Of a stretch of DNA of 64,000 bases, positions 1 through 64,000 are shown in pieces. The stretch comes from Macrocystis pyrifera (Eukaryota; Sar; Phaeophyceae; Laminariales; Laminariaceae): assembly GCA_031763025.1 (NCBI GenBank), contig JASSKH010000017.1, forward strand, positions 2,689,924 to 2,753,923. The letters run 5' to 3'. A model generated the notes under the pieces. That model was not told where the DNA came from, made no database searches, and saw only the letters and a program-made list of their open reading frames with translations. Position 1 is the first letter of the stretch; each line of letters begins with the position of its first letter. A program made the position numbers and the translations under genes.

Positions 1-359
1 AGGATCCAATAGATGATCTGTACGTAGATCGTGATTTTGTCCGACGTGTGCCGTTTTTGCCACCAGACAAAACCTGTAGCTGATGCTGGTGGTTAGACGA
101 CTACCTGGTACGTATTGTGATACCGGGCACGATGGTGCAGTCGTACGACTGTATTGAGTTCTACAGTAGGGCTAACAGTTTTGATGTACTTGGCTTGTTC
201 CGTCGTTACTGCGTCGTATATACCGGGTACTCAATAGTGAAAACTACAACTACTCGGTGATAATGCAGTACTGCAATTTTTATTGCTGCTGCTGCTACTG
301 CCACTACTGATCGCACTTCTAACGCTATGTCTTCTGTACTGCTACTTCTACTACTACTA
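1..359. other. Intergenic, trinucleotide-rich
   Basis: No convincing gene is seen. The stretch 270-358 is an imperfect CTG/CTA trinucleotide tract; ORFs crossing it are low complexity and are not called. A palindromic TACCTGGTA lies at 102-110. Confidence 0.5.
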
Positions 360-464
360 TTACGGGGGACCATAGTAAATAGGATCAAATATTGTTGGTA
401 AAAATAGGTAAGTATATATTTTTTCATGTATACCATAGGTCCTATTAACTATGGACCCCCGTAA
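360..464. mobile_element. Small TIR element (MITE), family 1 copy 1
   Basis: A 105-bp sequence whose ends are inverted copies starting TTACGGGGGACCATAGT, flanked by TA on both sides (358-359 and 465-466). The interior is A/T-rich and has no coding potential. Related copies lie at 4343-4451 and 8194-8298. TA flanks and short TIRs are typical of non-autonomous Tc1/mariner-like elements; the superfamily is inferred from that alone. Confidence 0.75.
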
Positions 465-599
465 TACTATATATACTATGGCTACTACTAACACTCCCAC
501 TGCAACTACTACTGTTTTACCTCCGCTGCAACTACTACTGTAGTACTCAGTATACCGAAGCAGGGAAAAAATCCCCACACATTCCAGAGCCGACTCGCC

Positions 600-890
600 A
601 TCACGCAGTTACATACCATTGCTGCCTCTGGATGTGGCCACACCGAAAAAACACATGAACGTATTGGAGCTGTCATTCACACTTAAGTCTGCCTCCAACG
701 CGGTTTTCAGTAGGATGCAGCTCGCCCTTCATGCGACTCGCCGAAGACCTCACGGTGCTTCGCGCTTGGTGCAAGTAATGATTATGCCTGGTCGGTGAAA
801 ACCCAACGTGCTCCGTCCCGACATTGTAGGGGTGCGAGGGTCTTTGGTCATACGACTACGGCCACTCATGATATTGAGTACACCCCCTAC
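600..890 (+). repeat. Dispersed repeat family R1, copy 1
   Basis: This stretch matches copies at 38380-38660, 57220-57500 and 59385-59570, and inverted fragments at about 5600-5665 and 60395-60475. The best conserved block contains CCCGACGTGCTCCGTC, then GGCATTGTAGGGATGCGAGG, then GTCATACGACTACGGCC. Possible stems are GCGC-TTCG-CGC and GTCGG...CCGAC. The copy ends in a C-rich run after ATTGAGTACA. There is no ORF. It could be a SINE-like or structured-RNA-derived repeat, but neither a tRNA head nor a poly-A tail is seen. Confidence 0.7.
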
Positions 891-1351
891 CCCCCCCCTC
901 TCGAAAACGCCTGTTATCTGACCTCGTCCGAAACAACAGCAACTACTCTTCCACGGATGGGACAGATCTCAATATACAATAGACCATCTTGATGACGATC
1001 TGGATGGTCTACAAGTACGATCTGCTGTACCTAGGTCATCTAGATCCTATAATTTTCCGTTGTGATATATCTAGGTATTGCGCAAGAGCTGTATCGAACA
1101 GATCCCGCCCGGAAAATATTGTACGCAAGGGCGGTCCCGTACAGATAGATCCCCCCGGCAACCATGACACGGATCGCGCAGATCGTGTTGAGTCAGGGTC
1201 CCGTCTGCCGCGAAAGACACAGCTCATACAAATCGTGTAATTCAGGAATCTATCTGCCGCCAAAGATCTATAGATCATGAACTGGGGATTTGATGTGGTA
1301 CACCCGATGTGTGTGTGTTTTTTCTTCCTAAATCTACCCTGCCGCCTCCCA
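891..1351. other. Intergenic
   Basis: No gene recognised. GATC/AGATCT words recur (1000-1290). The last 40 bases before 1351 (T-rich, then C-rich, ending CTCCCAG) look like a splice acceptor. Confidence 0.4.
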
Positions 1352-2291
1352 GGTTGCTTTGATGAACGAAGGTTACGCCCCCAAGCCCATCCCGGGCTTG
1401 GAATGGGTCCCGCTGGGCTCCCGAATACTTCGCGCGATCGCGGGCACCTCCTCCTCCTCCTCCTCCTCCTCCTCCGGCGGTGACGGGAGTAAGGCGGACG
1501 GTGATGATGGTGGTGGTACGGGCTACGACAAGTCTGGCGGTGAAGATGATGAACAGGCTCACGGCGGCGTCGATGACGATAACGGCGACGACGATGGCGG
1601 CAACATTGAATATGGTGATGATGACCGCAGAGGCAACAACCGTGCCCCTAACGATGATAACGATAATCGTGAGGGTGGTGGTGGTGGTGTTGGCCGCGAT
1701 GAAAATATTGGTCCTCTGCCGAAGCGGAGAAGCGCGGAAGAAGTAATGGAAGTGTGGGGGAAATCCCTCGCCCTGTCGGTGGAAACCCCGCACGGCCTGT
1801 GTCCGGGCCCGACCGGTTGCTCCGGGGTCTGGATGTACGGGAGCGTAGCGTGGGGCGCTCTCAGGGAGCGGTGTCGGATGGCGACGGCGGGACTGCCCCC
1901 ACCGCCTCCACCGGGGGGGGGGGGGGTGGGGTGGGGGCGCGGGGCGGGGCAAGGCAAACCAGAAGCGGTAGAGGTGGCTTGTGCTGTTGGTGATGCCGCG
2001 GCACGAACTCCCGATGTTTGGGGCTTGCGCGGGGAACATGTTTTGTGGCGCGGGTCCGAAGGGGGAGACAGTGGGGGGGGGGGGGGGGGGGGGGGGCAGG
2101 CCGCGGGAAGGCGGGAAGTGGCAGAGGGCGCGGGTTTGGAGCGTGCGGCGTTATCGACTCGGATAGGGTGGGAAAGCACGGGACAGGGGGGTGAGGGAGA
2201 AGTAGGGGAGGAGGGAGGGACTGCAAGGCGTTCAGTTCTGTTCTTGTCCCCCCCTACCCCCTCACTTTGTGGCTCTTGGTGTATTTTGTAG
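1352..2291 (+). CDS. Possible exon, Gly/Asp-rich protein of unknown function
   Basis: An open frame runs from a splice-acceptor-like T/C tract ending CAG at 1351 to a stop at 2289-2291. An ATG lies at 1359. The first ~35 residues are ordinary in composition (including PKPIPGLEWVPLGSRILRAIAGT in part), followed by a Ser run encoded by a TCC microsatellite (1449-1477). Next come a very acidic Asp/Gly stretch, a short basic-then-mixed block (PLPKRRSAEEVMEVWGK), and then Pro and Gly runs encoded by long C and G homopolymers (G run 2073-2096). The tail is probably not coding and the exon, if real, may end before the G run. No family is recognised. The opposite strand has an equally long low-complexity ORF, which weakens the call. 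Confidence 0.3.
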
Positions 2292-2432
2292 GTTGTTGCT
2301 GCTGCTGTTAGTGTTGCTACTGCTGCTCGTGTTGCTGCTAGTTTTGCCGCTGTTGCTGCTCGTATTGCTGATGCTGTTGCTGCTACTGCTGCTGATGCTG
2401 CTACTGTTGTTGTGGTGCTGCTGATGCTACCG
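2292..2432. repeat. Imperfect TGC/GTT trinucleotide tract
   Basis: About 140 bp of GCTGCTGTT-type triplets with many substitutions. It creates long Ala/Ser/Thr or Cys/Leu ORFs that are artefacts of the repeat. Confidence 0.85.
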
Positions 2433-2559
2433 TTACGTTGCGCGCCTAAATCACGTGCACTGTGTTTCACTGGTCGACCGGCCCCGCCCAGGCTCGGTGC
2501 TTGCGTGTATTACTGGCGTGCCGTTTGCTTGGCTTGGACTTGTTTTGTTTTCCTGACAG

Positions 2560-2745
2560 CGTGGTAAATTGGTCGATTGGTTGTGCTGTGTGCCTGCCTG
2601 CTTGAGTGGTTCATTGGTTGGCTTGTTGTGTGACTGGCTGCGTGATTGATTGGTGGTTATGTTGGTAGATTGGTTGGTGTGTTGATTGGCTGGTTGTCTG
2701 GTTGGTGGTTGGTTGGTTGATTACTTGGTTGGTTGAATAGTTGTA
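2560..2745. repeat. Imperfect TTGG/TGGT tetranucleotide tract
   Basis: A T/G-only-like stretch of TTGGTTGG words with interruptions; almost no C on this strand. No coding potential. Confidence 0.8.
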
Positions 2746-4070
2746 AGTTTGTGTTTTGTTCTTTCATGGCGTGTGCAGGATCTCGTCCTGTGGTCGGCCT
2801 GGCCTTTTTGTTTTTCGGCTGACGGTGGGAGGGAATGGGAGCAGGGCTGTAAACTAAGTGCAGGTGCGGTTGTACGGGTGTTTGTTGTGTGTCTTTGTTT
2901 TTGTTTTTTCGGCGCTCCGTGTTTTTGGGTGGCCGTGTGGTAGTGCCGGTGATCGCCGAGCCACAAGCCGTGCATGGTCGTCTTCATTGTTTTATCTTCC
3001 CCCCCCCTGGTTTATTGTGATATACCAGGTGTTTGTCATACAAGTACGAAAAAGACTTGTTCGATCAATTTTTTTTTTTTTTTTTGTTTCTTCGTTGGGT
3101 GAGAGAGCAGCAGCAGCATCAGCAGAAGCACACACTTGCTGCTGTAGTTTTCCCTCTGTTTTTCTTTTTCTAGAGCTCAACATGAAAATAACCCTCGGGC
3201 GCTGGCCAGTCCGTACGTAGTAGTGGTCTGGCCTGCTCGTGTAGCATCGTCACGCGCGGTTAGGAATAGTATGTTTCTCCAAACGTACAGCAGTCCATCG
3301 TGTTTTTCGCCGTTCTGCTAGCGTTTTGGTTGTTTTGTTGTTCTCGACCAACACCACGAGCGCGGTTCATGAATGGTTGATGCAGAAGGGGTGCGCCAAC
3401 AGTTTCTCAGCACGAGGCCCTTTGTTTATTTGTTGCGTACCAACTACGTACGTACGTAAAACCTGCTTCTGTCTCTACTATTTATACTATTAATAGACTA
3501 ATCTATACTCGTACCGTAACGAGTACTATTTTAGTTCTGTGGTTCCTTTATTTCGCGCACGTACGGACGTCAATCTGCCTCTACTTATACTCCTACGCCA
3601 ACACTACGCGCGAATACGAATTTTGTTTTCGTGGGTTGGTTCGGCGTCTTTTTGTTGTGGCTTGGGTTCGGTTCGGTTCGGTTCAGCTCTGATTAGTTTC
3701 TTCGATTTCCCACCCTGTAGGGGGGGGGCTGTCTGTGGACTCTGTTATGGGGTGGGGTGAGAAACTGGAAGTGCCCGTTGAGGCTCCGTTATGTAGATCG
3801 TTTTGTACTAATGGCATGGAAGCCCCCCCCCCCCCCTCCTCTTATCTCCCACCTTATCTCCATATTCTACTTCAACCCCACCTCCCATCACTTCCACCCT
3901 ATCGGGATAGAAATTCGGTTTGTGCTTCGGGAGTGATGGTGGCGGCGGCGGTGGAAGTACTCGTAGCAATGGAAATGCAGCCAACAGCACAGCTGCTGTT
4001 ACTGTAGGAGTTGCTGCTGCAGTTGTTGCTACTGTTTTTGCTGCTGCTTCTTCTCTCGGTGATGGCACAG
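2746..4070. other. Intergenic with homopolymers
   Basis: No gene is recognised. There are T runs at about 3069-3086, CAG-rich words near 3110-3140 and imperfect GCTGCT triplets at 3980-4050. Short ORFs here have no recognisable family. Confidence 0.4.

Positions 4071-4103
<33 letters not shown>
4071..4103. repeat. 33-base poly-C run
   Basis: An uninterrupted run of 33 C on the + strand, the longest homopolymer in the window. It makes a spurious Pro-rich or Gly-rich ORF. Confidence 0.95.
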
Positions 4104-4104
<1 letters not shown>

Positions 4105-4342
4105 CTCGCTCGCTGCAGGCCGGTGCGTGCGTTCGCTTGTTGTATCGCGCAGCAGCGGAGCTTGACAGCAGCACGCATGTACGGTTAGACGGACGCGATT
4201 CCTTTTTTTTTAATCCTTGCAGACATCTACAGAATGTATGGCGATGGAGGGACTTTTGCCAGCCGCGGTGCTTAAGCCAGCCGAAACGGTGCGGGTATCA
4301 TATGTGTAGACCATGCGGGTGATGTGATGTGTTCAGATGGTA

Positions 4343-4451
4343 TTACAGGGGTCTATAGTTAACAGGACCTATGGTGTACGTAAAAAAACTATATATTTAG
4401 GTATTTTTACTAACAATATTTGGTCCTGTTAACAACTATGGACCCCCGTAG
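4343..4451. mobile_element. Small TIR element (MITE), family 1 copy 2
   Basis: A 109-bp copy of the element at 360-464. Its left end starts TTACAGGGGTCTATAGTT and the right end is the inverted match. It is flanked by TA at 4341-4342 and 4452-4453. A/T-rich core, no ORF. Confidence 0.75.
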
Positions 4452-4453
4452 TA

Positions 4454-4975
4454 CTCATAATATATTTTTAATGAGGTTATAAATGGATGGATGGATTTTA
4501 TCTGTCAAGTTTTAATTTATTATCCTTTTGGGACCCACGTGTTGCTACCACGAAATAATAGGAGAAGCAATATTAGTAGTGGGGTTTCCATTACACTGTC
4601 TACTGTAGTTTAACTACGGTACTTTTTATCCCTGCTGCGACTCCAGAGGGAAATATTGACGACAAGTAACGATAATTACGGCAGCATCGCCCACTGCGTG
4701 GTTGGGGAATCGGTGCCTGAACTACAGTGAACCCATTAGAACTACCGAAGAAAGGTGTCCCAAACCATTTTCAAGAAGTATGTCACAAAAAAAATGGTTG
4801 TGGTTCTTAGCGGGTTAATCCTTTCGTAGTCGTAGAACACCGGCGGGGCATGACATTTCTCATGTTGCTGGGAGCTCTCACTATCCATACATAGATGGTA
4901 AAAAACCTTTTTTTGTCGATGTTTTGGCTTCTGTTTCGGGGTCCCCAAGGGGTCAACAGTGTAGGCGCACAGCAT
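4454..4975. other. Intergenic
   Basis: Nothing recognised. A short ATGGATGG run lies at 4482-4495. Confidence 0.4.
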
Positions 4976-4981
4976 GCGGTA

Positions 4982-5095
4982 GTCAGGGGACATCCGGGGT
5001 ACATCCCCGGGTTTCCTATGATCCATATCCAGATAAGAAACCCGGGGATGTACCATATAGGAAACCCGGGGATGTACCCCCCGATGTCCCCTGAA
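4982..5095. mobile_element. Palindromic MITE with ~40-bp inverted ends
   Basis: The sequence is an inverted repeat: left arm about 4982-5019, right arm about 5057-5095, with ends GTCAGGGGACATC and its inverted match. TA occurs on both sides (4980-4981 and 5096-5097). The symmetry continues one step outward (GCGG before, CCGC after), as expected if it inserted at TA in the palindrome GCGGTACCGC. GAAACCCGGGGATGTACC occurs twice in direct orientation inside. There is no ORF. Confidence 0.7.
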
Positions 5096-5101
5096 TACCG
5101 C

Positions 5102-5597
5102 ACAAGCAGCAGCTCGACGAGCAGCATGATGATGGGTGTGTAAGTATCATCCATGCATGCAACTCCGGCACCCACAACACATGCAGGACATCGTCCCCTA
5201 ACCTCTATAACCCAGCAGGTGATTGCTTCATTTGGCCGATGATGCTGTAGTCACCATTGTGTTTATTTGTCGCCTTTTTCTCGCCTTTTGAATTTAGTCC
5301 CAATGGGGTTAGTGACAACCACTTTACAACTACGCTGCTGTCTGTACCCACGTTTTAGGTAAAAAACACTTTGGAATTACTCTGTGATGAATATTCCTTC
5401 AGTACTAAAAATAGTAGATGGGGGGGCGTGGGTTAGTACCCCCCCCCCCCCAAGCTTGACTCCGACAGGGACGACACTGCTTGGCTTTTTTTGTTCGTCA
5501 GGTACGATAAAGTGTACTGTAGTGTCGCGGACGGACGTGGACTGACGCCCTCTGCGTCCTTGGTTGGTACTTGGCCGAGGGGCGGAAAAGCGCGGGG
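5102..5597. other. Intergenic
   Basis: No gene recognised. A C run lies at 5439-5451. Confidence 0.4.
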
Positions 5598-5668
5598 GGG
5601 TGGGGGCGTAGTCGTATGACCATAGACCCCCGCATCCCTACCATGCCGACAGAGCACGTCGGGTTGGG
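5598..5668 (-). repeat. Dispersed repeat R1, inverted fragment
   Basis: The reverse complement matches the conserved core of the R1 family (GACGTGCTCTGTC, GTAGGGATGCGGGGGTCTA, GTCATACGACTAC). Only the 3' half of the repeat is present. Confidence 0.7.
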
Positions 5669-5714
5669 GGGGGCGCTATGTAGGAACAACATAATCGTCG
5701 CCCGCATTTGCCCC

Positions 5715-5955
5715 TGTCTGCGTGCTTGCGACCTTGCGCGCGGCCTTGCGTGCGACCTTGGGACCTTGCTTGCGGCATAGCGACCTTGCGACCTCGCTAG
5801 CCTAGACTGGGTTAACCGCCCATGTTGTGCCTGCACGCGTGCTCGTGACTTGTCTTGAGACCTTTCTTACACGATCTTGCTTGAGACCTCGCAACCTTGC
5901 GACATCGTGACCTGGCGAAGGCTGGCGAGCTTGCTTGCGACCTTGCCAGCTCGAG
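5715..5955. repeat. Degenerate GCGACCTT octamer repeat
   Basis: The words GCGACCTT and TTGCGACC, with variants such as GAGACCTT, recur at least a dozen times over ~240 bp, interrupted at 5790-5840. The overlapping ORFs are repeat artefacts. Confidence 0.75.
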
Positions 5956-7864
5956 CTGGCGAGATATTTTTTTGCAGCCTCGGGAGCGTTGCCAGCTTGC
6001 GTCGGCGGTGAGAACCGGGCGAGCGAACGAGCGAGCAAGCAAGCGTCCAACACTGATGCTATATCCAGTGGGTGTATCGCGCGCGTGTACTCGTAGCCAT
6101 GCCACGCGATGTATGAGCGAACGGTCCCGTGTATGTATGTATGAGGTCTGCAGCAAAACTGACCTGAGGCCTAAATTGTGATGAAGAGGACAACGTGGAG
6201 TTGATTGACATACCACAACCACTCACTGTGTGCGTGCTGCTGTGGAGGACACGGGCGCGCGGGGGGGGGGGTGAACGTAAATAATACCAGGGTATTGAAC
6301 ATGACGACCCGATCAAATCAATCTGTGGTGTCAACGTGCCAACAGCTCTTCTACAATTTACTGCTGTCTTCTACAAGGGAAACTCCCAAATTGTTGGTCG
6401 GTCTGTCTGTCCCTCTGTCGCCAAGTCTAATACTACAATCAAACGAACGCTCCAACCTTCTCACCCCCAAAAGCGCTCTCCGCCCCTCCCGCAACGGCGT
6501 CTCAACTGATTCGGTCGTCACCCAGCGTCCCGCCCTCGCTGTCTCACAGCGAGCCCCGTCGCCCGCCTTGCGTGAGGCACGCCTTTGTTGCCCGTGGTGT
6601 TGCCTCGAGCACTAGATCTTTCGAGTCTCTAACCACAAAGACAATCCCGCAAACGAATCGCGTTTGTCCGCAGTTGTAGGCACCTCTTTCGTATTCATGG
6701 ATCACATCAAAACGACTTTTCTTGTATTCCCGAGCCGAGCGCTACCTGCTATGTGGCAGCTGTAAAGCATTATTACTGTACTACTACAGTAGTAGTTGTA
6801 CTCGCCGCACGTTCCCCGACATTTTTGCTGCCACACGTCCTGGCTCACAAACTTTCCGGCCTCTCACCGCGACGAGCGCAGGCCGGCGCGGCGCGAGACG
6901 GCCGGTTTCGTCGTGTGTGCACCCCAACCACGGCGAGATCTGGGGCCGAAAAGCCCCGGCACGTTCCCAGTACGGCGCATCCAAAACATTTTCAGACAAA
7001 AAAAACGACATCGATGTTCAAAGCCAACGACGACACCACCACCACCACCACCACCACCTTCACCAACAACAAAATTTTGTGCAGTACTACCTACTACACA
7101 GATGTATAAACGTTCCTGGCATTCGTTCTATTTCCGTGGCGACCTCCTCCTCGTGCGAAAGCCCGTACCTTCATAAATAAGCAGTACGTACACTGGTTAG
7201 TAAACAGAGCAACGCATATACCTGGTATATATTATATCATGGACTCTCCTCTTCTACAGTTTAGTTAATAGTAACGGACTGCTAAACTTTGGAAAATACT
7301 TTTTACCCAGGGTAGAGTTTACTCAAGGGTCTCTGCTGCAAAATCCTAATCTGCTCGTGTTGTTACCCAACTATTGTCGCGTTTACTCAGGCGATCAAAC
7401 CTTTGGGCTTGGGTTGGGCCGGCGTGGCCGCGGGAATAACGCCTGTTTGGCGTGGAATAAAGGCGTGTTTCAATTCAAGGGGACTGAAAAGCGCGGAAAG
7501 GCGGGACCGGCGACGGGCGCCAAGGGCGTGAGACGTCAAGCAAAAGGTTGATACCATGGTAATGGCCTCTTTGTTTCTGTTTTGCGGTGAAATTTACTAA
7601 TATTACAAGGGGGGGCTTGCGCCGGCGGCGTGATGGCCGCCGTCGACGCTTAAGGCCCCGCACTGCAAATTTAATGGCAGTTTTCGATGCCAAGGGCCCG
7701 TGACACATGTTGGACGAATCCCCGACGGGAATGAGTAATAGTCAGAGGGAAGAATAATGAGCGACAACAATGAGCGACAGACACCTGTTGACCCGGGGCT
7801 CGGCTGATGGACATCGATACCAATTATTGCACTTATATAATTATCGCTGACGCACTTGAGTGAT
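5956..7864. other. Intergenic
   Basis: No confident gene. There is a (CAC)n microsatellite at about 7034-7060. The stretch around 6470-6560 shares words with 30350-30440 (TCATCCGATTCGGTCG-like), suggesting an old dispersed repeat. TACCTGGTA occurs at 7219-7227. Low-complexity ORFs at 6722-7180 are not called. Confidence 0.4.
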
Positions 7865-7872
7865 CAAACTTC
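7865..7872. repeat. Target-site duplication, left
   Basis: CAAACTTC directly abuts the left inverted repeat at 7873. The identical 8 bases follow the right inverted repeat at 9512-9519. Confidence 0.9.
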
Positions 7873-7899
7873 CACACCTCGGACAACGTAACACTCGGA

Positions 7900-9488
7900 T
7901 AACACTTATCTACTTTATGAGGCTTAACACAAGAACGTGGTAACGTACTAACATAGTCTTAGCACTAGAGGAGCGATCACGGTAACGCGGTAACACAGTG
8001 TTAACTGGAAACCCACGAACGTGCACGAGCCTTGACGTTATGTTGCTTCTCGGTCTCGTCCGGCTCTAATACAGTAACATTATGTTATGCTGTGATCAGT
8101 CCTTGAACTAACACCGTAACACGGTGTTAGGGTGTGACCAAACACGTACGTTATCACTCTAACATGCCCAGATCGTTATCCGCATATTTACCATTACGGG
8201 GGACCATAGTTAGTAGGATTCAGGGTAAACACAAACACCCATATATTTCCATATTTATACTAACAAAAATTGGTCCTATTTACTATGTCCCCCCTCAATA
8301 ACACGATAACATAATGTTATTGTCGACGCAGCGTTATACGTAACACACTAACATTATGTTACCCTTAGGAGGAGAGTTATACGTAACACCCTATCGTTAC
8401 CACGTTCGCCAGCACTATTAACACATAACATCGTGTTACAGATAACACACTAACGTGACATAACGCAATGGCCAGCAATACTAACACTACGATATCTGGA
8501 CCCCCCATCTGATTGCCTCAGGGTCGGATAACGTAACACTTACAACGTACGTTAGATAAGTTACAGTCGTAGCCGGTCCATACGTAACATTATGTTAGGA
8601 TGCTAGCCTTAAGGAGGAAGTCTGTAACATTATGTTACGGTGTTACCGTCAGTGAAGATCTGATGATGGTAACATTCCGTTACCGTGTTATCATAAAGAC
8701 CAATCCGGGTCTAACTCCATGTTACTGAGTTACCGTTGGGGCCGAAGTCGTTCTAACGCAATGTTACTACGTTACCCTTTGGATCTTCCCGAGGGATCTA
8801 ACATGTGTTACCTGTGTTAGTGGTAAAGCGGGCGTGTGGGAGTAACATAGCGTAGCCGTGTTATCCAATTTCGCCGACATCCCAGTAGGGGATACCTACA
8901 ACGTATCCCCGGGGGGGGAGGATAGCATGGCTTCCCCGCAAAAAAAAACTCCACATTTTAAAACCCCGAAACAGGGGATATTATGGAGGGATCCCCCCAA
9001 AACACGCATAATTTTTTGTGGAGCCTCTAGGAATTTCACCAACACACTAACATAGTGTTATGTACGCGTTTATTTGGCCGTGTACGTTGGCCGTCGAAAG
9101 GGTGCTACGGTAGCACGAAGAATCCCGCTGACACACTAACATAAAGTTACTCGCTACGGGCTGATGCCGCTAACACGGTAACATACTGTTATCGTTTAGT
9201 TGACCATGTACGTTATCCCTTCAGCGTGTGTTACGACAGCCACCAGGAATTCCGCTAACAACACGCTAATATAGTGTTACTCGCTATGGGCTGCATACCC
9301 TAACACCGTAACATATACTGTGGTCAGTACGAGATCAAGGTGACACTCTAACTTAATGTTCCGCGATCGCCCTCCAATATCATAACACACTAACGCTATG
9401 TTATCATAAAAATCCAGAAAGCAGTTATCGTAGTAACGTAATGTTACGTTTTTTTTTCGCTGACGCCTAACATCAACATAAAACGTTA
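7900..9488. repeat. Array of ~30 21-bp dyad units, ~42-bp period
   Basis: The unit is TAACAC, 2 bases, TAACAT, 1 base, ATGTTA: two direct half-sites plus one inverted half-site over 21 bp. Forward units start at about 7900, 7941, 7983, 8025, 8067, 8109, 8152, 8299, 8341, 8384, 8419, 8443, 8482 and 8534. Reverse-complement units start at 8542, 8584, 8625, 8670, 8712, 8754, 8799 and 8843. Forward units resume at 9040, 9129, 9171, 9213, 9259, 9301, 9341, 9383, 9426 and 9468. Most steps are 40-46 bp, with 42 the commonest. The spacers share no sequence with each other. Several units (8025, 8152, 8384, 8482, 9213, 9468) are degenerate. Confidence 0.85.
8194..8298. mobile_element. Small TIR element (MITE), family 1 copy 3, nested in the array
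   Basis: A 105-bp copy of the family at 360-464 and 4343-4451, with ends TTACGGGGGACCATAGTT and a diverged inverted partner. TA follows at 8299-8300; the left flank is CA, perhaps a mutated TA. Removing it leaves a ~40-bp step between the units at 8152 and 8299, so it landed after the array had formed. Confidence 0.7.
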
Positions 9489-9511
9489 AGTGTTACGTTA
9501 TCCGAGGTGTG

Positions 9512-9519
9512 CAAACTTC
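9512..9519. repeat. Target-site duplication, right
   Basis: CAAACTTC, identical to 7865-7872, directly after the right inverted repeat. Confidence 0.9.
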
Positions 9520-10330
9520 ACAACAGCGGGGAGGCGGGGGGAGAACCTGCTCTATGACCGACCCCGGATCTAGGTTATATACGACGCCTCCCAGAAGGGA
9601 GAAAAAAAAAAGGAGCAAATAAATGAGGTCGAATATAAAAAATGGATTGTGCGAAAGATCGGGGGAAAAAATCCTCAAAAGAACACACCAGTCGATGTAC
9701 CTTGTTATTAATAGTTGCTGCAGCAGAAATTACCACACAGCACATGACATGCTTGACAATGCTATTGTGAGGAGGGAGGAGATGAGCTTCCTCTGCGACC
9801 ACCCCGGATCTAGGGTATAAGACAGAGAGAGGCTTGAATGGGCTGAAACAGTAGTGAGGAAGAAGACCACAACTACTCTTACTAATACTTACTACTGCTG
9901 TATGCTCTTCATGGGTATACATACAGCCTTGGTGGCACGTAAAATTGCTGATTCCGGGGAGACGGAATCAAGAACACAAACAGCCGAGAAACACTTAATA
10001 CACACTATACACTCTAATAAAAAAATATGTATTACTCTCCCAAAGCAACACGCAGGCATAAAAGAAAGGACCGCATGCTCGACAGCATAGTAGTGGGGAG
10101 GGAGGAGAAGAGCTTGCTCTATACGACCACCCCGGATCTAGGTTAAAAGACAAAAGATACTCGAAAGGGTTGAAACATTGAGGAAGAAGACCGTGTACTC
10201 TGCTGTATGTATTAATAGTACTCTCCATGGGTATACACACATACCTACTGTACCAGGTACGTACATTTGCTGAACTCGGGGAGACGAAATGAAGAAAACA
10301 GAGTACCCGAGAATCACACAACACTCTATT
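9520..10330. repeat. Diverged tandem duplication (~320-bp unit)
   Basis: Three stretches share a G-rich box followed by CCCCGGATCTAGG (9525-9600, 9765-9815, 10085-10140). After the second and third come matching segments: AGGAAGAAGACC, CTGCTGTATG, CATGGGTATACA and GGGGAGACG...AATCAAGA/AATGAAGA. Units two (9765-10075) and three (10085-10325) align over most of their length with many indels. No coding function is seen. Confidence 0.7.
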
Positions 10331-10439
10331 AAAATACTATTATATTAATAATACATATATATATATAATGAACAGTAACAATGTTATATATTAATAGCAA
10401 TAGCCATGAGAGTGATGACGCTTGTTGCCACGTACATAC

Positions 10440-10952
10440 TGAAGGAATGATGCGTGTCGAGGCTCTGTCTTCTATGAGAAGAGATGCAGAGGCGGCACCG
10501 AAGTGTCTGTGAAGATCACTTGTGATGAAGAAAAGAGAATGTTTGGAAAAGGCGCTTATGTGGCCAAATGTGGAAAGAAAGAAGAGTGAGCGAGTTGGGG
10601 CATGCCATCACCTGATCACGAGACAATGCCCATGCTACGGGCAGGTGTATTCTACAGCAGCCCGTCAAGGTTCCCTGAACCGTTCCTAGGAATGTCCCTG
10701 CAACGTTCTGCATAGCAAACTCGTAACGTTCTATGCAACGTTACCTGATACTTATGGTGGTAAGCTAGGCTACCCTGCAGTACGATCAGTATGATAGAGG
10801 TAAGTTGAATACAGTGTTTCGGCAAGAAGGAACAAGCTCTCAAGTCTCGCCGCATATCGTATTTCTCCGCATCTATCATAAGATACATAGTATGCTCGTG
10901 TGAAGTGACTGCACATCAACATAGAGATATGGATCTCAACGTCCATATTTCA
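10440..10952 (-). mobile_element. Copia LTR, left (3' LTR of the minus-strand element)
   Basis: A 513-bp repeat running TGAAGG...TATTTCA on the + strand, ~98% identical by eye to 21576-22084. It is preceded by ATAC (10436-10439); ATAC also follows it (10953-10956). Its outer ATAC matches the ATAC right of the other LTR (22085-22088), fitting one insertion event. The inner ATAC alternatively allows a solo LTR. The two LTRs differ by about ten substitutions and two short indels. Confidence 0.8.
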
Positions 10953-10956
10953 ATAC

Positions 10957-11759
10957 GCCCCCATGATGAATGTCAGTAGCTTAGAGGAACGCCTACAATA
11001 TTGAAACCTGATTTAAAAAAAATCAAAATGCAAAAAATATGGAACAACATATTCAGTCCGGTGTATGAACCGCGGCGATATGGCACACAATAATACTCGT
11101 GGTGTAATTACCAGCAAAAAAATGCTCTAGAAAAGAAAACGCAAACCCGTCTGCTGTGGGTATTAACACGCCCCCATTAATTTATACTTAGAGCTACATG
11201 AAACCGAGTTATATCCTAGAAAAGAAAGCGTAAGAAAATATCTGATGTAGTACGTGTACCCGCCCCCTCAATAGAATCTTAGGATATCTAAGAAATCAAA
11301 GAAAATTAAAAATGTAATTAACTGTCCGGTACTACTACAATCGTAGACCACACGTGAATGTGTAAACTATGACAGTTTGTAAGCTTGTGCTCGTACAATA
11401 AATACGAACTAATACTTGCTTGCATGGATGTTCGTACAACACAGCAGCTACTCTACTGCTGTACGTCAAAGCAGTGGATTAAGTCCACAGGACACAAAGA
11501 AAGTTGTACTAGTCCTGCCGACGACGCCAAGTGTGATGTGTGTGTGGTGGGGGAGAGCAGTAAGGGTTCCACGGGATGATGATCCACAGAAGAAGTGTGA
11601 CACAGATGTCAGTGCTTGGTCAACCTCAGACCTAGTTCTTTTTGGAGTTCTCTTGTTTTATTGGTGCAAGGCTTGCTCAAAAGGGGCAAGCGAGAAGAGT
11701 GAGGAGAGAGGGGGGGGGGGGGGGGGCACATGCTTTTTGAAGCCAGGAGAATCCTCTGG
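10957..11759. other. Inner 3' region of the Copia composite, no gene
   Basis: A/T-rich sequence with no recognised gene. A short G-rich stretch on the minus strand (GGGGGCG, opposite 10956-10962) next to the LTR is a weak candidate polypurine tract. A G run lies at 11711-11726. Confidence 0.4.
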
Positions 11760-11764
11760 CTTCA

Positions 11765-12050
11765 ACCGGCTATATTCTACTGGCAAGGGTGCATGCGTCA
11801 CCCTCACTTCAATAGTGCAACGTCCCGTAAAAGTGCATGCGTTGCCCTCAACTTCAATAGTACAGCGCCCCGTAAGGGTGCATGCGTTGCCCTCAACTCC
11901 AATAGTACAACACCCCGTAAGGGTGCATGCGTTACTCTAAGCTTCAATAGTACAATAACTCATAAGGGAACATACGATACTCTAAACTACAATAGTACAA
12001 CACCCCGTAAGGGTGCACGTGTTATTCTCAGCTTCAATAGTACAACCTAT
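11765..12050. repeat. 45-bp minisatellite
   Basis: CAATAG recurs at 11810, 11855, 11900, 11945, 11990 and 12035, an exact 45-bp step. Units contain CCCCGTAAGGGTGCATGCG and diverge by several substitutions. Because 45 is a multiple of three, an ORF of 15-residue repeats (NSTTPRKGACV type) crosses it; coding is not otherwise supported. Confidence 0.9.
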
Positions 12051-12104
12051 ACTAACCTGCATATCAGATTCTACAGGTATACCAGTTTGCGTGTCTACAG
12101 ATAT

Positions 12105-12230
12105 ACTAACCTGCGTATCGACAGATATCAAATGGTAAACAGGGTACGACCCGACTGGAACAATAATAGCCTGCGTATCTACAGATATCAAAATGGTAAA
12201 CGGGGTACGACCCGACTGGAACAATAATAT
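12105..12230. repeat. Tandem duplication of ~60 bp
   Basis: CCTGCGTATC...ACAGATATCAAA...GGGTACGACCCGACTGGAAC occurs twice (about 12110-12168 and 12170-12228) with few differences. A shorter related word (ACCTGCATATCAG) precedes it. Confidence 0.85.
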
Positions 12231-13306
12231 TTAACGGCCCCTACTGATGGTTGGTCAATAATTGAATTGATGAATTGACTACCAACCAAGGTACTCTATC
12301 ACAACTACTAATACGCATGTGTAAGCAGTTCGTATTCAGGAATTAAGTAATCAACCGTATATTTAGTTCAGGATACTTCTAAGAACATTCCTGACTTCCC
12401 CTCAATACAAAATTGCTAAACCTACTCATATAGAGGTTGTTGCTGGAGTTGCTGTTGCTCCTCATTCTGTTGTTGTTGTTGTTGTTGTTCATGATGATGA
12501 TGGTAGTGTGTGTGTGTTCTTCACATTAAACCATTCTTCTACTCGTCGACATCCAGCAAGCCCAGTGTCCGTGCTGATTCTTCACCCTAGAAAGATACGA
12601 GCTCTGTGGTCACAGACTACGATACAGAGATAATACACCGTAATGCATTAATAGCCTACGCAATACCACGCCTTCGCACTAGGTGCGGCCGACACAACAT
12701 ACATACATACGCCAGCAACCAAAATACACCATAAAGAAAGAGAAGCAACGAAGAAACCAAACCGAAAAAGAACAGGAAAAAAGAAAAAGAAAAGGAGAAG
12801 AATCCCAAATAAATAAATAAAATGGGAAGCCAAAGCTCAGACACATACATACTTACCCCGAGCATGAGCCAAAAAGGACGTGCAAGGGGAAAGATACGAG
12901 AAGGTAGTTTGATGTGACGAAGAAGCTTAGAAGAGGATGATGGGTCGAAGATGGTTGTGATGGTGGTGGGGTGTGTTGATCTGTCCTCTCAAGCAATCGG
13001 CCCAGAAGCCCAGGTGTTGGAATTCCCGATGCCCGATCCTCGTACTACTGTTTCTTGTCGAGGTCCTTGTTTCCGGCGTGAGAGCTCTGGTTCTCGCGTC
13101 GTTCGTAGTTATTTTCCTGGAATTTTATGTAACGCGGCGGAATAGGAGCTCGATTTCTCCCCTAAATGCAACGCCACAAAATTCGATGGAACTCCCAAAT
13201 GTGGCCAATGGGAATGACTCCACAATCTCAGATTGTCCATGTAGTAGTCATCCCTGAAAACCATGTTGCGGACTGGAGTTCAGCTGAGACTTCGAGGAGT
13301 TGGGGC
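12231..13306. other. Inner 3' region of the Copia composite, no gene
   Basis: Contains a (TTG)n stretch at 12466-12487 and A-rich sequence at 12730-12820. No gene recognised. In minus-strand terms this follows the pol stop codon at 13307 and would be 3' untranslated sequence or later insertion. Confidence 0.4.
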
Positions 13307-15900
13307 CTAACTGGATGGCTGCGAGCCTTGTTCGCGAACTTTGGTGCAGAGGTTGCTGAAGGCGAGCTTTTCGCAGAATTTGGTCCAGACATCACTTATT
13401 TGATCTTTCGAAGAAACAAAGTCGATGATGATCCCTTTTTCTTTGATCCAGTCTCTGAGTGCCGCATAGCGGATGGTGAAATGCTTGCTGCGATTTGAGT
13501 AGTTTCCATTAGCAGCAAGGTGGAGAGCGCCTCTGTTGTCCGATGAAATCTTGAAGGTCCTGAAGTGCTTCCAGCCCAGCTCTCCGAGTAACCCGCTTAG
13601 ATACACGCCTTGCTTGGCGCACGTATTTATCGCTATTATTTCGGACTCGGTAGTGCTTTGCGATACAATTTTCTGTAGTTGACTCGAGAAATGTACGAGG
13701 CCGCCAGCAATGAAAAACATGCTCCCGGTCACGGACCTCATTTTCTCAGGGTCCCCCATTCCGTAAGATGCGTCACAGTATCCAACCAGATCGAAGCTGC
13801 TGTCTCTCTTGTAGATGATGGGTAGGTCCGGTGTGCCTCGAAGATAGCGCAAGATTCTCTTAACGCCAGCCATGTGTACTGTCGTTGGCTTAGCCATGTG
13901 CCGCGCAGACTGCGTCGTACTGAAAGCGATATCAAATCTCGTGCACTGCGTGGGGAATATCAGACTCCCTACCATTGCTTGATAGAGCTTTGTTGCTTGT
14001 TCGTCCAGAGGCACACTTCGGTTGCCTTTCCAATTCCGGGCGTATGCACTGGATTGCAATCGCTCATGTTGAAACGCTCGAGTACCGAGAGTGTGTACTT
14101 GCCTTGGTTCAACTCGATGGTGCCGAGTTCCTTGTTGCGCTTGATCTCGATTGGATGGTCCCGTGATGAGTAGATCGTCGACAAATAGCGTCAGCATGAT
14201 GTAGTGGTTGCCACTTCCCTTTGTGTAGACGCAGGGGATGTTGTAGACGTGAACTTGTTGCGCTTGATCTCGATTCCAAGAATTTGTGTTACGTCCCCGA
14301 GGTCGGTCATAGCAAATGTTGCCATAAGCATACTTCGAACCTCGGCCACGCTTGCGTTGAATGGTCCCGTGATGAGTAGATCGTCGACAAATAGCGTCAG
14401 CATGATGTAGTGGTTGCCACTTCCCTTTGTGTAGACGCAGGGGTCTCTGATGTTGTAGACGTGAAGCCCATAGCTCGTAAGTCTTTGTCGATGGTGTGCT
14501 GTTCCAGACGCTGGGAGATTGTCGAAGTCCGTACAAGCTCTTGCGTAGTTTCATCACGAGCTTTTGATTAGTCTTGTCTGTCGTTTCGAAGCCTGGTGCT
14601 TTTGCTTGGTGTATACGTCCTCTTGAAGTTTCCCGGTGAGGAATGCGGTTTGTACGTCCATAGCTAGTATTGGCCAATCCCGTGATGCCGCGATAGCCAG
14701 TAGAACACGCTGACTCTCGATGCGGCAAAACGGAGCAAAGGTTGTGAAGCAGTCCAGTCCATGCTGTTGTGCCCATCCTTGTACCACTAGACGTGCTTTG
14801 AAGCGTCCGTCTGTTTTCACACGGAACACCCAGCGCGTACCGATGACGGAGCAGCCAGGAGGTACTGAGGTGGATGGAATTAAATCGGCTACCTCGTGCT
14901 CGTCCAGGCTCTGGAGCTCCTTGCGCATGGCTGCTTCCCACTCTTCCGCTTGAGGTGAGGCCATAGCTTGCGCGTAAGTGTTGGGTACTGAAATAGATGC
15001 CGGTGGATGTACGTTGTCCAATCCCACAGCTCCGATGTACTGCGTGATGTTCTCGAACTGTGTTGAAGATGCTTCTTGATCAGCTGAAGTAGATGACCTT
15101 AGCCGCGTTCAAATCGGCTTGAAGCTTGATGTGTTGCTGGCCTTACCGCCAGTGGTGTTGGTGAAGTCGTTCGCTTCCAGAGATGTGATGCCGTTGTCGA
15201 TGTTGTGGTAGTCATCCACGAAATCGGTGTCTGTGTCCGACTCGAAGTTGGAAATCTCTGTTTCTATTCCCCCCGAGGCGTCTGTCGTTGGGAAAACGGC
15301 AGGCGGCTCTTCGATGAAGGAGACGTTGCGCGAGCTTGAAACTCTTCCCGTGTTGCGATCATATACGCAGAAGGTAGGCTTGTCGCTGTCGTAGCCGATG
15401 AGAACACCCTCCCAAGCCCTAGCTTGAAGTTTTGTTGTGTACCCCTCAACGTGCACGAAGGCTCGTGTGCCGATGATCCGCAAGTATGAGAGATCGGCTT
15501 GCTTGCCGAACATGCGATAGTACGGCGAATCGCCTCCGACGGCCTTGTGCGGTAGACGGTTGATCAGGAAGACAGCTGTTGCAGCTAGCTCCCCCCACAG
15601 ATGTTTCGGAAGGTTCGCTTCGTTCAGCAAGCATCGGGTCATGTCCATGATGGTACGCCCGTCCCGTTCCGAAATACCGTTCTGCTGTGGCGTGTGTGGA
15701 GCGGTGAATTGCTGCTGTATGCCGGTAGTGTTGCAGTAGTCGCGAAAGCTGCTGGAAATGTACTCGCCCCCATTATCAGAGCGTAGATGTTGCACCCGAA
15801 GTCCAGGAGGAATAGCCAGATCTAGGATGAATTTGCAGAGGGTGTGTAGCGTGTCGCTCTTCTTTGCGAGAGGAATAGCCAGATCTAGGATGAATTTGCA
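13307..15900 (-). pseudogene. Copia pol copy 1 (integrase core, RT, RNase H), left arm of palindrome
   Basis: From right to left: integrase core (HLRSDNGGEYISSSF, then a conserved TPQQNGISERDGRT block; 15795-15400), a linker, then reverse transcriptase starting near 14990 (EEWEAAMRKELQSL, GTRWVFRVKTDGRFKARLV, AMDVQTAFLTG). The active-site box LFVDDLLITG lies at about 14380-14403. RNase H follows (GYCDASYGM..., SQSTTESEIIAIN, DNRGALHLAAN; 13900-13440). The frame breaks near 14590 and again around 14170-14400, where an internal ~240-bp piece is duplicated so that both a deleted and an undeleted version of the RT palm are present. The native C-terminus and stop are kept at 13307. Homologous to the + strand copy at 16284-18585. 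Confidence 0.9.
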
Positions 15901-15903
15901 GAG
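15829..15903. repeat. Short direct duplication in the left arm
   Basis: GAGGAATAGCCAGATCTAGG...TTTGCAGAGGGTG occurs twice (from about 15809 and 15869) in the left arm but once in the right arm, making the palindrome arms unequal. Confidence 0.75.
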
Positions 15904-16092
15904 GGTGAGTACGCTTCAGTGAAGATGTTCATCAAGTCGCTGAAACATCTACACAATCGCGACGACCTACTGTTCTACATGGACAGCAGGGTGTTTGGGT
16001 TCTTGGTGCGCGCATGGATTCTAAATCACCTTTCAGACGGGTATGATTTCCTGCTGGCAAATCGTTTCTACAACGATATTGACAAGGCATGA
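15904..16092 (+). other. Foreign ORF segment at the palindrome centre, left copy
   Basis: Reading toward the centre, a clean frame encodes about 60 residues (starting YASVKMFIKSLKHLHN, later DGYDFLLANRFYNDI) and stops with TGA at 16090-16092. It runs opposite to the flanking pol and matches no Copia domain I know. Its mirror copy is at 16106-16283. It may be captured host exon sequence. Not identified. Confidence 0.6.
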
Positions 16093-16105
16093 ATAGCGCC
16101 TTTTC
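16081..16105. other. 25-bp spacer at the centre of the 5-kb palindrome
   Basis: The arms meet as ...GATATT (ending 16080) and AATATC... (starting 16106). Only these 25 bases are unpaired, so the centre could extrude as a cruciform or form a hairpin. Confidence 0.85.
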
Positions 16106-16283
16106 AATATCGTTGTAGAAACGATTTGCCAGCAGGAAATCATACCCGTCTGAAATGTGATCTAGAATCCATGCGCGCACCAAGAACCCAAACACCCTGC
16201 TGTCCATGTAGAACAGTAGGTCGTCGCGATTGTGTAGATGTTTCAGCGACTTGATGAACATCTTCACTGAAGCGTACTCACCC
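16106..16283 (-). other. Foreign ORF segment at the palindrome centre, right copy
   Basis: Inverted copy of 15904-16080, differing by a few bases (for example ATCCTAGATCACAT against ATTCTAAATCACCT on the coding strand). It abuts ACCCTCTGCAAATTC of the integrase on its outer side. Confidence 0.6.
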
Positions 16284-18585
16284 TCTGCAAATTCATCCTA
16301 GATCTGGCTATTCCTCCTGGACTTCGGGTGCAACATCTACGCTCTGATAATGGGGGCGAGTACATTTCCAGCAGCTTTCGCGACTACTGCAAAACTACCG
16401 GCATACAGCAGCAATTCACCGCTCCACACACGCCACAGCAGAACGGTATTTCGGAACGGGACGGGCGTACCATCATGGACATGACCCGATGCTTGCTGAA
16501 CGAAGCGAACCTTCCGAAACATCTGTGGGGGGAGCTAGCTGCAACAGCTGTCTTCCTGATCAACCGTCTACCGCACAAGGCCGTCCGAGGCGATTCGCCG
16601 TACTATCGCATGTTCGGCAAGCAAGCCGATCTCTCATACTTGCGGATCATCGGCACACGAGCCTTCGTGCACGTTGAGGGGTACACAACAAAACTTCAAG
16701 CTAGGGCTTGGGAGGGTGTTCTCATGGGCTACGACAGCGACAAGCCTACCTTCTGCGTATATGATCGCAACACGGGAAGAGTTTCAAGCTCGCGCAACGT
16801 CTCCTTCATCGAAGAGCCGCCTGCCGTTTTCCCAACGACAGACGCCTCGGGGGGAATAGAAACAGAGATTTCCAACTTCGAGTCGGACACAGACACCGAT
16901 TTCGTGGATGACTACCACACCATCGACAACGGCATCACATCTCTGGAAGCGAACGACTTCACCAACACCACTGGCGGTAAGGCCAGCAACACATCAAGCT
17001 TCAAGCCGATTTGAACGCGGCTAAGGTCATCTACTTCAGCTGATCAAGAAGCATCTTCAACACAGTTCGAGAACATCACGCAGTACATCGGAGCTGTGGG
17101 ATTGGACAACGTACATCCACCGGCATCTATTTCAGTACCCAACACTTACGCGCAAGCTATGGCCTCACCTCAAGCGGAAGAGTGGGAAGCAGCCATGCGC
17201 AAGGAGCTCCAGAGCCTGGACGAGCACGAGGTAGCCGATTTAATTCCATCCACCTCAGTACCTCCTGGCTGCTCCGTCATCGGTACGCGCTGGGTGTTCC
17301 GTGTGAAAACAGACGGACGCTTCAAAGCACGTCTAGTGGTACAAGGATGGGCACAACAGCATGGACTGGACTGCTTCACAACCTTTGCTCCGTTTTGCCG
17401 CATCGAGAGTCAGCGTGTTCTACTGGCTATCGCGGCATCACGGGATTGGCCAATACTAGCTATGGACGTACAAACCGCATTCCTCACCGGGAAACTTCAA
17501 GAGGACGTATACACCAAGCAAAAGCACCAGGCTTCGAAACGACAGACAAGACTAATCAAAAGCTCGTGATGAAACTACGCAAGAGCTTGTACGGACTTCG
17601 ACAATCTCCCAGCGTCTGGAACAGCACACCATCGACAAAGACTTACGAGCTATGGGCTTCACGTCTACAACATCAGAGACCCCTGCGTCTACACAAAGGG
17701 AAGTGGCAACCACTACATCATGCTGACGCTATTTGTCGACGATCTACTCATCACGGGACCATCCAATCGAGATCAAGCGCAACAAGGAACTCGGCACCAT
17801 CGAGTTGAACCAAGGCAAGTACACACTCTCGGTACTCGAGCGTTTCAACATGAGCGATTGCAATCCAGTGCATACGCCCGGAATTGGAAAGGCAGCCAGA
17901 CGGAAGTGTGCCTCTGGACGAACAAGCAACAAAGCTCTATCAAGCAATGGTAGGGAGTCTGATATTCCTCACGCAGTGCACGAGATTTGATATCGCTTTC
18001 AGTACGACGCAGTCTGCGCGGCACATGGCTAAGCCAACGACAGTACACATGGCTGGCGTTAAGAGAATCTTGCGCTATCTTCGAGGCACACCGGACCTAC
18101 CCATCATCTACAAGAGGGACAGCAGCTTCGATCTGGTTGGATACTGTGACGCATCTTACGGAATGGGGGACCCTGAGAAAATGAGGTCTGTGACCGGGAG
18201 CATGTTTTTCATTGCTGGCGGCCTCGTACATTTCTCGAGTCAACTACGGAAAATTGTATCGCAAAGCACACTACCGAGTCCGAAATAATAGCGATAAATA
18301 CGTGCGCCAAGCAAGGCGTGTATCTAAGCGGGTTACTCGGAGAGCTGGGCTGGAAGCACTTCAGGACCTTCAAGATTTCATCGGACAACAGAGGCGCTCT
18401 CCACCTTGCTGCTAATGGAAACTACTCAAATCGCAGCAAGCATTTCACCATCCGCTATGCGGCACTCAGAGACTGGATCAAAGAAAAAGGGATCATCATC
18501 GACTTTGTTTCTTCGAAAGATCAAATAAGTGATGTCTGGACCAAATTCTGCGAAAAGCTCGCCTTCAGCAACCTCTGCACCAAAG
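16284..18585 (+). pseudogene. Copia pol copy 2 (integrase core, RT, RNase H), right arm of palindrome
   Basis: Inverted copy of 13307-15900. The integrase core is open at 16328-17014 (HLRSDNGGEY, NGISERDGRT). RT starts near 17096 (EEWEAAMRKELQSL) and breaks near 17560. LFVDDLLITG lies at 17729-17758, immediately followed by a deletion that joins it to the IEIKRNKELGTIELNQGKY block. RNase H runs 17900-18585, with a frameshift in SQSTTESE (SQSTLPSPK) near 18270. The C-terminal codons after LCTK are replaced by LTR sequence. Not functional. Confidence 0.9.
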
Positions 18586-18775
18586 AATACACCTGCCCGT
18601 AGCATGGGCATTGTCTCGTGATCAGGTGATGGCATGCCCCACCTCGCTCACTCTTCTTTCTTTCCACATTTGGCCACATAAGCGCCTTTTCCAAATCATA
18701 CCCGTCTGAAATGCAGAGGGTGTGTAGCGAGGCTCATAACCTGAAGGAATGATGCGTGTCGAGGCTCTGTCTTTT
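18586..18775. other. Scrambled junction of LTR and PBS fragments
   Basis: Four pieces lie side by side. 18586-18690 is an inverted LTR piece matching 10550-10655. About 18694-18712 (ATCATACCCGTCTGAAATG) comes from the palindrome-centre segment. About 18713-18728 (CAGAGGGTGTGTAGCG) comes from integrase sequence. 18729-18773 is the primer-binding region plus the first ~35 bases of an LTR (GGCTCATAACC then TGAAGGAATGATGCG). Pol on the minus strand resumes after it. This is a record of template switching or self-integration. Confidence 0.75.
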
Positions 18776-20345
18776 CAATGAAGTATACGGCCTTCAGCCT
18801 GGTGTGATGATCCGTGTACTTTGCCATGTAGCTGTGCCCCCCAATAGCTTTGGGTGTGACTGACCCTAGCAGATCTGTACTGACCAGTTTCAGACGTTCA
18901 CTGGTTGGGTCAGGGCGCGCTGTCTTAGGGTGATTTTGTTGAGTGCTTTTGTTGATTTTGCACGTATCACACGCCGAGAAAGAGTCGGTAAAATTAACCC
19001 CACTCTCCGCGATGTTTTTCACCTTAGCCATAACTTGCCCGTTAGGATGTCCCAGCCTCTTACACCAGATGTTAGCTCCAACTGTTGCAGAGAGAGCAGT
19101 AGGAGCTACTTGAGCAGCCATAACAGTTTCCGGCTTGAAATTGTTGCCCGACACGGTCGGAAAAGCCGTCTCAGTTGCTTGGCTTACCGCTGCTGTGGTA
19201 AGATCAAGATGATCCAGAGTAGAGCAGTGGCTGTCCTTGCGTAGTGGCACGGTGAAGTCGCCCAGGTCCAGATAAGAATGCTTGGCGATGATTGTCTTAG
19301 GGTGATTTTGTTGAGTGCTTTTGTTGATTTTGGACGTATCACACGCCGAGAAAGAGTCGGTAAAATTAACCCCACTCTCCGCGATGTTTTTCACCTTAGC
19401 CATAACTTGCCCGTTAGGATGTCCCAGCCTCTTATGCCAGATGTTAGCTCCAACTGTTGCAGAGAGAGCAGTAGGAGCTACTTGAGCAGCCATAACAGTT
19501 TCCGGCTTGAAATTGTTGCCCGACACGGTCGGAAAAGCCGTCTTAGTTGCTTGGCTTACCGCTGCTGTGGTAAGATCAAGATGATCCAGAGTAGAGCAGT
19601 GGCTGTCCTGGCGTAGTGGCACGGTGAAGTCGCCCAGGTCCAGATAAGAATGCTTGGCGATGACCATGTTGACTCCCTTCGCCGCTGCTGTTCCCCCCGA
19701 AAATAGGTGCCGGCCCAGCCTGGGTACGATCGTGACAGGAAGCTGCACGGAGTGATTGGAGCCTAGATGGTCCAATACGTTGACCACCAAAACCCCTTTG
19801 CCAATACCGAAAAGGCGGTGGTTTCCCGCGACATTATTTGTCACAGGAAGGTCCAGGTGTACGTACTCTACCATTTTACTTTCGATGCCTTCTAAAAGCT
19901 GGTTATCGATGAAGTGGCTGGAGGCGCCGCTGTCAGCAGTCATGGAGAAGTCGATGGACTTGGTAGTGATGTCGGTTGAAGGTGCTGCTATGAAAGAGTA
20001 GCCGATGCCGTCAGGAGGTGTTGATGGCGTAGATGAAGAGGAAGGAGTCGTGGTGGACGTAGAAGTAGCTGTAGTTGTTGCAGCAGTAGTAGTAGCAGAT
20101 GGAGCATATGTAGCGGGGCTGTAAGCTGCCACTTGCGTTGTTGAACTTGGAGTGATGGCGGTGTTGGCGTGAGCGCCACTGTTGTTGCGTTGGCCGTTTT
20201 GTTGACTAGGGCGAAAGCTACGGCTTCTGTTGCTGCTTTCACGCTCCCGCTTTTGCACTAAACAGTCGCTATTATCATGGCGATCCGTGTGATGCAGGCT
20301 ACACCAAGAATTTTTTTCGTGGTGTATGGGCAGGTTTTTTCCCAT
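18776..20345 (-). pseudogene. Copia gag C-terminus, protease and gag-pre-integrase
   Basis: From 20345 leftward: a Cys/His box (WCSLHHTDRHDNSDC), a Ser/Thr-rich linker, then the aspartic protease with the active-site box DSGASSHFID near 19935. The gag-pre-integrase zinc region follows (RLGHPNGQVMAKV, then SACDT.KINKS), and the start of the integrase core (TDLLGSVTPKAIGGHSY). The zinc region is tandemly duplicated in frame (period 372 bp, 18922-19293 and 19294-19665). It ends abruptly at the junction with an LTR fragment after YFIEK. In a full element this cleaves Gag-Pol and integrates cDNA; here it is cut off from the rest of pol. Confidence 0.85.
18922..19665. repeat. In-frame 372-bp tandem duplication of the zinc domain
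   Basis: GTCTTAGGGTGATTTTG begins each unit at 18922 and 19294. In the promoter-proximal protein copy the ligands read H...H...C...S; in the other they read C...H...C...C. Each copy has therefore lost a different zinc ligand. Confidence 0.85.
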
Positions 20346-20393
20346 TCATCGATTTTTTGCGTGCAAAACAATTTTGAAACCGATGGCCTGCCT

Positions 20394-21446
20394 TTAGCAG
20401 TGTGAACAGGTCACTACTGCTGACGACGTCGTTGTAGTTATCATTGCTGATTCACGCCCCTTCGCTTTGCGCGAAGGCCCGTGGCGCATAACTTGATTAG
20501 TGTACATGTTACGCATGGTAATCACTGCTTGATCAAGAGAGAAGTCATTGTCTGCTTCAGCGCTGTACTTGATTTGTGCAAAATCATCCGTGAGTCCCTC
20601 TAATACTATATCCAGTATGCTGTCATCATTTATCACCTCGCCCATGTATACCAGCTCATCTCTTAAATGGTTTACTTCATTAATGAATATGTCCGGGTCT
20701 TGCCCCTCTGACATAACCATTTTTGAGAGTTGAGATTTTAGTATGCGTTTGCGTTGGCGAGTAGAATTTTGGTACTTATTTACCAAACCATCCCAAGCGG
20801 CCTTTCCATTCGCGAGTTCACCTTGTTTTGGCTTAAATTGGAGAAGAAAGCTCGCCGCTGCTCCCGAAGCGCTCAGAAACAAAAAGTCGTAAAGAAGTCG
20901 ATTGTCACGGTGCCAGTTGGATATCTTCGATGTTGGAGATGTTGTCATCCGTAGACCACAGAACTGATGTCGAGGCTGGAATCGAAGAAAATGAATACGA
21001 TGATGGTGCCGCAGGCTGTATGTCGGCTCCTTGTACAGTTGGTATATGTGGAGATGATGCTCCTGTATCTGCATGAGGTGTAGCTCCCGTTCCAGATGGT
21101 GTACCGACGGGAGATGTTTCCCCCGTGGTGTGCTGAGTAGATTCATCAACGGCCTGGCTGCGTGTTACAGCACGTGAAGGTGTTCTCGTTGTAGATGATG
21201 GATGAGGATGAATATAATCGGGTTCGGGGCACGGACGTCCTTCCAGGATGTCCGAGATGCCCGAATGACGCATGCTTCTGACGGACTGGGCCGTGCGCTT
21301 CCATACATCGTACTTGAGTCCCGTGAATTTGCCGCCGACCGCTCTAACGAGCTTGTCCACCGCATCAGCTGCTTTCGTTGACTCTCCCATGATGTTGATG
21401 CTGATGCTGTAGTCGGGGCTTGATTGTTATTTGTTTTTGGAAACAA
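20394..21446 (-). pseudogene. Copia gag
   Basis: Two overlapping frames make up Gag. 21390-20905 encodes the N-terminal part (GKFTGLKYDVWKRTAQSVR..., then a Ser/Thr/Pro-rich stretch ending WSTDDNISNIEDI). From about 20950 the frame changes and 20394-20945 continues with a capsid-like block (AAWDGLVNKYQNSTRQRKR, LSKMVMSEGQDPDIFINEV, LEGLTDDFAQIKYS) typical of Copia Gag (UBN2-type). A frameshift near 20940 and a break before the Cys/His box near 20370 separate it from pol. No myristoylation or envelope features. Gag forms the virus-like particle that houses reverse transcription. Confidence 0.8.
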
Positions 21447-21556
21447 TTCCTCCGCAATGGAGAAAGTGAGATCTTTTCTTGAGCTTCTTGGAAGAACTTG
21501 ACGAACTCAGCGGGACGTCGAAGCGTGGTGCCAGTCGATGCGTTGCAGGTAGACTA

Positions 21557-21575
21557 GAAGTCGAGGCTCATAACC
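21557..21575 (-). promoter_or_regulatory. Candidate primer-binding site (half-tRNA-Met type)
   Basis: On the minus strand the bases just inside the 5' LTR read GGTTATGAGCCTCGACTTC. Its complement contains GGCTCATAACC, the anticodon-loop sequence of Met tRNA (CAT anticodon) rather than a tRNA 3' end. Drosophila copia is known to prime from a tRNA-iMet half-molecule cut in the anticodon loop; the same mode is inferred here. Confidence 0.6.
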
Positions 21576-22084
21576 TGAAGGGATGATGCGTGTCGAGGCT
21601 CTGTCTTCTATGAGAAGAGATGCAGAGGCGGCACCGAAGTGTCTGTGAAGATCACTTGTGATGAAGAAAAGAGAATGTTTGGAAAAGGCGCTTATGTGGC
21701 CAAATGTGGAAAGAAAGAAGAGTGAGCGAGGTGGGGCATGCCATCACCTGATCACGAGACAATGCCCATGCTACGGGCAGGTGTATTCTACAGCAGCCCG
21801 TCAAGGTTCCTTGAACCGTTCCTAGCAATGTCCCTGCAATGTTCTGCATAGCAAACTCGTAACGTTCTATGCAACGTTACCTGATACTTATGGTGGTAAG
21901 CTAGGCTACCCTGCATTACGATCAGTATGATAGAGGTAAGTTGAATACAGTGCGTCGGCAAGAAGGAACAAACTCAAGTCTCGCCGCATATCGTATTTCT
22001 CCACATCTATCATAAGATACATAGTATGCTCGTGTGAAGTGACTGCACATCAACATAGATATGGATCTCAACGTCCATATTTCA
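21576..22084 (-). mobile_element. Copia LTR, right (5' LTR of the minus-strand element)
   Basis: A 509-bp repeat, TGAAGG...TATTTCA, ~98% identical by eye to 10440-10952 and followed by ATAC at 22085-22088. It lies next to the PBS and gag, so it is the 5' LTR; the promoter should lie here but no TATA box was assigned. Confidence 0.85.
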
Positions 22085-22088
22085 ATAC

Positions 22089-23770
22089 ATACGAAAAAAA
22101 AAAACTCCGGTGTTGGCCAGGCACTTTGTGACCACAGAACTTGTATCTCTCTAGGATTGAAGAATCGGCACGGACACTGGTTGTGCTGGATGTCGACGGG
22201 TAGAAAGAACGGTTTAATGTGAAGAAAACAACAATATTGCGACAAAGAATATACCAGGTATATGTTTAGCTCGTTGGAGAATTTCAGTAATGGTACGCGA
22301 AATTTTTCTGTGACGACAACAGCATCACACCGAGAAGTCGGAGGAATCAGCATCACGCATGCGACAGGCAACGACACGCACGACCGAAATTTGTATAGAA
22401 TACTCGCCTGTGGTGAGCCGAGGATGACTGGAAGTAAGACTGGAGGCAAGAAATACTCGCCTTAGGCGAGCCGCAACATGACTGGAAGTAAGACTGGAGG
22501 GAAGAAATAGTCGCCTGCGGTGAGCCGCAACATAGTCATAGTAATACACACAACCGACAGCAATCATCTTGGTTCCTTTGGTAAGCCAAAGCCCCATTTC
22601 CTTTTCACCCTTTTAGCCCCTCGATGTAGGCACCGGGCGGTGCTCTTAGGAAGGATGGTGGAATACGTCGCTGTGTCTAACGGGCAGAAAGCAGACAGAC
22701 AAGCCAACAGGTGTTGCATGCTTAAATGTATGTCTGACTATATATATGTATGTACCTACGTATGAATGTCTGTGCGTATGTCTGTATGTCTGTCTGTCTG
22801 ACTACTGTCTGTCGGTCTGTCTGTCCGTCTGTCTGTATGTATATACAAGGTTTTCCTTCGTAGTGTAGGGGTAAGATGGAGTCGCTTCTTGTACGACTTC
22901 GTTTGGTTGGCTTTGGGTTATTCCGCCATTTTCCACAGGTTATAAGCTGCAATTGAGGTAATGGTGTAAAGAGAGTCAACCAGACGAAATTGTATTTGTG
23001 CCCTTTGGTCCGGGGCAAAGGTTGAGTAGTGGCATGGCGGGGATGATCTATTGATTAAAGGGGGGTTCGGTACGGGGGGGAAGGCAGCAGTGCCCGCAAC
23101 GACAACTGTTATGGCACTGTCGTACAGCAGTTGTTGGGCGGCCGCGATTTCGATATTTACTACTTATGGTAGAGTTGCCTTCGGAGACGTTGTGTTAAAA
23201 CAACAATGACGGCGGTGACACAAGAAATGAAGACCCACATCAACATGACTGAATACTTGTTTGTGTATCTATCTACATCGTTTGCCTGCATTCGCTAATA
23301 AATCATTAACTCTATTTCCAGTACAAATAACAGTCGTTGGAATTTTTAATTATTGTACAAAGGGGGCTTGGCCGTGGCGGGCTGACGCCCGCCTGCGGCT
23401 CCGCGCATGCCCGTAATGGCTAAGGGCGTACCGGTGTGCAACTCGAGGCTGTTAGTGCGATAGTACTACCAAGGGGTGCATTAAAAAAAACGAATTTGAG
23501 TGAAGAGAAAGAAAACGCTGCAAACACAAGAGAAACAAACATTGCCATCCGCCATCCGGCCCAACAACGCATTACTCGTTCGTATACAGCAGCAAGCAAC
23601 ACTACAAAGTACTACGCACGAGACGCTCGGCGTCCGTACTGTATACTTCCTGTACAGATAGACACTAAACAATTAGTTGAGCAGCAGTCGACCGAGTTAA
23701 TCGACAGTACGAAGCGCCGGCGATTAGGTTGGTGCAGCAAGTTCAGCAGCAGCAAGCAGCAGCAGCATAG
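22089..23770. other. Intergenic with TCTG microsatellite
   Basis: A run of TATG/TCTG tetranucleotides lies at about 22725-22845. Short words GCCTG(A/C)GGTGAGCCG...ATGACTGGAAGTAAGACTGGAGG repeat at 22405-22515 (three related ~45-60-bp units). TACCAGGTA occurs at 22252-22260. Short ORFs are not supported. Confidence 0.5.
23767..23770. repeat. Target duplication of chromovirus 1 (left)
   Basis: ATAG before the 5' LTR; the same ATAG follows the 3' LTR at 29650-29653. Confidence 0.8.
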
Positions 23771-24283
23771 TGTGATATGAGTGGAGTACTCATGGGCTAT
23801 AGATATAGATGATACGTTGCAGTCTTGTAGTCTCACGAATACGAGAGTAATCCAAAGAATGGATTAACCCGGCGGATATTCCGTGAGTCGAGAGTAACGT
23901 TCTTTTAGGAATGTTCCCTAGGGCAGATAACCCGCTAGACGAGAGTAATGCTCCTTAACGCAGATAGGACCACGAAGTGAGAAGTTCTTATATTAGCAGA
24001 AGAACGACCGGTAGCCATAGGAAAGTTCTGTAGGCGTACATCAGATAAGAGGAATTTAGGGGAGCTTGTGGCGTGGGGTGGGACGAGTATATCTGGGCGT
24101 CGAGTCCCTCCCCCCTACCTCTCACTTCTCTACCAGAGCACCTCCTCAGCTCTCGCCATCAATAAGAAGATCTAAATCAGAAGAAGCGAAGCACTGCTTT
24201 CCAGCTGCCAGAACCACCTGCGTCCCTTACCACTACCCTTACCACTACCATTACCACTACCCTATAGCAGCCACCGCTTCACA
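23771..24283 (+). mobile_element. Chromovirus 1, 5' LTR
   Basis: 513 bp, starting TGTGATATGAGTGG and ending CGCTTCACA. It holds an extra CCATTACCACTA unit near its end compared with the 3' LTR. The 117-codon ORF inside it is also present in the other LTRs; no function is assigned. Confidence 0.9.
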
Positions 24284-24315
24284 TCTGGCGTCGTCGGCTC
24301 GAGGTCGGGAGCATC

Positions 24316-27300
24316 GTGTGGGCGATCAAACGCCTCCGCGGAAACTTATGGTCCACCCGCTTCCAGATCTACTCGGACCACAAGGCGCGCGAGAACATCG
24401 CCAAGGTCGGAGAACATAACGCCCGTGTCAGGCGCTGGCTCGAGTTCCTTTCAGCGTACACCTACACGCTGGAGTACCGGAAGGGCACGGCCATCGGCAA
24501 CGCCGACTTCCTCTCCCGGCTTCCCCAACCGGCTACCGACGCCGACCGCACCGGACGCAACCGCCTCACTGGCCCCGACACCGTCGGCATCTACCTCATC
24601 CGCCCCTGCGGCTTCGCGCCGAACGACCCTTCCACCCCGGGTATCGGCTTGGGTGGGCTCGTGCCCCCCCCTTCCAGACCCATCCCAACCGTCCAGCCGC
24701 TCCCCTTCACCGACGACGACTTCCGCGACTTTCGCCTACTGGGACCACGTATGGAGCACCCCACCCTTTCCCCCGCAACTCACACCTTCGTCGGGCTTAT
24801 TGCGACCCGCGACTCCACCACCGGACAGCTTGCCGGCACCGAGAATGCCGCCGAGAACACCGGAGCTCCTCCAGGCTCGACTTCCAGGCCGTCCGTCATC
24901 TCTCCGCCGTCCACCATTGGCACCACGACACCAGCCCTTCCAGGTCCGATATCTTCTCGGACCCGCCATCGCGTCGCCGCTGCCGCGGGAACCCCTCGGC
25001 CTACAGCCGACTATCGGTTTGGACGCTGACCGCCACCCGTCGTACACAAACGATCTACACCCGACTTCCGTGCGACCCCGCCCCCGACCGGGGCCCAGCC
25101 AAGACTTTCTCACCCGACGACGCCTCCAGCTACAGCCCCCGCGCCACCCGCACCATCGACGCCACCCAAGCCATTGGCGCCCACTACACAAAAAGCTACC
25201 CGTTCAACAACGTCTTCTCCGCCGACTCCAACACCACCGTCAGAGCCCCTTCCGGAACCCGTCGTCGAACCCGATGACGACCCCTACCTCCTCGCCCGCG
25301 CCGGGCACTACACCTACAAAGACTGGGCGTGATAACAATGCGCGGAGCCCCTGTGCTGCGCCACCATCCGCTTCCTGTCGTTGGACTCCCCCGCCCCCAC
25401 GCCGCACGACCTCGTGGATTTCATCCCCCCGGCCCGACGCCCACAACTTTCGGACGTCCTCACTCTTGCCTCCAAAAGCAAGCTGCACCGTACCGACGAC
25501 GAAACCACCCTCCTGGTCCAACGACCATCCACAACCTCACCCGGGAACAGCCTACCACCACCCACCCCCTCTAACCCACGCGTCTACGTGCCAATGTCAA
25601 TGCGCCCTTGGGTGCTGAACACATGCCACGCCACCACCTCTCTACACCTGGGAGTCATCCGAACGGTCCGCATGCTGGCACGTTTCTTTCGGTGGATTGG
25701 CATGGACACTTCCGTCCGCTGGTGGATCCATCGTTGCCCTCAATGCCAGGCGCGGAAGACCTCCCGGCAAAACCATTCGTTGGCCCATCCTTTCTCTTCC
25801 TTTGCCCAACGGGCCTGGCATCACCGTCAGCGTCGACTACTTCGGGCCCCTGCCGCTCACGCCGCGCGGTAACGTCCACATCCTCCTCTTCACAGATCGC
25901 TTCAGCCGCCGCGCCAATATGTATGCCGTTTCAGCGGCGCAATGCACGGCCGCCGGCACTGCCGACATCTTCCTGAACGAGTACATCCCTCTCTGGGGGA
26001 GCCCGGTTACACTCCTATCCGACACCGGACTACACTTTACCTCCAAGCTCGCGAACATCGTCTACGAACGCCTTGGCATCCACAAGGTCAACACCAGCTC
26101 CTACCACCCCTGCACCAACGGCGGCGTCGAGCGCGTCAACCATGTGCTGGCCCAAATACTCTCTATGGTTGGCAACGAACAGCAGACCGACTGGGACGTG
26201 CTGCTCCCACACGTGTCGTTGGCCTACAACAACTCCGTGAACGCCGCCACAGGGCTTGCACCTAACTAAATCCACATGGGCCGCCTTCCTCGCCTCTCGC
26301 TCTCGGTCTTCGAACCCGACGACATCGGCGGTCACCAAAGCTTGGACCGCGATCACCTGGTTTACATCAACCTCGCCACCGACCGACAACGGCGCGCCTA
26401 TTCCCTCGTCCGCGAACTACACCGACTCACTGTCTCGCGTCTCCAGCGCCGCAACGCGCCCATCATGGCCGCCCTCCTAGCATCCCCCCCCTTCACCGTA
26501 GGCGACGGGGTTTGGATCTACAACTCCGCCTCAACCATCCGCCAAGGCGTCAAAAAGGGCACCGACGCAACTGTCCTCAAGACGAAGCTTCCCCTGAACT
26601 AAAATGGCCCTTCAAGGTCCTCGTCGTAGGGCCGACGCCCGCCTCAAACACCCCCGACAATCGCCCCCTTCACGACAAGTTACTTTTCCTCGACCTTCTA
26701 TCCGACCTTCCGGGACGGGACTCCAAGCCACGCGAAACGATGCAAACCTTGCCGGAACCCCGACGACACCAGCGACATCCCCAAGCATCTGCCCGCAGAC
26801 CTTACTACATACGTGCTCACAGCTTCTGCCGCCAAGTCCCCACCTTACCACGTCACCGTCGACGACGTCACTCCTCCACCGGAACGCCTCGAGGTCGAGC
26901 AGATCACTGGCCATCAACTCGTACGCGGCCGCGGTGGGGTCATCGCCATTCTGTACGAGACTCACTGGACTGGACTTCTCAGCCCCTCTTGGGAACGCGA
27001 GCTGGACTTTCAACATTTCCGGTGCCACATCCTACTGTACTGGTCACGATCACCAACCCAGCACCGCCAGACAAACCGCCTCTACCGCCAGATGCGCACC
27101 GGCGCCGCTCACCGCGAACTGGCCCGATCTCAAGGACAAATCTTCCTCGCCCCAGGCTACGCCTTGGTCTCCCGCAGCCTTTGGCTCCACAACTTCAGCA
27201 CCACCATCCTACCCTCCGGAGCACACATATGGTACAAGGCACGCGACGGCCTTTGGTGGCTGGGCAAGGTCGCTCACAGCTCACCCCCTGACGCCTCTTC

Positions 27301-27466
27301 GGGAACTCCACCGGAGCCTTTACCGGGAAGCTCCTACATCGTCCGGTTCCTGGACGACCCCGGCCCGATCAAGATCGACCTCCAGCCCGCCCGCTACACT
27401 ACAGCACGGAACGCCGTATACGGATCTTGGTGTCTTCAACGCCATGGGAATGAGAGCCTAGCACGT
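24316..27466 (+). pseudogene. Chromovirus 1 pol remnant (RNase H tail, integrase, chromodomain)
   Basis: RNase H C-terminus at 24316-24530 (FQIYSDHKARENI, EYRKGTAIGNADFLSRLPQP). A Pro-rich linker follows. The integrase zinc region is at about 25617-25770 (CHATTSLH..., WWIHRCPQCQARK) and the core at 25815-26270 (VDYFGPLPLTPRGNVHILLF, LLSDTGLHF, NGGVERVNH; the D, D and E catalytic residues remain, but the usual N after SD is T). Damage: stop at 25330, 1-base insertion at ~25775, stop TAA at 26267, stop at ~26600. A chromodomain-like stretch is at about 26880-27050 and a Tudor-like module at about 27215-27440. Compare the better-preserved copy at 51367-53300. Confidence 0.9.
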
Positions 27467-27530
27467 GGGGTGCTGCGGAACTCTGTTGTGTCCCGCGACG
27501 TGCTAGGCTCTCATTCCCATGGCGTTGAAG
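27434..27530. repeat. Perfect 33-bp inverted repeat at the end of pol
   Basis: 27434-27466 and 27498-27530 are exact reverse complements (CTTCAACGCCATGGGAATGA... and its mirror), separated by 31 bp. The second chromovirus has only the first arm; there TCCCGCG is followed directly by GAACCCCCA. The second arm is therefore a 32-bp templated inverted insertion specific to this copy. Confidence 0.9.
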
Positions 27531-29145
27531 AACCCCCACCGTTTCCACTCCCCCCCCTGGTTAGCCTTGGTTTAGCCTTTTGCTTGTTCTGAGTATTTGG
27601 TTCTGGTTAGTCTACAACATCTTAAGAGTAATTCTTCAGGGTTAGTCTTCAATAGTCATCAGCAGTCATCTTCTTGGGAGTGTTTGTTTCAATCTACCGC
27701 CACCGGTATCGCTTGACCGACCCCGTGTTGGCTATCGATCCGAGGCTGTGTATGTTTCTTTCTTGGGCGTGTTTGGGAGTATCATCGCCTCCCCCCCCCG
27801 GCCTCCTCGTTTGCTTTTCTTCTTATCGCCTACGTCTGCGTGTAGCCTCCCTACGTTCAGGCCGCTGAGTCGTAGCGATACCTTCATTTGCATTTGTGTT
27901 TGTGCTCCACTAGCCTACAGCCAATTATCGGCGATATCACGCCGAGGTAAAATCGTGTTGTAGCCTGAGCTGTACCCTGACCATAGTCGGCTTCCGCCGA
28001 CCCGTGTTTCAGACGGTCATCCGAGCTAGGACTATATCGAGCTTCCAGCTCACCCGTGTTTTTTCCATGGTTGCCAAGTAGGGTCCTGATAGCATTGCCG
28101 CCCCGGAAGGCCGTTAGTTATCGGCCATACATAGTGCCATACATAGTGGTTCGGGCATAATCGATTTCTCCTGACCTGCGTCTAGCTTTTGGTCTGTTTT
28201 CTGGTCCCGATGGCATTCTGTTTTCTCTTTCCCTTTTCTTCCTCTTTTCTTCTTGTTCGGTATTTCGCACACCCCTCTGTCCTCTGGCAAACGACACCAC
28301 GTTTGATGTCGCCCCGGTTGACCGAGTTGCACACGCTAGTGTTTGGGCCCCGCGCTATCTACCACTTCGAACTGCACGCATTAGGCCGATTTTCTTGCGG
28401 ATTTTCTTGCCGCCACCGTCTTTGAGTTTGTTTTTGTTGAGTTGGTTACCTTGCTACGTTTGCGGGTATTGTTCACACCACGAACAGGTCTCCGAGACGC
28501 CGCGTTGCTCGTTCCGTCTCTCGGTTTTAGTAGTCCCTAGTGCACGCAGCCCTCATAGCACTCTAGCGGTGTCCCTTCTGTCTCGCGTGATGTCTACCAT
28601 GTTAGGACCTTCGCCACAAGACAAGGCATGGCGCCTAGCGGATATATATATATTATGTTTTTGAATTGTGATCACTCTCTCCTTTTTAGAGTTTCCTCGT
28701 TCGCCAACCCGGTTCAGCGAACAACCCTATCGTACCTCCTTGGGCCCCAGACAATGGCTCCAGTAATACGTTTGTACGTCCTTCTTTTGCGTTCACTTCG
28801 GTCTTCGTTTTCTTCTTCAGCCTTCACATCGGCTTCTGTCTCCTTCTGCGTCTTACTTTGTTTTCACTTTGGGTGATTTTTCCTTTCGCCTCTGCTTTGA
28901 GTTCTGTCTATCTCTTCTTTAGTCTCCCTTTTAGTGGTTGTTCTGAGCGAACACCCCCCCTTCGTAGTGTTTGGGTCTTAGCACGAGGTGTGGGGGGATC
29001 TATAGCCTCGTTTGTTTTGTTTGGAATAGCCGCATCTTCGACCACCTTTTCCCTGGCCGTTTGGGATGAACTTTGTCATCACCCTACGACCATCTTGTGG
29101 CGACCGTCTTGTGGTCTGCATATACGACTATTCAGGGTGGGCTAA
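27531..29145 (+). other. Chromovirus 1, 3' non-coding region
   Basis: About 1.6 kb matching 53262-54855 of the second copy. Many short T-rich ORFs exist, but none is conserved as a frame between the copies beyond ~90 codons. No envelope-like gene is recognised. TTCAGGGTGGGCTAA before the 3' LTR is the candidate polypurine tract. Confidence 0.6.
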
Positions 29146-29649
29146 TGTGATATGAGTGGAGTAATCATGGGCTATAGATATAGATGATACGTTGCAGTCT
29201 TGTAGTCTCACGAATAATACGAGAATAATCCAAAGAATGGATTAACCCGGCGGATATTCCGTGAGTCGAGAGTAACGTTCTTTTAGGAATGTTCCCTAGG
29301 GCAGATAACCCGCTAGACGAGAGTAATGTTCCTTAACGAAGATAGGACCACGAAGTAAGAAGTTCTTATATTAGCAGAAGAACGACCGGTAGCCATAGGA
29401 AAGTTCTGTAGGCGTACATCAGATAAGAGGAATTTAGGAGAGCTTGTGGCGTGGGGTGGGACGAGTATATCTGGGCGTCGAGTCCCTCCCCCCTACCTCT
29501 CACTTCTCTACCAGAGCACCTCCTCAGCTCTCGCCATCAATAAGAAGATCTAAATCAGAAGAAGCGAAGCACTGCTTTCCAGCTGCCAGAACCACCTGCG
29601 TCCCTTACCACTACCCTTACCACTACCCTATAGCGGCCACCGCTTCACA
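29146..29649 (+). mobile_element. Chromovirus 1, 3' LTR
   Basis: 504 bp, TGTGATATGAGTGG...CGCTTCACA, followed by ATAG (29650-29653). It differs from the 5' LTR by about eight substitutions, a short AAT insertion and one repeat unit. Confidence 0.9.
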
Positions 29650-29653
29650 ATAG

Positions 29654-29944
29654 CGTACAGGTACATATCACACGAAAAGTACGCTGGCACGAGACCTCCG
29701 CCGAGACGCCATATAGATGTCAATTGCGAGACGGTACTCGTACAACTTCCGAAGCAGATGGATCCGTCTTTCAGCTTTAAGATGCGGAGATAAATCACCG
29801 AGAGGAGTTGACTTGCACACTAACCATGCTTATACGGGAGTCAGCAGCAAAAACATATCGCAGACAAAACAGCAGCACTAGCAGCAGAACAGAACAGCGG
29901 CAGGACAAACATAGCAGTAGCACCAGGGCAGCGGATGAACTGCG

Positions 29945-29975
<31 letters not shown>

Positions 29976-30180
29976 CACATCATGCACGCCCGCGGCTACC
30001 CCTGGCGCAATAGTCGGGGCAGGGGAGCCCGGTGTCGCACGAGGAGGAAGAAGCACGATGTCGTCGCTCGTCGTAACCGGTACATGTTCATGTGTCTTCA
30101 ATTTTTGCTTGGCGGTTACACGATAAAAAAGAAAAACGCCTGCACAATACAACCGAAACTCCACGCCACATGTGATACTG
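29654..30180. other. Intergenic with CAG microsatellite
   Basis: A (CAG)n tract lies at about 29945-29972, with looser CAG words from 29840. The overlapping Ser- or Cys-rich ORFs are artefacts. Confidence 0.5.
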
Positions 30181-30186
30181 GTGCCC

Positions 30187-30290
30187 AATGGCGATGACGA
30201 GTACTCGTCATTGCCATTGCTGGTGCCTAATGGGAATGAATATATACAGTCATTCCCATTGATGGCAATCATTGCCATTGCTGCTGCCTG
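30187..30290. repeat. Nested CAATGGCAATGAC palindromes
   Basis: AATGGCGATGACGAGT and its mirror form a nearly perfect 32-bp palindrome (30187-30218). AATGGGAATGA and TCATTCCCATT form a second hairpin (30231-30262). GGCAATCATTGCCATTGC then repeats the half-site. Three related dyads therefore sit within ~100 bp. Confidence 0.75.
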
Positions 30291-30302
30291 CTGAGTGTAA
30301 AT

Positions 30303-30800
30303 AAAAAACCAAATCTTAGACACCGTTTTTACCTCCACCACTGCACCGCTCCTCCCGCGGCGTAGACTCATCCGATTCGGTCGAAACCCAAGACCCCGTC
30401 TTCTCTGCTTCACAGAGCCTGGTTGCCCGACGTGCACAGCGGCCGAAGAGGCTCGTGACGCTCGTTTCCCGACCGTATGCTAGCCTACGAATGTCAACAT
30501 TTTTGCGCAAAACTCGTGCTTTCACACGTAAAATAGCCTGAATCGGAATTTCGACACTCGTTTCTAGAACGCCCAACCCTCAACGCACAAGCAACGGCGG
30601 AGCATAAGACCGGCCACCCCAGCCCATATTCCCCACACTCTTGCCGCCATGAGCTGTCGAAAGCCGCGGAGGATTCGGCCTCTTCCGTTTCGGCCAAAGG
30701 AGAAGAGGTCTAATTTGGGTGCTGGCATCGAAAACAAAATATTTTTACCGTCACGAGCGAGCAGAGATGTCGGTTGACGGCACATTTGCCCCTTGACAGG
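30303..30800. other. Intergenic
   Basis: No gene recognised. The C-rich part at 30340-30450 shares words with 6470-6560. Confidence 0.4.
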
Positions 30801-30802
30801 CA

Positions 30803-31187
30803 GCCGTCAAGGACATCTCAATGCTCAACACTATTATATTGCAGGAGAGGGTTTGACGGGTCAACGGTAGGCCTGACGGGGCAAAGGTAGGCCGTCAACC
30901 AAAATCTTTGGCCACTTTACTGTGATAAATCAAGTATCGACCACTTAACTCGTCCAACTCACAGCTGATGTTTTTGTAAAAAGCTTCTGCGGGATTCGAG
31001 CACAGCACACCCGGCCACAGCTGTCAAGGACATCCTAATCGTAAAAACTATAATATTTTGGAAGAGGGTTTGACGGGCCAAGAGTAGGCCTGACTCGGCA
31101 AAGGTAGGCCGACAACCAAATTCTTTGGCCACGAGACTGTGATAAATCATGTATCGACCACTCAATTGGTCCAACTCACAGCTGACG
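30803..31187. repeat. Diverged tandem duplication (~215-bp step)
   Basis: GTCAAGGACATC...GAGGGTTTGACGGG...AGGCCTGAC...GGCAAAGGTAGGCC...TTTGGCCAC...GTATCGACCACT...CCAACTCACAGCTGA occurs at 30803-30969 and again at 31018-31187. The GTATCGACC...ACTCACAGCTGACG end also appears in the palindromic element at 33101-33322. Confidence 0.85.
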
Positions 31188-33098
31188 TATTCACACCAGC
31201 CGGCAGCCAGGGCACGACGCAAGCACGCGCGAGGCCGCCCCCGACACAGTCGGAATCGGGGACGACGATGAGGCAGTTTCGTCCCGTGAGATGAACCTCA
31301 TCTCGCGCTAGCACGGACAACGCCAAAAAATGCATCTAAGAAACGCTGAGGAGCGATGAGAGCACAGGGCCAGCAACAATATCGTATATATCTTTTGTGT
31401 GTTTTGATCAGATTGCATCCTCGAATCGGAAACTAAATAAATGCTATTAGTAAAACACAAATACCAAAGTAATAATATTACCCACCGCCAAAAAATACTG
31501 GTACGCAATTAATGCGGGGGGGGTTCGAATTCACGTGTCTGTGTCTGCGCTCGTCAGTCGACCGCCTACCGACAACATGTTTTTACATCGTCCCAGGTAT
31601 ATTTCAGGTTTATCCTTTTGGGGTTGTTGATTGAAAAAATAAAAACGGACCTTTCATCTTGGATTTATGCCACAGCTAGGAGCGGCTGTCTTGCTCAGTT
31701 TTGAGTGTTCATCGATTCTGACTCGAGCTTTGGGGATCCAACTTTTTACTTGACTTTTTGAATTAAAAATGACTTTGTGTAGAAAAAGTTGTTTTGGAAT
31801 GAGCGTGGAAATGATCGACCTGAAAATAGTGTGAAAGTATTGTCTTCGAATCAGTGCGGATAGGTTCATCACAATCCAGCGTCGGGGGATCCGCCGCCGC
31901 TCTCGGGGAGAGAGCGAGCCGTCACCGGGAGAGCGCCTCTGCGCGCGCCCCGCTCGCCGACTTCGTCATCGGCGCCCGCTCTTTTGTCGGGGTCACCGAG
32001 GGCGTTGTTACAGGTACAGCACAGCAACAACAGCAAAAAACAAAGAATCAGTGTCGAAACTGCTGTATTATTATAATAGTAAACTACGAGTAGCACACTC
32101 AAAACCTATCCGCTAAATTGGAGCCGGAAGGTATAGGGATATCATACAGGAGGAGCACATATATATGTCAGGAGTCATACGTCAAGCAAGGCAAAACATG
32201 TCCTGTCAAAGGCCCGAGGCTTCCACACTAACACTTGATTGTTTCGTGTAGGTCAGTCAAGGCATCTCAAGACAAAGTTGCAGTCTGTCAACGGGTGAAA
32301 GTGCTGTCTCCTGACATCGTTTCTGCGGAGAGCTAAACAGCAAACCGAACGCGAAAAAAGAGGTTTTAAAAAAATCTGGTGATTCTCGCACGGCCAAGCA
32401 TTAGTGACAAATAATACGTATGTAAACGTAAGTTTCATCGTACCACATGCCTCATAAAATAATGAAGACAGAAACACAAAAAAAACACCGAACACAGCAA
32501 CAACAAAAACTGGAAAGCAGCAAGAAGAGTTGCAGGTATACCAGTACAGCAGCAGCAGACCAGCAGCAGCCGTAGGCAGAGAGCAGAGCAGGACCTCTGA
32601 CTATGGATTCCCCTTTCTCCCGTACTCTTGCTTTCCTCAACCATACAGCAGTATTACAGTGTTTTGCTCTGTCCTCATATCGTGTTTCAAAAAGAACTAC
32701 TACAGCATTATACTTCAATTTACTATGGAAGGTACATGCAGCAGAAGTAGTAGTACTACTAATAGTACGTACTGGTACGTTTTCTTGTTTGCTGTCACAG
32801 CTGTCAAGACACAGCAGCAGCTGTCCGTGGTGACGGCATGCGGGCAAATCGTGACATATTGCTGACTCGGAAGTACATATGGGCTAGTCCTGCCGTGCGT
32901 ACGTCACCACAAGTTCTGACCCTGAAAGCCCGCCTGCTGCAGGCTAGTTGTGCTGTGCATCGTCGCCTGCTGTCAGCTGCTGACTTAACCAGCCTGCTTG
33001 GGCTTGTCGTACCGACCAATTGAGGTACGAACCGAAGAGCTGGCAAGTGACACCGACTCCAAATATTGTAAATTAGTTTTTATAAGAAACTAGGGACA
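31188..33098. other. Intergenic
   Basis: No confident gene. A short hairpin (GAGATGA, 3 bases, TCATCTC) lies near 31290-31306. CAGCAG-rich words lie at 32540-32590 and 32810-32825. ORFs of 60-130 codons here are not supported by a family or splice signals. Confidence 0.4.
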
Positions 33099-33100
33099 TA

Positions 33101-33322
33101 ATGGAAAACGCGCGCGGTTCACGCAGCTTGCAAAGTTGAGTATCGACCGATCTGCCGATCGGTTGAACTCACAGCTGACGTGCTTTCGCGCGCGCGCGGT
33201 TCACGCAGCTTGCAAAGTTGAGTATCGACCGATCTGCCGATCGGTTGAACTCACAGCTGACGTGCTTTCTAAAAGTTGAGTACTCAACTTTGCAAGCTGC
33301 GTGAACCGCGCGCGTTTTCCAT
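33101..33322. mobile_element. Foldback MITE with internal 83-bp duplication
   Basis: Ends ATGGAAAACGCGCGCGGTTC and the inverted match, ~45 bp of TIR each side, flanked by TA (33099-33100 and 33323-33324). The left arm plus adjoining sequence (GGTTCACGCAGCTTGC...GCTGACGTGCTTTC) is tandemly duplicated at about 33114 and 33197. No ORF. Confidence 0.75.
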
Positions 33323-33879
33323 TATTTCCCTCGCGATTGACTACTGGCCAGAGACTCCCCTGGATGCCACCAGGGTCGACGAGACGATAATACTTACAGC
33401 TGGTTAGATTTCCAATTGATTTCGGCCAGTACCATTTCGCGCACTGAAACAGCAGATCGACACGTGAGGGCCGGGGTACACAAGACAATTAGTTGTATTT
33501 ATTATGTATACATGTCTGTCTGTATACCCTCTTTGTCTGTCTGAGCGTAAAGTCTGTCTGATTGGCTGCCTGTCAGCATTTTCTACCTCTTTCGCTATTT
33601 TTTTTATCCCCTTGTATTTCTTTTCCGACGACGGTTACCGAGGAATTTCTTGTCTGACGATTTCCAAGTAGCTTCTTGTCTGTATAGAGGCGTTTCAAAC
33701 CTGTCGTTTCGTAGTGTGACGACTCTTCCTGTCGGAATAGCTCTACCATACCCTCTTCGAAATGGGCGCATAAACGCGCCAGAAAAAATTAAACATGGTG
33801 TTGAAAATTACCAAACCATGAATAAAATCTACAATAAACAGTGAGCAAGGGAGCTCATTGCGAACCACACGGGTTCGCT

Positions 33880-34300
33880 CAATATTGTAAGGCTTAGATT
33901 GGGTAGGCGATCGGTTAACCTTTTACCAGTAGTGACTCAACGGACTAAGACCTTAACAAATGGCGTCGTCGACAGGCGATCGGCTAACCTTTTATCAATA
34001 GCCAACGGACTAAGACCTTAACAAATGGCGTCGACGGCAGGACCTGGGTCGTTGGTCGTGAGTTCGAATCTCACGTCCACCATGAAATCGCCTTTTAAAG
34101 AAAAGTGAATTTCCTCATGTCAAGAATCTGAAAAATACTTGTGGGTCCCCAGGAATTGGAACCGCATGTTGGTGTCACGCGTCGACCCGTATATCCGGTC
34201 CGTTCCAGGGGAGGAGAGTGTTATAAGGCTTAGATTGGGTAGGCGGTCGGTTAACCTTTTACCAGTAGTAGCTCAACAGACTAAGACCTTAACATCAACA
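33880..34300 (+). repeat. tRNA-Leu-like repeats (pseudo-tRNA or SINE head)
   Basis: GCGATCGGTTAACCTTTTA...CAACGGACTAAGACCTTAAC occurs three times (about 33905, 33975 and 34238). The second is followed by a good tRNA T-arm, GTGAGTTCGAATCTCAC, then GTCCACCA (34057-34081). GGACTAAGAC with a possible AAG anticodon resembles the anticodon arm of tRNA-Leu. The acceptor stem is not closed at the 5' side, so it is not a functional tRNA. Possibly the head of a SINE or a decayed tRNA cluster. Confidence 0.4.
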
Positions 34301-34489
34301 GCCGATAGACCTTCGTTTTGCCCTGGCTGGTGGATACAGTAGCAACAGCAACAACGACAGCGGCAGTAGGAGTGGCAGTGCAGCGATGATTCTGACACCA
34401 CGCAGCTATCGCACACCGCCATATACCCGCATGTATCTGCAGGCTCACGTCGCACTTCACGACCAGACAAACAAGCACCATGTCTGCCT

Positions 34490-34507
34490 GACTCTCTCTC
34501 TGGCCAG

Positions 34508-34580
<73 letters not shown>
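34490..34580. repeat. (CT)n microsatellite
   Basis: About 80 bp of uninterrupted CT dinucleotide, preceded by CTCTCTCTGGCCAGAG. It produces spurious Arg-Glu and Ser-Leu ORFs. Confidence 0.95.
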
Positions 34581-34584
<4 letters not shown>

Positions 34585-35349
34585 GTCGCTCCGAAACAAT
34601 ACTATAATATGCTGCTTTTGAAACACCGAAAGAGCATACGAACACACGGAATGACGCATAGTGCATGCCCGCGGTGACTTTTTTCGTATACGTACGGTAG
34701 GTAGCATCCATGTATTTACTTCGAGGAAGATGCCATCGCACCTCACAGAAACACAACCTTCGCCAAAACAAGGTAAGGCCGCCCAATCTACCCCAACTTA
34801 AAGGATGGGCATGGCAAACCACCACGGGATTCCACAACGCCACAGTGTGAACGCTCCCCCTTTCTTGTTTACTGTTGGCAGACTGGTCCCTCCAATAGGT
34901 GTATAGCCCCCGTACAGAGCCTGCGTTGGTTTGCAGTATACGGCAGCATACTTCGTATACTGCAGCCGCATGGTGTCATCATGTCGCACATCTTCCCACA
35001 CCTGCGCGTACACGACCGGTGAGCTGGTCGCTCGCAGAGCTACCAGAAACTATGCAGCGTTGGCATACTACAGCAGGAGAAGCAACACAGAAGCGACTAG
35101 CCAAGTATAACAAGAAGAATCCCGTCAACAAACGAACTACAGTAGCACCCCACCCCACCCCAACCCAACCCCACCCCGCCCCTCATCCACTCCAAACCTG
35201 GGTGGCAGCGGCGGCCGTGGAGGTGACTGAGAGGTTGCAATATTTTGATAGAAACGCCGCACCAGCGCGGGCGGGGGACCCATTCCCGCAAGACAAAGCG
35301 AGCGAGCAAACGAACGGACAAACAGAGAGATAGAACCACCCAATATCGA

Positions 35350-36339
35350 TTACTCCGGCGGCCTAGAGGCATCGCCGCCGGGAAAAACCCAGGCGGCGAG
35401 CAGCGGCCCGTCGCACTCCCCGTAGATGTTCGCCCATTCCCCCACCTCCATCTTGGTCAGGCCTTCTCCCCCGCTCGCGTCGACACAGCCTCTACTGCCA
35501 CCACCACCGCCGCCGCCCTCGCCTTCGCCATCGCCACCGCTGCCGCCTCGGCAATGCGTCGGAATTTCATCGAACAGGTGCGCCAAGACATCTATCCGGC
35601 TGTGGTCCCCTGCGTTACTGCTGATAATGATCTCGCTGCTGCTGATACCACCGCCCCTGCCGCCGCCGCCACTGTGGGCGGGTGTACGCTTCCTGTGGGA
35701 GGGGTGGGGTGTACGCCAGCCGGCGCGTTGCGCAGGGCCGCCGCCGCCGCCACCACCACCGTCGCCGCCGCTGCCACTACGGGTGGTGGCGGTCACACTC
35801 TTCCCGCTTGCGCTGCTTGAAGCGCGGGTGGACGGCATGGCGCTCACTGGCTCTGGGAAACCAGAGACGCGCGCCTTTCCCGCAGCTCCCGCGAACGAGC
35901 GGGAGCAAGAAGGAGAGGGTGAGGGGGGCGAAGAAGGAGGGAGGGAGGAGGGGGAAGAGGCGGTGCGTGCTACCTCTTGGCCTGGGTGAGGTGAGGGCGT
36001 GGACCCAACGCTGCCACGCTGCTTGGAGCGACGACCGTCGTGGCCACCGCCGTGGCCGCCGCCGCCACCTGGAGTCGGGGCAGATTCGGAGACGAGCATG
36101 GGAGACTTGGAATCGGACTTCGAATTGGATCGCGGCTCTTGGGCGGTGGCGGTGAGCACACCGGAGATGACACCTGAGCACGCGTCGGAGCCGGAAGAGA
36201 AGGCCACCACGAATTGGGTGCCGGCCGGGTAGCCGCAAGCAATCACCTGCGTGGGGGGGCGGAGGGTGGGGACGGGAAAGACGCAAGCACGTGGCACACA
36301 GACAAGGTATTCGATTCTTAGAACAGGGCTATGATCCAT
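35350..36339 (-). CDS. Conserved hypothetical protein, paralogue A (329 aa)
   Basis: Reads from ATG at 36339 to TAA at 35350-35352. The N-terminal ~70 residues are ordinary and hydrophobic-rich (including YLVCVPRACVF and GTQFVVAFSSGSDACSGVIS). The middle is Gly/Ser/Pro/Arg-rich with several poly-Gly runs. The C-terminus is ordinary and acidic (RIDVLAHLFDEIPTHCRGG; LTKMEVGEWANIYGECDG). The paralogue at 48260-49252 keeps both ends and the reading frame although the Gly and Pro runs differ in length by whole codons, which supports real coding. GTG lies upstream at 36399, but ATG is preferred in a eukaryote. An intron may begin or end it. No family recognised; the antisense Pro-rich ORF is a shadow. 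Confidence 0.6.
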   Translation of the reverse strand: MDHSPVLRIEYLVCVPRACVFPVPTLRPPTQVIACGYPAGTQFVVAFSSGSDACSGVISGVLTATAQEPRSNSKSDSKSPMLVSESAPTPGGGGGHGGGHDGRRSKQRGSVGSTPSPHPGQEVARTASSPSSLPPSSPPSPSPSCSRSFAGAAGKARVSGFPEPVSAMPSTRASSSASGKSVTATTRSGSGGDGGGGGGGGPAQRAGWRTPHPSHRKRTPAHSGGGGRGGGISSSEIIISSNAGDHSRIDVLAHLFDEIPTHCRGGSGGDGEGEGGGGGGGSRGCVDASGGEGLTKMEVGEWANIYGECDGPLLAAWVFPGGDASRPPE

Positions 36340-36667
36340 AGTCACGTTCAACCTCGTTTCCAGGTTGGTTCGGTTGCCATTCCACAATGTATAGCGCACG
36401 TTTCGAACGCTATGGTGTACGCTGACTCGGGCGGTGGTAGTGTCAATACCGTTTGGTGATCACGATGTATTCCGCGATTCAATAGCGACAAACTCGGTAA
36501 ATACATGTCGAGATAGAGAAGTAGTATCCCGCGATCATGATGTATTCCGTAGCGTGATCGGATATAGCTCGCCATCAATCGAGATAGATACGTACACGTT
36601 CACGGCTATTGAAATACGCCTAGGAGATCGTGTCTACAAAAACACTCAGCGAGCAACCGTTACCGAT

Positions 36668-36925
36668 TCAAGTTTGCACTTTCGACAGGTGCCGGAGAAC
36701 TTTCTTGCAAATTTCTTGGCTGTTGGGGTTTCTCGCGCACTGTTTAATAATCGCGGTATGCATGAGATCCGCGATGTCATGCATGTTTCGTTGGCGATTG
36801 GTCGCGATGTGTACCACCAAACCACCATTTAGTCGCACCTCCACATCTCGTATCGCACTTTTTTCGAGTGATTCGCAACAACACTGTCGTGCCGACGAAC
36901 ATTCGCAACCCCTTCGCCTCGTCAT
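36668..36925 (-). CDS. Small hypothetical ORF (85 aa), copy A
   Basis: From ATG at 36925, beginning MTRRRGCECSSARQCC and ending KKVLRHLSKVQT. The middle (DVEVRLNGGLVVHIATNRQR, HDIADLMHTAIIKQC) has an ordinary, protein-like composition. In copy B the same frame carries a stop (near 55735) and other changes, so B looks decayed. It may be an exon of a larger gene or a fortuitous ORF. No family recognised. Confidence 0.35.
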   Translation of the reverse strand: MTRRRGCECSSARQCCCESLEKSAIRDVEVRLNGGLVVHIATNRQRNMHDIADLMHTAIIKQCARNPNSQEICKKVLRHLSKVQT

Positions 36926-37263
36926 GTATACTGTATGCCAGTCCCTGATTATCTGGTGTTTTTCAAGATATCTATACGTAGTGGTTTGGGGGTACGAGTG
37001 TAGGGGATTCGGGATCGGTCGAAGGTTTTACTGTCAAGGGAAGCTTTTATAGTCGCTATTTGTCACGATCGCCTAAACCGTACGGGCCCTTCTACATCTA
37101 GCTGAAGCCGGGGGTCTGAACCCGGAGATTCCCTCGTTTGTTGTTCTTGCCCCTCTGTTTTTCGGGTGTCTATTTGTATGGAAGTGCTTTTCTCCGGAGG
37201 ATGAAGTGATATCTTCCGCTTTCGGGGGGATATTTTCGTACCCCCGGGGTTTTGTTTTCACTA

Positions 37264-37496
37264 CGTGCCGTAAAGAGCGTTGAGCTCGCACATGAGTGCA
37301 ATCGTTTTTGAGCGCTCGATTTTTCGAGAACGGGAAGGTTAAGGTCGCCAACACCGAACGAGATTTTGTCGGAAAGATCTGATCTATTAATAGAGAGTTT
37401 TGTCGAAAGTGTAATGTTCGACTTTTAGCACCCTTACCGTTGTCGAGAAAACGAGCGATGGCATCCCTGCGCTAACCCAACGCTCTTTACGGTACG
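37264..37496. mobile_element. 233-bp TIR element inside copy A
   Basis: Ends CGTGCCGTAAAGAGCG and CGCTCTTTACGGTACG are inverted, with TA on both sides (37262-37263 and 37497-37498). Copy B (from 56191) keeps the left end and part of the interior but has lost the right end by a deletion, so the insertion pre-dates the duplication. Confidence 0.7.
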
Positions 37497-38379
37497 TAGG
37501 GTACTTGCGGCCGAAAACCTCCGGTGTTTTTTTTGTTTTTCTGCACCTTTCACCGGCGAGAGTTGCTGGCGAGAGCTGCTCTACCTTGTATATTGGACGC
37601 ATTATTTTGATGTTCTTTATTTTCGTGTCGTCTTGCCGCCCGGATCATTGCATGCATGGTCGGTATGTACCGCGCGAGGGTTGTATCGTAAACATCGTCC
37701 ACTGAACAATGTTCGGTATCATCATCGTGTTTGTCTTCCTCATACCTGTTGCATGCTTGGCTAAAGCCTGTTCGTGATACTACGTATAGGGGGACAGCAC
37801 CACCTCCTTTCCTCTGAGGCCTCCTGGCTTGATTATAGTATAGGAGCTCTAACAAACGATCTTGAGATAAAAAGGTATGAGCTACATACCAAGTAAGCCC
37901 GATATCACACAACCGACCTCCCATGGGTTGGGTATTTAGTGAATATGTGTGCAAAACCAATTACCGTGAATCCCGCTGACTAACACCTCCCCTCGAACGG
38001 AATTCAAAGGTGGTCTTCTCGACAAAATGAGGAAGGATGCAAGCGATTTGTCTATAAGTATTTGGAAGGATCTCGTCGATAACTGTCCATGTAGCCAATA
38101 TGTTCTCCCCCTTCCCCCCCTGGTCCCCCCGCCTATACTATATGCCTGGTAATATAGGTTGGGTTGGCGTCGTTTGACGACGAAGCTGTAAAACACGTCT
38201 CTCACTGCGGGAGCTGGACAACCAGGGTACCATTTGTTTTGTTTTTGGCGGTTACCACAGCTGGCCGTCGAGTTAGATCCTTTTTTTGCGGAGAGAACAT
38301 TAACTCCGCACAAGGGGGATGATCGTATCACGCAGTGTGTATATGGTGAGGCACCCACGAGGTAGCTACATGGTAAATC

Positions 38380-38660
38380 CATTGCTGTTTCTGGAAGTGG
38401 CCACACCCAAAAATTAACCAATTCATTGACGCTGTTGTCCATACGCAAACAAATCCGCCTCACGAGCGGTTCTTAGTAGGATGCAGCCCCCTCTCCATGC
38501 GACTCGCCCAACACCTCACGGCGCCATGCGCTTGGTGCAAGCAATTTCAGCCTAGTCGGTGAAAACCCGACGTGCTCCGTCCCGGCATGATAGGGATGCG
38601 AGGGTTTATGGTCATACGACTACGGCCACGAATGACAATGAGTACGCCCGCCCCCCCCGC
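38380..38660 (+). repeat. Dispersed repeat family R1, copy in duplication A
   Basis: Aligns with 600-890. It starts around CCATTGCTGTTTCTGG and ends after GACAATGAGTACGCC in a C-rich run. The corresponding copy B is at 57220-57500. Confidence 0.8.
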
Positions 38661-39426
38661 CTCTGGGTTCGGAGAAACGCGGCTCAGAAATCCATCCCAG
38701 CCAGGCAGGGGGTACGTTATTTCATCACTCGTGTGATATGATACATCGGTTTAAACGATACTGGGTAGCTCCTCAGCCGCAATGGTTGATGGAATGGTTG
38801 ATGAGCCTAGCCATATTATTCTGGGCTGAAAAGTGCAGCCCCAAGTAATACTTGCGTACCAGCACGGGCCTCGTTCTGTTTGCCAATTCGAACATTCAAA
38901 TGACAGCAGTCAGAAACAGTAAAGCTTTTCTAGCCTACATGGCAATACTTGCAACCTAATACGTGCAATTCTGTGCCGCTCTTTTTGTCTACCACAGGTC
39001 CGCGTGGAAAATTGGTGACACGTGTCCAATGTTGTGTCGCGTGCCCCGTGGCTATTTACGTCAACGGCTCTCATTCGGGGTAAACTTGTGTTCAGGATCG
39101 ATCCGCATCGTACGTATCCCCCCATCCGGCCAAAACATGCGCTACGTACTTACACCGTGCAGGCCATATGTAGGAGATCAGGGGTAGATATGTCCGCCCT
39201 GAAATATTTAGATGGTGAAATGGAATCGGGACCTGGTCTGTCCAATACAATGATATGATCATCACTATCATCAGTATGATCAACGTATACGTACCAGGTA
39301 CCTACAGTACTACGATTGGACTACGAAACCATTCCCAAGTTGGTACATAAATACAACATAGAAATTCACACATCATACAATACAACTCGAGTGATAAAGC
39401 AGAAACAAAATATCGTTTTTTGTCAC

Positions 39427-39871
39427 CTCCTTGGTTAGACGGCTCATTCCCAGCCCCGTAGTGATCGGCCGAACAATGTCATCCGTCTCGGGCCCGACGA
39501 ACTTCACCCCACGGCTCCTCAGCTCGCGCGCCGCCCGCTCCCCCCTCAGCCAGCGAAGCAGCCGTGACATGGTCTGAATGTCGACGCGCCCTGACCCGAC
39601 GCTCCTGAGCAGCCTTGCCTCCTCCGACGGCCCCGACACGAACCCGGGCGTGCAAAGCACCTCCGACACCACGGCGAGCACTCCGGCCCTGTCGAGCTTC
39701 GGTTCAAACATGCGCCCCAGCGGGTGTTGGAAGTGTCCTCCTGTGGGAACTTTGACTGTCACAGCCGCCGCATCAACAGCCGGCGCAGCAGCAGCATCAT
39801 CAGGAAGGTCGAGCGGAATCGCAGCTCCTAGCGCAGCTGCCGGAGAGAGGTTCAGTGGAGGCCACCACGGT

Positions 39872-39907
<36 letters not shown>

Positions 39908-40047
39908 AGGTCCGCCGGAATCGCGACTCCGAGCGCAGCCACCGGAGGGAAGAGGCTCAGTGGAGGCCATGGGGCCATAGGCGTTTCAAGCGGAGCCAGC
40001 ACGGCCAGCTGGGAGGCAGGCGGCAGCACGGCGTTAGGATCGGCCAT
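39427..40047 (-). CDS. Candidate first exon, Ala/Pro-rich N-terminus, unknown protein
   Basis: ATG at 40047 (context GCAGATGGC) opens a GC-rich frame of 207 codons up to a splice-donor-like GAG/GTGACA at 39427/39426. Without splicing the frame ends at 39373. The N-terminal ~95 residues hold two tandem similar blocks (PWPPLSLFPPVAALGVAIPA and PWWPPLNLSPAAALGAAIPL), each followed by an Ala-rich run; the first Ala run is encoded by a CAG/GCA microsatellite. The C-terminal half is ordinary (LDRAGVLAVVSEVLCTP; RLLRSVGSGRVDIQTMSRLL; a basic WLRGERAARELRSRG helix). No family recognised. The donor is a weak consensus, so the exon end is uncertain. Confidence 0.5.
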
Positions 40048-40094
40048 CTGCGGCCATTGCGCTATGGGAACTGCCGGTTCACGGAGCAGCGGTA

Positions 40095-40175
40095 GCGGTA
40101 CTGTAGTGGTAGTGGTGTAGTGGTAGCGGTGGCGGGAACGGTAGCGGTAGCGGTAGTGAGAGCGGCAGCGGAGGC
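40095..40175. repeat. GGTAGC/GGTAGT hexamer tract
   Basis: Imperfect repeats of GGTAGCGGTAGT over ~80 bp immediately upstream of the candidate exon on the minus strand. Confidence 0.85.
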
Positions 40176-40194
40176 GGAAGGGGTGGGGGCGTCC

Positions 40195-40300
40195 TTATTA
40201 GTTGCTTGCCTTAGTCAATTGACCGTTGACCACGCATCCCTTTCGAGTCTGAGCACCGTTCCTACTCGTGACATAAACACCTCCAACAGTTGGGCGCTTG
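40195..40300. repeat. Dispersed repeat R2, copy 1
   Basis: TTGCTTGCCTTAGT...TTGACC...CACGCATC.CTTTCGAG...CCGTTCCTACTC...ACACCTCCAACA matches 61965-62058. Both copies follow a G-rich GGGGTGGGGGCG stretch. Confidence 0.75.
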
Positions 40301-40368
40301 TTACGTTGTTTCCATACGGGCGGAGGGGTGAGTCGTCTAGTCTGATTTCACGGACAGAGGGAGGCGGT

Positions 40369-40556
40369 GACAGACAGACAGACAGACAGGCGTACAAACA
40401 TAAACGCAAACCTATAGATTGGCGCAAACCTATAGATTGGCAGATCGTACAGACAGGCAGAGCGTGGTACATATAGAGAGATAGAGAGGTAGGCAGACAG
40501 ACAGACAGACAGATAGACAGACAGATAGACAGAGAGACAGACAGAGAGACAGGTAC
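40369..40556. repeat. GACA/GATA tetranucleotide microsatellite
   Basis: CAGACAGACAGACAG blocks interrupted by a unique stretch containing two copies of CGCAAACCTATAGATTGG. Confidence 0.9.
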
Positions 40557-40559
40557 CAC

Positions 40560-40981
40560 TCTGTCCCATCATATGGGAGGAGCTTGGACATTCATGTTAG
40601 CATCTTGGCGGAAGAATGATTGATCATAATTTAGTTTTTTACCGTGTTTACGATGAGCCAGCGCTCTAGAGCAACGCAACAAACTTCCGAAACGAAATTA
40701 AAATAAGTTTCATATAGTCTCATTAAGCAAGGACCCTCGGAGTTAGCCGCACGTTTGCTACCATTCAAGGCCCTTGCGTTCTTTTTTATTTTGTGTATGT
40801 TTTACACTGAATTTGAAACCTTCTCCCCGATCCAAACAGCCAATATAAGAAGTCGATAAAAAAAGCTGCGACCACCACCGGTCTTCTAATTTTTTCAGGT
40901 TTTCTTAGTTAAATCGAGTTCTAGGCAGCCCAGTGATTTTTCAGCCCATGGTCAACATCCATGCTGTTCGGTCGATAGCAA
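40560..40981. other. Intergenic
   Basis: A/T-rich, nothing recognised. Confidence 0.4.
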
Positions 40982-41445
40982 TACTGTTGTAACATCGCGT
41001 CGTACGTTAATTCGTATATAGTTTGGGATCAATGAGGCCTCTCTCTGCTGCGACCAGCCGGAGACTCTCACCCAGGGTTACTACTCCCGCGTTGGTTGTC
41101 TGGCAATCAACGCGGCACCTCGTCGCAGAGAGTAGGTACCCCGGTAAAATAAACACTAACAAAACTGATGTCGTTGTCGACGGTACATCTCGCTACCAAC
41201 GATGGGCGGGCGGGAAGGTCTGTTTTTTCCTAGCCTCTTTCTACTTTGTCGTGCTGTTGTAGAGCTGCGATATCGCTCACGGAGTGATACTCAATCACTG
41301 TCTCCCCATACAACAAGGAGGCTTTCCCGAAAAGGGATCCACCCTGCTGGCGTCCCCTCTTTTCTGGTCCAGATTACTGTTGTAACATCGCGTCGTACGT
41401 TAATTCGTATATAGTTTGGGATCAATGAGGCCTCTCTCTGCTGCG
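40982..41445. repeat. Identical 71-bp direct repeats, 393 bp apart
   Basis: 40982-41052 and 41375-41445 are identical by eye (TACTGTTGTAACATCGCGTC to CTCTCTCTGCTGCG). The interval holds a hairpin, CCGCGTTG...CAACGCGG, near 41088-41116. This could be a miniature LTR-type element or a simple duplication; no target duplication was found. Confidence 0.85.
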
Positions 41446-42178
41446 GCATGAGATCACACCCTTACTTGTTGACCCTTCTCTTATCTCAATGTCGACGCTC
41501 TTTTGATGCGTATCCTTTTTGCGGTTGCCTTCTATTCCTTATTGTCCCCAAACTTGTAGCCTAGTTGATTAGGGGTTCTGCTACCGTTGGTTGTCCCGTG
41601 GGAACGTCGTGTACGACTTTCCAGACCCCTCTGACGGTGATACGCGCTGAGGTATGCGATCGCGGTGTGATGCATCCGGAACGCGTTTACCTGGTTGTCG
41701 ACACGCAGTGTTGTAGCGTGTCTCCGTGCGGTTCTTCCGGAACTAACATACGCTTATGTCGTGCTTGAGGGGCGACAAAGGCGGAGCGTTTATGTAGGTG
41801 GTCTCCCACACTATATTTTCTCAGATACCGCAGCCCGCCCCCCACCGTAGTTACCATACGCTTTCGTCTGTCGATAGCAATACCCAAATAGTTTTTGAGG
41901 AAACCGTCGTTTTTTTTCATGTTCGGAAATTGGAATTAAGCGAAACTCGAATGAAACCCGGGTTTGTCATATTTGTTTTTCCTGCATATCCTTAAGAATG
42001 TTCGACTCACACAAAATAAACGAAACAAAATAGCTCTCGGGACGTGAGCTTCGTGGTATCATGCAGAACAAGAAAAAGCCCGTATATCATGGGACCAACC
42101 ACAAACCCTACGGTCCCTACATATTGAGACAGAGTGGTGTACAGATAGACAGACAGAGAGACAGAAGGATTGACTCAC
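41446..42178. other. Intergenic or intronic
   Basis: Follows the GTGAGT donor at 42178 on the minus strand, so part may be intron. No exon recognised. Confidence 0.35.
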
Positions 42179-42378
42179 CACCAGAAGAACTGCGCGCCTT
42201 CCGCAACCCTCGCACCGTCCAACAAAAGTACGTGATGGCGATGCCGAGGCCGAACCACCAAACGAAAGGATGGAAGAACAGTGCGGTTAGCGGCTCTGGC
42301 TCGACGGGAGCGGCGACGAACGGGGTTTGCGGTTTCCGGCTCCAGGTGAACACTCGGCACCGCGCTGCGTCGGTCAGG
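42179..42378 (-). CDS. Candidate exon encoding a membrane segment
   Basis: The minus-strand frame carries an ordinary stretch (SRKPQTPFVAAPVEPEP) and then a clear hydrophobic helix (FVWWFGLGIAITYFCWTV) followed by basic residues (RGLRKAR). It ends at an excellent donor, GTG/GTGAGT (42179/42178). The acceptor is less sure; an AG at 42379 would keep frame with the exon at 43219-43410 read in its TPDF frame. Probably part of an integral membrane protein. No family named. Confidence 0.4.
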
Positions 42379-42479
42379 CTGCCCCGTTTTTGTTTTGTGC
42401 CGTTTTAGGTGGAAGGTTCCGCGGCGTTTGTTTTGGAGCACGAAGACACGGAAATGAGACAAACGGATGGGGAAAGAGG

Positions 42480-42612
42480 AAGGCAGAGAGAGACAGACAG
42501 AGACAGACAGCGACAGACAGCGACAGACAGAGACAGACAGATACAGACAGAGACAGACAGAGACAGACAGAGACAGACAGATGAACACACAGATACAGAG
42601 ACAGACACAGAT
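42480..42612. repeat. GACAGA microsatellite
   Basis: GACAGACAGAGACAGACAGC-type repeats over ~130 bp. Confidence 0.95.
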
Positions 42613-43218
42613 AAAGAGAAAGGGAGCGGATAGAAACCGGAGAACGCTATCATTGTGATAAAACGAGGCCGGCTGGAAAGAAAATAGTTTATGTAGCGCG
42701 CGATACACTGCCATCATATCAATGCTCCCTGTGAACTCAGACCGCCGCCTTACACCCCCCTCCCTCCCCTTATCTCCCTGGGCGACTAAAAAACGCCCTG
42801 GCTGTTATAAATTGGCTGTTATAAATTGGGGCACGAGCTAAGGAGCTAATACCCTGTATTTTTCCCCTTGTTCTATCGGCGTCGACGTTGACCGACGTGG
42901 TACGTACGTACATATGAGGTATGTGTTCCAACCGTTGTGGCGCACGCTTGAAACGTTCGCCACGAATTTGCTGCAGCAACACTAACACTAACAACAAAAC
43001 AGTGAAAGAACAAAAAATCGACAGAACAAGTGAAATTTACAACTCTTAAGCAACTACTGTACCTGTAACTATAAAATGGCAGCATATACGTCTCGAAGAA
43101 CCGAGAGCGCAGAAATGGCCGTCGTTTTAAAAAAGGGGTGGGGGGGGGGCTGGCAGCTAACGTGTTAAAACTGTGCCAGTGATTGTTTGTGTATCGTTTT
43201 CACCTCGCGCCAACTTAC
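42613..43218. other. Intergenic or intronic
   Basis: Would be intron if the exons at 43219-43410 and 42179-42378 belong together. Contains a direct duplication of GCTGTTATAAATTGG (42800-42830). No gene recognised. Confidence 0.35.
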
Positions 43219-43410
43219 CAGAAGTCGGGAGTCCTCTCCCATCCATCGGCGGACATCATATGAACGCAGCATTGCCTCTGCAAGGGGTCCAGGTCTTTGA
43301 TTTCCACCAGCTTCGCGGAAGCAGACGTTACGAGGCCTTTTAGGCCGCTCGCAACCCTTGTCTGCAACCATGCCTTCATCATCCTTGAATTCGATAACGT
43401 CGAAGGTTTC
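43219..43410 (-). CDS. Candidate internal exon (192 nt)
   Basis: Bounded by a T/C-rich acceptor ending GCCGCAG (43411-43417) and a perfect donor CTG/GTAAGT (43219/43218). Two frames are open. One reads ETFDVIEFKDDEGMVADKG...; the other reads RMMKAWLQTRVASGLKGL... to DGWERTPDF. Only the second joins in frame to the candidate exon at 42179-42378. No family recognised in either. Confidence 0.45.
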
Positions 43411-43417
43411 CTGCGGC

Positions 43418-44310
43418 CAGGAGGCAACGGTAAAGAGGGCGAAGGTGACAGGGAGGCGGGTGGGGAGCGGTAAGCGGGGGTCGCTATCGCGCTGTAACAT
43501 GATGATGAACCACACGGCACAAGGTGGGAAAGGGAACGTTTCCAAATTGATGACACTCGTACGCAGTACGGGGGCGGGGGCGGGGGCAGGGGTGGCGTTT
43601 GTTCACGTGTGCGCCCACACACAACGGCACCGGCAGCATTAGCAGCAGCAGTAGAGAGCATTGCTTTTATTAGTGCCGCACGAACGGGTAGAGGAGATGA
43701 TTCGTACTCTAGTTTAGAAACGTTCGAAGCCGAGTCCCTTCCTTCCTTTCGAGAAATCGTGGAAGGCAGACATCACGGATCAGGCACGATGGGCCTTGGT
43801 GGCATCGATCGAGGGGGGGGGGGTGGGGCGATGGACAAAATGTTAATCGAAGAGAAGGAAACTATCAGTCGGTGTTGACGCCTATGTATTCCAAGCAAGT
43901 TTCTCACGAACTAGTGACGGGATGATCCTCCGCCGCCGCCACCTCCTGCGCTTTTGCCCCTTCGGTCAAAAACAAAGAAAGCGCGGGAACGTATTATTTT
44001 CGTTTTTTTTTTTCACAGATGCAATACTACTTCGGGTATATCCACGGCCTTTCATGATTACCTATCGAAAACGACATCTGTCCAGTGCTAAGGCTGGAAG
44101 TAACGCCCTCACGACAGTTTAGGAGAGCATAGGTCTTGAGGTGATCGTTTTTTGTGAGGGGTCGGATCGATCTGATGCCTTTCTCAATAAAAACTTCTCA
44201 TACCTCTACTACCCTTGGCCAAAATGGAAAAACAGTCGTTCCTCACGCTGCGGACACTATTTCGAGGCAGATTTCGACGACAAGGCTGAACACTACAGCA
44301 GTAGACGAAC
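43418..44310. other. Intergenic or 5' part of the above gene
   Basis: The open frame continues upstream of 43410 without stops to about 43661 in a Pro-rich reading, which may be coincidental. A (GGGGGC)n tract lies at 43571-43591 and a G run at 43812-43821. Confidence 0.35.
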
Positions 44311-44364
44311 CTTCCTACAGTAGGCCTCTAGTTGGGTCTTCCTACAGTAAGCCTCTAGTTGGAT
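44311..44364. repeat. 27-bp tandem duplication
   Basis: CTTCCTACAGTAGGCCTCT and following bases occur twice in a row with two differences. Confidence 0.85.
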
Positions 44365-44589
44365 CGTTGTTAGAGTCGTACATACGCAAACACAGCACGG
44401 CAAATCAAACAGAAGCTCCCGAAACATCGAATTTGCTGCTGCTGAGCAATCTCGTTGCATGAAGCAAACACACCAATGGATGGGTGCTATCTCTTGTAGA
44501 TACAAGGGCTCGAACACCCCCTACTAACAGAGGCCATCAATAGCATATACGTTGCTCGGTCGACAGTCGGAAAAGCCTCCTGCAGTTAT

Positions 44590-45395
44590 GGAACTATGCC
44601 ATTCTCGGTGGAGAGACATGATGTGTCATTATCATACCAGAAATAGTACTGCAACTGCAAATGAAAACGGACGCACGTATCTTTTCGAAAACAGCAACAG
44701 TCTTTCTTTTTTCTTGACCGAAGGGGCCTCTTCTAACACACCTACTGTACGGGAGGGAGACACCACCGTGCGCCCGACGGCTTCGCTCAATATTCATGAA
44801 ATGGCAGACCGATACAGGCAGCGTGCTACGGTTTTATCAGTCGACGTAGCTGTACTGTATTGTACTGTACTGTAGATAAAGCATATCAGATCCTACCGTT
44901 CACAAAGCGAGAAAGATACCAGGTCTGAGAGCATTCTAAACACAGGTATGGTGCGTGCCTGGTCGACGATATTCTGAAGAGCCCGTATATACCTCGAAGC
45001 AGACAGCAGACAGCAGACGCACTAACGCACAAACGCACGAACGCACGAACGTTCCTCTTTCCGCGTTGCTCGAAGCGACGAATGGCCTGATCCCTCTCCT
45101 CTCTACTCTCTGCTCTTCACGTAGTGGCAGTAGAGCGCCTGCCTTTCGGAGCTCGGTGTGGGTTGTCGCGCGACTAGACGACGATTAGTGGTTATGTGTG
45201 TTGTCGGCTGTCGTCGGTTGCTGATTGTTGGCTGTTGGAATTTTTACAATTTCGTCACAACACGTTTTATACCAGAAACAGTACTGCAGCTGTAAAAATA
45301 ACGGAAGCAGATCAAGATATTCTTTCGAAGAGAGCCCGAGACAGCCAACGACATCTTTTTTTTTCTGACCGAAGGAGCATCCTCTTGAGACTTCA
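44590..45395. repeat. Diverged direct repeat (44600-44755 and 45250-45395)
   Basis: ATACCAGAAA.AGTACTGCA.CTG, then AAAA...ACG.A, TTCGAA and TTTCT...TGACCGAAGG.GC.TC occur in the same order in both. Function unknown. Confidence 0.65.
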
Positions 45396-47544
45396 GAGGG
45401 GAAAATTGACGACGCAAAGTGACGGGTACAGCACGCGGGCACGCGGTGGTACTAACTACCGTAGTGTCCGAGATGCCACGCAAGGAGTCGTACGGCACAG
45501 GCGCAACATGATCCTACTCATATCAGGCACCAGGTATGTACTAAATACTCGTGCGAGTGCGAGATCCCAATCTATCCCAAGCTGCTGGACGCTGTCTGCC
45601 CCTTTTGCCCTCAGGGTGTGAGCTGCTTTCTGCCCCAGCGGGGCTTCGAAATCAAGACAGCCACAACAACAATGTGTCCCCCGCCGGCGTGTTTCATCTC
45701 GTACGTGACTAGCCTTTCTTCGTCTGGACCCACGGAGAGGTATCCGATCGATGGCACGTATTTTTCAGCGACTGGCTTTCGTACAAGGTGCCCCGCTCGA
45801 TATCAGATTTATTACAGACGGAAAAATGCTTCACGAACTGTGTCCCCCTATATACTGCTTGTACTGGAATTTCTGTGTTTCTATTGTACCAGGTGTATGT
45901 AAAAAGTATGTTTTCCGTGTTCTATACAGGTATTATACGAGGTTTTCAAACGGCCACCACACCTACTGAAGTATATATACCTGCCCTCGAAGATCGTAGC
46001 TCGTGGCGAGCAGTTTCCTCCCTCCTCTCGTTGAATCACGATGCCAGGCGAAAAAGGGCAAACAGCGCTTGCTATGGCTTGGACGATAGCTTGCTGCGGT
46101 GATTGCTTGATGCACTGCTGCCCCTGGGCTCGCGAGCGTGCCGGCTGCGCTTTGAGTGATGATTGGAACACAAACACAACATGACATGATACGACGCGAA
46201 AGGCGGGGCAGTAAGTGCCGTTTCACCTTGAAAGATATCGAAACCGAAACCCCAACAACCAACAACCAACAATAAATAACCGACGACCGACGACAGACAG
46301 CCGACAAGAGAAAACAACTACGAGTAAGCGCCGTCCAGTCACGCGACCATCCACACCGATCGTCTAAATAAATGTAACCGCTCTGCGCCCTGCCACGAGA
46401 AATCGGGCCAGGAAGTTCGTTACTTTTAGCTGCGAGGGGGCGAGAAGCGTCCGCGCGTCTACTTGGTCCGCTGTTCGAGTTATATCGTCGCATCATACGT
46501 TTTGACGACGTACATATATATATCTATCTCACAACTGACGTATTTCAAAATTAAAAAAATTTATACGACAATCTTACTGTTTTACTCCGTACGGTCAGCA
46601 CTATGTCGACTCGCTCGTACAGTGTTTCTGTTGCTATAGTCGTTGTTTGCTGCTGCTGTTGATGGTGATGGTAATAATGATCCGACTCAGCGCCTCTGGA
46701 AGCACTCCCAACGAAGGACCTGTAAAATGTGCTGTCACAACTCAACAACAACGGTATTGGCTTTAACGATGGAATGGTACGTACTCGCACCAGTGGTACG
46801 AGTATACGTATACCACCGACGACTGTGACGCTGACTGTAGATAAAAAGGCTCGTATGCATCATGTACTACTGCACACAACATCAGTATTACTCAGTAGGG
46901 TCACCGACTCATCATGCGTATGTATCTCATTAGGGATGTACAGCAGTACAGCAAGAGCTACGAAGTACTGGAATAGTCTACGAGTCCGTCTACAGCAGTA
47001 GAGTACTCAAAGTTTAAGTTTTCCACGACGTGCTGTGACGGCTGCGCTTGTACGGGGTAACCCTTCTGAGCGAAAAAAAAAAAAAAAAGCGACAAAAAAG
47101 TGTCGATTCCACAGCAAGCATAGCAGCTAGCAGCAGAATCAGCAAGACAGGCAGCAAGCAACCCGGCGCCGCTGGATATATATGGGGATGATACCTTCGT
47201 GCATTGCATGTTAATAATAATACGCCTGTACCGTACGTACGAGGTATATACGTAGGAGTAGAACCGGAAGTCCACTGGAAGGAGCTCAACAACACACACT
47301 CGCAACATGCTATTTCTCATACTACTGAAGAATGGTAACTCTACGTATAGACTGACGGTTAGTGAACCCGTGCTTTTATCACAATTGTGTGGTCGTTGTA
47401 CTACCATACAGTATGTACTGCTGTAGTACCGGCCCCACAAACAAACGTGGGTTACCCTTTTCGTCCTGCACTGTGAAAACAAATATCCGAGTCTAATTTC
47501 TAGTAATTTACCATATAATGCCGTTTTTTATACACCCGAGAAAA
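45396..47544. other. Intergenic
   Basis: No confident gene. TGCTGCTGTTGATGGTGATGG triplets lie near 46650 and an A run at 47080-47090. Short ORFs are not supported. Confidence 0.4.
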
Positions 47545-48259
47545 CACGCACACGCACAAACGCATACGCCCGCGGTGGTTTTCTTCGTCTACGTACAGCA
47601 GCGTTCGTGTATTTACTTCGAGGATGGCGTCATCGCACCGCACACAAACACCCCCTTCGCCAAAACACGGTACCGCAGCTCATACTACATACCAACCACC
47701 GTAGGATGCCACAACGCCACACGCTCCCCCCCCCTTCCTCGTTCGTTATCGGTAGACTGACCCCTCCGATAGGTATAGAGCCCCTGTACAGAGCCTACAT
47801 GGGAACGCAGTATACGGCAGCATACTTCGTATAGCCGCATGATGCCATCATGTCGCACATCCTCCCACCCCTGCGCGTACACGATCGGTGAGCTTGTCGC
47901 TCGCAGAGCTACCGTAGCAGAACCTGTGCAGTGTTGGCATACTACAGCAGGAGCAACAGCAGCACCAGCACACAAGCGACTAAGCAATTATAACAAAAGG
48001 AATCCTCCCAACGAACGAATTACAGTAGCACCCCACCCTACCCCGCCCTACCCCGTCCCTCATCCGACCCAAACCGAGGTAGCAGCGGCGGCCGTGGAGG
48101 TGACGGAGAGGCAATGTTTCAATAGCAACGCTGCACCAACTGCTATGCTAACTGACGACCACCGTCACCGGTGGGGGGGAACCCACGCCCGCCAGATGAA
48201 GCAAGTGAGCTAACGAACGGACAGACAGATAGACAGACAGACGAACCACCCAATATCGA

Positions 48260-49252
48260 TTAATCCGGCGGCCTAGAGGCATCGCCGCAAGGAAAAACCC
48301 AGGCGGCGAGCAGCGGCCCGTCGCACTCCCCGTACATGTTCGCCCACTCCCCCACCTCCATCTTGGTCAGACCTTCTCCTCCGTTCGCGTCGGTACGGCC
48401 GCCACCACCACCTCCACCACCACCACCATGGCCATCGCCAACACCACCGCTGCCGCCTCGGCAATGCGACGGAATTTCGTCGAACAGGTGCGCCAAGACA
48501 TCCGTTCGGCTATGGCCCCCTGGGTTGCTGCTGATGATGATCTTGCTGTTGCTGATACCACCGCCCCTGCCGCCGCCGCCACTGTGGAAAGGTGCATGCT
48601 TCCTGCGGGTAGGGTGTGGCGTACGCCTACCGGCGCGTTGCGCAGGGCGGCCGCCGCCGCCGCCACCACCACCGTCGCCGCTGCCACTACGGGTGGTGGT
48701 GGTCACGCTCTTCCCGCTTGCGCTGCTTGAAGCGCGGGCAGACGGCATGGCGCTCACTGGCTGTGGCGAACCAGCGACGTGCACCTTCCCCGCAGCTCCC
48801 GCGAACGAGCGGGAGCAAGAAGGGGAGGGTGAGGGGGGCGAGGAGGAGGAAAGGGAGGAGGGGGGGGGAGAGGCGGTGCGCGCTACCTCTTGGCCTGGGT
48901 GGGGCGAAGGTGTGAACGCAACGCTGCCGCCCTGCTTGGATCGGCGCCCACCACGGCCGCCGCCGCCGCCGCCGCCGCCACCTGGGGTCGGGGTAGATTC
49001 GGAGACGAGCATGGCAGACTTGGAATTGGACTTCGATTCAGATCGCGGCTCTTGGGTGGTGGCGGTGAGCACACCGGAGATGACGCCTGAGCACGCGTCG
49101 GAGCTAGAAGAGAAGGCCACCACGAACTGGGTGCCGGTCGGGTGGCTGCAGGCTATCACCTGCGTGGGGTTGCGGAGGGCGGAGCCGGGAAAGACGAACG
49201 CACGTGGCACACAGACAAGGTGCTCGATTCTTAGAGCAGAGTTATGATCCAT
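48260..49252 (-). CDS. Conserved hypothetical protein, paralogue B (330 aa)
   Basis: Paralogue of 35350-36339, from ATG at 49252 to a TAA at 48260. Both ends are well conserved (YLVCVPRA region reads HLVCVPRAFVF; LTKMEVGEWANMYGECDG). The Gly and Pro runs vary by whole codons and no frameshift is visible, so selection on the protein is likely. The chromovirus insertion lies only ~80 bp upstream of the ATG (49336 onward), so its promoter or an upstream exon may be disrupted. No family recognised. Confidence 0.6.
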   Translation of the reverse strand: MDHNSALRIEHLVCVPRAFVFPGSALRNPTQVIACSHPTGTQFVVAFSSSSDACSGVISGVLTATTQEPRSESKSNSKSAMLVSESTPTPGGGGGGGGGRGGRRSKQGGSVAFTPSPHPGQEVARTASPPPSSLSSSSPPSPSPSCSRSFAGAAGKVHVAGSPQPVSAMPSARASSSASGKSVTTTTRSGSGDGGGGGGGGRPAQRAGRRTPHPTRRKHAPFHSGGGGRGGGISNSKIIISSNPGGHSRTDVLAHLFDEIPSHCRGGSGGVGDGHGGGGGGGGGGRTDANGGEGLTKMEVGEWANMYGECDGPLLAAWVFPCGDASRPPD

Positions 49253-49331
49253 AGTCACGTTCAACCTCGTTTCCAGGTGGATTTGGTTGCCATTCCACAA
49301 CGTATAGCGCTCGTTTCGAACGCTGTGGTGT

Positions 49332-49335
49332 ACAC
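49332..49335. repeat. Target duplication of chromovirus 2 (left)
   Basis: ACAC immediately before TGTGATAT; ACAC also follows the 3' LTR at 55357-55360. Copy A of the duplication reads ACGC once at the same site. Confidence 0.8.
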
Positions 49336-49342
49336 TGTGATA

Positions 49343-49414
49343 TCCCTCGTAGTCCAATGGTTAAGATATATGACTCTCACTCATGAGACCCGGGTTCAAT
49401 TCCCGGCGAGGAAG
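49343..49414 (+). tRNA. tRNA-Glu (CTC)-like gene
   Basis: A 72-base cloverleaf: acceptor TCCCTCG with CGAGGAA (one mismatch at pair 2), D-arm TAGTCCAATGGTTAAGATA, anticodon arm TATGA-CTCTCAC-TCATG with anticodon CTC, T-arm CCGGGTTCAATTCCCGG. Boxes A and B for RNA polymerase III are good. No CCA is encoded. The acceptor mismatch and the position inside a retrotransposon deletion junction leave open whether it is functional. Confidence 0.75.
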
Positions 49415-49504
49415 CCACACGCTCCAGCAACAGCCCACCCCTCCCCACCAACCTCCCCGGCGAACCCGCGGTGAGCTCTCCTTGAACAACCCATGACCCC
49501 AACG

Positions 49505-50210
49505 GAGCCTCAGCATTCATTCCCGACGACCGTTCCACTGACAACGTCTACCACCTCCGATTCGCCGGCAACAAAGCTATTTCGCTTTCCTCCACCCCCA
49601 AGCTCGTCAAGGTCAACCTGGCGCGTCAGTCAGGCGCTCCAGCATTTACCGGGAACTACATGGTGAACATGCTCCCCCGCGAGAACCCCCTTTCCGACCC
49701 GGCCATTTTCGTCTCCGACGAATACCAAACGGTCCCACTATCTGGATCTACCGATCTCGAGCCGGGCGACCTCCTCGGAACCTCCTGCTCCCCACTGGTA
49801 CAGGTACCACTTTCCACCCTTGGACACCCTTCCTTGGCCCCTCCCCATCCCCCTCCGATTCCGGATGTACATGCCCTCCACGACAACATCCCCGTGGCCG
49901 GCCAGAGCCCATCGACAGACGACTCTCCTACCGCACCAAAAGCCCCGTGCCCACAACTTCTTGCACGCCTCAACGCCGACCAACGGGAAAGCTTCCTCGA
50001 CCTCTGGGAACGTCTGCCGTTACACCTACGCGACGTCAACTTCGACCTGCACGGTTCTAGATGAACCCCGTCGGTGATCAACAACCTGGGAGACGTCCTC
50101 TGCGAATTCCAGGACGTCTTCTCCACCACCAAGACTGACTTCGGCTCGTGCCCGCTCATGCCGTTCAAGATCACCGTACCCTCGGACAGCCCAACGGCTC
50201 GAGCCCCTTT
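49505..50210 (+). pseudogene. Chromovirus 2 pol, pre-RT region and RT start
   Basis: Frame includes NVYHLRFAGNKAISLSS, FTGNYMVNMLPRENPLSD, a Pro-rich stretch, LNADQRESFLDLWERLP and, after a TGA at 50062-50064, INNLGDVLCEFQDVFSTTK and CPLMPFKITVPSDS. The last two blocks are the usual lead-in to Gypsy reverse transcriptase. The RT domain itself is absent: at GGCTCGAG the sequence jumps into RNase H. Confidence 0.8.
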
Positions 50211-51366
50211 CAGCGTACACCTACACGCTGGAGTACCGGAAGGGCACGGCCAACGGCAACGCCGACTTCCTCTCCCGGCTTCCCCAACCAGCCACCGACG
50301 CCGACCGCACCGGACGCAACCGCCGCACTGGCCCCGACACCGTCGGCATCTACCTCATCCGCCCCTGCGGCTTCGCGCCGAACGACCCTTCCACCCCGGG
50401 TATCGGCTTGGGTGGGCTCGTGCCCCCCCCTTCCAGACCCATCCCAACCGTCCAGCCGCTCCCCTTCACCGACGACGACTTCCGCGACTTTCGCCTACTC
50501 GGTCCACGTATGGAGCACCCCACCCTTTCCCCCGCAACCCACACCTTCGTCGGGCTTATTGCGACCCGCGACTCCACCACCGGACAGCTTGCCGGCACCG
50601 AGAATGCCGCCGTGAACACCGGAGCTCCTCCAGGCTCGACTTCCAGGCCGTCCGTCATCTCTCCGCCGTCCACCATTGGCACCACGACACCAGCCCTTCC
50701 AGGTCTGATATCTTCTCGGACCCGCCATCGCGTCGCCGCTGCCGCGGGAACCCCTCGGCCTACAGCCGACTATCGGTTTGGACGCTGACCGCCACCCGTC
50801 GTACACAAATGATCTACACCCGACTTCCGTGCGACCCCGCCCCCGACCGGGGCCCAGCCAAGACTTTCTCACCCGACGACGCCTCCAGCTACAGCCCCCG
50901 CGCCACCCGCACCATCGACGGCACCCAAGCCATTGGCGCCCACTACACAAAAAGCTACCCTTTCAACAACGCCTTCTCCGCCGGCTCCAACACCACCGTC
51001 AGAGCCCCTTCCGGAGCCCGTCGTCGAACCCGATGACGACCCCTACCTCCTCGCCCGCGCCGGGCACTACACCTACAAAGACTGGGCGTGATAACAATGC
51101 GCGGAGCCCCTGTGCTGCGCCACCATCCGCTTCCTGTCGTTGGACTCCCCCGCCCCCACGCCGCACGACCTCCTGGATTTCATCCCCCCGGCCCGACGCC
51201 CACAACTTTCGGACGTCCTCACTCTTGCCTCCAAAAGCAAGCTGCACCGTACCGACGACGAAACCACCCTCCTGGTCCAACGACCATCCACAACCTCACC
51301 CGGGAGCAGCCTACCACCACCCACCCCCTCTAACCCACGCGTCTACGTGCCAATGTCAATGCGCCC
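50211..51366 (+). pseudogene. Chromovirus 2 RNase H tail and Pro-rich linker
   Basis: SAYTYTLEYRKGTANGN... to SRLPQP in shifting frames, then the same Pro/Thr-rich linker as 24530-25610. Stops at 50786 and 51089 and at least one frameshift break the frame. The linker separates RNase H from integrase. Confidence 0.75.
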
Positions 51367-53300
51367 TTGGGTGCTGAACACATGCCACGCCACCACCTCT
51401 CTACACCTGGCAGTCACCCGAACGGTCCGCATGTTGGCACGTTCGTTTGGTGGATTGGCATGGACGCTTCCGTCCGCTGGTGGATCCGCCGTTGCCCTCA
51501 ATGCCAGGCGCGGAAGACCTCCCGGCAAACCATTCGTTGGCCCATCCTTTCTCTTCCTTTGCCCAACGGGCCTGGCATCACCGTCAGCGTCGACTACTTC
51601 GGGCCCCTGCCGCTCACGCCGCGCGGTAACGTCCACATCCTCCTCTTCACAGATCGCTTCAGCCGCCGCGCCGATATGTATGCCGTTTCAGCGGCGCAGT
51701 TCACGGCCGCCGGCACTGCCGACATCTTCCTGAACGAGTACATCCCTCTCTGGGGGTGCCCGGTTACACTTCTCTCCGACAACGGACTACACTTTACCTC
51801 CAAGCTCGCGAACATCGTCTACGAACGCCTTGGCATCCACAAGGTCAACACCAGCTCCTACCACCCCTGCACCAACGGCGGCGTCGAGCGCGTCAACCAT
51901 GTGCTGGCCCAAATGCTCTCTATGGTTGGCAACGAACAGCAGACCGACTGGGACGTGCTGCTCCCACACGTGTCGTCGGCCTACAACAACTCCGTGAACG
52001 CCGCCACAGGGCTTGCACCTAACGAAATCCACATGGGCCGCCTTCCTCGCCTCCCGCTCTCGGTCTTCGAACCCGACAACATCGGCGGTCACCAAAGCTT
52101 GGACCGCGATCACCTGGTTTACATCAACCTCGCCACCGACCGACAACGGCGCGCCTATTCCCTCGTCCGCGAACTACACCGACTCACCGTCTCGCGTCTC
52201 CAGCGCCGCAACGCGCCTATCATGGCCGCCCTCCTAGCATCCCCCCCCTTCACCGTAGGCGGCTGGATTTGGGTCTACAACTCCGCCTCAACCATCCGCC
52301 AAGGCATCAAAAAGGGCACCGACGCAACCGTCCTCAAGACGAAGCTTTCCCTGAACCGGAATGGCCCCTTCAAGGTCCTCGTCGTAGGGCCGACGCCCGC
52401 CTCAAACACCCCCGACAATCGCCCCCTTCACGACAAGCTACTTTTCCTCGACCTTCCATCCGACCTTCCGGGACGGGACTCCAAGCCACGCGTCTCCGTC
52501 CAACGATGCAAACCTTGCCGGAACCCCGACGACACCAGCGACATTCCCAAGCATCTGCCGCGGACCTTACTACATACGTGCTCACAGCTTCTGCCGCCAA
52601 GTCCCCCCCTTACCACGTCACCGTCGACGACGTCACTCCTCCACCGGAACGCCTCGAGGTCGAGCAGATCACTGGCCATCAACTCGTACGCGGCCGCGGC
52701 GGGGTCATCGCCGTTCTGTACGAGACTCACTGGACTGGACTTCTCAGCCCCTCTCGGGAACGCGAGCTGGATCTTCAACATTTCCGGCGCCACATCCTAC
52801 TGTACTGGTCACGATCACCAACCCAGCACCGCCAGACGAACCGCCTCTACCGCCAGATGCGCACCGGCGCCGCTCACCGCGAACTGGCCCGATCTCAAGG
52901 ACAAATCTTCCTCGCCCCAGGCTACGCCTTGGTCTCCCGCAGCCTTTGGCTCCACAACTTCAGAACCACCATCCTACCCTCCGGAGCACACATATGGTAC
53001 AAGGCGCGCGACGGCCTTTGGTGGCTGGGCAAGGTCGCTCACAGCTCACCCCCTGACGCCTCTTCGGGAACTCCGCCGGAGCCTTCACCGGGAAGCTCCT
53101 ACATCGTCCGGTTCCTGGACGACCCCGGCCCGATCAAGATCGACCTCCAACCGGCCCGCTACACTACAGCACGGAACGCCGTATACGGATCGTGGTGTCT
53201 TCAACGCCATGGGAATGGGAGCCTAGCACGTGGGATGCTGCAGAACTCTGATGTGTCCCGCGGAACCCCCACCGTTTCCACTCCCCCCCCTGGTTAGCCT
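51367..53300 (+). pseudogene. Chromovirus 2 integrase, chromodomain and Tudor-like tail
   Basis: Integrase zinc box (WWIRRCPQCQARK) at ~51480. The core runs 51575-52090 with D (VDYFGPLPLT), D (LLSDNGLHFTSK) and E (NGGVERVNHVLAQ), so the catalytic triad is intact. A GPY/F-like stretch follows (NGPFKVLVVGPTP). One base is missing near 52558 (compared with 26783-26795), shifting the frame. Thereafter comes a chromodomain-like block at about 52640-52800 (ERLEVEQITGHQLVRGRGG, VLYETHW, LQHFRRHILLYW), then a module at about 52975-53200 (SGAHIWYKARDGLWWLGKV, YIVRFLDDPGPIKIDL) resembling Tudor/SH3-fold readers. A 1-base loss near 51445 also cuts the zinc domain off from its N-terminus. Confidence 0.85.
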
Positions 53301-54855
53301 TAGTTTAGTATTTTATTAGTTCTGGGTATTTGGTTCTGGTTACTCTGCAATATCTTAAGCGTAGTTCTTCAGGGTTGGTCTTCAATAGTCATCAGCAGTC
53401 ATCTTCTTGGGAGTGTTTGTTTCCATCTACCGCCACCGGTATCGCTTGACCGACCCCGTGTTGGCTACCGATCCGAGGCCGTGTATGTTTCTTTTTTGGG
53501 TGTGTTTGGGAGTATCATCGTCTCTCCCCCCCCCCCCTCCCGTTTGTTTTTCTTCTTATCTCCTACGGCTCCGTGTAACCTCCTTACGTTCAGGCCACTG
53601 ACTCGTAGCGATACCTTCATTTGCATTTGTGTTTGTACTCCACTAGCCTACAGCCAATTATCGGCGATATCACGGCGAGGTAAAATCGTGTTGTAGCCTG
53701 AGCTGTACTCTGACCTTAGTCGACTTCCGCCGACCTGCGTTTCAGACGGTCCTCGAGCTAAGACTATATCGAGCTTCCAGCTCACCCGTGTTTCTTCCAT
53801 GTTTGACAAGTAGGGTCCCGATAGCATTGCCGCCCCGGAAGGCCGCTGAGTTATCGGCCATACATAAGCGGTTCGGACATGATCGATTTCTCCTGACCTG
53901 TGTCCAGCTTTTTGTCTGTTTTCTGGTCCCGATGGTATTTCGTTTTCTCTTTCCCTTTTCTTCTTCATTATTTCTTGTCCGGTATTCCGCACACCCCTCT
54001 GTCCTCTGGCAAACGACACCACGTTTGTTGTCGCCCCGGTTGACCGAGTTGCACACGCTAGTGTTTGCGCCCCGCGCTATCTACAACTTCGAACTGCACG
54101 CATTAGGCCGATTTTCTTGCGGATTTTCTTGCCGCCACCGTCTTTGAGTTTGTTTTTGTTGAGTTGGCTACCTTGCTACGTTTGCTAGTTTTGTTCACAC
54201 CACGAACAGGTCTCCGAGACGCCGCGTTGTTTGTTGCGTCTCTCGGCTTTAGCAATCCCTAGTGCACGCAGCCCTCATAGCACTCTAGCTGTGTCCCTTC
54301 TGTCTCGCGTGATGTCTACCATGTTAGGACCTTCGCCACAAGACAAGGCATGGCGCCTAGCGGATATATATATATGTTTTTGAATTGTGATCACTGTCTC
54401 CTTTTTAGAGTTTCCTCGTTCGCCAACCCGGTTCAGCGAACAACCCTTTCGTACCTCCTTGGGCCCCAGACAATGACTCCAGTACTACGCTTGTACGTCC
54501 TTCTTTTTCCTTCACTTCGGTCTTCGCTTTCTTCTTCAGCCTTCGCTTCGGTTTCTGTCTCCTTTTGCGTTCGTCTTTCTTTGTTTTCATTTGGGTGATT
54601 TTTCCTTTCGCCTCTGCTTTGAGTTCTGTCTCTCTCTCTCCTTTAGTCTCCCTTTTAGTGGTTGTTCTGAGCGAACACCCCCCCTTCGTAGTGTTTGGGT
54701 CTTATTACGAGGTGTGGGGGGATCTATAGCCTCATTTCGTTTGTTTCGAATAGGCCCATCTTCGACCACCTTTTTCCTGGCCGTTTGGGATGAACTTTGT
54801 CATCACCCTCCGACCATCTTGTGGTCTGCATATACGACTATTCAGGGCGGGCTAG
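53301..54855 (+). other. Chromovirus 2, 3' non-coding region
   Basis: Matches 27570-29145. No conserved long frame. TTCAGGGCGGGCTAG precedes the LTR (candidate polypurine tract). Confidence 0.6.
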
Positions 54856-55356
54856 TGTGATATGGGTGGAGTATTCATGGGCTATATATATAGATAATAC
54901 GTTGCAGTCTTGTAGTCTCACGAATACGAGAATAATCCAAAGAATGGATTAACCCGGCGGATATTCCGTGAGTCGAGAGTAACGTTCTCTTAGGAATGTT
55001 CCCTAGGGTGGATAGCCCGTTAGACGAGAGTAATGTTCCTTGACGCAGATAGGACTACCAAGTGAGAAGTTCTTATATTAGCAGAAGAACGACCGGTAGC
55101 CATAGGAAAGTTCTGTAGGCGTACATCAGATAAGAGGAATTTAGGAGAGCTTGTGGCATGGGGTGGGACGAGTATATCTGGGCGTCGAGTCCCGCCCCCC
55201 TACCTCTCACTTCTCTACCAGAGCACCTCCTCAGCTCTCGCCATCAATAAGAAGATCTAAATCAGAAGAAGCGAAGCACTGCTTTCCAGCTGCCAGAACA
55301 ACCTGCGTCCCTTACCACTACCCTTACCACTACCCTAGAGCGGTCTCCGCATCACA
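54856..55356 (+). mobile_element. Chromovirus 2, 3' LTR
   Basis: 501 bp, TGTGATATGGGTGG...CGCATCACA, followed by ACAC (55357-55360). Close to both LTRs of chromovirus 1. Confidence 0.9.
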
Positions 55357-55599
55357 ACACTGATTCGGGTGGTGGTGTTGTCAATACCGTTTTGTGATAA
55401 CGATGTATTCCGCGATTCAATCGCGGTAGACTCGATAAACACGAGTCGAGATTCCGCGATTATGATGTAACGCGCATCGGGATCAGATGTAGATCGCCAT
55501 TTATTTGAGAGAAATACGTGCACTCTCACGATTATTGTATGTGGCTGGGATATCGTGTATACTAAAGCACTCAGCGAGCAACCGTTACAGCTTCAAGTT

Positions 55600-55855
55600 T
55601 GCACTTTCGACAGGTGCCAGGGAACTTTCTTGCAATTTTTTTTACTGTTGGGGTTTCTCGCGCACCGTTTAATGATCGCGGCATGCATGAGATACGCGAT
55701 GTCATGTATATTTTGCTGGCGATTATTCGCGATTTATACCACCAAACCACCATTATGTCGCGCCTCCATATCTCGTATCGCACTTTTTTCACGTGATTCA
55801 CAACAATACTGCCGGGCCGACGAACATTCGCAACTCCTTCGCCTCGTCACGTATA
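55600..55855 (-). pseudogene. Decayed copy B of the 85-aa ORF
   Basis: Aligns with 36668-36925 but carries an in-frame TAA near 55735 and substitutions (NGGLVV then stop; NIHDIAYLMHAAIIKRC). Confidence 0.4.
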
Positions 55856-56190
55856 CTGTATGACGGTACGTGACCATCTAGCGTTTTTCAAGATATCTAT
55901 ACGTAGTGGTTTGGGGATACGAGTGTAGGGGGTGGGATTCGGGGTCGTGCAAAGGTTATACTAACTAGAGAAGCTAGTCGTTAATTTTCACGATCGCCAA
56001 AGACATAGGGGTCCCTTTACATCTGGCTGAAGCCGTAGATTTGAAGCCGGAGATCCCCTCCCTGGTTGTTCGTGCCCCCCTGTTTTTCGGGGTTTCCATT
56101 AGTATGGAAGTGCGTTTTTTTCCGGGAGATTAAGTGATATCTTCTGCATTCGGGGGTAATTTTTAATACCCCCGGTTTTTGTTTTCACTA

Positions 56191-56298
56191 CGCGTGCCGT
56201 AAAGAGCGTCGAGTTGGCTCAGGAGTGCGACCGTCTTTCAGCGCTCGATTTTTCTAGAGCGGGAAGGTTAAGGTTGCCAATACCGAACAGGGAAACTG
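56191..56298. mobile_element. Truncated copy of the 233-bp TIR element
   Basis: The left end CGTGCCGTAAAGAGCG and interior are present after TA; the right end is deleted, ending near ACGTAGGGTAC. Confidence 0.6.
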
Positions 56299-57219
56299 AC
56301 GTAGGGTACCTGAAAATCCTCTATTTTTGTTTTTTTCTTGCTGTACCTTCCACCTGCAAGAATCACTAGCGAAAGCTGCCCTACGCTATTGATTCAACGT
56401 CAGTCACCAGTCACTGTACGTAGTATTGTAAGATGAACGCAATGTTTTACTTGTTTTTTTTTTTCGTGCTGTCTTTCCTCCCGGATCATTGCGTTTACGG
56501 TAGGTATGTACCGCGCGACGGTTTAGTCGTAGCAATCCACTAAATAACGTTTGGCATCATCATCGTGTTCGTCTTCCTCCTATCATCATGCCCGTTGGAT
56601 GCTTGGCTGAATGCCGTTCGTCATACTGTAGGGGTACAGCACCACCTCCTTTCTCTGAACTATCCTGACTTGATTATAGTACAGGAGCTCCAACCAACGA
56701 TCTTGAGATAAAAATGTATAAGCTACGTACCAAGTATGCCCGATATTACACCATCAACCTCCCATGGGTTGGTTATCTAGCGAATAAGTGTGGGAAAACA
56801 GTTCCCGTGAAAACCCCTGAGCAACACGCACCCTCGAACGGAATTCGAAGGTGGTCTTCTCGACAAAATAGGGAAAGATGCAAACGCCGAGCGATTCGTC
56901 TATATATATTTGGAAGGATCTCGTCGATAACTGTCCATGTAACCACCCTCCCCCCCTCTGATCCCCCCGCCTATATTATATACCTGGTATATGTATAGGT
57001 TGGGTTGGCGTCGGTTGGCGACGAAGCTGTATCACGCGCCTCTCACTGCGTGAGCTAGACAACCAGGATACCATTTGTTTTGTTTTTGGCGGTTACCACA
57101 GCTGACGGCCAAGTTAGATCATTTTTGTGCGGGGAGAACCTTTACTCCGCACAAGGGGGATGATCGTATCACGTAGAGTGTGTATGGTGAGGCACCCACG
57201 AGGCAGTTACATAGTAAAC

Positions 57220-57500
57220 CCATTGCTGTCTCTGGAAGTGGCCACGCCCGAAAATCAATCAATTCATTGACGCTGTCATCCATGTGAAAAAAAACCCGCC
57301 TCACAAGCGGTTCTTAATAGGATGCAGCTCACCCTTCATGCGACTCGTCCAACACCTCACGGCGGCATGCGCTTGGTGCAAGCAATTTCTGCCTAGTCGG
57401 TGAAAACCCGACGTGCTCCGTCCCGGCATTGTAGGGATGCGAGAGTCTACAGTCATACGACTACGGCCATGCATGATAATGAGTACCCACGCTCCCCCCC
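57220..57500 (+). repeat. Dispersed repeat family R1, copy in duplication B
   Basis: Counterpart of 38380-38660, ending after GATAATGAGTACCC in a C run. Confidence 0.8.
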
Positions 57501-58268
57501 CCCCCTCTTCCCTGGATTCGTAGAAACGCGGCTCAGAATTTCGTCCCAGCCAGGCAGGGGATATGCTATTTTATCATCCATGTGATATGATACATTGGTA
57601 CAAACGAAACCGGATAGCTCCTCAGCTGCGATGGTTGGTGCAATGGTTGAGGAGCGTATTAATATTCAGTCATATTGTTCTGGGCTGAAGAGTGCAACCC
57701 TAATTAATACCTGCCGTGGAAACACGGGTCTCGTTCTTTTTCCCGGCACGAACACGTAAATGACAACAGCCAGTAGAAGAAAGCTCTTCTAGTCTATTCT
57801 GGCAATATTTGCAACCTGATGCGTGCACTTAAGTGCCGCTCTTTTTGTCTACCACAGGTTCGTATAGCAAAGTAGCGACACGTGTTCAATACCGTGTCGC
57901 GTGCCCCGTGCCTATATATGTCAAAAGCTCCCATTTGGGGTAAACGTGTGTTCAGGATCGATCCGCACCGTACACATCTCCCTACCCGGCAAAAAACATG
58001 CACTACATACATCGTGCAGGTCATAGGAGATCAGGGATGGACATGTCCGCCCTGAAATATCTAGATTGTGAAAGGGAATCGAGATATGATCTGTCCGATA
58101 CCATGATATGATCATCACCATCATCAGTATGATCAGCGTGTACATACCAGGTACCTACAGTAGTACTCACGGGTATCATTGGACTACGAAACCATTTCCA
58201 AGTTGGTACGTTAATACTTGGAGTGATACACACATCATACAACTCGAGTGATAAAGCAGAAACAAAAT

Positions 58269-58636
58269 AGGAGAAACGTATTGAAACGTACCCGTAGCTT
58301 CTGAGTTCTCCTCCCGGTCGTTCTACACCAGGAAAATAGAAAATACCGAGAAAAACCGAAAAAACACCCCTCCTTAAGATCGACCCTAAGGACTACCGTC
58401 CCGTTTCGGGCGCAACCACTTTTACTTAGAATTAGAGTCAGATGTACTAATGTTGCAGGTCGAATGTGGCGCATGTAAATGTTTGTGGAGACAACGAACA
58501 TACATGTGCTGTAGCACACCACTAGGCGTACCGGATCTGAGAGGTTGTCGACACCTTGTGAAGTTTGCTACTTTGTTCAATGTCTCCACATGGATTATGT
58601 CTCGTATGCCCACATTAGGCATGGGGTATCATAATA
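58269..58636. other. Intergenic
   Basis: Nothing recognised. Confidence 0.4.
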
Positions 58637-58651
58637 CAGACAGACAGATAA

Positions 58652-58737
<86 letters not shown>

Positions 58738-58738
58738 G
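58637..58738. repeat. (CAGA)n microsatellite
   Basis: About 100 bp of CAGA repeats, with two AAACAGA interruptions. Confidence 0.95.
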
Positions 58739-59214
58739 GAGACCGACGAACAACCAACACTTTTTTTTTGCGTTCAGACGGAATCCCAGCCACAGCACCG
58801 AGGAATCGGGTCCCGCCAACGACGCCACCGCAACGGAATCGAAGATGCACATCAGAACCGATTCACCCAAAAGAAGGCGCTCTCTTCTGAACCCGATTCC
58901 GTCACGACAGCGAAACGGATTTCGACTGCTGGCGGCGCACTTCGAGGGGGGGGGGAAGTAAGCCCCCAAGGGGCGGGCTTTCTCAAGTACCAATATTTCG
59001 GGGACGTATCATACTACTTGGAGATTCGGAGTTGGACCACTTTTGCAGTGGTAAATGGTGGACGGTGGCGTACATAGGAGGATGGGTTTTCCTTAGCCAG
59101 GAGGCCGAATATTAGAATATTTGACACGGGGGGAGTTGAGGGGCCTCCGCCAAGGAACCTCGGGATCTTTCGCGGAGCCTGGAATAGGAAAGCCTGTGAC
59201 GGTACAGCATGAAC

Positions 59215-59750
59215 TACCCACCTTTATCTTTGTTGGCTGTACAAATACTATAAATTCGCCGAGTGTGTAGTAGGAGGTGAGCACAATCCATGAATCCTGT
59301 TGTTCTACCCTTCACCCGCGATGGTCTATGGTCATAATACTTCGGCTATGCATGTTATGAGTATACCCCACCCCCCCGGAAGCGGTTCTTAGTAGATTGC
59401 AGCTCACCCTTCATGCGACTCGCCCAACACCTCACGGCGCTTCGCGCTTGGTGCAAGCAATGTCTGCCTGATCGGTGAAAACCCGACGCGCTCCGTCCCG
59501 GTATTGTAGGGATGCGAGGGTCTATGGTCATACGACTACGGCCATGCATGATAATAAGTACACCTCCCGCCCCCCGCGGCAGCGAGTACTAAGAGGCAGC
59601 ATTCAGAGATGCTTGTCGCGTTCGACATGAAATAAGGAAATACGCACCTCTATCTTTGCTGACTGCATAATTACGACGAGTGTGTGGTTGGAGGCGTGCA
59701 CAACATATGAATGCTGCTGTTCTATACACTTCAACCCCCCCTCTCCCCTC
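59215..59750. repeat. Tandem duplication containing R1 copy 4
   Basis: CACC.TTATCTTTG.TG.CTG and GAGTGTGT.G..GGAGG.G.GCACAA..CATGAAT occur at 59218-59300 and again at 59647-59720. Between them lies R1 at 59385-59570 and, before it, a second partial R1 end (59320-59375). Confidence 0.7.
59385..59570 (+). repeat. Dispersed repeat family R1, copy 4
   Basis: GCGGTTCTTAGTAGATTGCA to ATAATAAGTACACC, the shortest full-core copy, without the upstream ~100 bp seen in the other three. Confidence 0.8.
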
Positions 59751-60394
59751 GAAGCGAGCTTATCGTGGGAGCGTTCAGAAATTTCAGAAATGCTTGTCGT
59801 GTTTGGAGGAGGGTATCACACGTATCATTGCTGCGGTCTGCAACAATGTGCTCACCCTGCACAGAGCCCCACACACAACATACAACGCCAACACAAAATT
59901 TCGTAACACAGTTGGTCACAAGGCATTTCAACGTTTTCAGCACTGGCCGCCGTATGTTGAAGTACTATCTTGACAACTACAGCACTATCGAATAAAAACG
60001 TCAGCCGTCGGTGTACGGTCAACCAAGCTAGATGAAGCAATCGAAGTGGAGATTTCTCAGTTGTTTGCTACGATATGTACAAATAAAAAATGTTTGTTAT
60101 TGTCAGACATGCAAAACCATGCCATCGAGGATCCCGACATTGTCGCGGGCGAGCAACAAAAAAACAAACCAGTACGTAGTGGCATCCATCTGGGGGGGGG
60201 GGGGGGGGGTGCCCGGGGTTGACTGCGCCGCGCCGCCCTGACCCCTTCTGTCGCGCTGAACGAAACGGGCCCCCGTCGCCGTTCCGGAGGGTCAAGCTAC
60301 GTGGGAGGTACAAACAACACACGCGCGATCACGATCAATCTGCGCGCGCGTGTGTGTGAAGGGGTTAGTGGGGCGAGGAGGTGTACTCCTTTCA
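59751..60394. other. Intergenic
   Basis: No gene recognised. A G run of 17-18 bases lies at 60193-60210. Confidence 0.4.
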
Positions 60395-60475
60395 TGCATG
60401 GCCGAAGTCGTATGACAACAGACCAGAGACTCCCGTATCCCTGCAATGCCGGGACAGAGCACGTCGGTTTTTTTA
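60395..60475 (-). repeat. Dispersed repeat R1, inverted fragment
   Basis: The reverse complement matches CGACGTGCTC.GTCCCGGCATTG, AGGGAT and GTCATACGACT.CGGCCATG of R1. Confidence 0.7.
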
Positions 60476-61234
60476 GCCGGCCAGGCAGACATGGTGTCGG
60501 GGCTCGATATTACAGCAGCAAACAAGCCGCACGGACGAGCGATACGCTCGGGGCGGAAAACGAGCACAGCATGAAACACGGCGTGACGGGGACGCTCGCT
60601 CCAAGACGAAGTGAATGCAGCAAAATTATTTTTCGTTCGTCGAGCGAAATCATCGGTCGCGCGGCACTCGATCGCTAAAAACAGCTCGGAGGGGGCTCAC
60701 CCCACAAGCCAACAGGTGGCCACGGAGTGGGCTCACCCACAAGCCAACAGGGTGATGCGCTAGCACAACAGAGGTAGGGCGAGGCCTGATGCGCACCCTC
60801 TCGGGGTAAAACAGTTGCAGCTCTACACCACAAATTACGATACAAGGCACAGCAAACAATTACAGTAAAGCACTATTTGCATACAACAGACAGACGCCGG
60901 CCAAAACGAAAGGAAAGAAAAGAAAAAAAAACACACGCACACGAAACATACACACAAACAAACGCAAAAAAAAAAACAAATCGCCTCCCATCTTCCCGCA
61001 CAGCGCCTGCACCCAACGCCCCACGCGCACTATATGGCATCGGCCGCCCATGACATCATCAACGAGCAGCGCGCGCCGTGCGACCAAAGCGTGTACCAGG
61101 TACCCCCCAAGCGTGCACCACCCATACATACTCAACACCCGCCAGAAAAAAAAAAATGAAACTAAACAAACTAACCCTCCGCCTCCAGCGCGGCGCGTAT
61201 GACCCCCCCCCTGGCCGGCGTTCAAAACGCTCAC
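60476..61234. other. Intergenic or intronic
   Basis: A short tandem duplication (GGCTCACCC...ACAAGCCAACAGG) lies at 60688-60755. TACCAGGTA occurs at 61094-61102. No exon recognised. Confidence 0.4.
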
Positions 61235-61442
61235 GGCCTGCTGGAGTCGGTTCGGATGCGCGCCCCCCCGTACGGAGAGCAGCCCTCGCCCGCCAGAGTG
61301 CCGCTTGGTCAGCCTCTGCAGCCGCCACACTTTCTTGCGCTCCGCCAACCATCGGTAAAAGTCTTCCTCCAGAGGAGGCGTGTTTTTCGATTCGCGCTCC
61401 ATTTTGCTGGCCTTCCAGTGCCACTTTCGCTGTTTCAACCAT
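61235..61442 (-). CDS. Candidate exon, 30-residue FxxWLxxRKxxW repeats (second exon)
   Basis: The acceptor is a C/T-rich tract ending GCCAG at 61443. The first base completes an Arg codon started in the exon at 62672-62871. It encodes the rest of the second repeat (WLKQRKWHWKASKM... to PPLEED) and a third (FYRWLAERKKVWRLQRLTKR), then a Gly/Arg-rich stretch. A donor-like GTGAGC at 61234 is the likely end, though the frame stays open further. Lys/Arg/Trp-rich helices suggest a nucleic-acid- or protein-binding role, but no family is named. F-x2-W spacing faintly recalls Sfi1 centrin-binding repeats. Confidence 0.55.
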
Positions 61443-61964
61443 CTGGCGAAGGCAGGCAGGTGGGCAGGCGCAAACGCTCACGACGGTAAGGGTGATCCGT
61501 TCTATCCAAAAGAACCAAAAACATAATCAACAATCAATAATCGTGAAAAAACAGGTGTGACATACGTATATATATATAACAGGAATTCGCGAATAGTGTC
61601 ATCGTGCAACGGTTTTGTTCGTGGTGTAGAAAAAAAAACTGTAAAATGTGATTTGTGACGCTTCGCGACAAAAAAAAACGTGGCATATCGCCAAATCATG
61701 CTACGTGACAGTTCACGTTGACAAAATGAGGACAGACGGAATGCACGATGAATCGCAGGCAAAAAAAGGATAACACATTTTGTGAAAACAAAATCATGAC
61801 AAAACGCCTACATTGGAAAACGTCACACGTCGTGATTTTCGGGTTGTTAGAAATGACCTTAACATGGCGACCGACGAGGTATGTAACGCAGGGGTTGCAG
61901 GAGCACAAGTGTGGGCCGGGGGTGGTAGATGGGGGGACAAAGAGGGGGGTGGGGGCGGCGTAGT

Positions 61965-62058
61965 CATTTTCTGCTTGCCTTAGTAATTTGACCATTGAAC
62001 ACGCATCTCTTTCGAGACCGTTCCTACTCTTAATAGGGACACCTCCAACATTTAAGCG
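61965..62058. repeat. Dispersed repeat R2, copy 2
   Basis: Matches 40195-40300. Confidence 0.75.
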
Positions 62059-62062
62059 AAGA

Positions 62063-62086
62063 GGGGGGGGGGGGGGGGGGGGGGGG
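62063..62086. repeat. 24-base poly-G run
   Basis: Uninterrupted G run on the + strand, after GAAGA. Confidence 0.9.
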
Positions 62087-62671
62087 TAGTGCCATGCTGC
62101 CTGCGTGTTGTGCAACTCCTTGTACTGCAGTCAGGACACCGGACACTAAACGTAAAATCACCATCTCCTACCCTATTGTAGCAGCCCGCGTTGCGCTGTA
62201 CCTGGTATGGAGGGAAGTTTACCTTTTCGTCATATCAATTAAGTTTTCGTCCACTTTTCCTGTTTTCCCTCCCAAGTCCGAAAAGTGTTCACACTCTGCA
62301 CCCACGTAATGAGAACACCAAATACTTGAGAAATATGATCGGATACGGTTTGAAGCAATTTTCAATATTCCAATGCTACCCCTAATCTCAGAAAATTCAA
62401 TAGCCTGGTGAAAAGCTTACCCTAAATTTCAAGAAAATTTACAAAAAAAATTGCTACAAATTGACTTCATGAGATCACTGTAAGAACAAAACAAAGTTAA
62501 GACGACTGAAAGCAGAGCAAGTTACAAGGACGTTGTTCCAATAGAACAACAAACTGACTTCATGCCGACAGCTAATGCTTTGCTTTTTCACTATCAATTG
62601 CCAATCAAGTTGACGATCATCAATACCGACGAAAAGTGACGTGTATGGATGGAACGGCAACGCCTGATTAC

Positions 62672-62871
62672 CTTGGGAAATCCTCTTCCGGAGTGAGCTG
62701 GCGGCGCGCCCGCTTGTCCGTCCTGTGTTTTCTCCACTGCTGCTTCCGGCAGGCGAGCCACATGTAGAAGTTCACTTCTATTCGGGGCACCGGCTCGTTC
62801 AAATCAGGGAGGCTGTTGGACCCCCTCGTGAAATAGGCGGACCGCATCAGTTCGAACGTATCCATCACCTG
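62672..62871 (-). CDS. Candidate exon, 30-residue FxxWLxxRKxxW repeats (first exon)
   Basis: The acceptor CCTCGCAG ends at 62872, and the donor AAG/GTAATC is at 62672/62671. It encodes VMDTFELMRSAYFTRGSNSL, then PVPRIEV, then the first repeat (FYMWLACRKQQWRKHRTDKR to LTPEED), then FPR, the start of the second repeat. The ATG at 62865 could be an internal Met or a start. Splicing to 61442 gives F-P-R-W-L-K in frame, and the repeats F..WL..RK..W then fall exactly 30 residues apart. Confidence 0.55.
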
Positions 62872-63201
62872 CTGCGAGGTTCCAGAGACAACGGCAGACG
62901 AAAATCCCCCCCGCCCCGCCCCCGCCCAAGACAAAAAGAAAAATACACGAAAAAGTAGGGAGTTTCGCAGACGCGCAAGAGGTCTCGACGTAAGGTACAG
63001 CAGATGGCGAGCATCTAAGAATAGTTGAGAATGGTGCGTACTGCACGCAAACACTCCCATGGTCAACAATTTCGTACAAAAAAAAAATTGTGGCTGCCCG
63101 GTCCGGGGTCAAGCAGCACCCGATCCTTCGCCAATCACACCAGTAGCTGTGTTGATGAACGTGGACACGTCATTGCGGTGGAACCAGGCTGAAAAAAAAG
63201 C
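62872..63201. other. Intergenic or intronic
   Basis: Upstream of the first repeat exon; C-rich near 62905-62930. No exon recognised. Confidence 0.35.
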
Positions 63202-63312
63202 CTACATGGAATAGAAACCCATCGTGATTTTCACGCGCAGCTTCCTGTCCTGAACATCGACGCCAACGTGATGGAAACGGAAATCAACAATGTCGCACAC
63301 AAACGCTTCCAT
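63202..63312 (-). CDS. Small ORF or exon (36 aa)
   Basis: From ATG at 63312: starts MEAFVCDIVDFRFHHVGV, ends VKITMGFYSM and a stop at 63202-63204. The composition is protein-like and the frame is open upstream (PKLK). It could be an exon of the gene at 61235-62871, but phase and splice sites are not clear. Confidence 0.3.
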   Translation of the reverse strand: MEAFVCDIVDFRFHHVGVDVQDRKLRVKITMGFYSM

Positions 63313-64000
63313 TTTGAGCTTAGGATTCCGGTTTTAAAAACGCCCACATGGATTAGAGACCCATTGTAAAATATCCCGCCGCATTCCGGGGATGGCAGGC
63401 AGGCGTCAGCGTGGGTTGCCTCGGGGGCTTTCCACCACCAGGTTTGCACCCCCTCCGACACTGTACCCACTTCTGGGGGGGACCAGCAACTTGGAATTAG
63501 TGTGGGATACATTTTGCAGTGGGCTAAGTTTTAGCGGCACAAAACGGAGCTAAGAGCACCATTAATAGTATGTCCTTCTCGTACATGGACCCAACATCGT
63601 TGTTGTGTCCACGAGAACTTCAAAAGACCGCTAGCGGCTAAGTTTTCCTTGAACGGGCCTTGCGCTCGCTCTTGCTTGGTACCGGTATCTATGCCGTGGT
63701 TATGTCCCCCGAACAAACAATTTACACGCTGGCGTTCGGACAAGCGCGCCGACTGTGGTACGCCCACACGCCCACCCACACCCACGCAAACTACCGTACG
63801 AGTACCGATCGTGCAATACCCCGTGAACGATGTAATACGTAATACGGCACGAGCGGTTGAGTCTGTTTGCGTCGGTGGCTGGATTACATCCCCGCGAGTT
63901 TGCGTGCTATGTTCTCACGACTCGCTACGACCTGGAGGCGCCTTTATTGCGTGCGATCGACCGGATCTTTCTTTTATTTCTGATCTACCACATGTTTCCT
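63313..64000. other. Intergenic
   Basis: No confident gene. Words ACATGGA.TAGA.ACCCAT.GT and TTTT...AAAAGCC occur at 63195-63230 and, diverged, at 63335-63375. Confidence 0.35.

Follow-up and report, generated by a model that had tools for sequence, protein, structure and literature searches.

The regularly spaced 21-bp sites found in a 64,000-nucleotide stretch of Macrocystis pyrifera DNA (hereafter the window) probably fill most of a non-autonomous DNA transposon of high copy number and are putative cooperative binding sites for a transposase. Direct support for the transposon comes from the inverted tips, the 8-bp duplications at independent loci, the lack of coding capacity, the many dispersed copies and the orientation of the sites.

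A 21-bp motif on a 42-bp ruler

The original prediction had described about 30 motif sites on a 42-bp ruler between positions 7900 and 9488 of the window. A matrix seeded with that motif and iterated reached the 21-bp consensus TAACACnnTAACATnATGTTA, which consists of three TAACRY half-sites, two direct and one inverted, and is degenerate in several sites of the array. As predicted, the region between 7860 and 9520 is rich in such sites: 29 score 8 bits or higher, 22 of which reach 12 bits, and their modal step is 42 bp. Elsewhere in the window (62.3 kb), the matrix, which had been trained on the array's own sites, found six sites at the 8-bit threshold and none at the 12-bit one. With up to three mismatches, TAACACnnTAACATnATGTTA has 18 matches in the window (0.02 expected), some of which overlap on opposite strands, and every one lies within the element delimited below. 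The matrix scan and the 42-bp autocorrelation that had been proposed as checks both bore out the array. Cross-validation worked in both directions: training on the left half alone recovered 19 matches of more than 10 bits in the other half (mean 0.2 and maximum 2 in shuffles), and training on the right half recovered 10 in the left (mean 0.1 and maximum 3). Base autocorrelation, which is blind to the motif, peaked at lag 42 with z = 7.0, the largest z over all lags in 500 shuffles being 4.8.

Nineteen of the 28 steps between neighbouring sites are 38-48 bp long, with a mean of 42.3 bp and a standard deviation of 1.5 bp, and nine are exactly 42 bp. This periodicity exceeds that of all 2,000 random placements, in a test whose best single period was 43 rather than 42 bp. 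A multimer could plausibly bind along one face of the DNA, as predicted, but with a range of 39 to 45 bp the regular steps do not establish strict rotational phase. The sites are arranged in three blocks of alternating orientation (+, -, +), and the probability of only three orientation runs among the 21 strong window sites is P = 0.0004. The two largest gaps between sites correspond to a site-poor centre and to a nested MITE, whose empty site is found in the copies L039-L042, with a step there of 40 bp in L039, L040 and L041. This MITE belongs to a small family with tips near TACGGGGGTCCATAGTTA, two further copies of which lie in the window at about 355-475 and about 4337-4473.

Conservation is confined to the motif. 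Among 21 oriented units, chosen by setting aside eight of the 29 sites as weaker or irregular, identity is 0.72 in the motif and 0.265 and 0.264 in the flanking spacers, against an expectation of 0.252 from composition. When all 22 sites of at least 12 bits were compared, the values were 0.70 for the motif versus 0.26-0.27 for the spacers. The original claim that motif and phase, and not spacers, are conserved therefore stands. Because the motif is 72% alike and the spacers 26% (25% expected), the array is not an ordinary satellite, in which the whole unit would be conserved between copies. Tandem Repeats Finder also reported no array at the element, and an ordinary satellite or decayed tandem repeat was rejected on this result together with the composition-level identity of the spacers.

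Limits of the element and its dispersal in the genome

Although the array is real, the element that carries it runs from 7873 to 9511, beyond both predicted limits (Table 1). Its terminal inverted repeats are identical at 21 of 22 positions, with tips CACACCTCGG.. (CACACC). Of the 2,795 inverted-repeat pairs tested across the window, nine have an exact 8-bp direct repeat on their outer sides; eight of these are palindromes, and CAAACTTC is the sole non-palindrome. The longest stop-free stretch is 71 codons in the window copy and 84 codons across five further copies scanned. With its inverted repeats, the CAAACTTC repeat and frames of at most 71 codons, the window element, 1,639 bp long, is built like a non-autonomous DNA transposon.

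Table 1 Features of the array element and of the larger repeat in the window.
Feature	Position	Strand	Remarks
Larger repeat (about 3.3 kb), left part	7606-10443	+	Resumes at about 22096-22548
Left 8-bp target-site duplication CAAACTTC	7865-7872	.	Same 8-mer at 9512-9519
Whole non-coding element	7873-9511		1,639 bp
Left terminal inverted repeat CACACCTCGGACAACGTAACAC	7873-7894	+	22 bp
Site block A, + sites, 42-bp ruler	7941-8463	+	Strong sites at 7941, 7983, 8067, 8109, 8299, 8341, 8443
Nested 107-bp MITE within block A	8192-8298	.	Clean empty site in all four independent copies aligned there
Internal copy of terminal sequence, A/B boundary	8524-8542	+	19 bp identical to right end
Site block B, - sites	8585-8863	-	Strong sites at 8585, 8625, 8670, 8712, 8754, 8843
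Site-poor centre	8864-9039	.	Shorter than in L041 and L042
Site block C, + sites	9040-9446	+	Sites at 9040, 9129, 9171, 9259, 9301, 9341, 9383, 9426
Right terminal inverted repeat	9490-9511	-	
Right 8-bp target-site duplication CAAACTTC	9512-9519	.	

The window copy is embedded in a larger repeat: in 20 of the matching genome stretches described below, taken with wide flanks, homology continues past the tips. The exact right tip is present in 12 of these 20 related loci, all 12 of which share the flank caaactt, and in the remaining eight a strict pattern detected no right tip. The shared flank suggests a single insertion as the common origin of these copies. CAAACTTC was thus ruled out as simply the window copy's own duplication and by itself represents a single event, so that copies elsewhere were examined. 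The repeats next to 9771 and 10092 gave empty-site evidence that was too weak to rely on. The larger repeat has no evident terminal inverted repeats, is mostly preceded by TA and apparently lies head-to-tail beside the loci L019 and L034. It is split by a copia-type element (10439-22088), whose direct repeats at 10439-10956 and 21575-22088, 97% alike, were read as LTRs; this element contains a 3.4-kb inverted duplication (14357-17766) and a 372-bp tandem duplication (18921-19663).

The window's own assembly (537 Mb) was searched for further copies. The terminal repeat with at most two mismatches gave 1,396 matches (674 + 722) and the motif with at most one mismatch 3,433 (1,653 + 1,780), with none for the reversed control in either case. 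The element thus numbers hundreds of copies in this genome. With the array DNA as the query, at least 59 matching genome stretches were found among the best 40 of 5,505 candidates scored, and 33 of these stretches, including the window, cover no less than 94% of the query length, with identities from 87% upwards. Twelve independently sited copies were opened (L036-L042 and L045-L049), as well as L043 and L044, which belong to the larger-repeat group. These copies are not a random sample: L036-L043 are tip pairs 1.6-2.1 kb apart among the first 100 listed tips, L044-L047 and L049 were chosen as longer tip pairs, and L048 was chosen for a nearby hAT domain. Six of the 12 independent copies (L038, L040, L042, L045, L047 and L049) are flanked by perfect 8-bp duplications that differ from one another (CAAGGTTC, GTATTTAC, TTAGTTTT, AAAAGGTT, CAGCAGTT and AAAGCAAC), and the duplication of L036 is alike at seven of eight positions; at the tips of the other five (L037, L039, L041, L046 and L048), with at most four of eight positions alike, no duplication was recognisable. 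These independent duplications support mobility with an 8-bp stagger at independent loci. Subterminal transposase sites, one of the identities originally proposed for the array, are thereby well supported by the bounding inverted repeats, the independent duplications and the high copy number.

Copies outside the larger repeat share one anatomy. L036-L042 are 1,783-2,075 bp long and carry 20-25 sites of at least 12 bits in blocks of orientation +, -, +; each of L039, L040 and L041 has 25 sites, arranged as ten +, seven -, a site-poor centre and eight +. In an alignment of nine copies (the window copy and L036-L043), identity is 0.65-0.72 among motifs and 0.26-0.28 among spacers, the sites having been picked with the matrix, which builds in part of the motif identity and none of the spacer identity. 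The top autocorrelation lag between 20 and 119 bp is 42 in all nine. In seven of the nine copies, 67-68 bp separate the left tip from the first strong site (15 bits); on the right, the corresponding distance is 62-66 bp in eight copies. Moreover, a 16-bp core of the internal tip, TCGGATAACGTAACAC, is found internally in six of the nine. From the internal tip to the right end, the orientation of the sites is mirror-symmetric, and block A reads the opposite way, which suggests that the element may derive from an old fusion of two ends.

Between the nine copies, conservation is 0.940 in site cores, 0.931 in spacers and 0.913 at the other site positions, and it is highest in the tips (0.991), by which the copies had been chosen. 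The nine-copy comparison gives no sign of selection on the sites since the recent burst. As the cores barely exceed the spacers, constraint acted before the recent spread and not visibly since.

Further repeats were noted in the window. The segments 34600-39412 and 47509-58269 are duplicates of each other at about 81% identity, and the latter is split by an insert at 49337-55357. Part of that insert (50196-55357) matches 24437-29650 at 95% identity and codes for integrase domains, and is accordingly gypsy-like; a tRNA-Glu (CTC) gene (49343-49417) lies directly at the breakpoint of the insertion. A 12-bp tandem repeat, CCCTTACCACTA, occurs at 24224-24263, 29602-29629 and 55309-55336, in LTR-like repeats of the gypsy-like elements. 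Searches with two retrotransposon proteins from the window gave 30 matches for one and, for the other, 269, of which the best 120 were covered; all matches named by organism were to Ectocarpus. One match is labelled Undpi1, which we take to be the kelp Undaria pinnatifida, and is 89% identical over 31% of the query. By these matches the host is a brown alga, probably a kelp.

Candidate partners and known systems

In the five longer copies, L044-L047 and L049, which come from pairs among 100 of the 1,396 tip places, no transposase was recognised. The 1,242-aa frame of L044 was considered as that of an autonomous partner and rejected, as it belongs to a LINE with endonuclease and reverse transcriptase, within the larger repeat. 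This LINE, with its frame open, sits inside the array element (L044:593-4321). L049 is a 7-kb copy with the perfect duplication AAAGCAAC, and its insert is an LTR retrotransposon with RNase H and integrase zinc-binding domains; the inserts of L045-L047 lack long frames. The hAT dimerisation domain has at least 150 genome matches (the best 150 of 317 candidates scored), which were compared by eye with 100 of the tips. The nearest, that of L048, lies about 5 kb from a tip and outside the element, and was rejected as the partner transposase. A search of the genome with PF18758 (KDZ) gave no match, and none was obtained in the control genomes either. In viral_contigs, the tip pattern and the paired-site pattern gave no locus, the motif one and the internal tip three, and in genome_contigs the motif gave three loci; none of these seven loci holds a comparable array. 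At one of the seven, L004, a short 30-bp tandem repeat adjoins the match.

The usual hAT tip is not CACACC, and the hAT target is nTnnnnAn. The kelp element shares the 8-bp duplication of hAT elements, its CACACC tips do not fit, and nTnnnnAn fits one of the six perfect duplications (GTATTTAC). Like Ac/Ds and other hAT elements (PMC3260210, PMC3143072), the kelp element combines 8-bp duplications, short terminal repeats, repeated subterminal motifs and many non-autonomous copies. Ac transposase binds cooperatively to subterminal AAACGG repeats (PMC3260210), and Herves transposase binds a short subterminal motif (PMC3143072). In contrast to the 6-8 bp motifs of hAT elements, the kelp motif is 21 bp long with three half-sites, and its sites span most of the element instead of the end 200 bp only.

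Galileo, a Drosophila element of the P superfamily with Foldback-like ends, resembles the kelp element in its long, internally repetitive ends with several sites. Binding has been shown experimentally in Galileo, whose THAP domains bind sites in these ends, beginning some 70 bp inside the tip (PMC3688188). The kelp element differs in its 20-25 sites with unrelated spacers and its 22-bp terminal repeats. Compared with the sites of Ac or Galileo, the kelp array is longer and more regular.

Among KDZ (Kyakuja-Dileera-Zisupton) elements, 8-bp duplications like those of the kelp element are described for Zisupton and a Dileera family, and CA..TG termini, a further point of similarity, are reported for Kyakuja, which has 7-bp duplications and no terminal inverted repeats (PMC12730594). 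In Cryptococcus, terminal repeats of KDZ elements measure 139-241 bp, the duplications being 8 bp long in KDZ1 and between 4 and 8 bp in KDZ2 and KDZ3 (PMC12810828). The kelp element differs from Kyakuja in its 8-bp duplications and its inverted repeats, and from the Cryptococcus elements in the length of these repeats (22 bp). In the genome of the brown alga Ectocarpus, KDZ elements are reported to make up 1.8% and hAT elements to be sparse (PMC12477816). CACTA/EnSpm elements likewise have repeated subterminal motifs, and those of Spm/En are bound by TNPA, a protein that the element encodes (PMC2613891). However, duplications in the clade that includes EnSpm are given as 2-5 bp (PMC12730594). 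The 8-bp duplication of the kelp element argues against this clade, leaving hAT, KDZ and P of the superfamilies considered.

Proposed function of the array

Transposase binding, its cooperativity, a role of the sites in synapsis and mobilisation in trans are steps that we infer from the sequence. A partner element would supply the transposase, whose DNA-binding domain would dock on each 21-bp motif, and neighbouring sites, about four helical turns apart, would be bound cooperatively. The arrays at the two ends may then mediate end recognition and synapsis, after which the transposase would cut at the tips and insert the element with an 8-bp stagger. The spacers would be free to drift, because only the sequence and spacing of the sites would matter for mobilisation. 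A kept site, orientation block and spacing together with free spacers are the trace expected of selection for binding of a cooperative protein, and the transposase of a partner element is the most economical candidate for that protein, since transposition is the only activity of the family for which there is evidence here. Several observations weigh against the model, namely that the longer copies opened yielded no transposase, that site cores and spacers are almost equally conserved between the nine copies, that five of the 12 independent copies have no recognisable duplication, and that the regular steps spread over 39-45 bp.

It is unlikely, though worth weighing, that the element is a transposon but does not need the sites for transposition, these being bound instead by a host factor (a regulator of the Myb type, for instance) or serving as a platform for transcription or silencing. 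TAAC is similar to the core sequence recognised by Myb-type proteins, and the longer copies yielded no transposase. In addition, the number of sites is far above the three AAACGG copies that Ds transposition is reported to need (PMC3260210). The arrangement of the sites speaks against a host factor, however, as they form oriented blocks, the first strong one lies 62-68 bp from most tips, and all 18 window matches to the consensus are inside the element. Considerably less probable is growth in the manner of foldback or satellite DNA, in which a 42-bp tandem repeat arose by replication slippage in a transposon end and then decayed, the motif decaying least. Such growth would be in line with a 131-bp stretch duplicated together with its spacers (9041-9185 versus 9172-9315, the only clearly alike spacer pair) and with the tandem repeats in Galileo ends (PMC3688188), but neutral decay would not spare half a unit at 0.72 while the spacers fell to 0.264, close to the 0.252 of composition, and the tandem-repeat search found nothing at the array. 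The regular spacing could also be that of a chromosomal replication, partition or nucleosome-excluding locus, as the original prediction had alternatively proposed, but this is scarcely credible for a sequence that proved to be a dispersed, high-copy mobile element with target duplications. A prokaryotic or viral replication or partition locus was ruled out by the 537-Mb genome, the copia- and gypsy-type genes and the brown-algal protein matches.

Within the preferred reading, that of putative transposase-binding sites, a bolder version is tentative and rather doubtful. In this version, the element would be a transposase scaffold, on which 20-25 units of three half-sites, set on a lattice of nearly 42 bp, nucleate an extended filament of protein and DNA, and the family, with more than 3,400 sites in the genome, would act as a sponge that captures or titrates the transposase of its autonomous partner and wins mobilisation by the number of its sites rather than by the sequence of its tips.

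The array is most likely a crowded and evenly spaced version of subterminal transposase sites, a kind that is itself already known. To our knowledge, such sites are usually few, short and irregular. No description of this transposon family was found in the literature searched, which does not show that the family is unpublished. Brown-algal transposon biology has been described as underexplored (PMC12477816). With 20-25 composite sites per copy, randomised spacers and a near-constant ruler, the binding code and the spacing rule can be read from the sequence, and the family offers a testable system for the roles of site number, orientation and helical phase in end synapsis and for the competition of non-autonomous elements for transposase.
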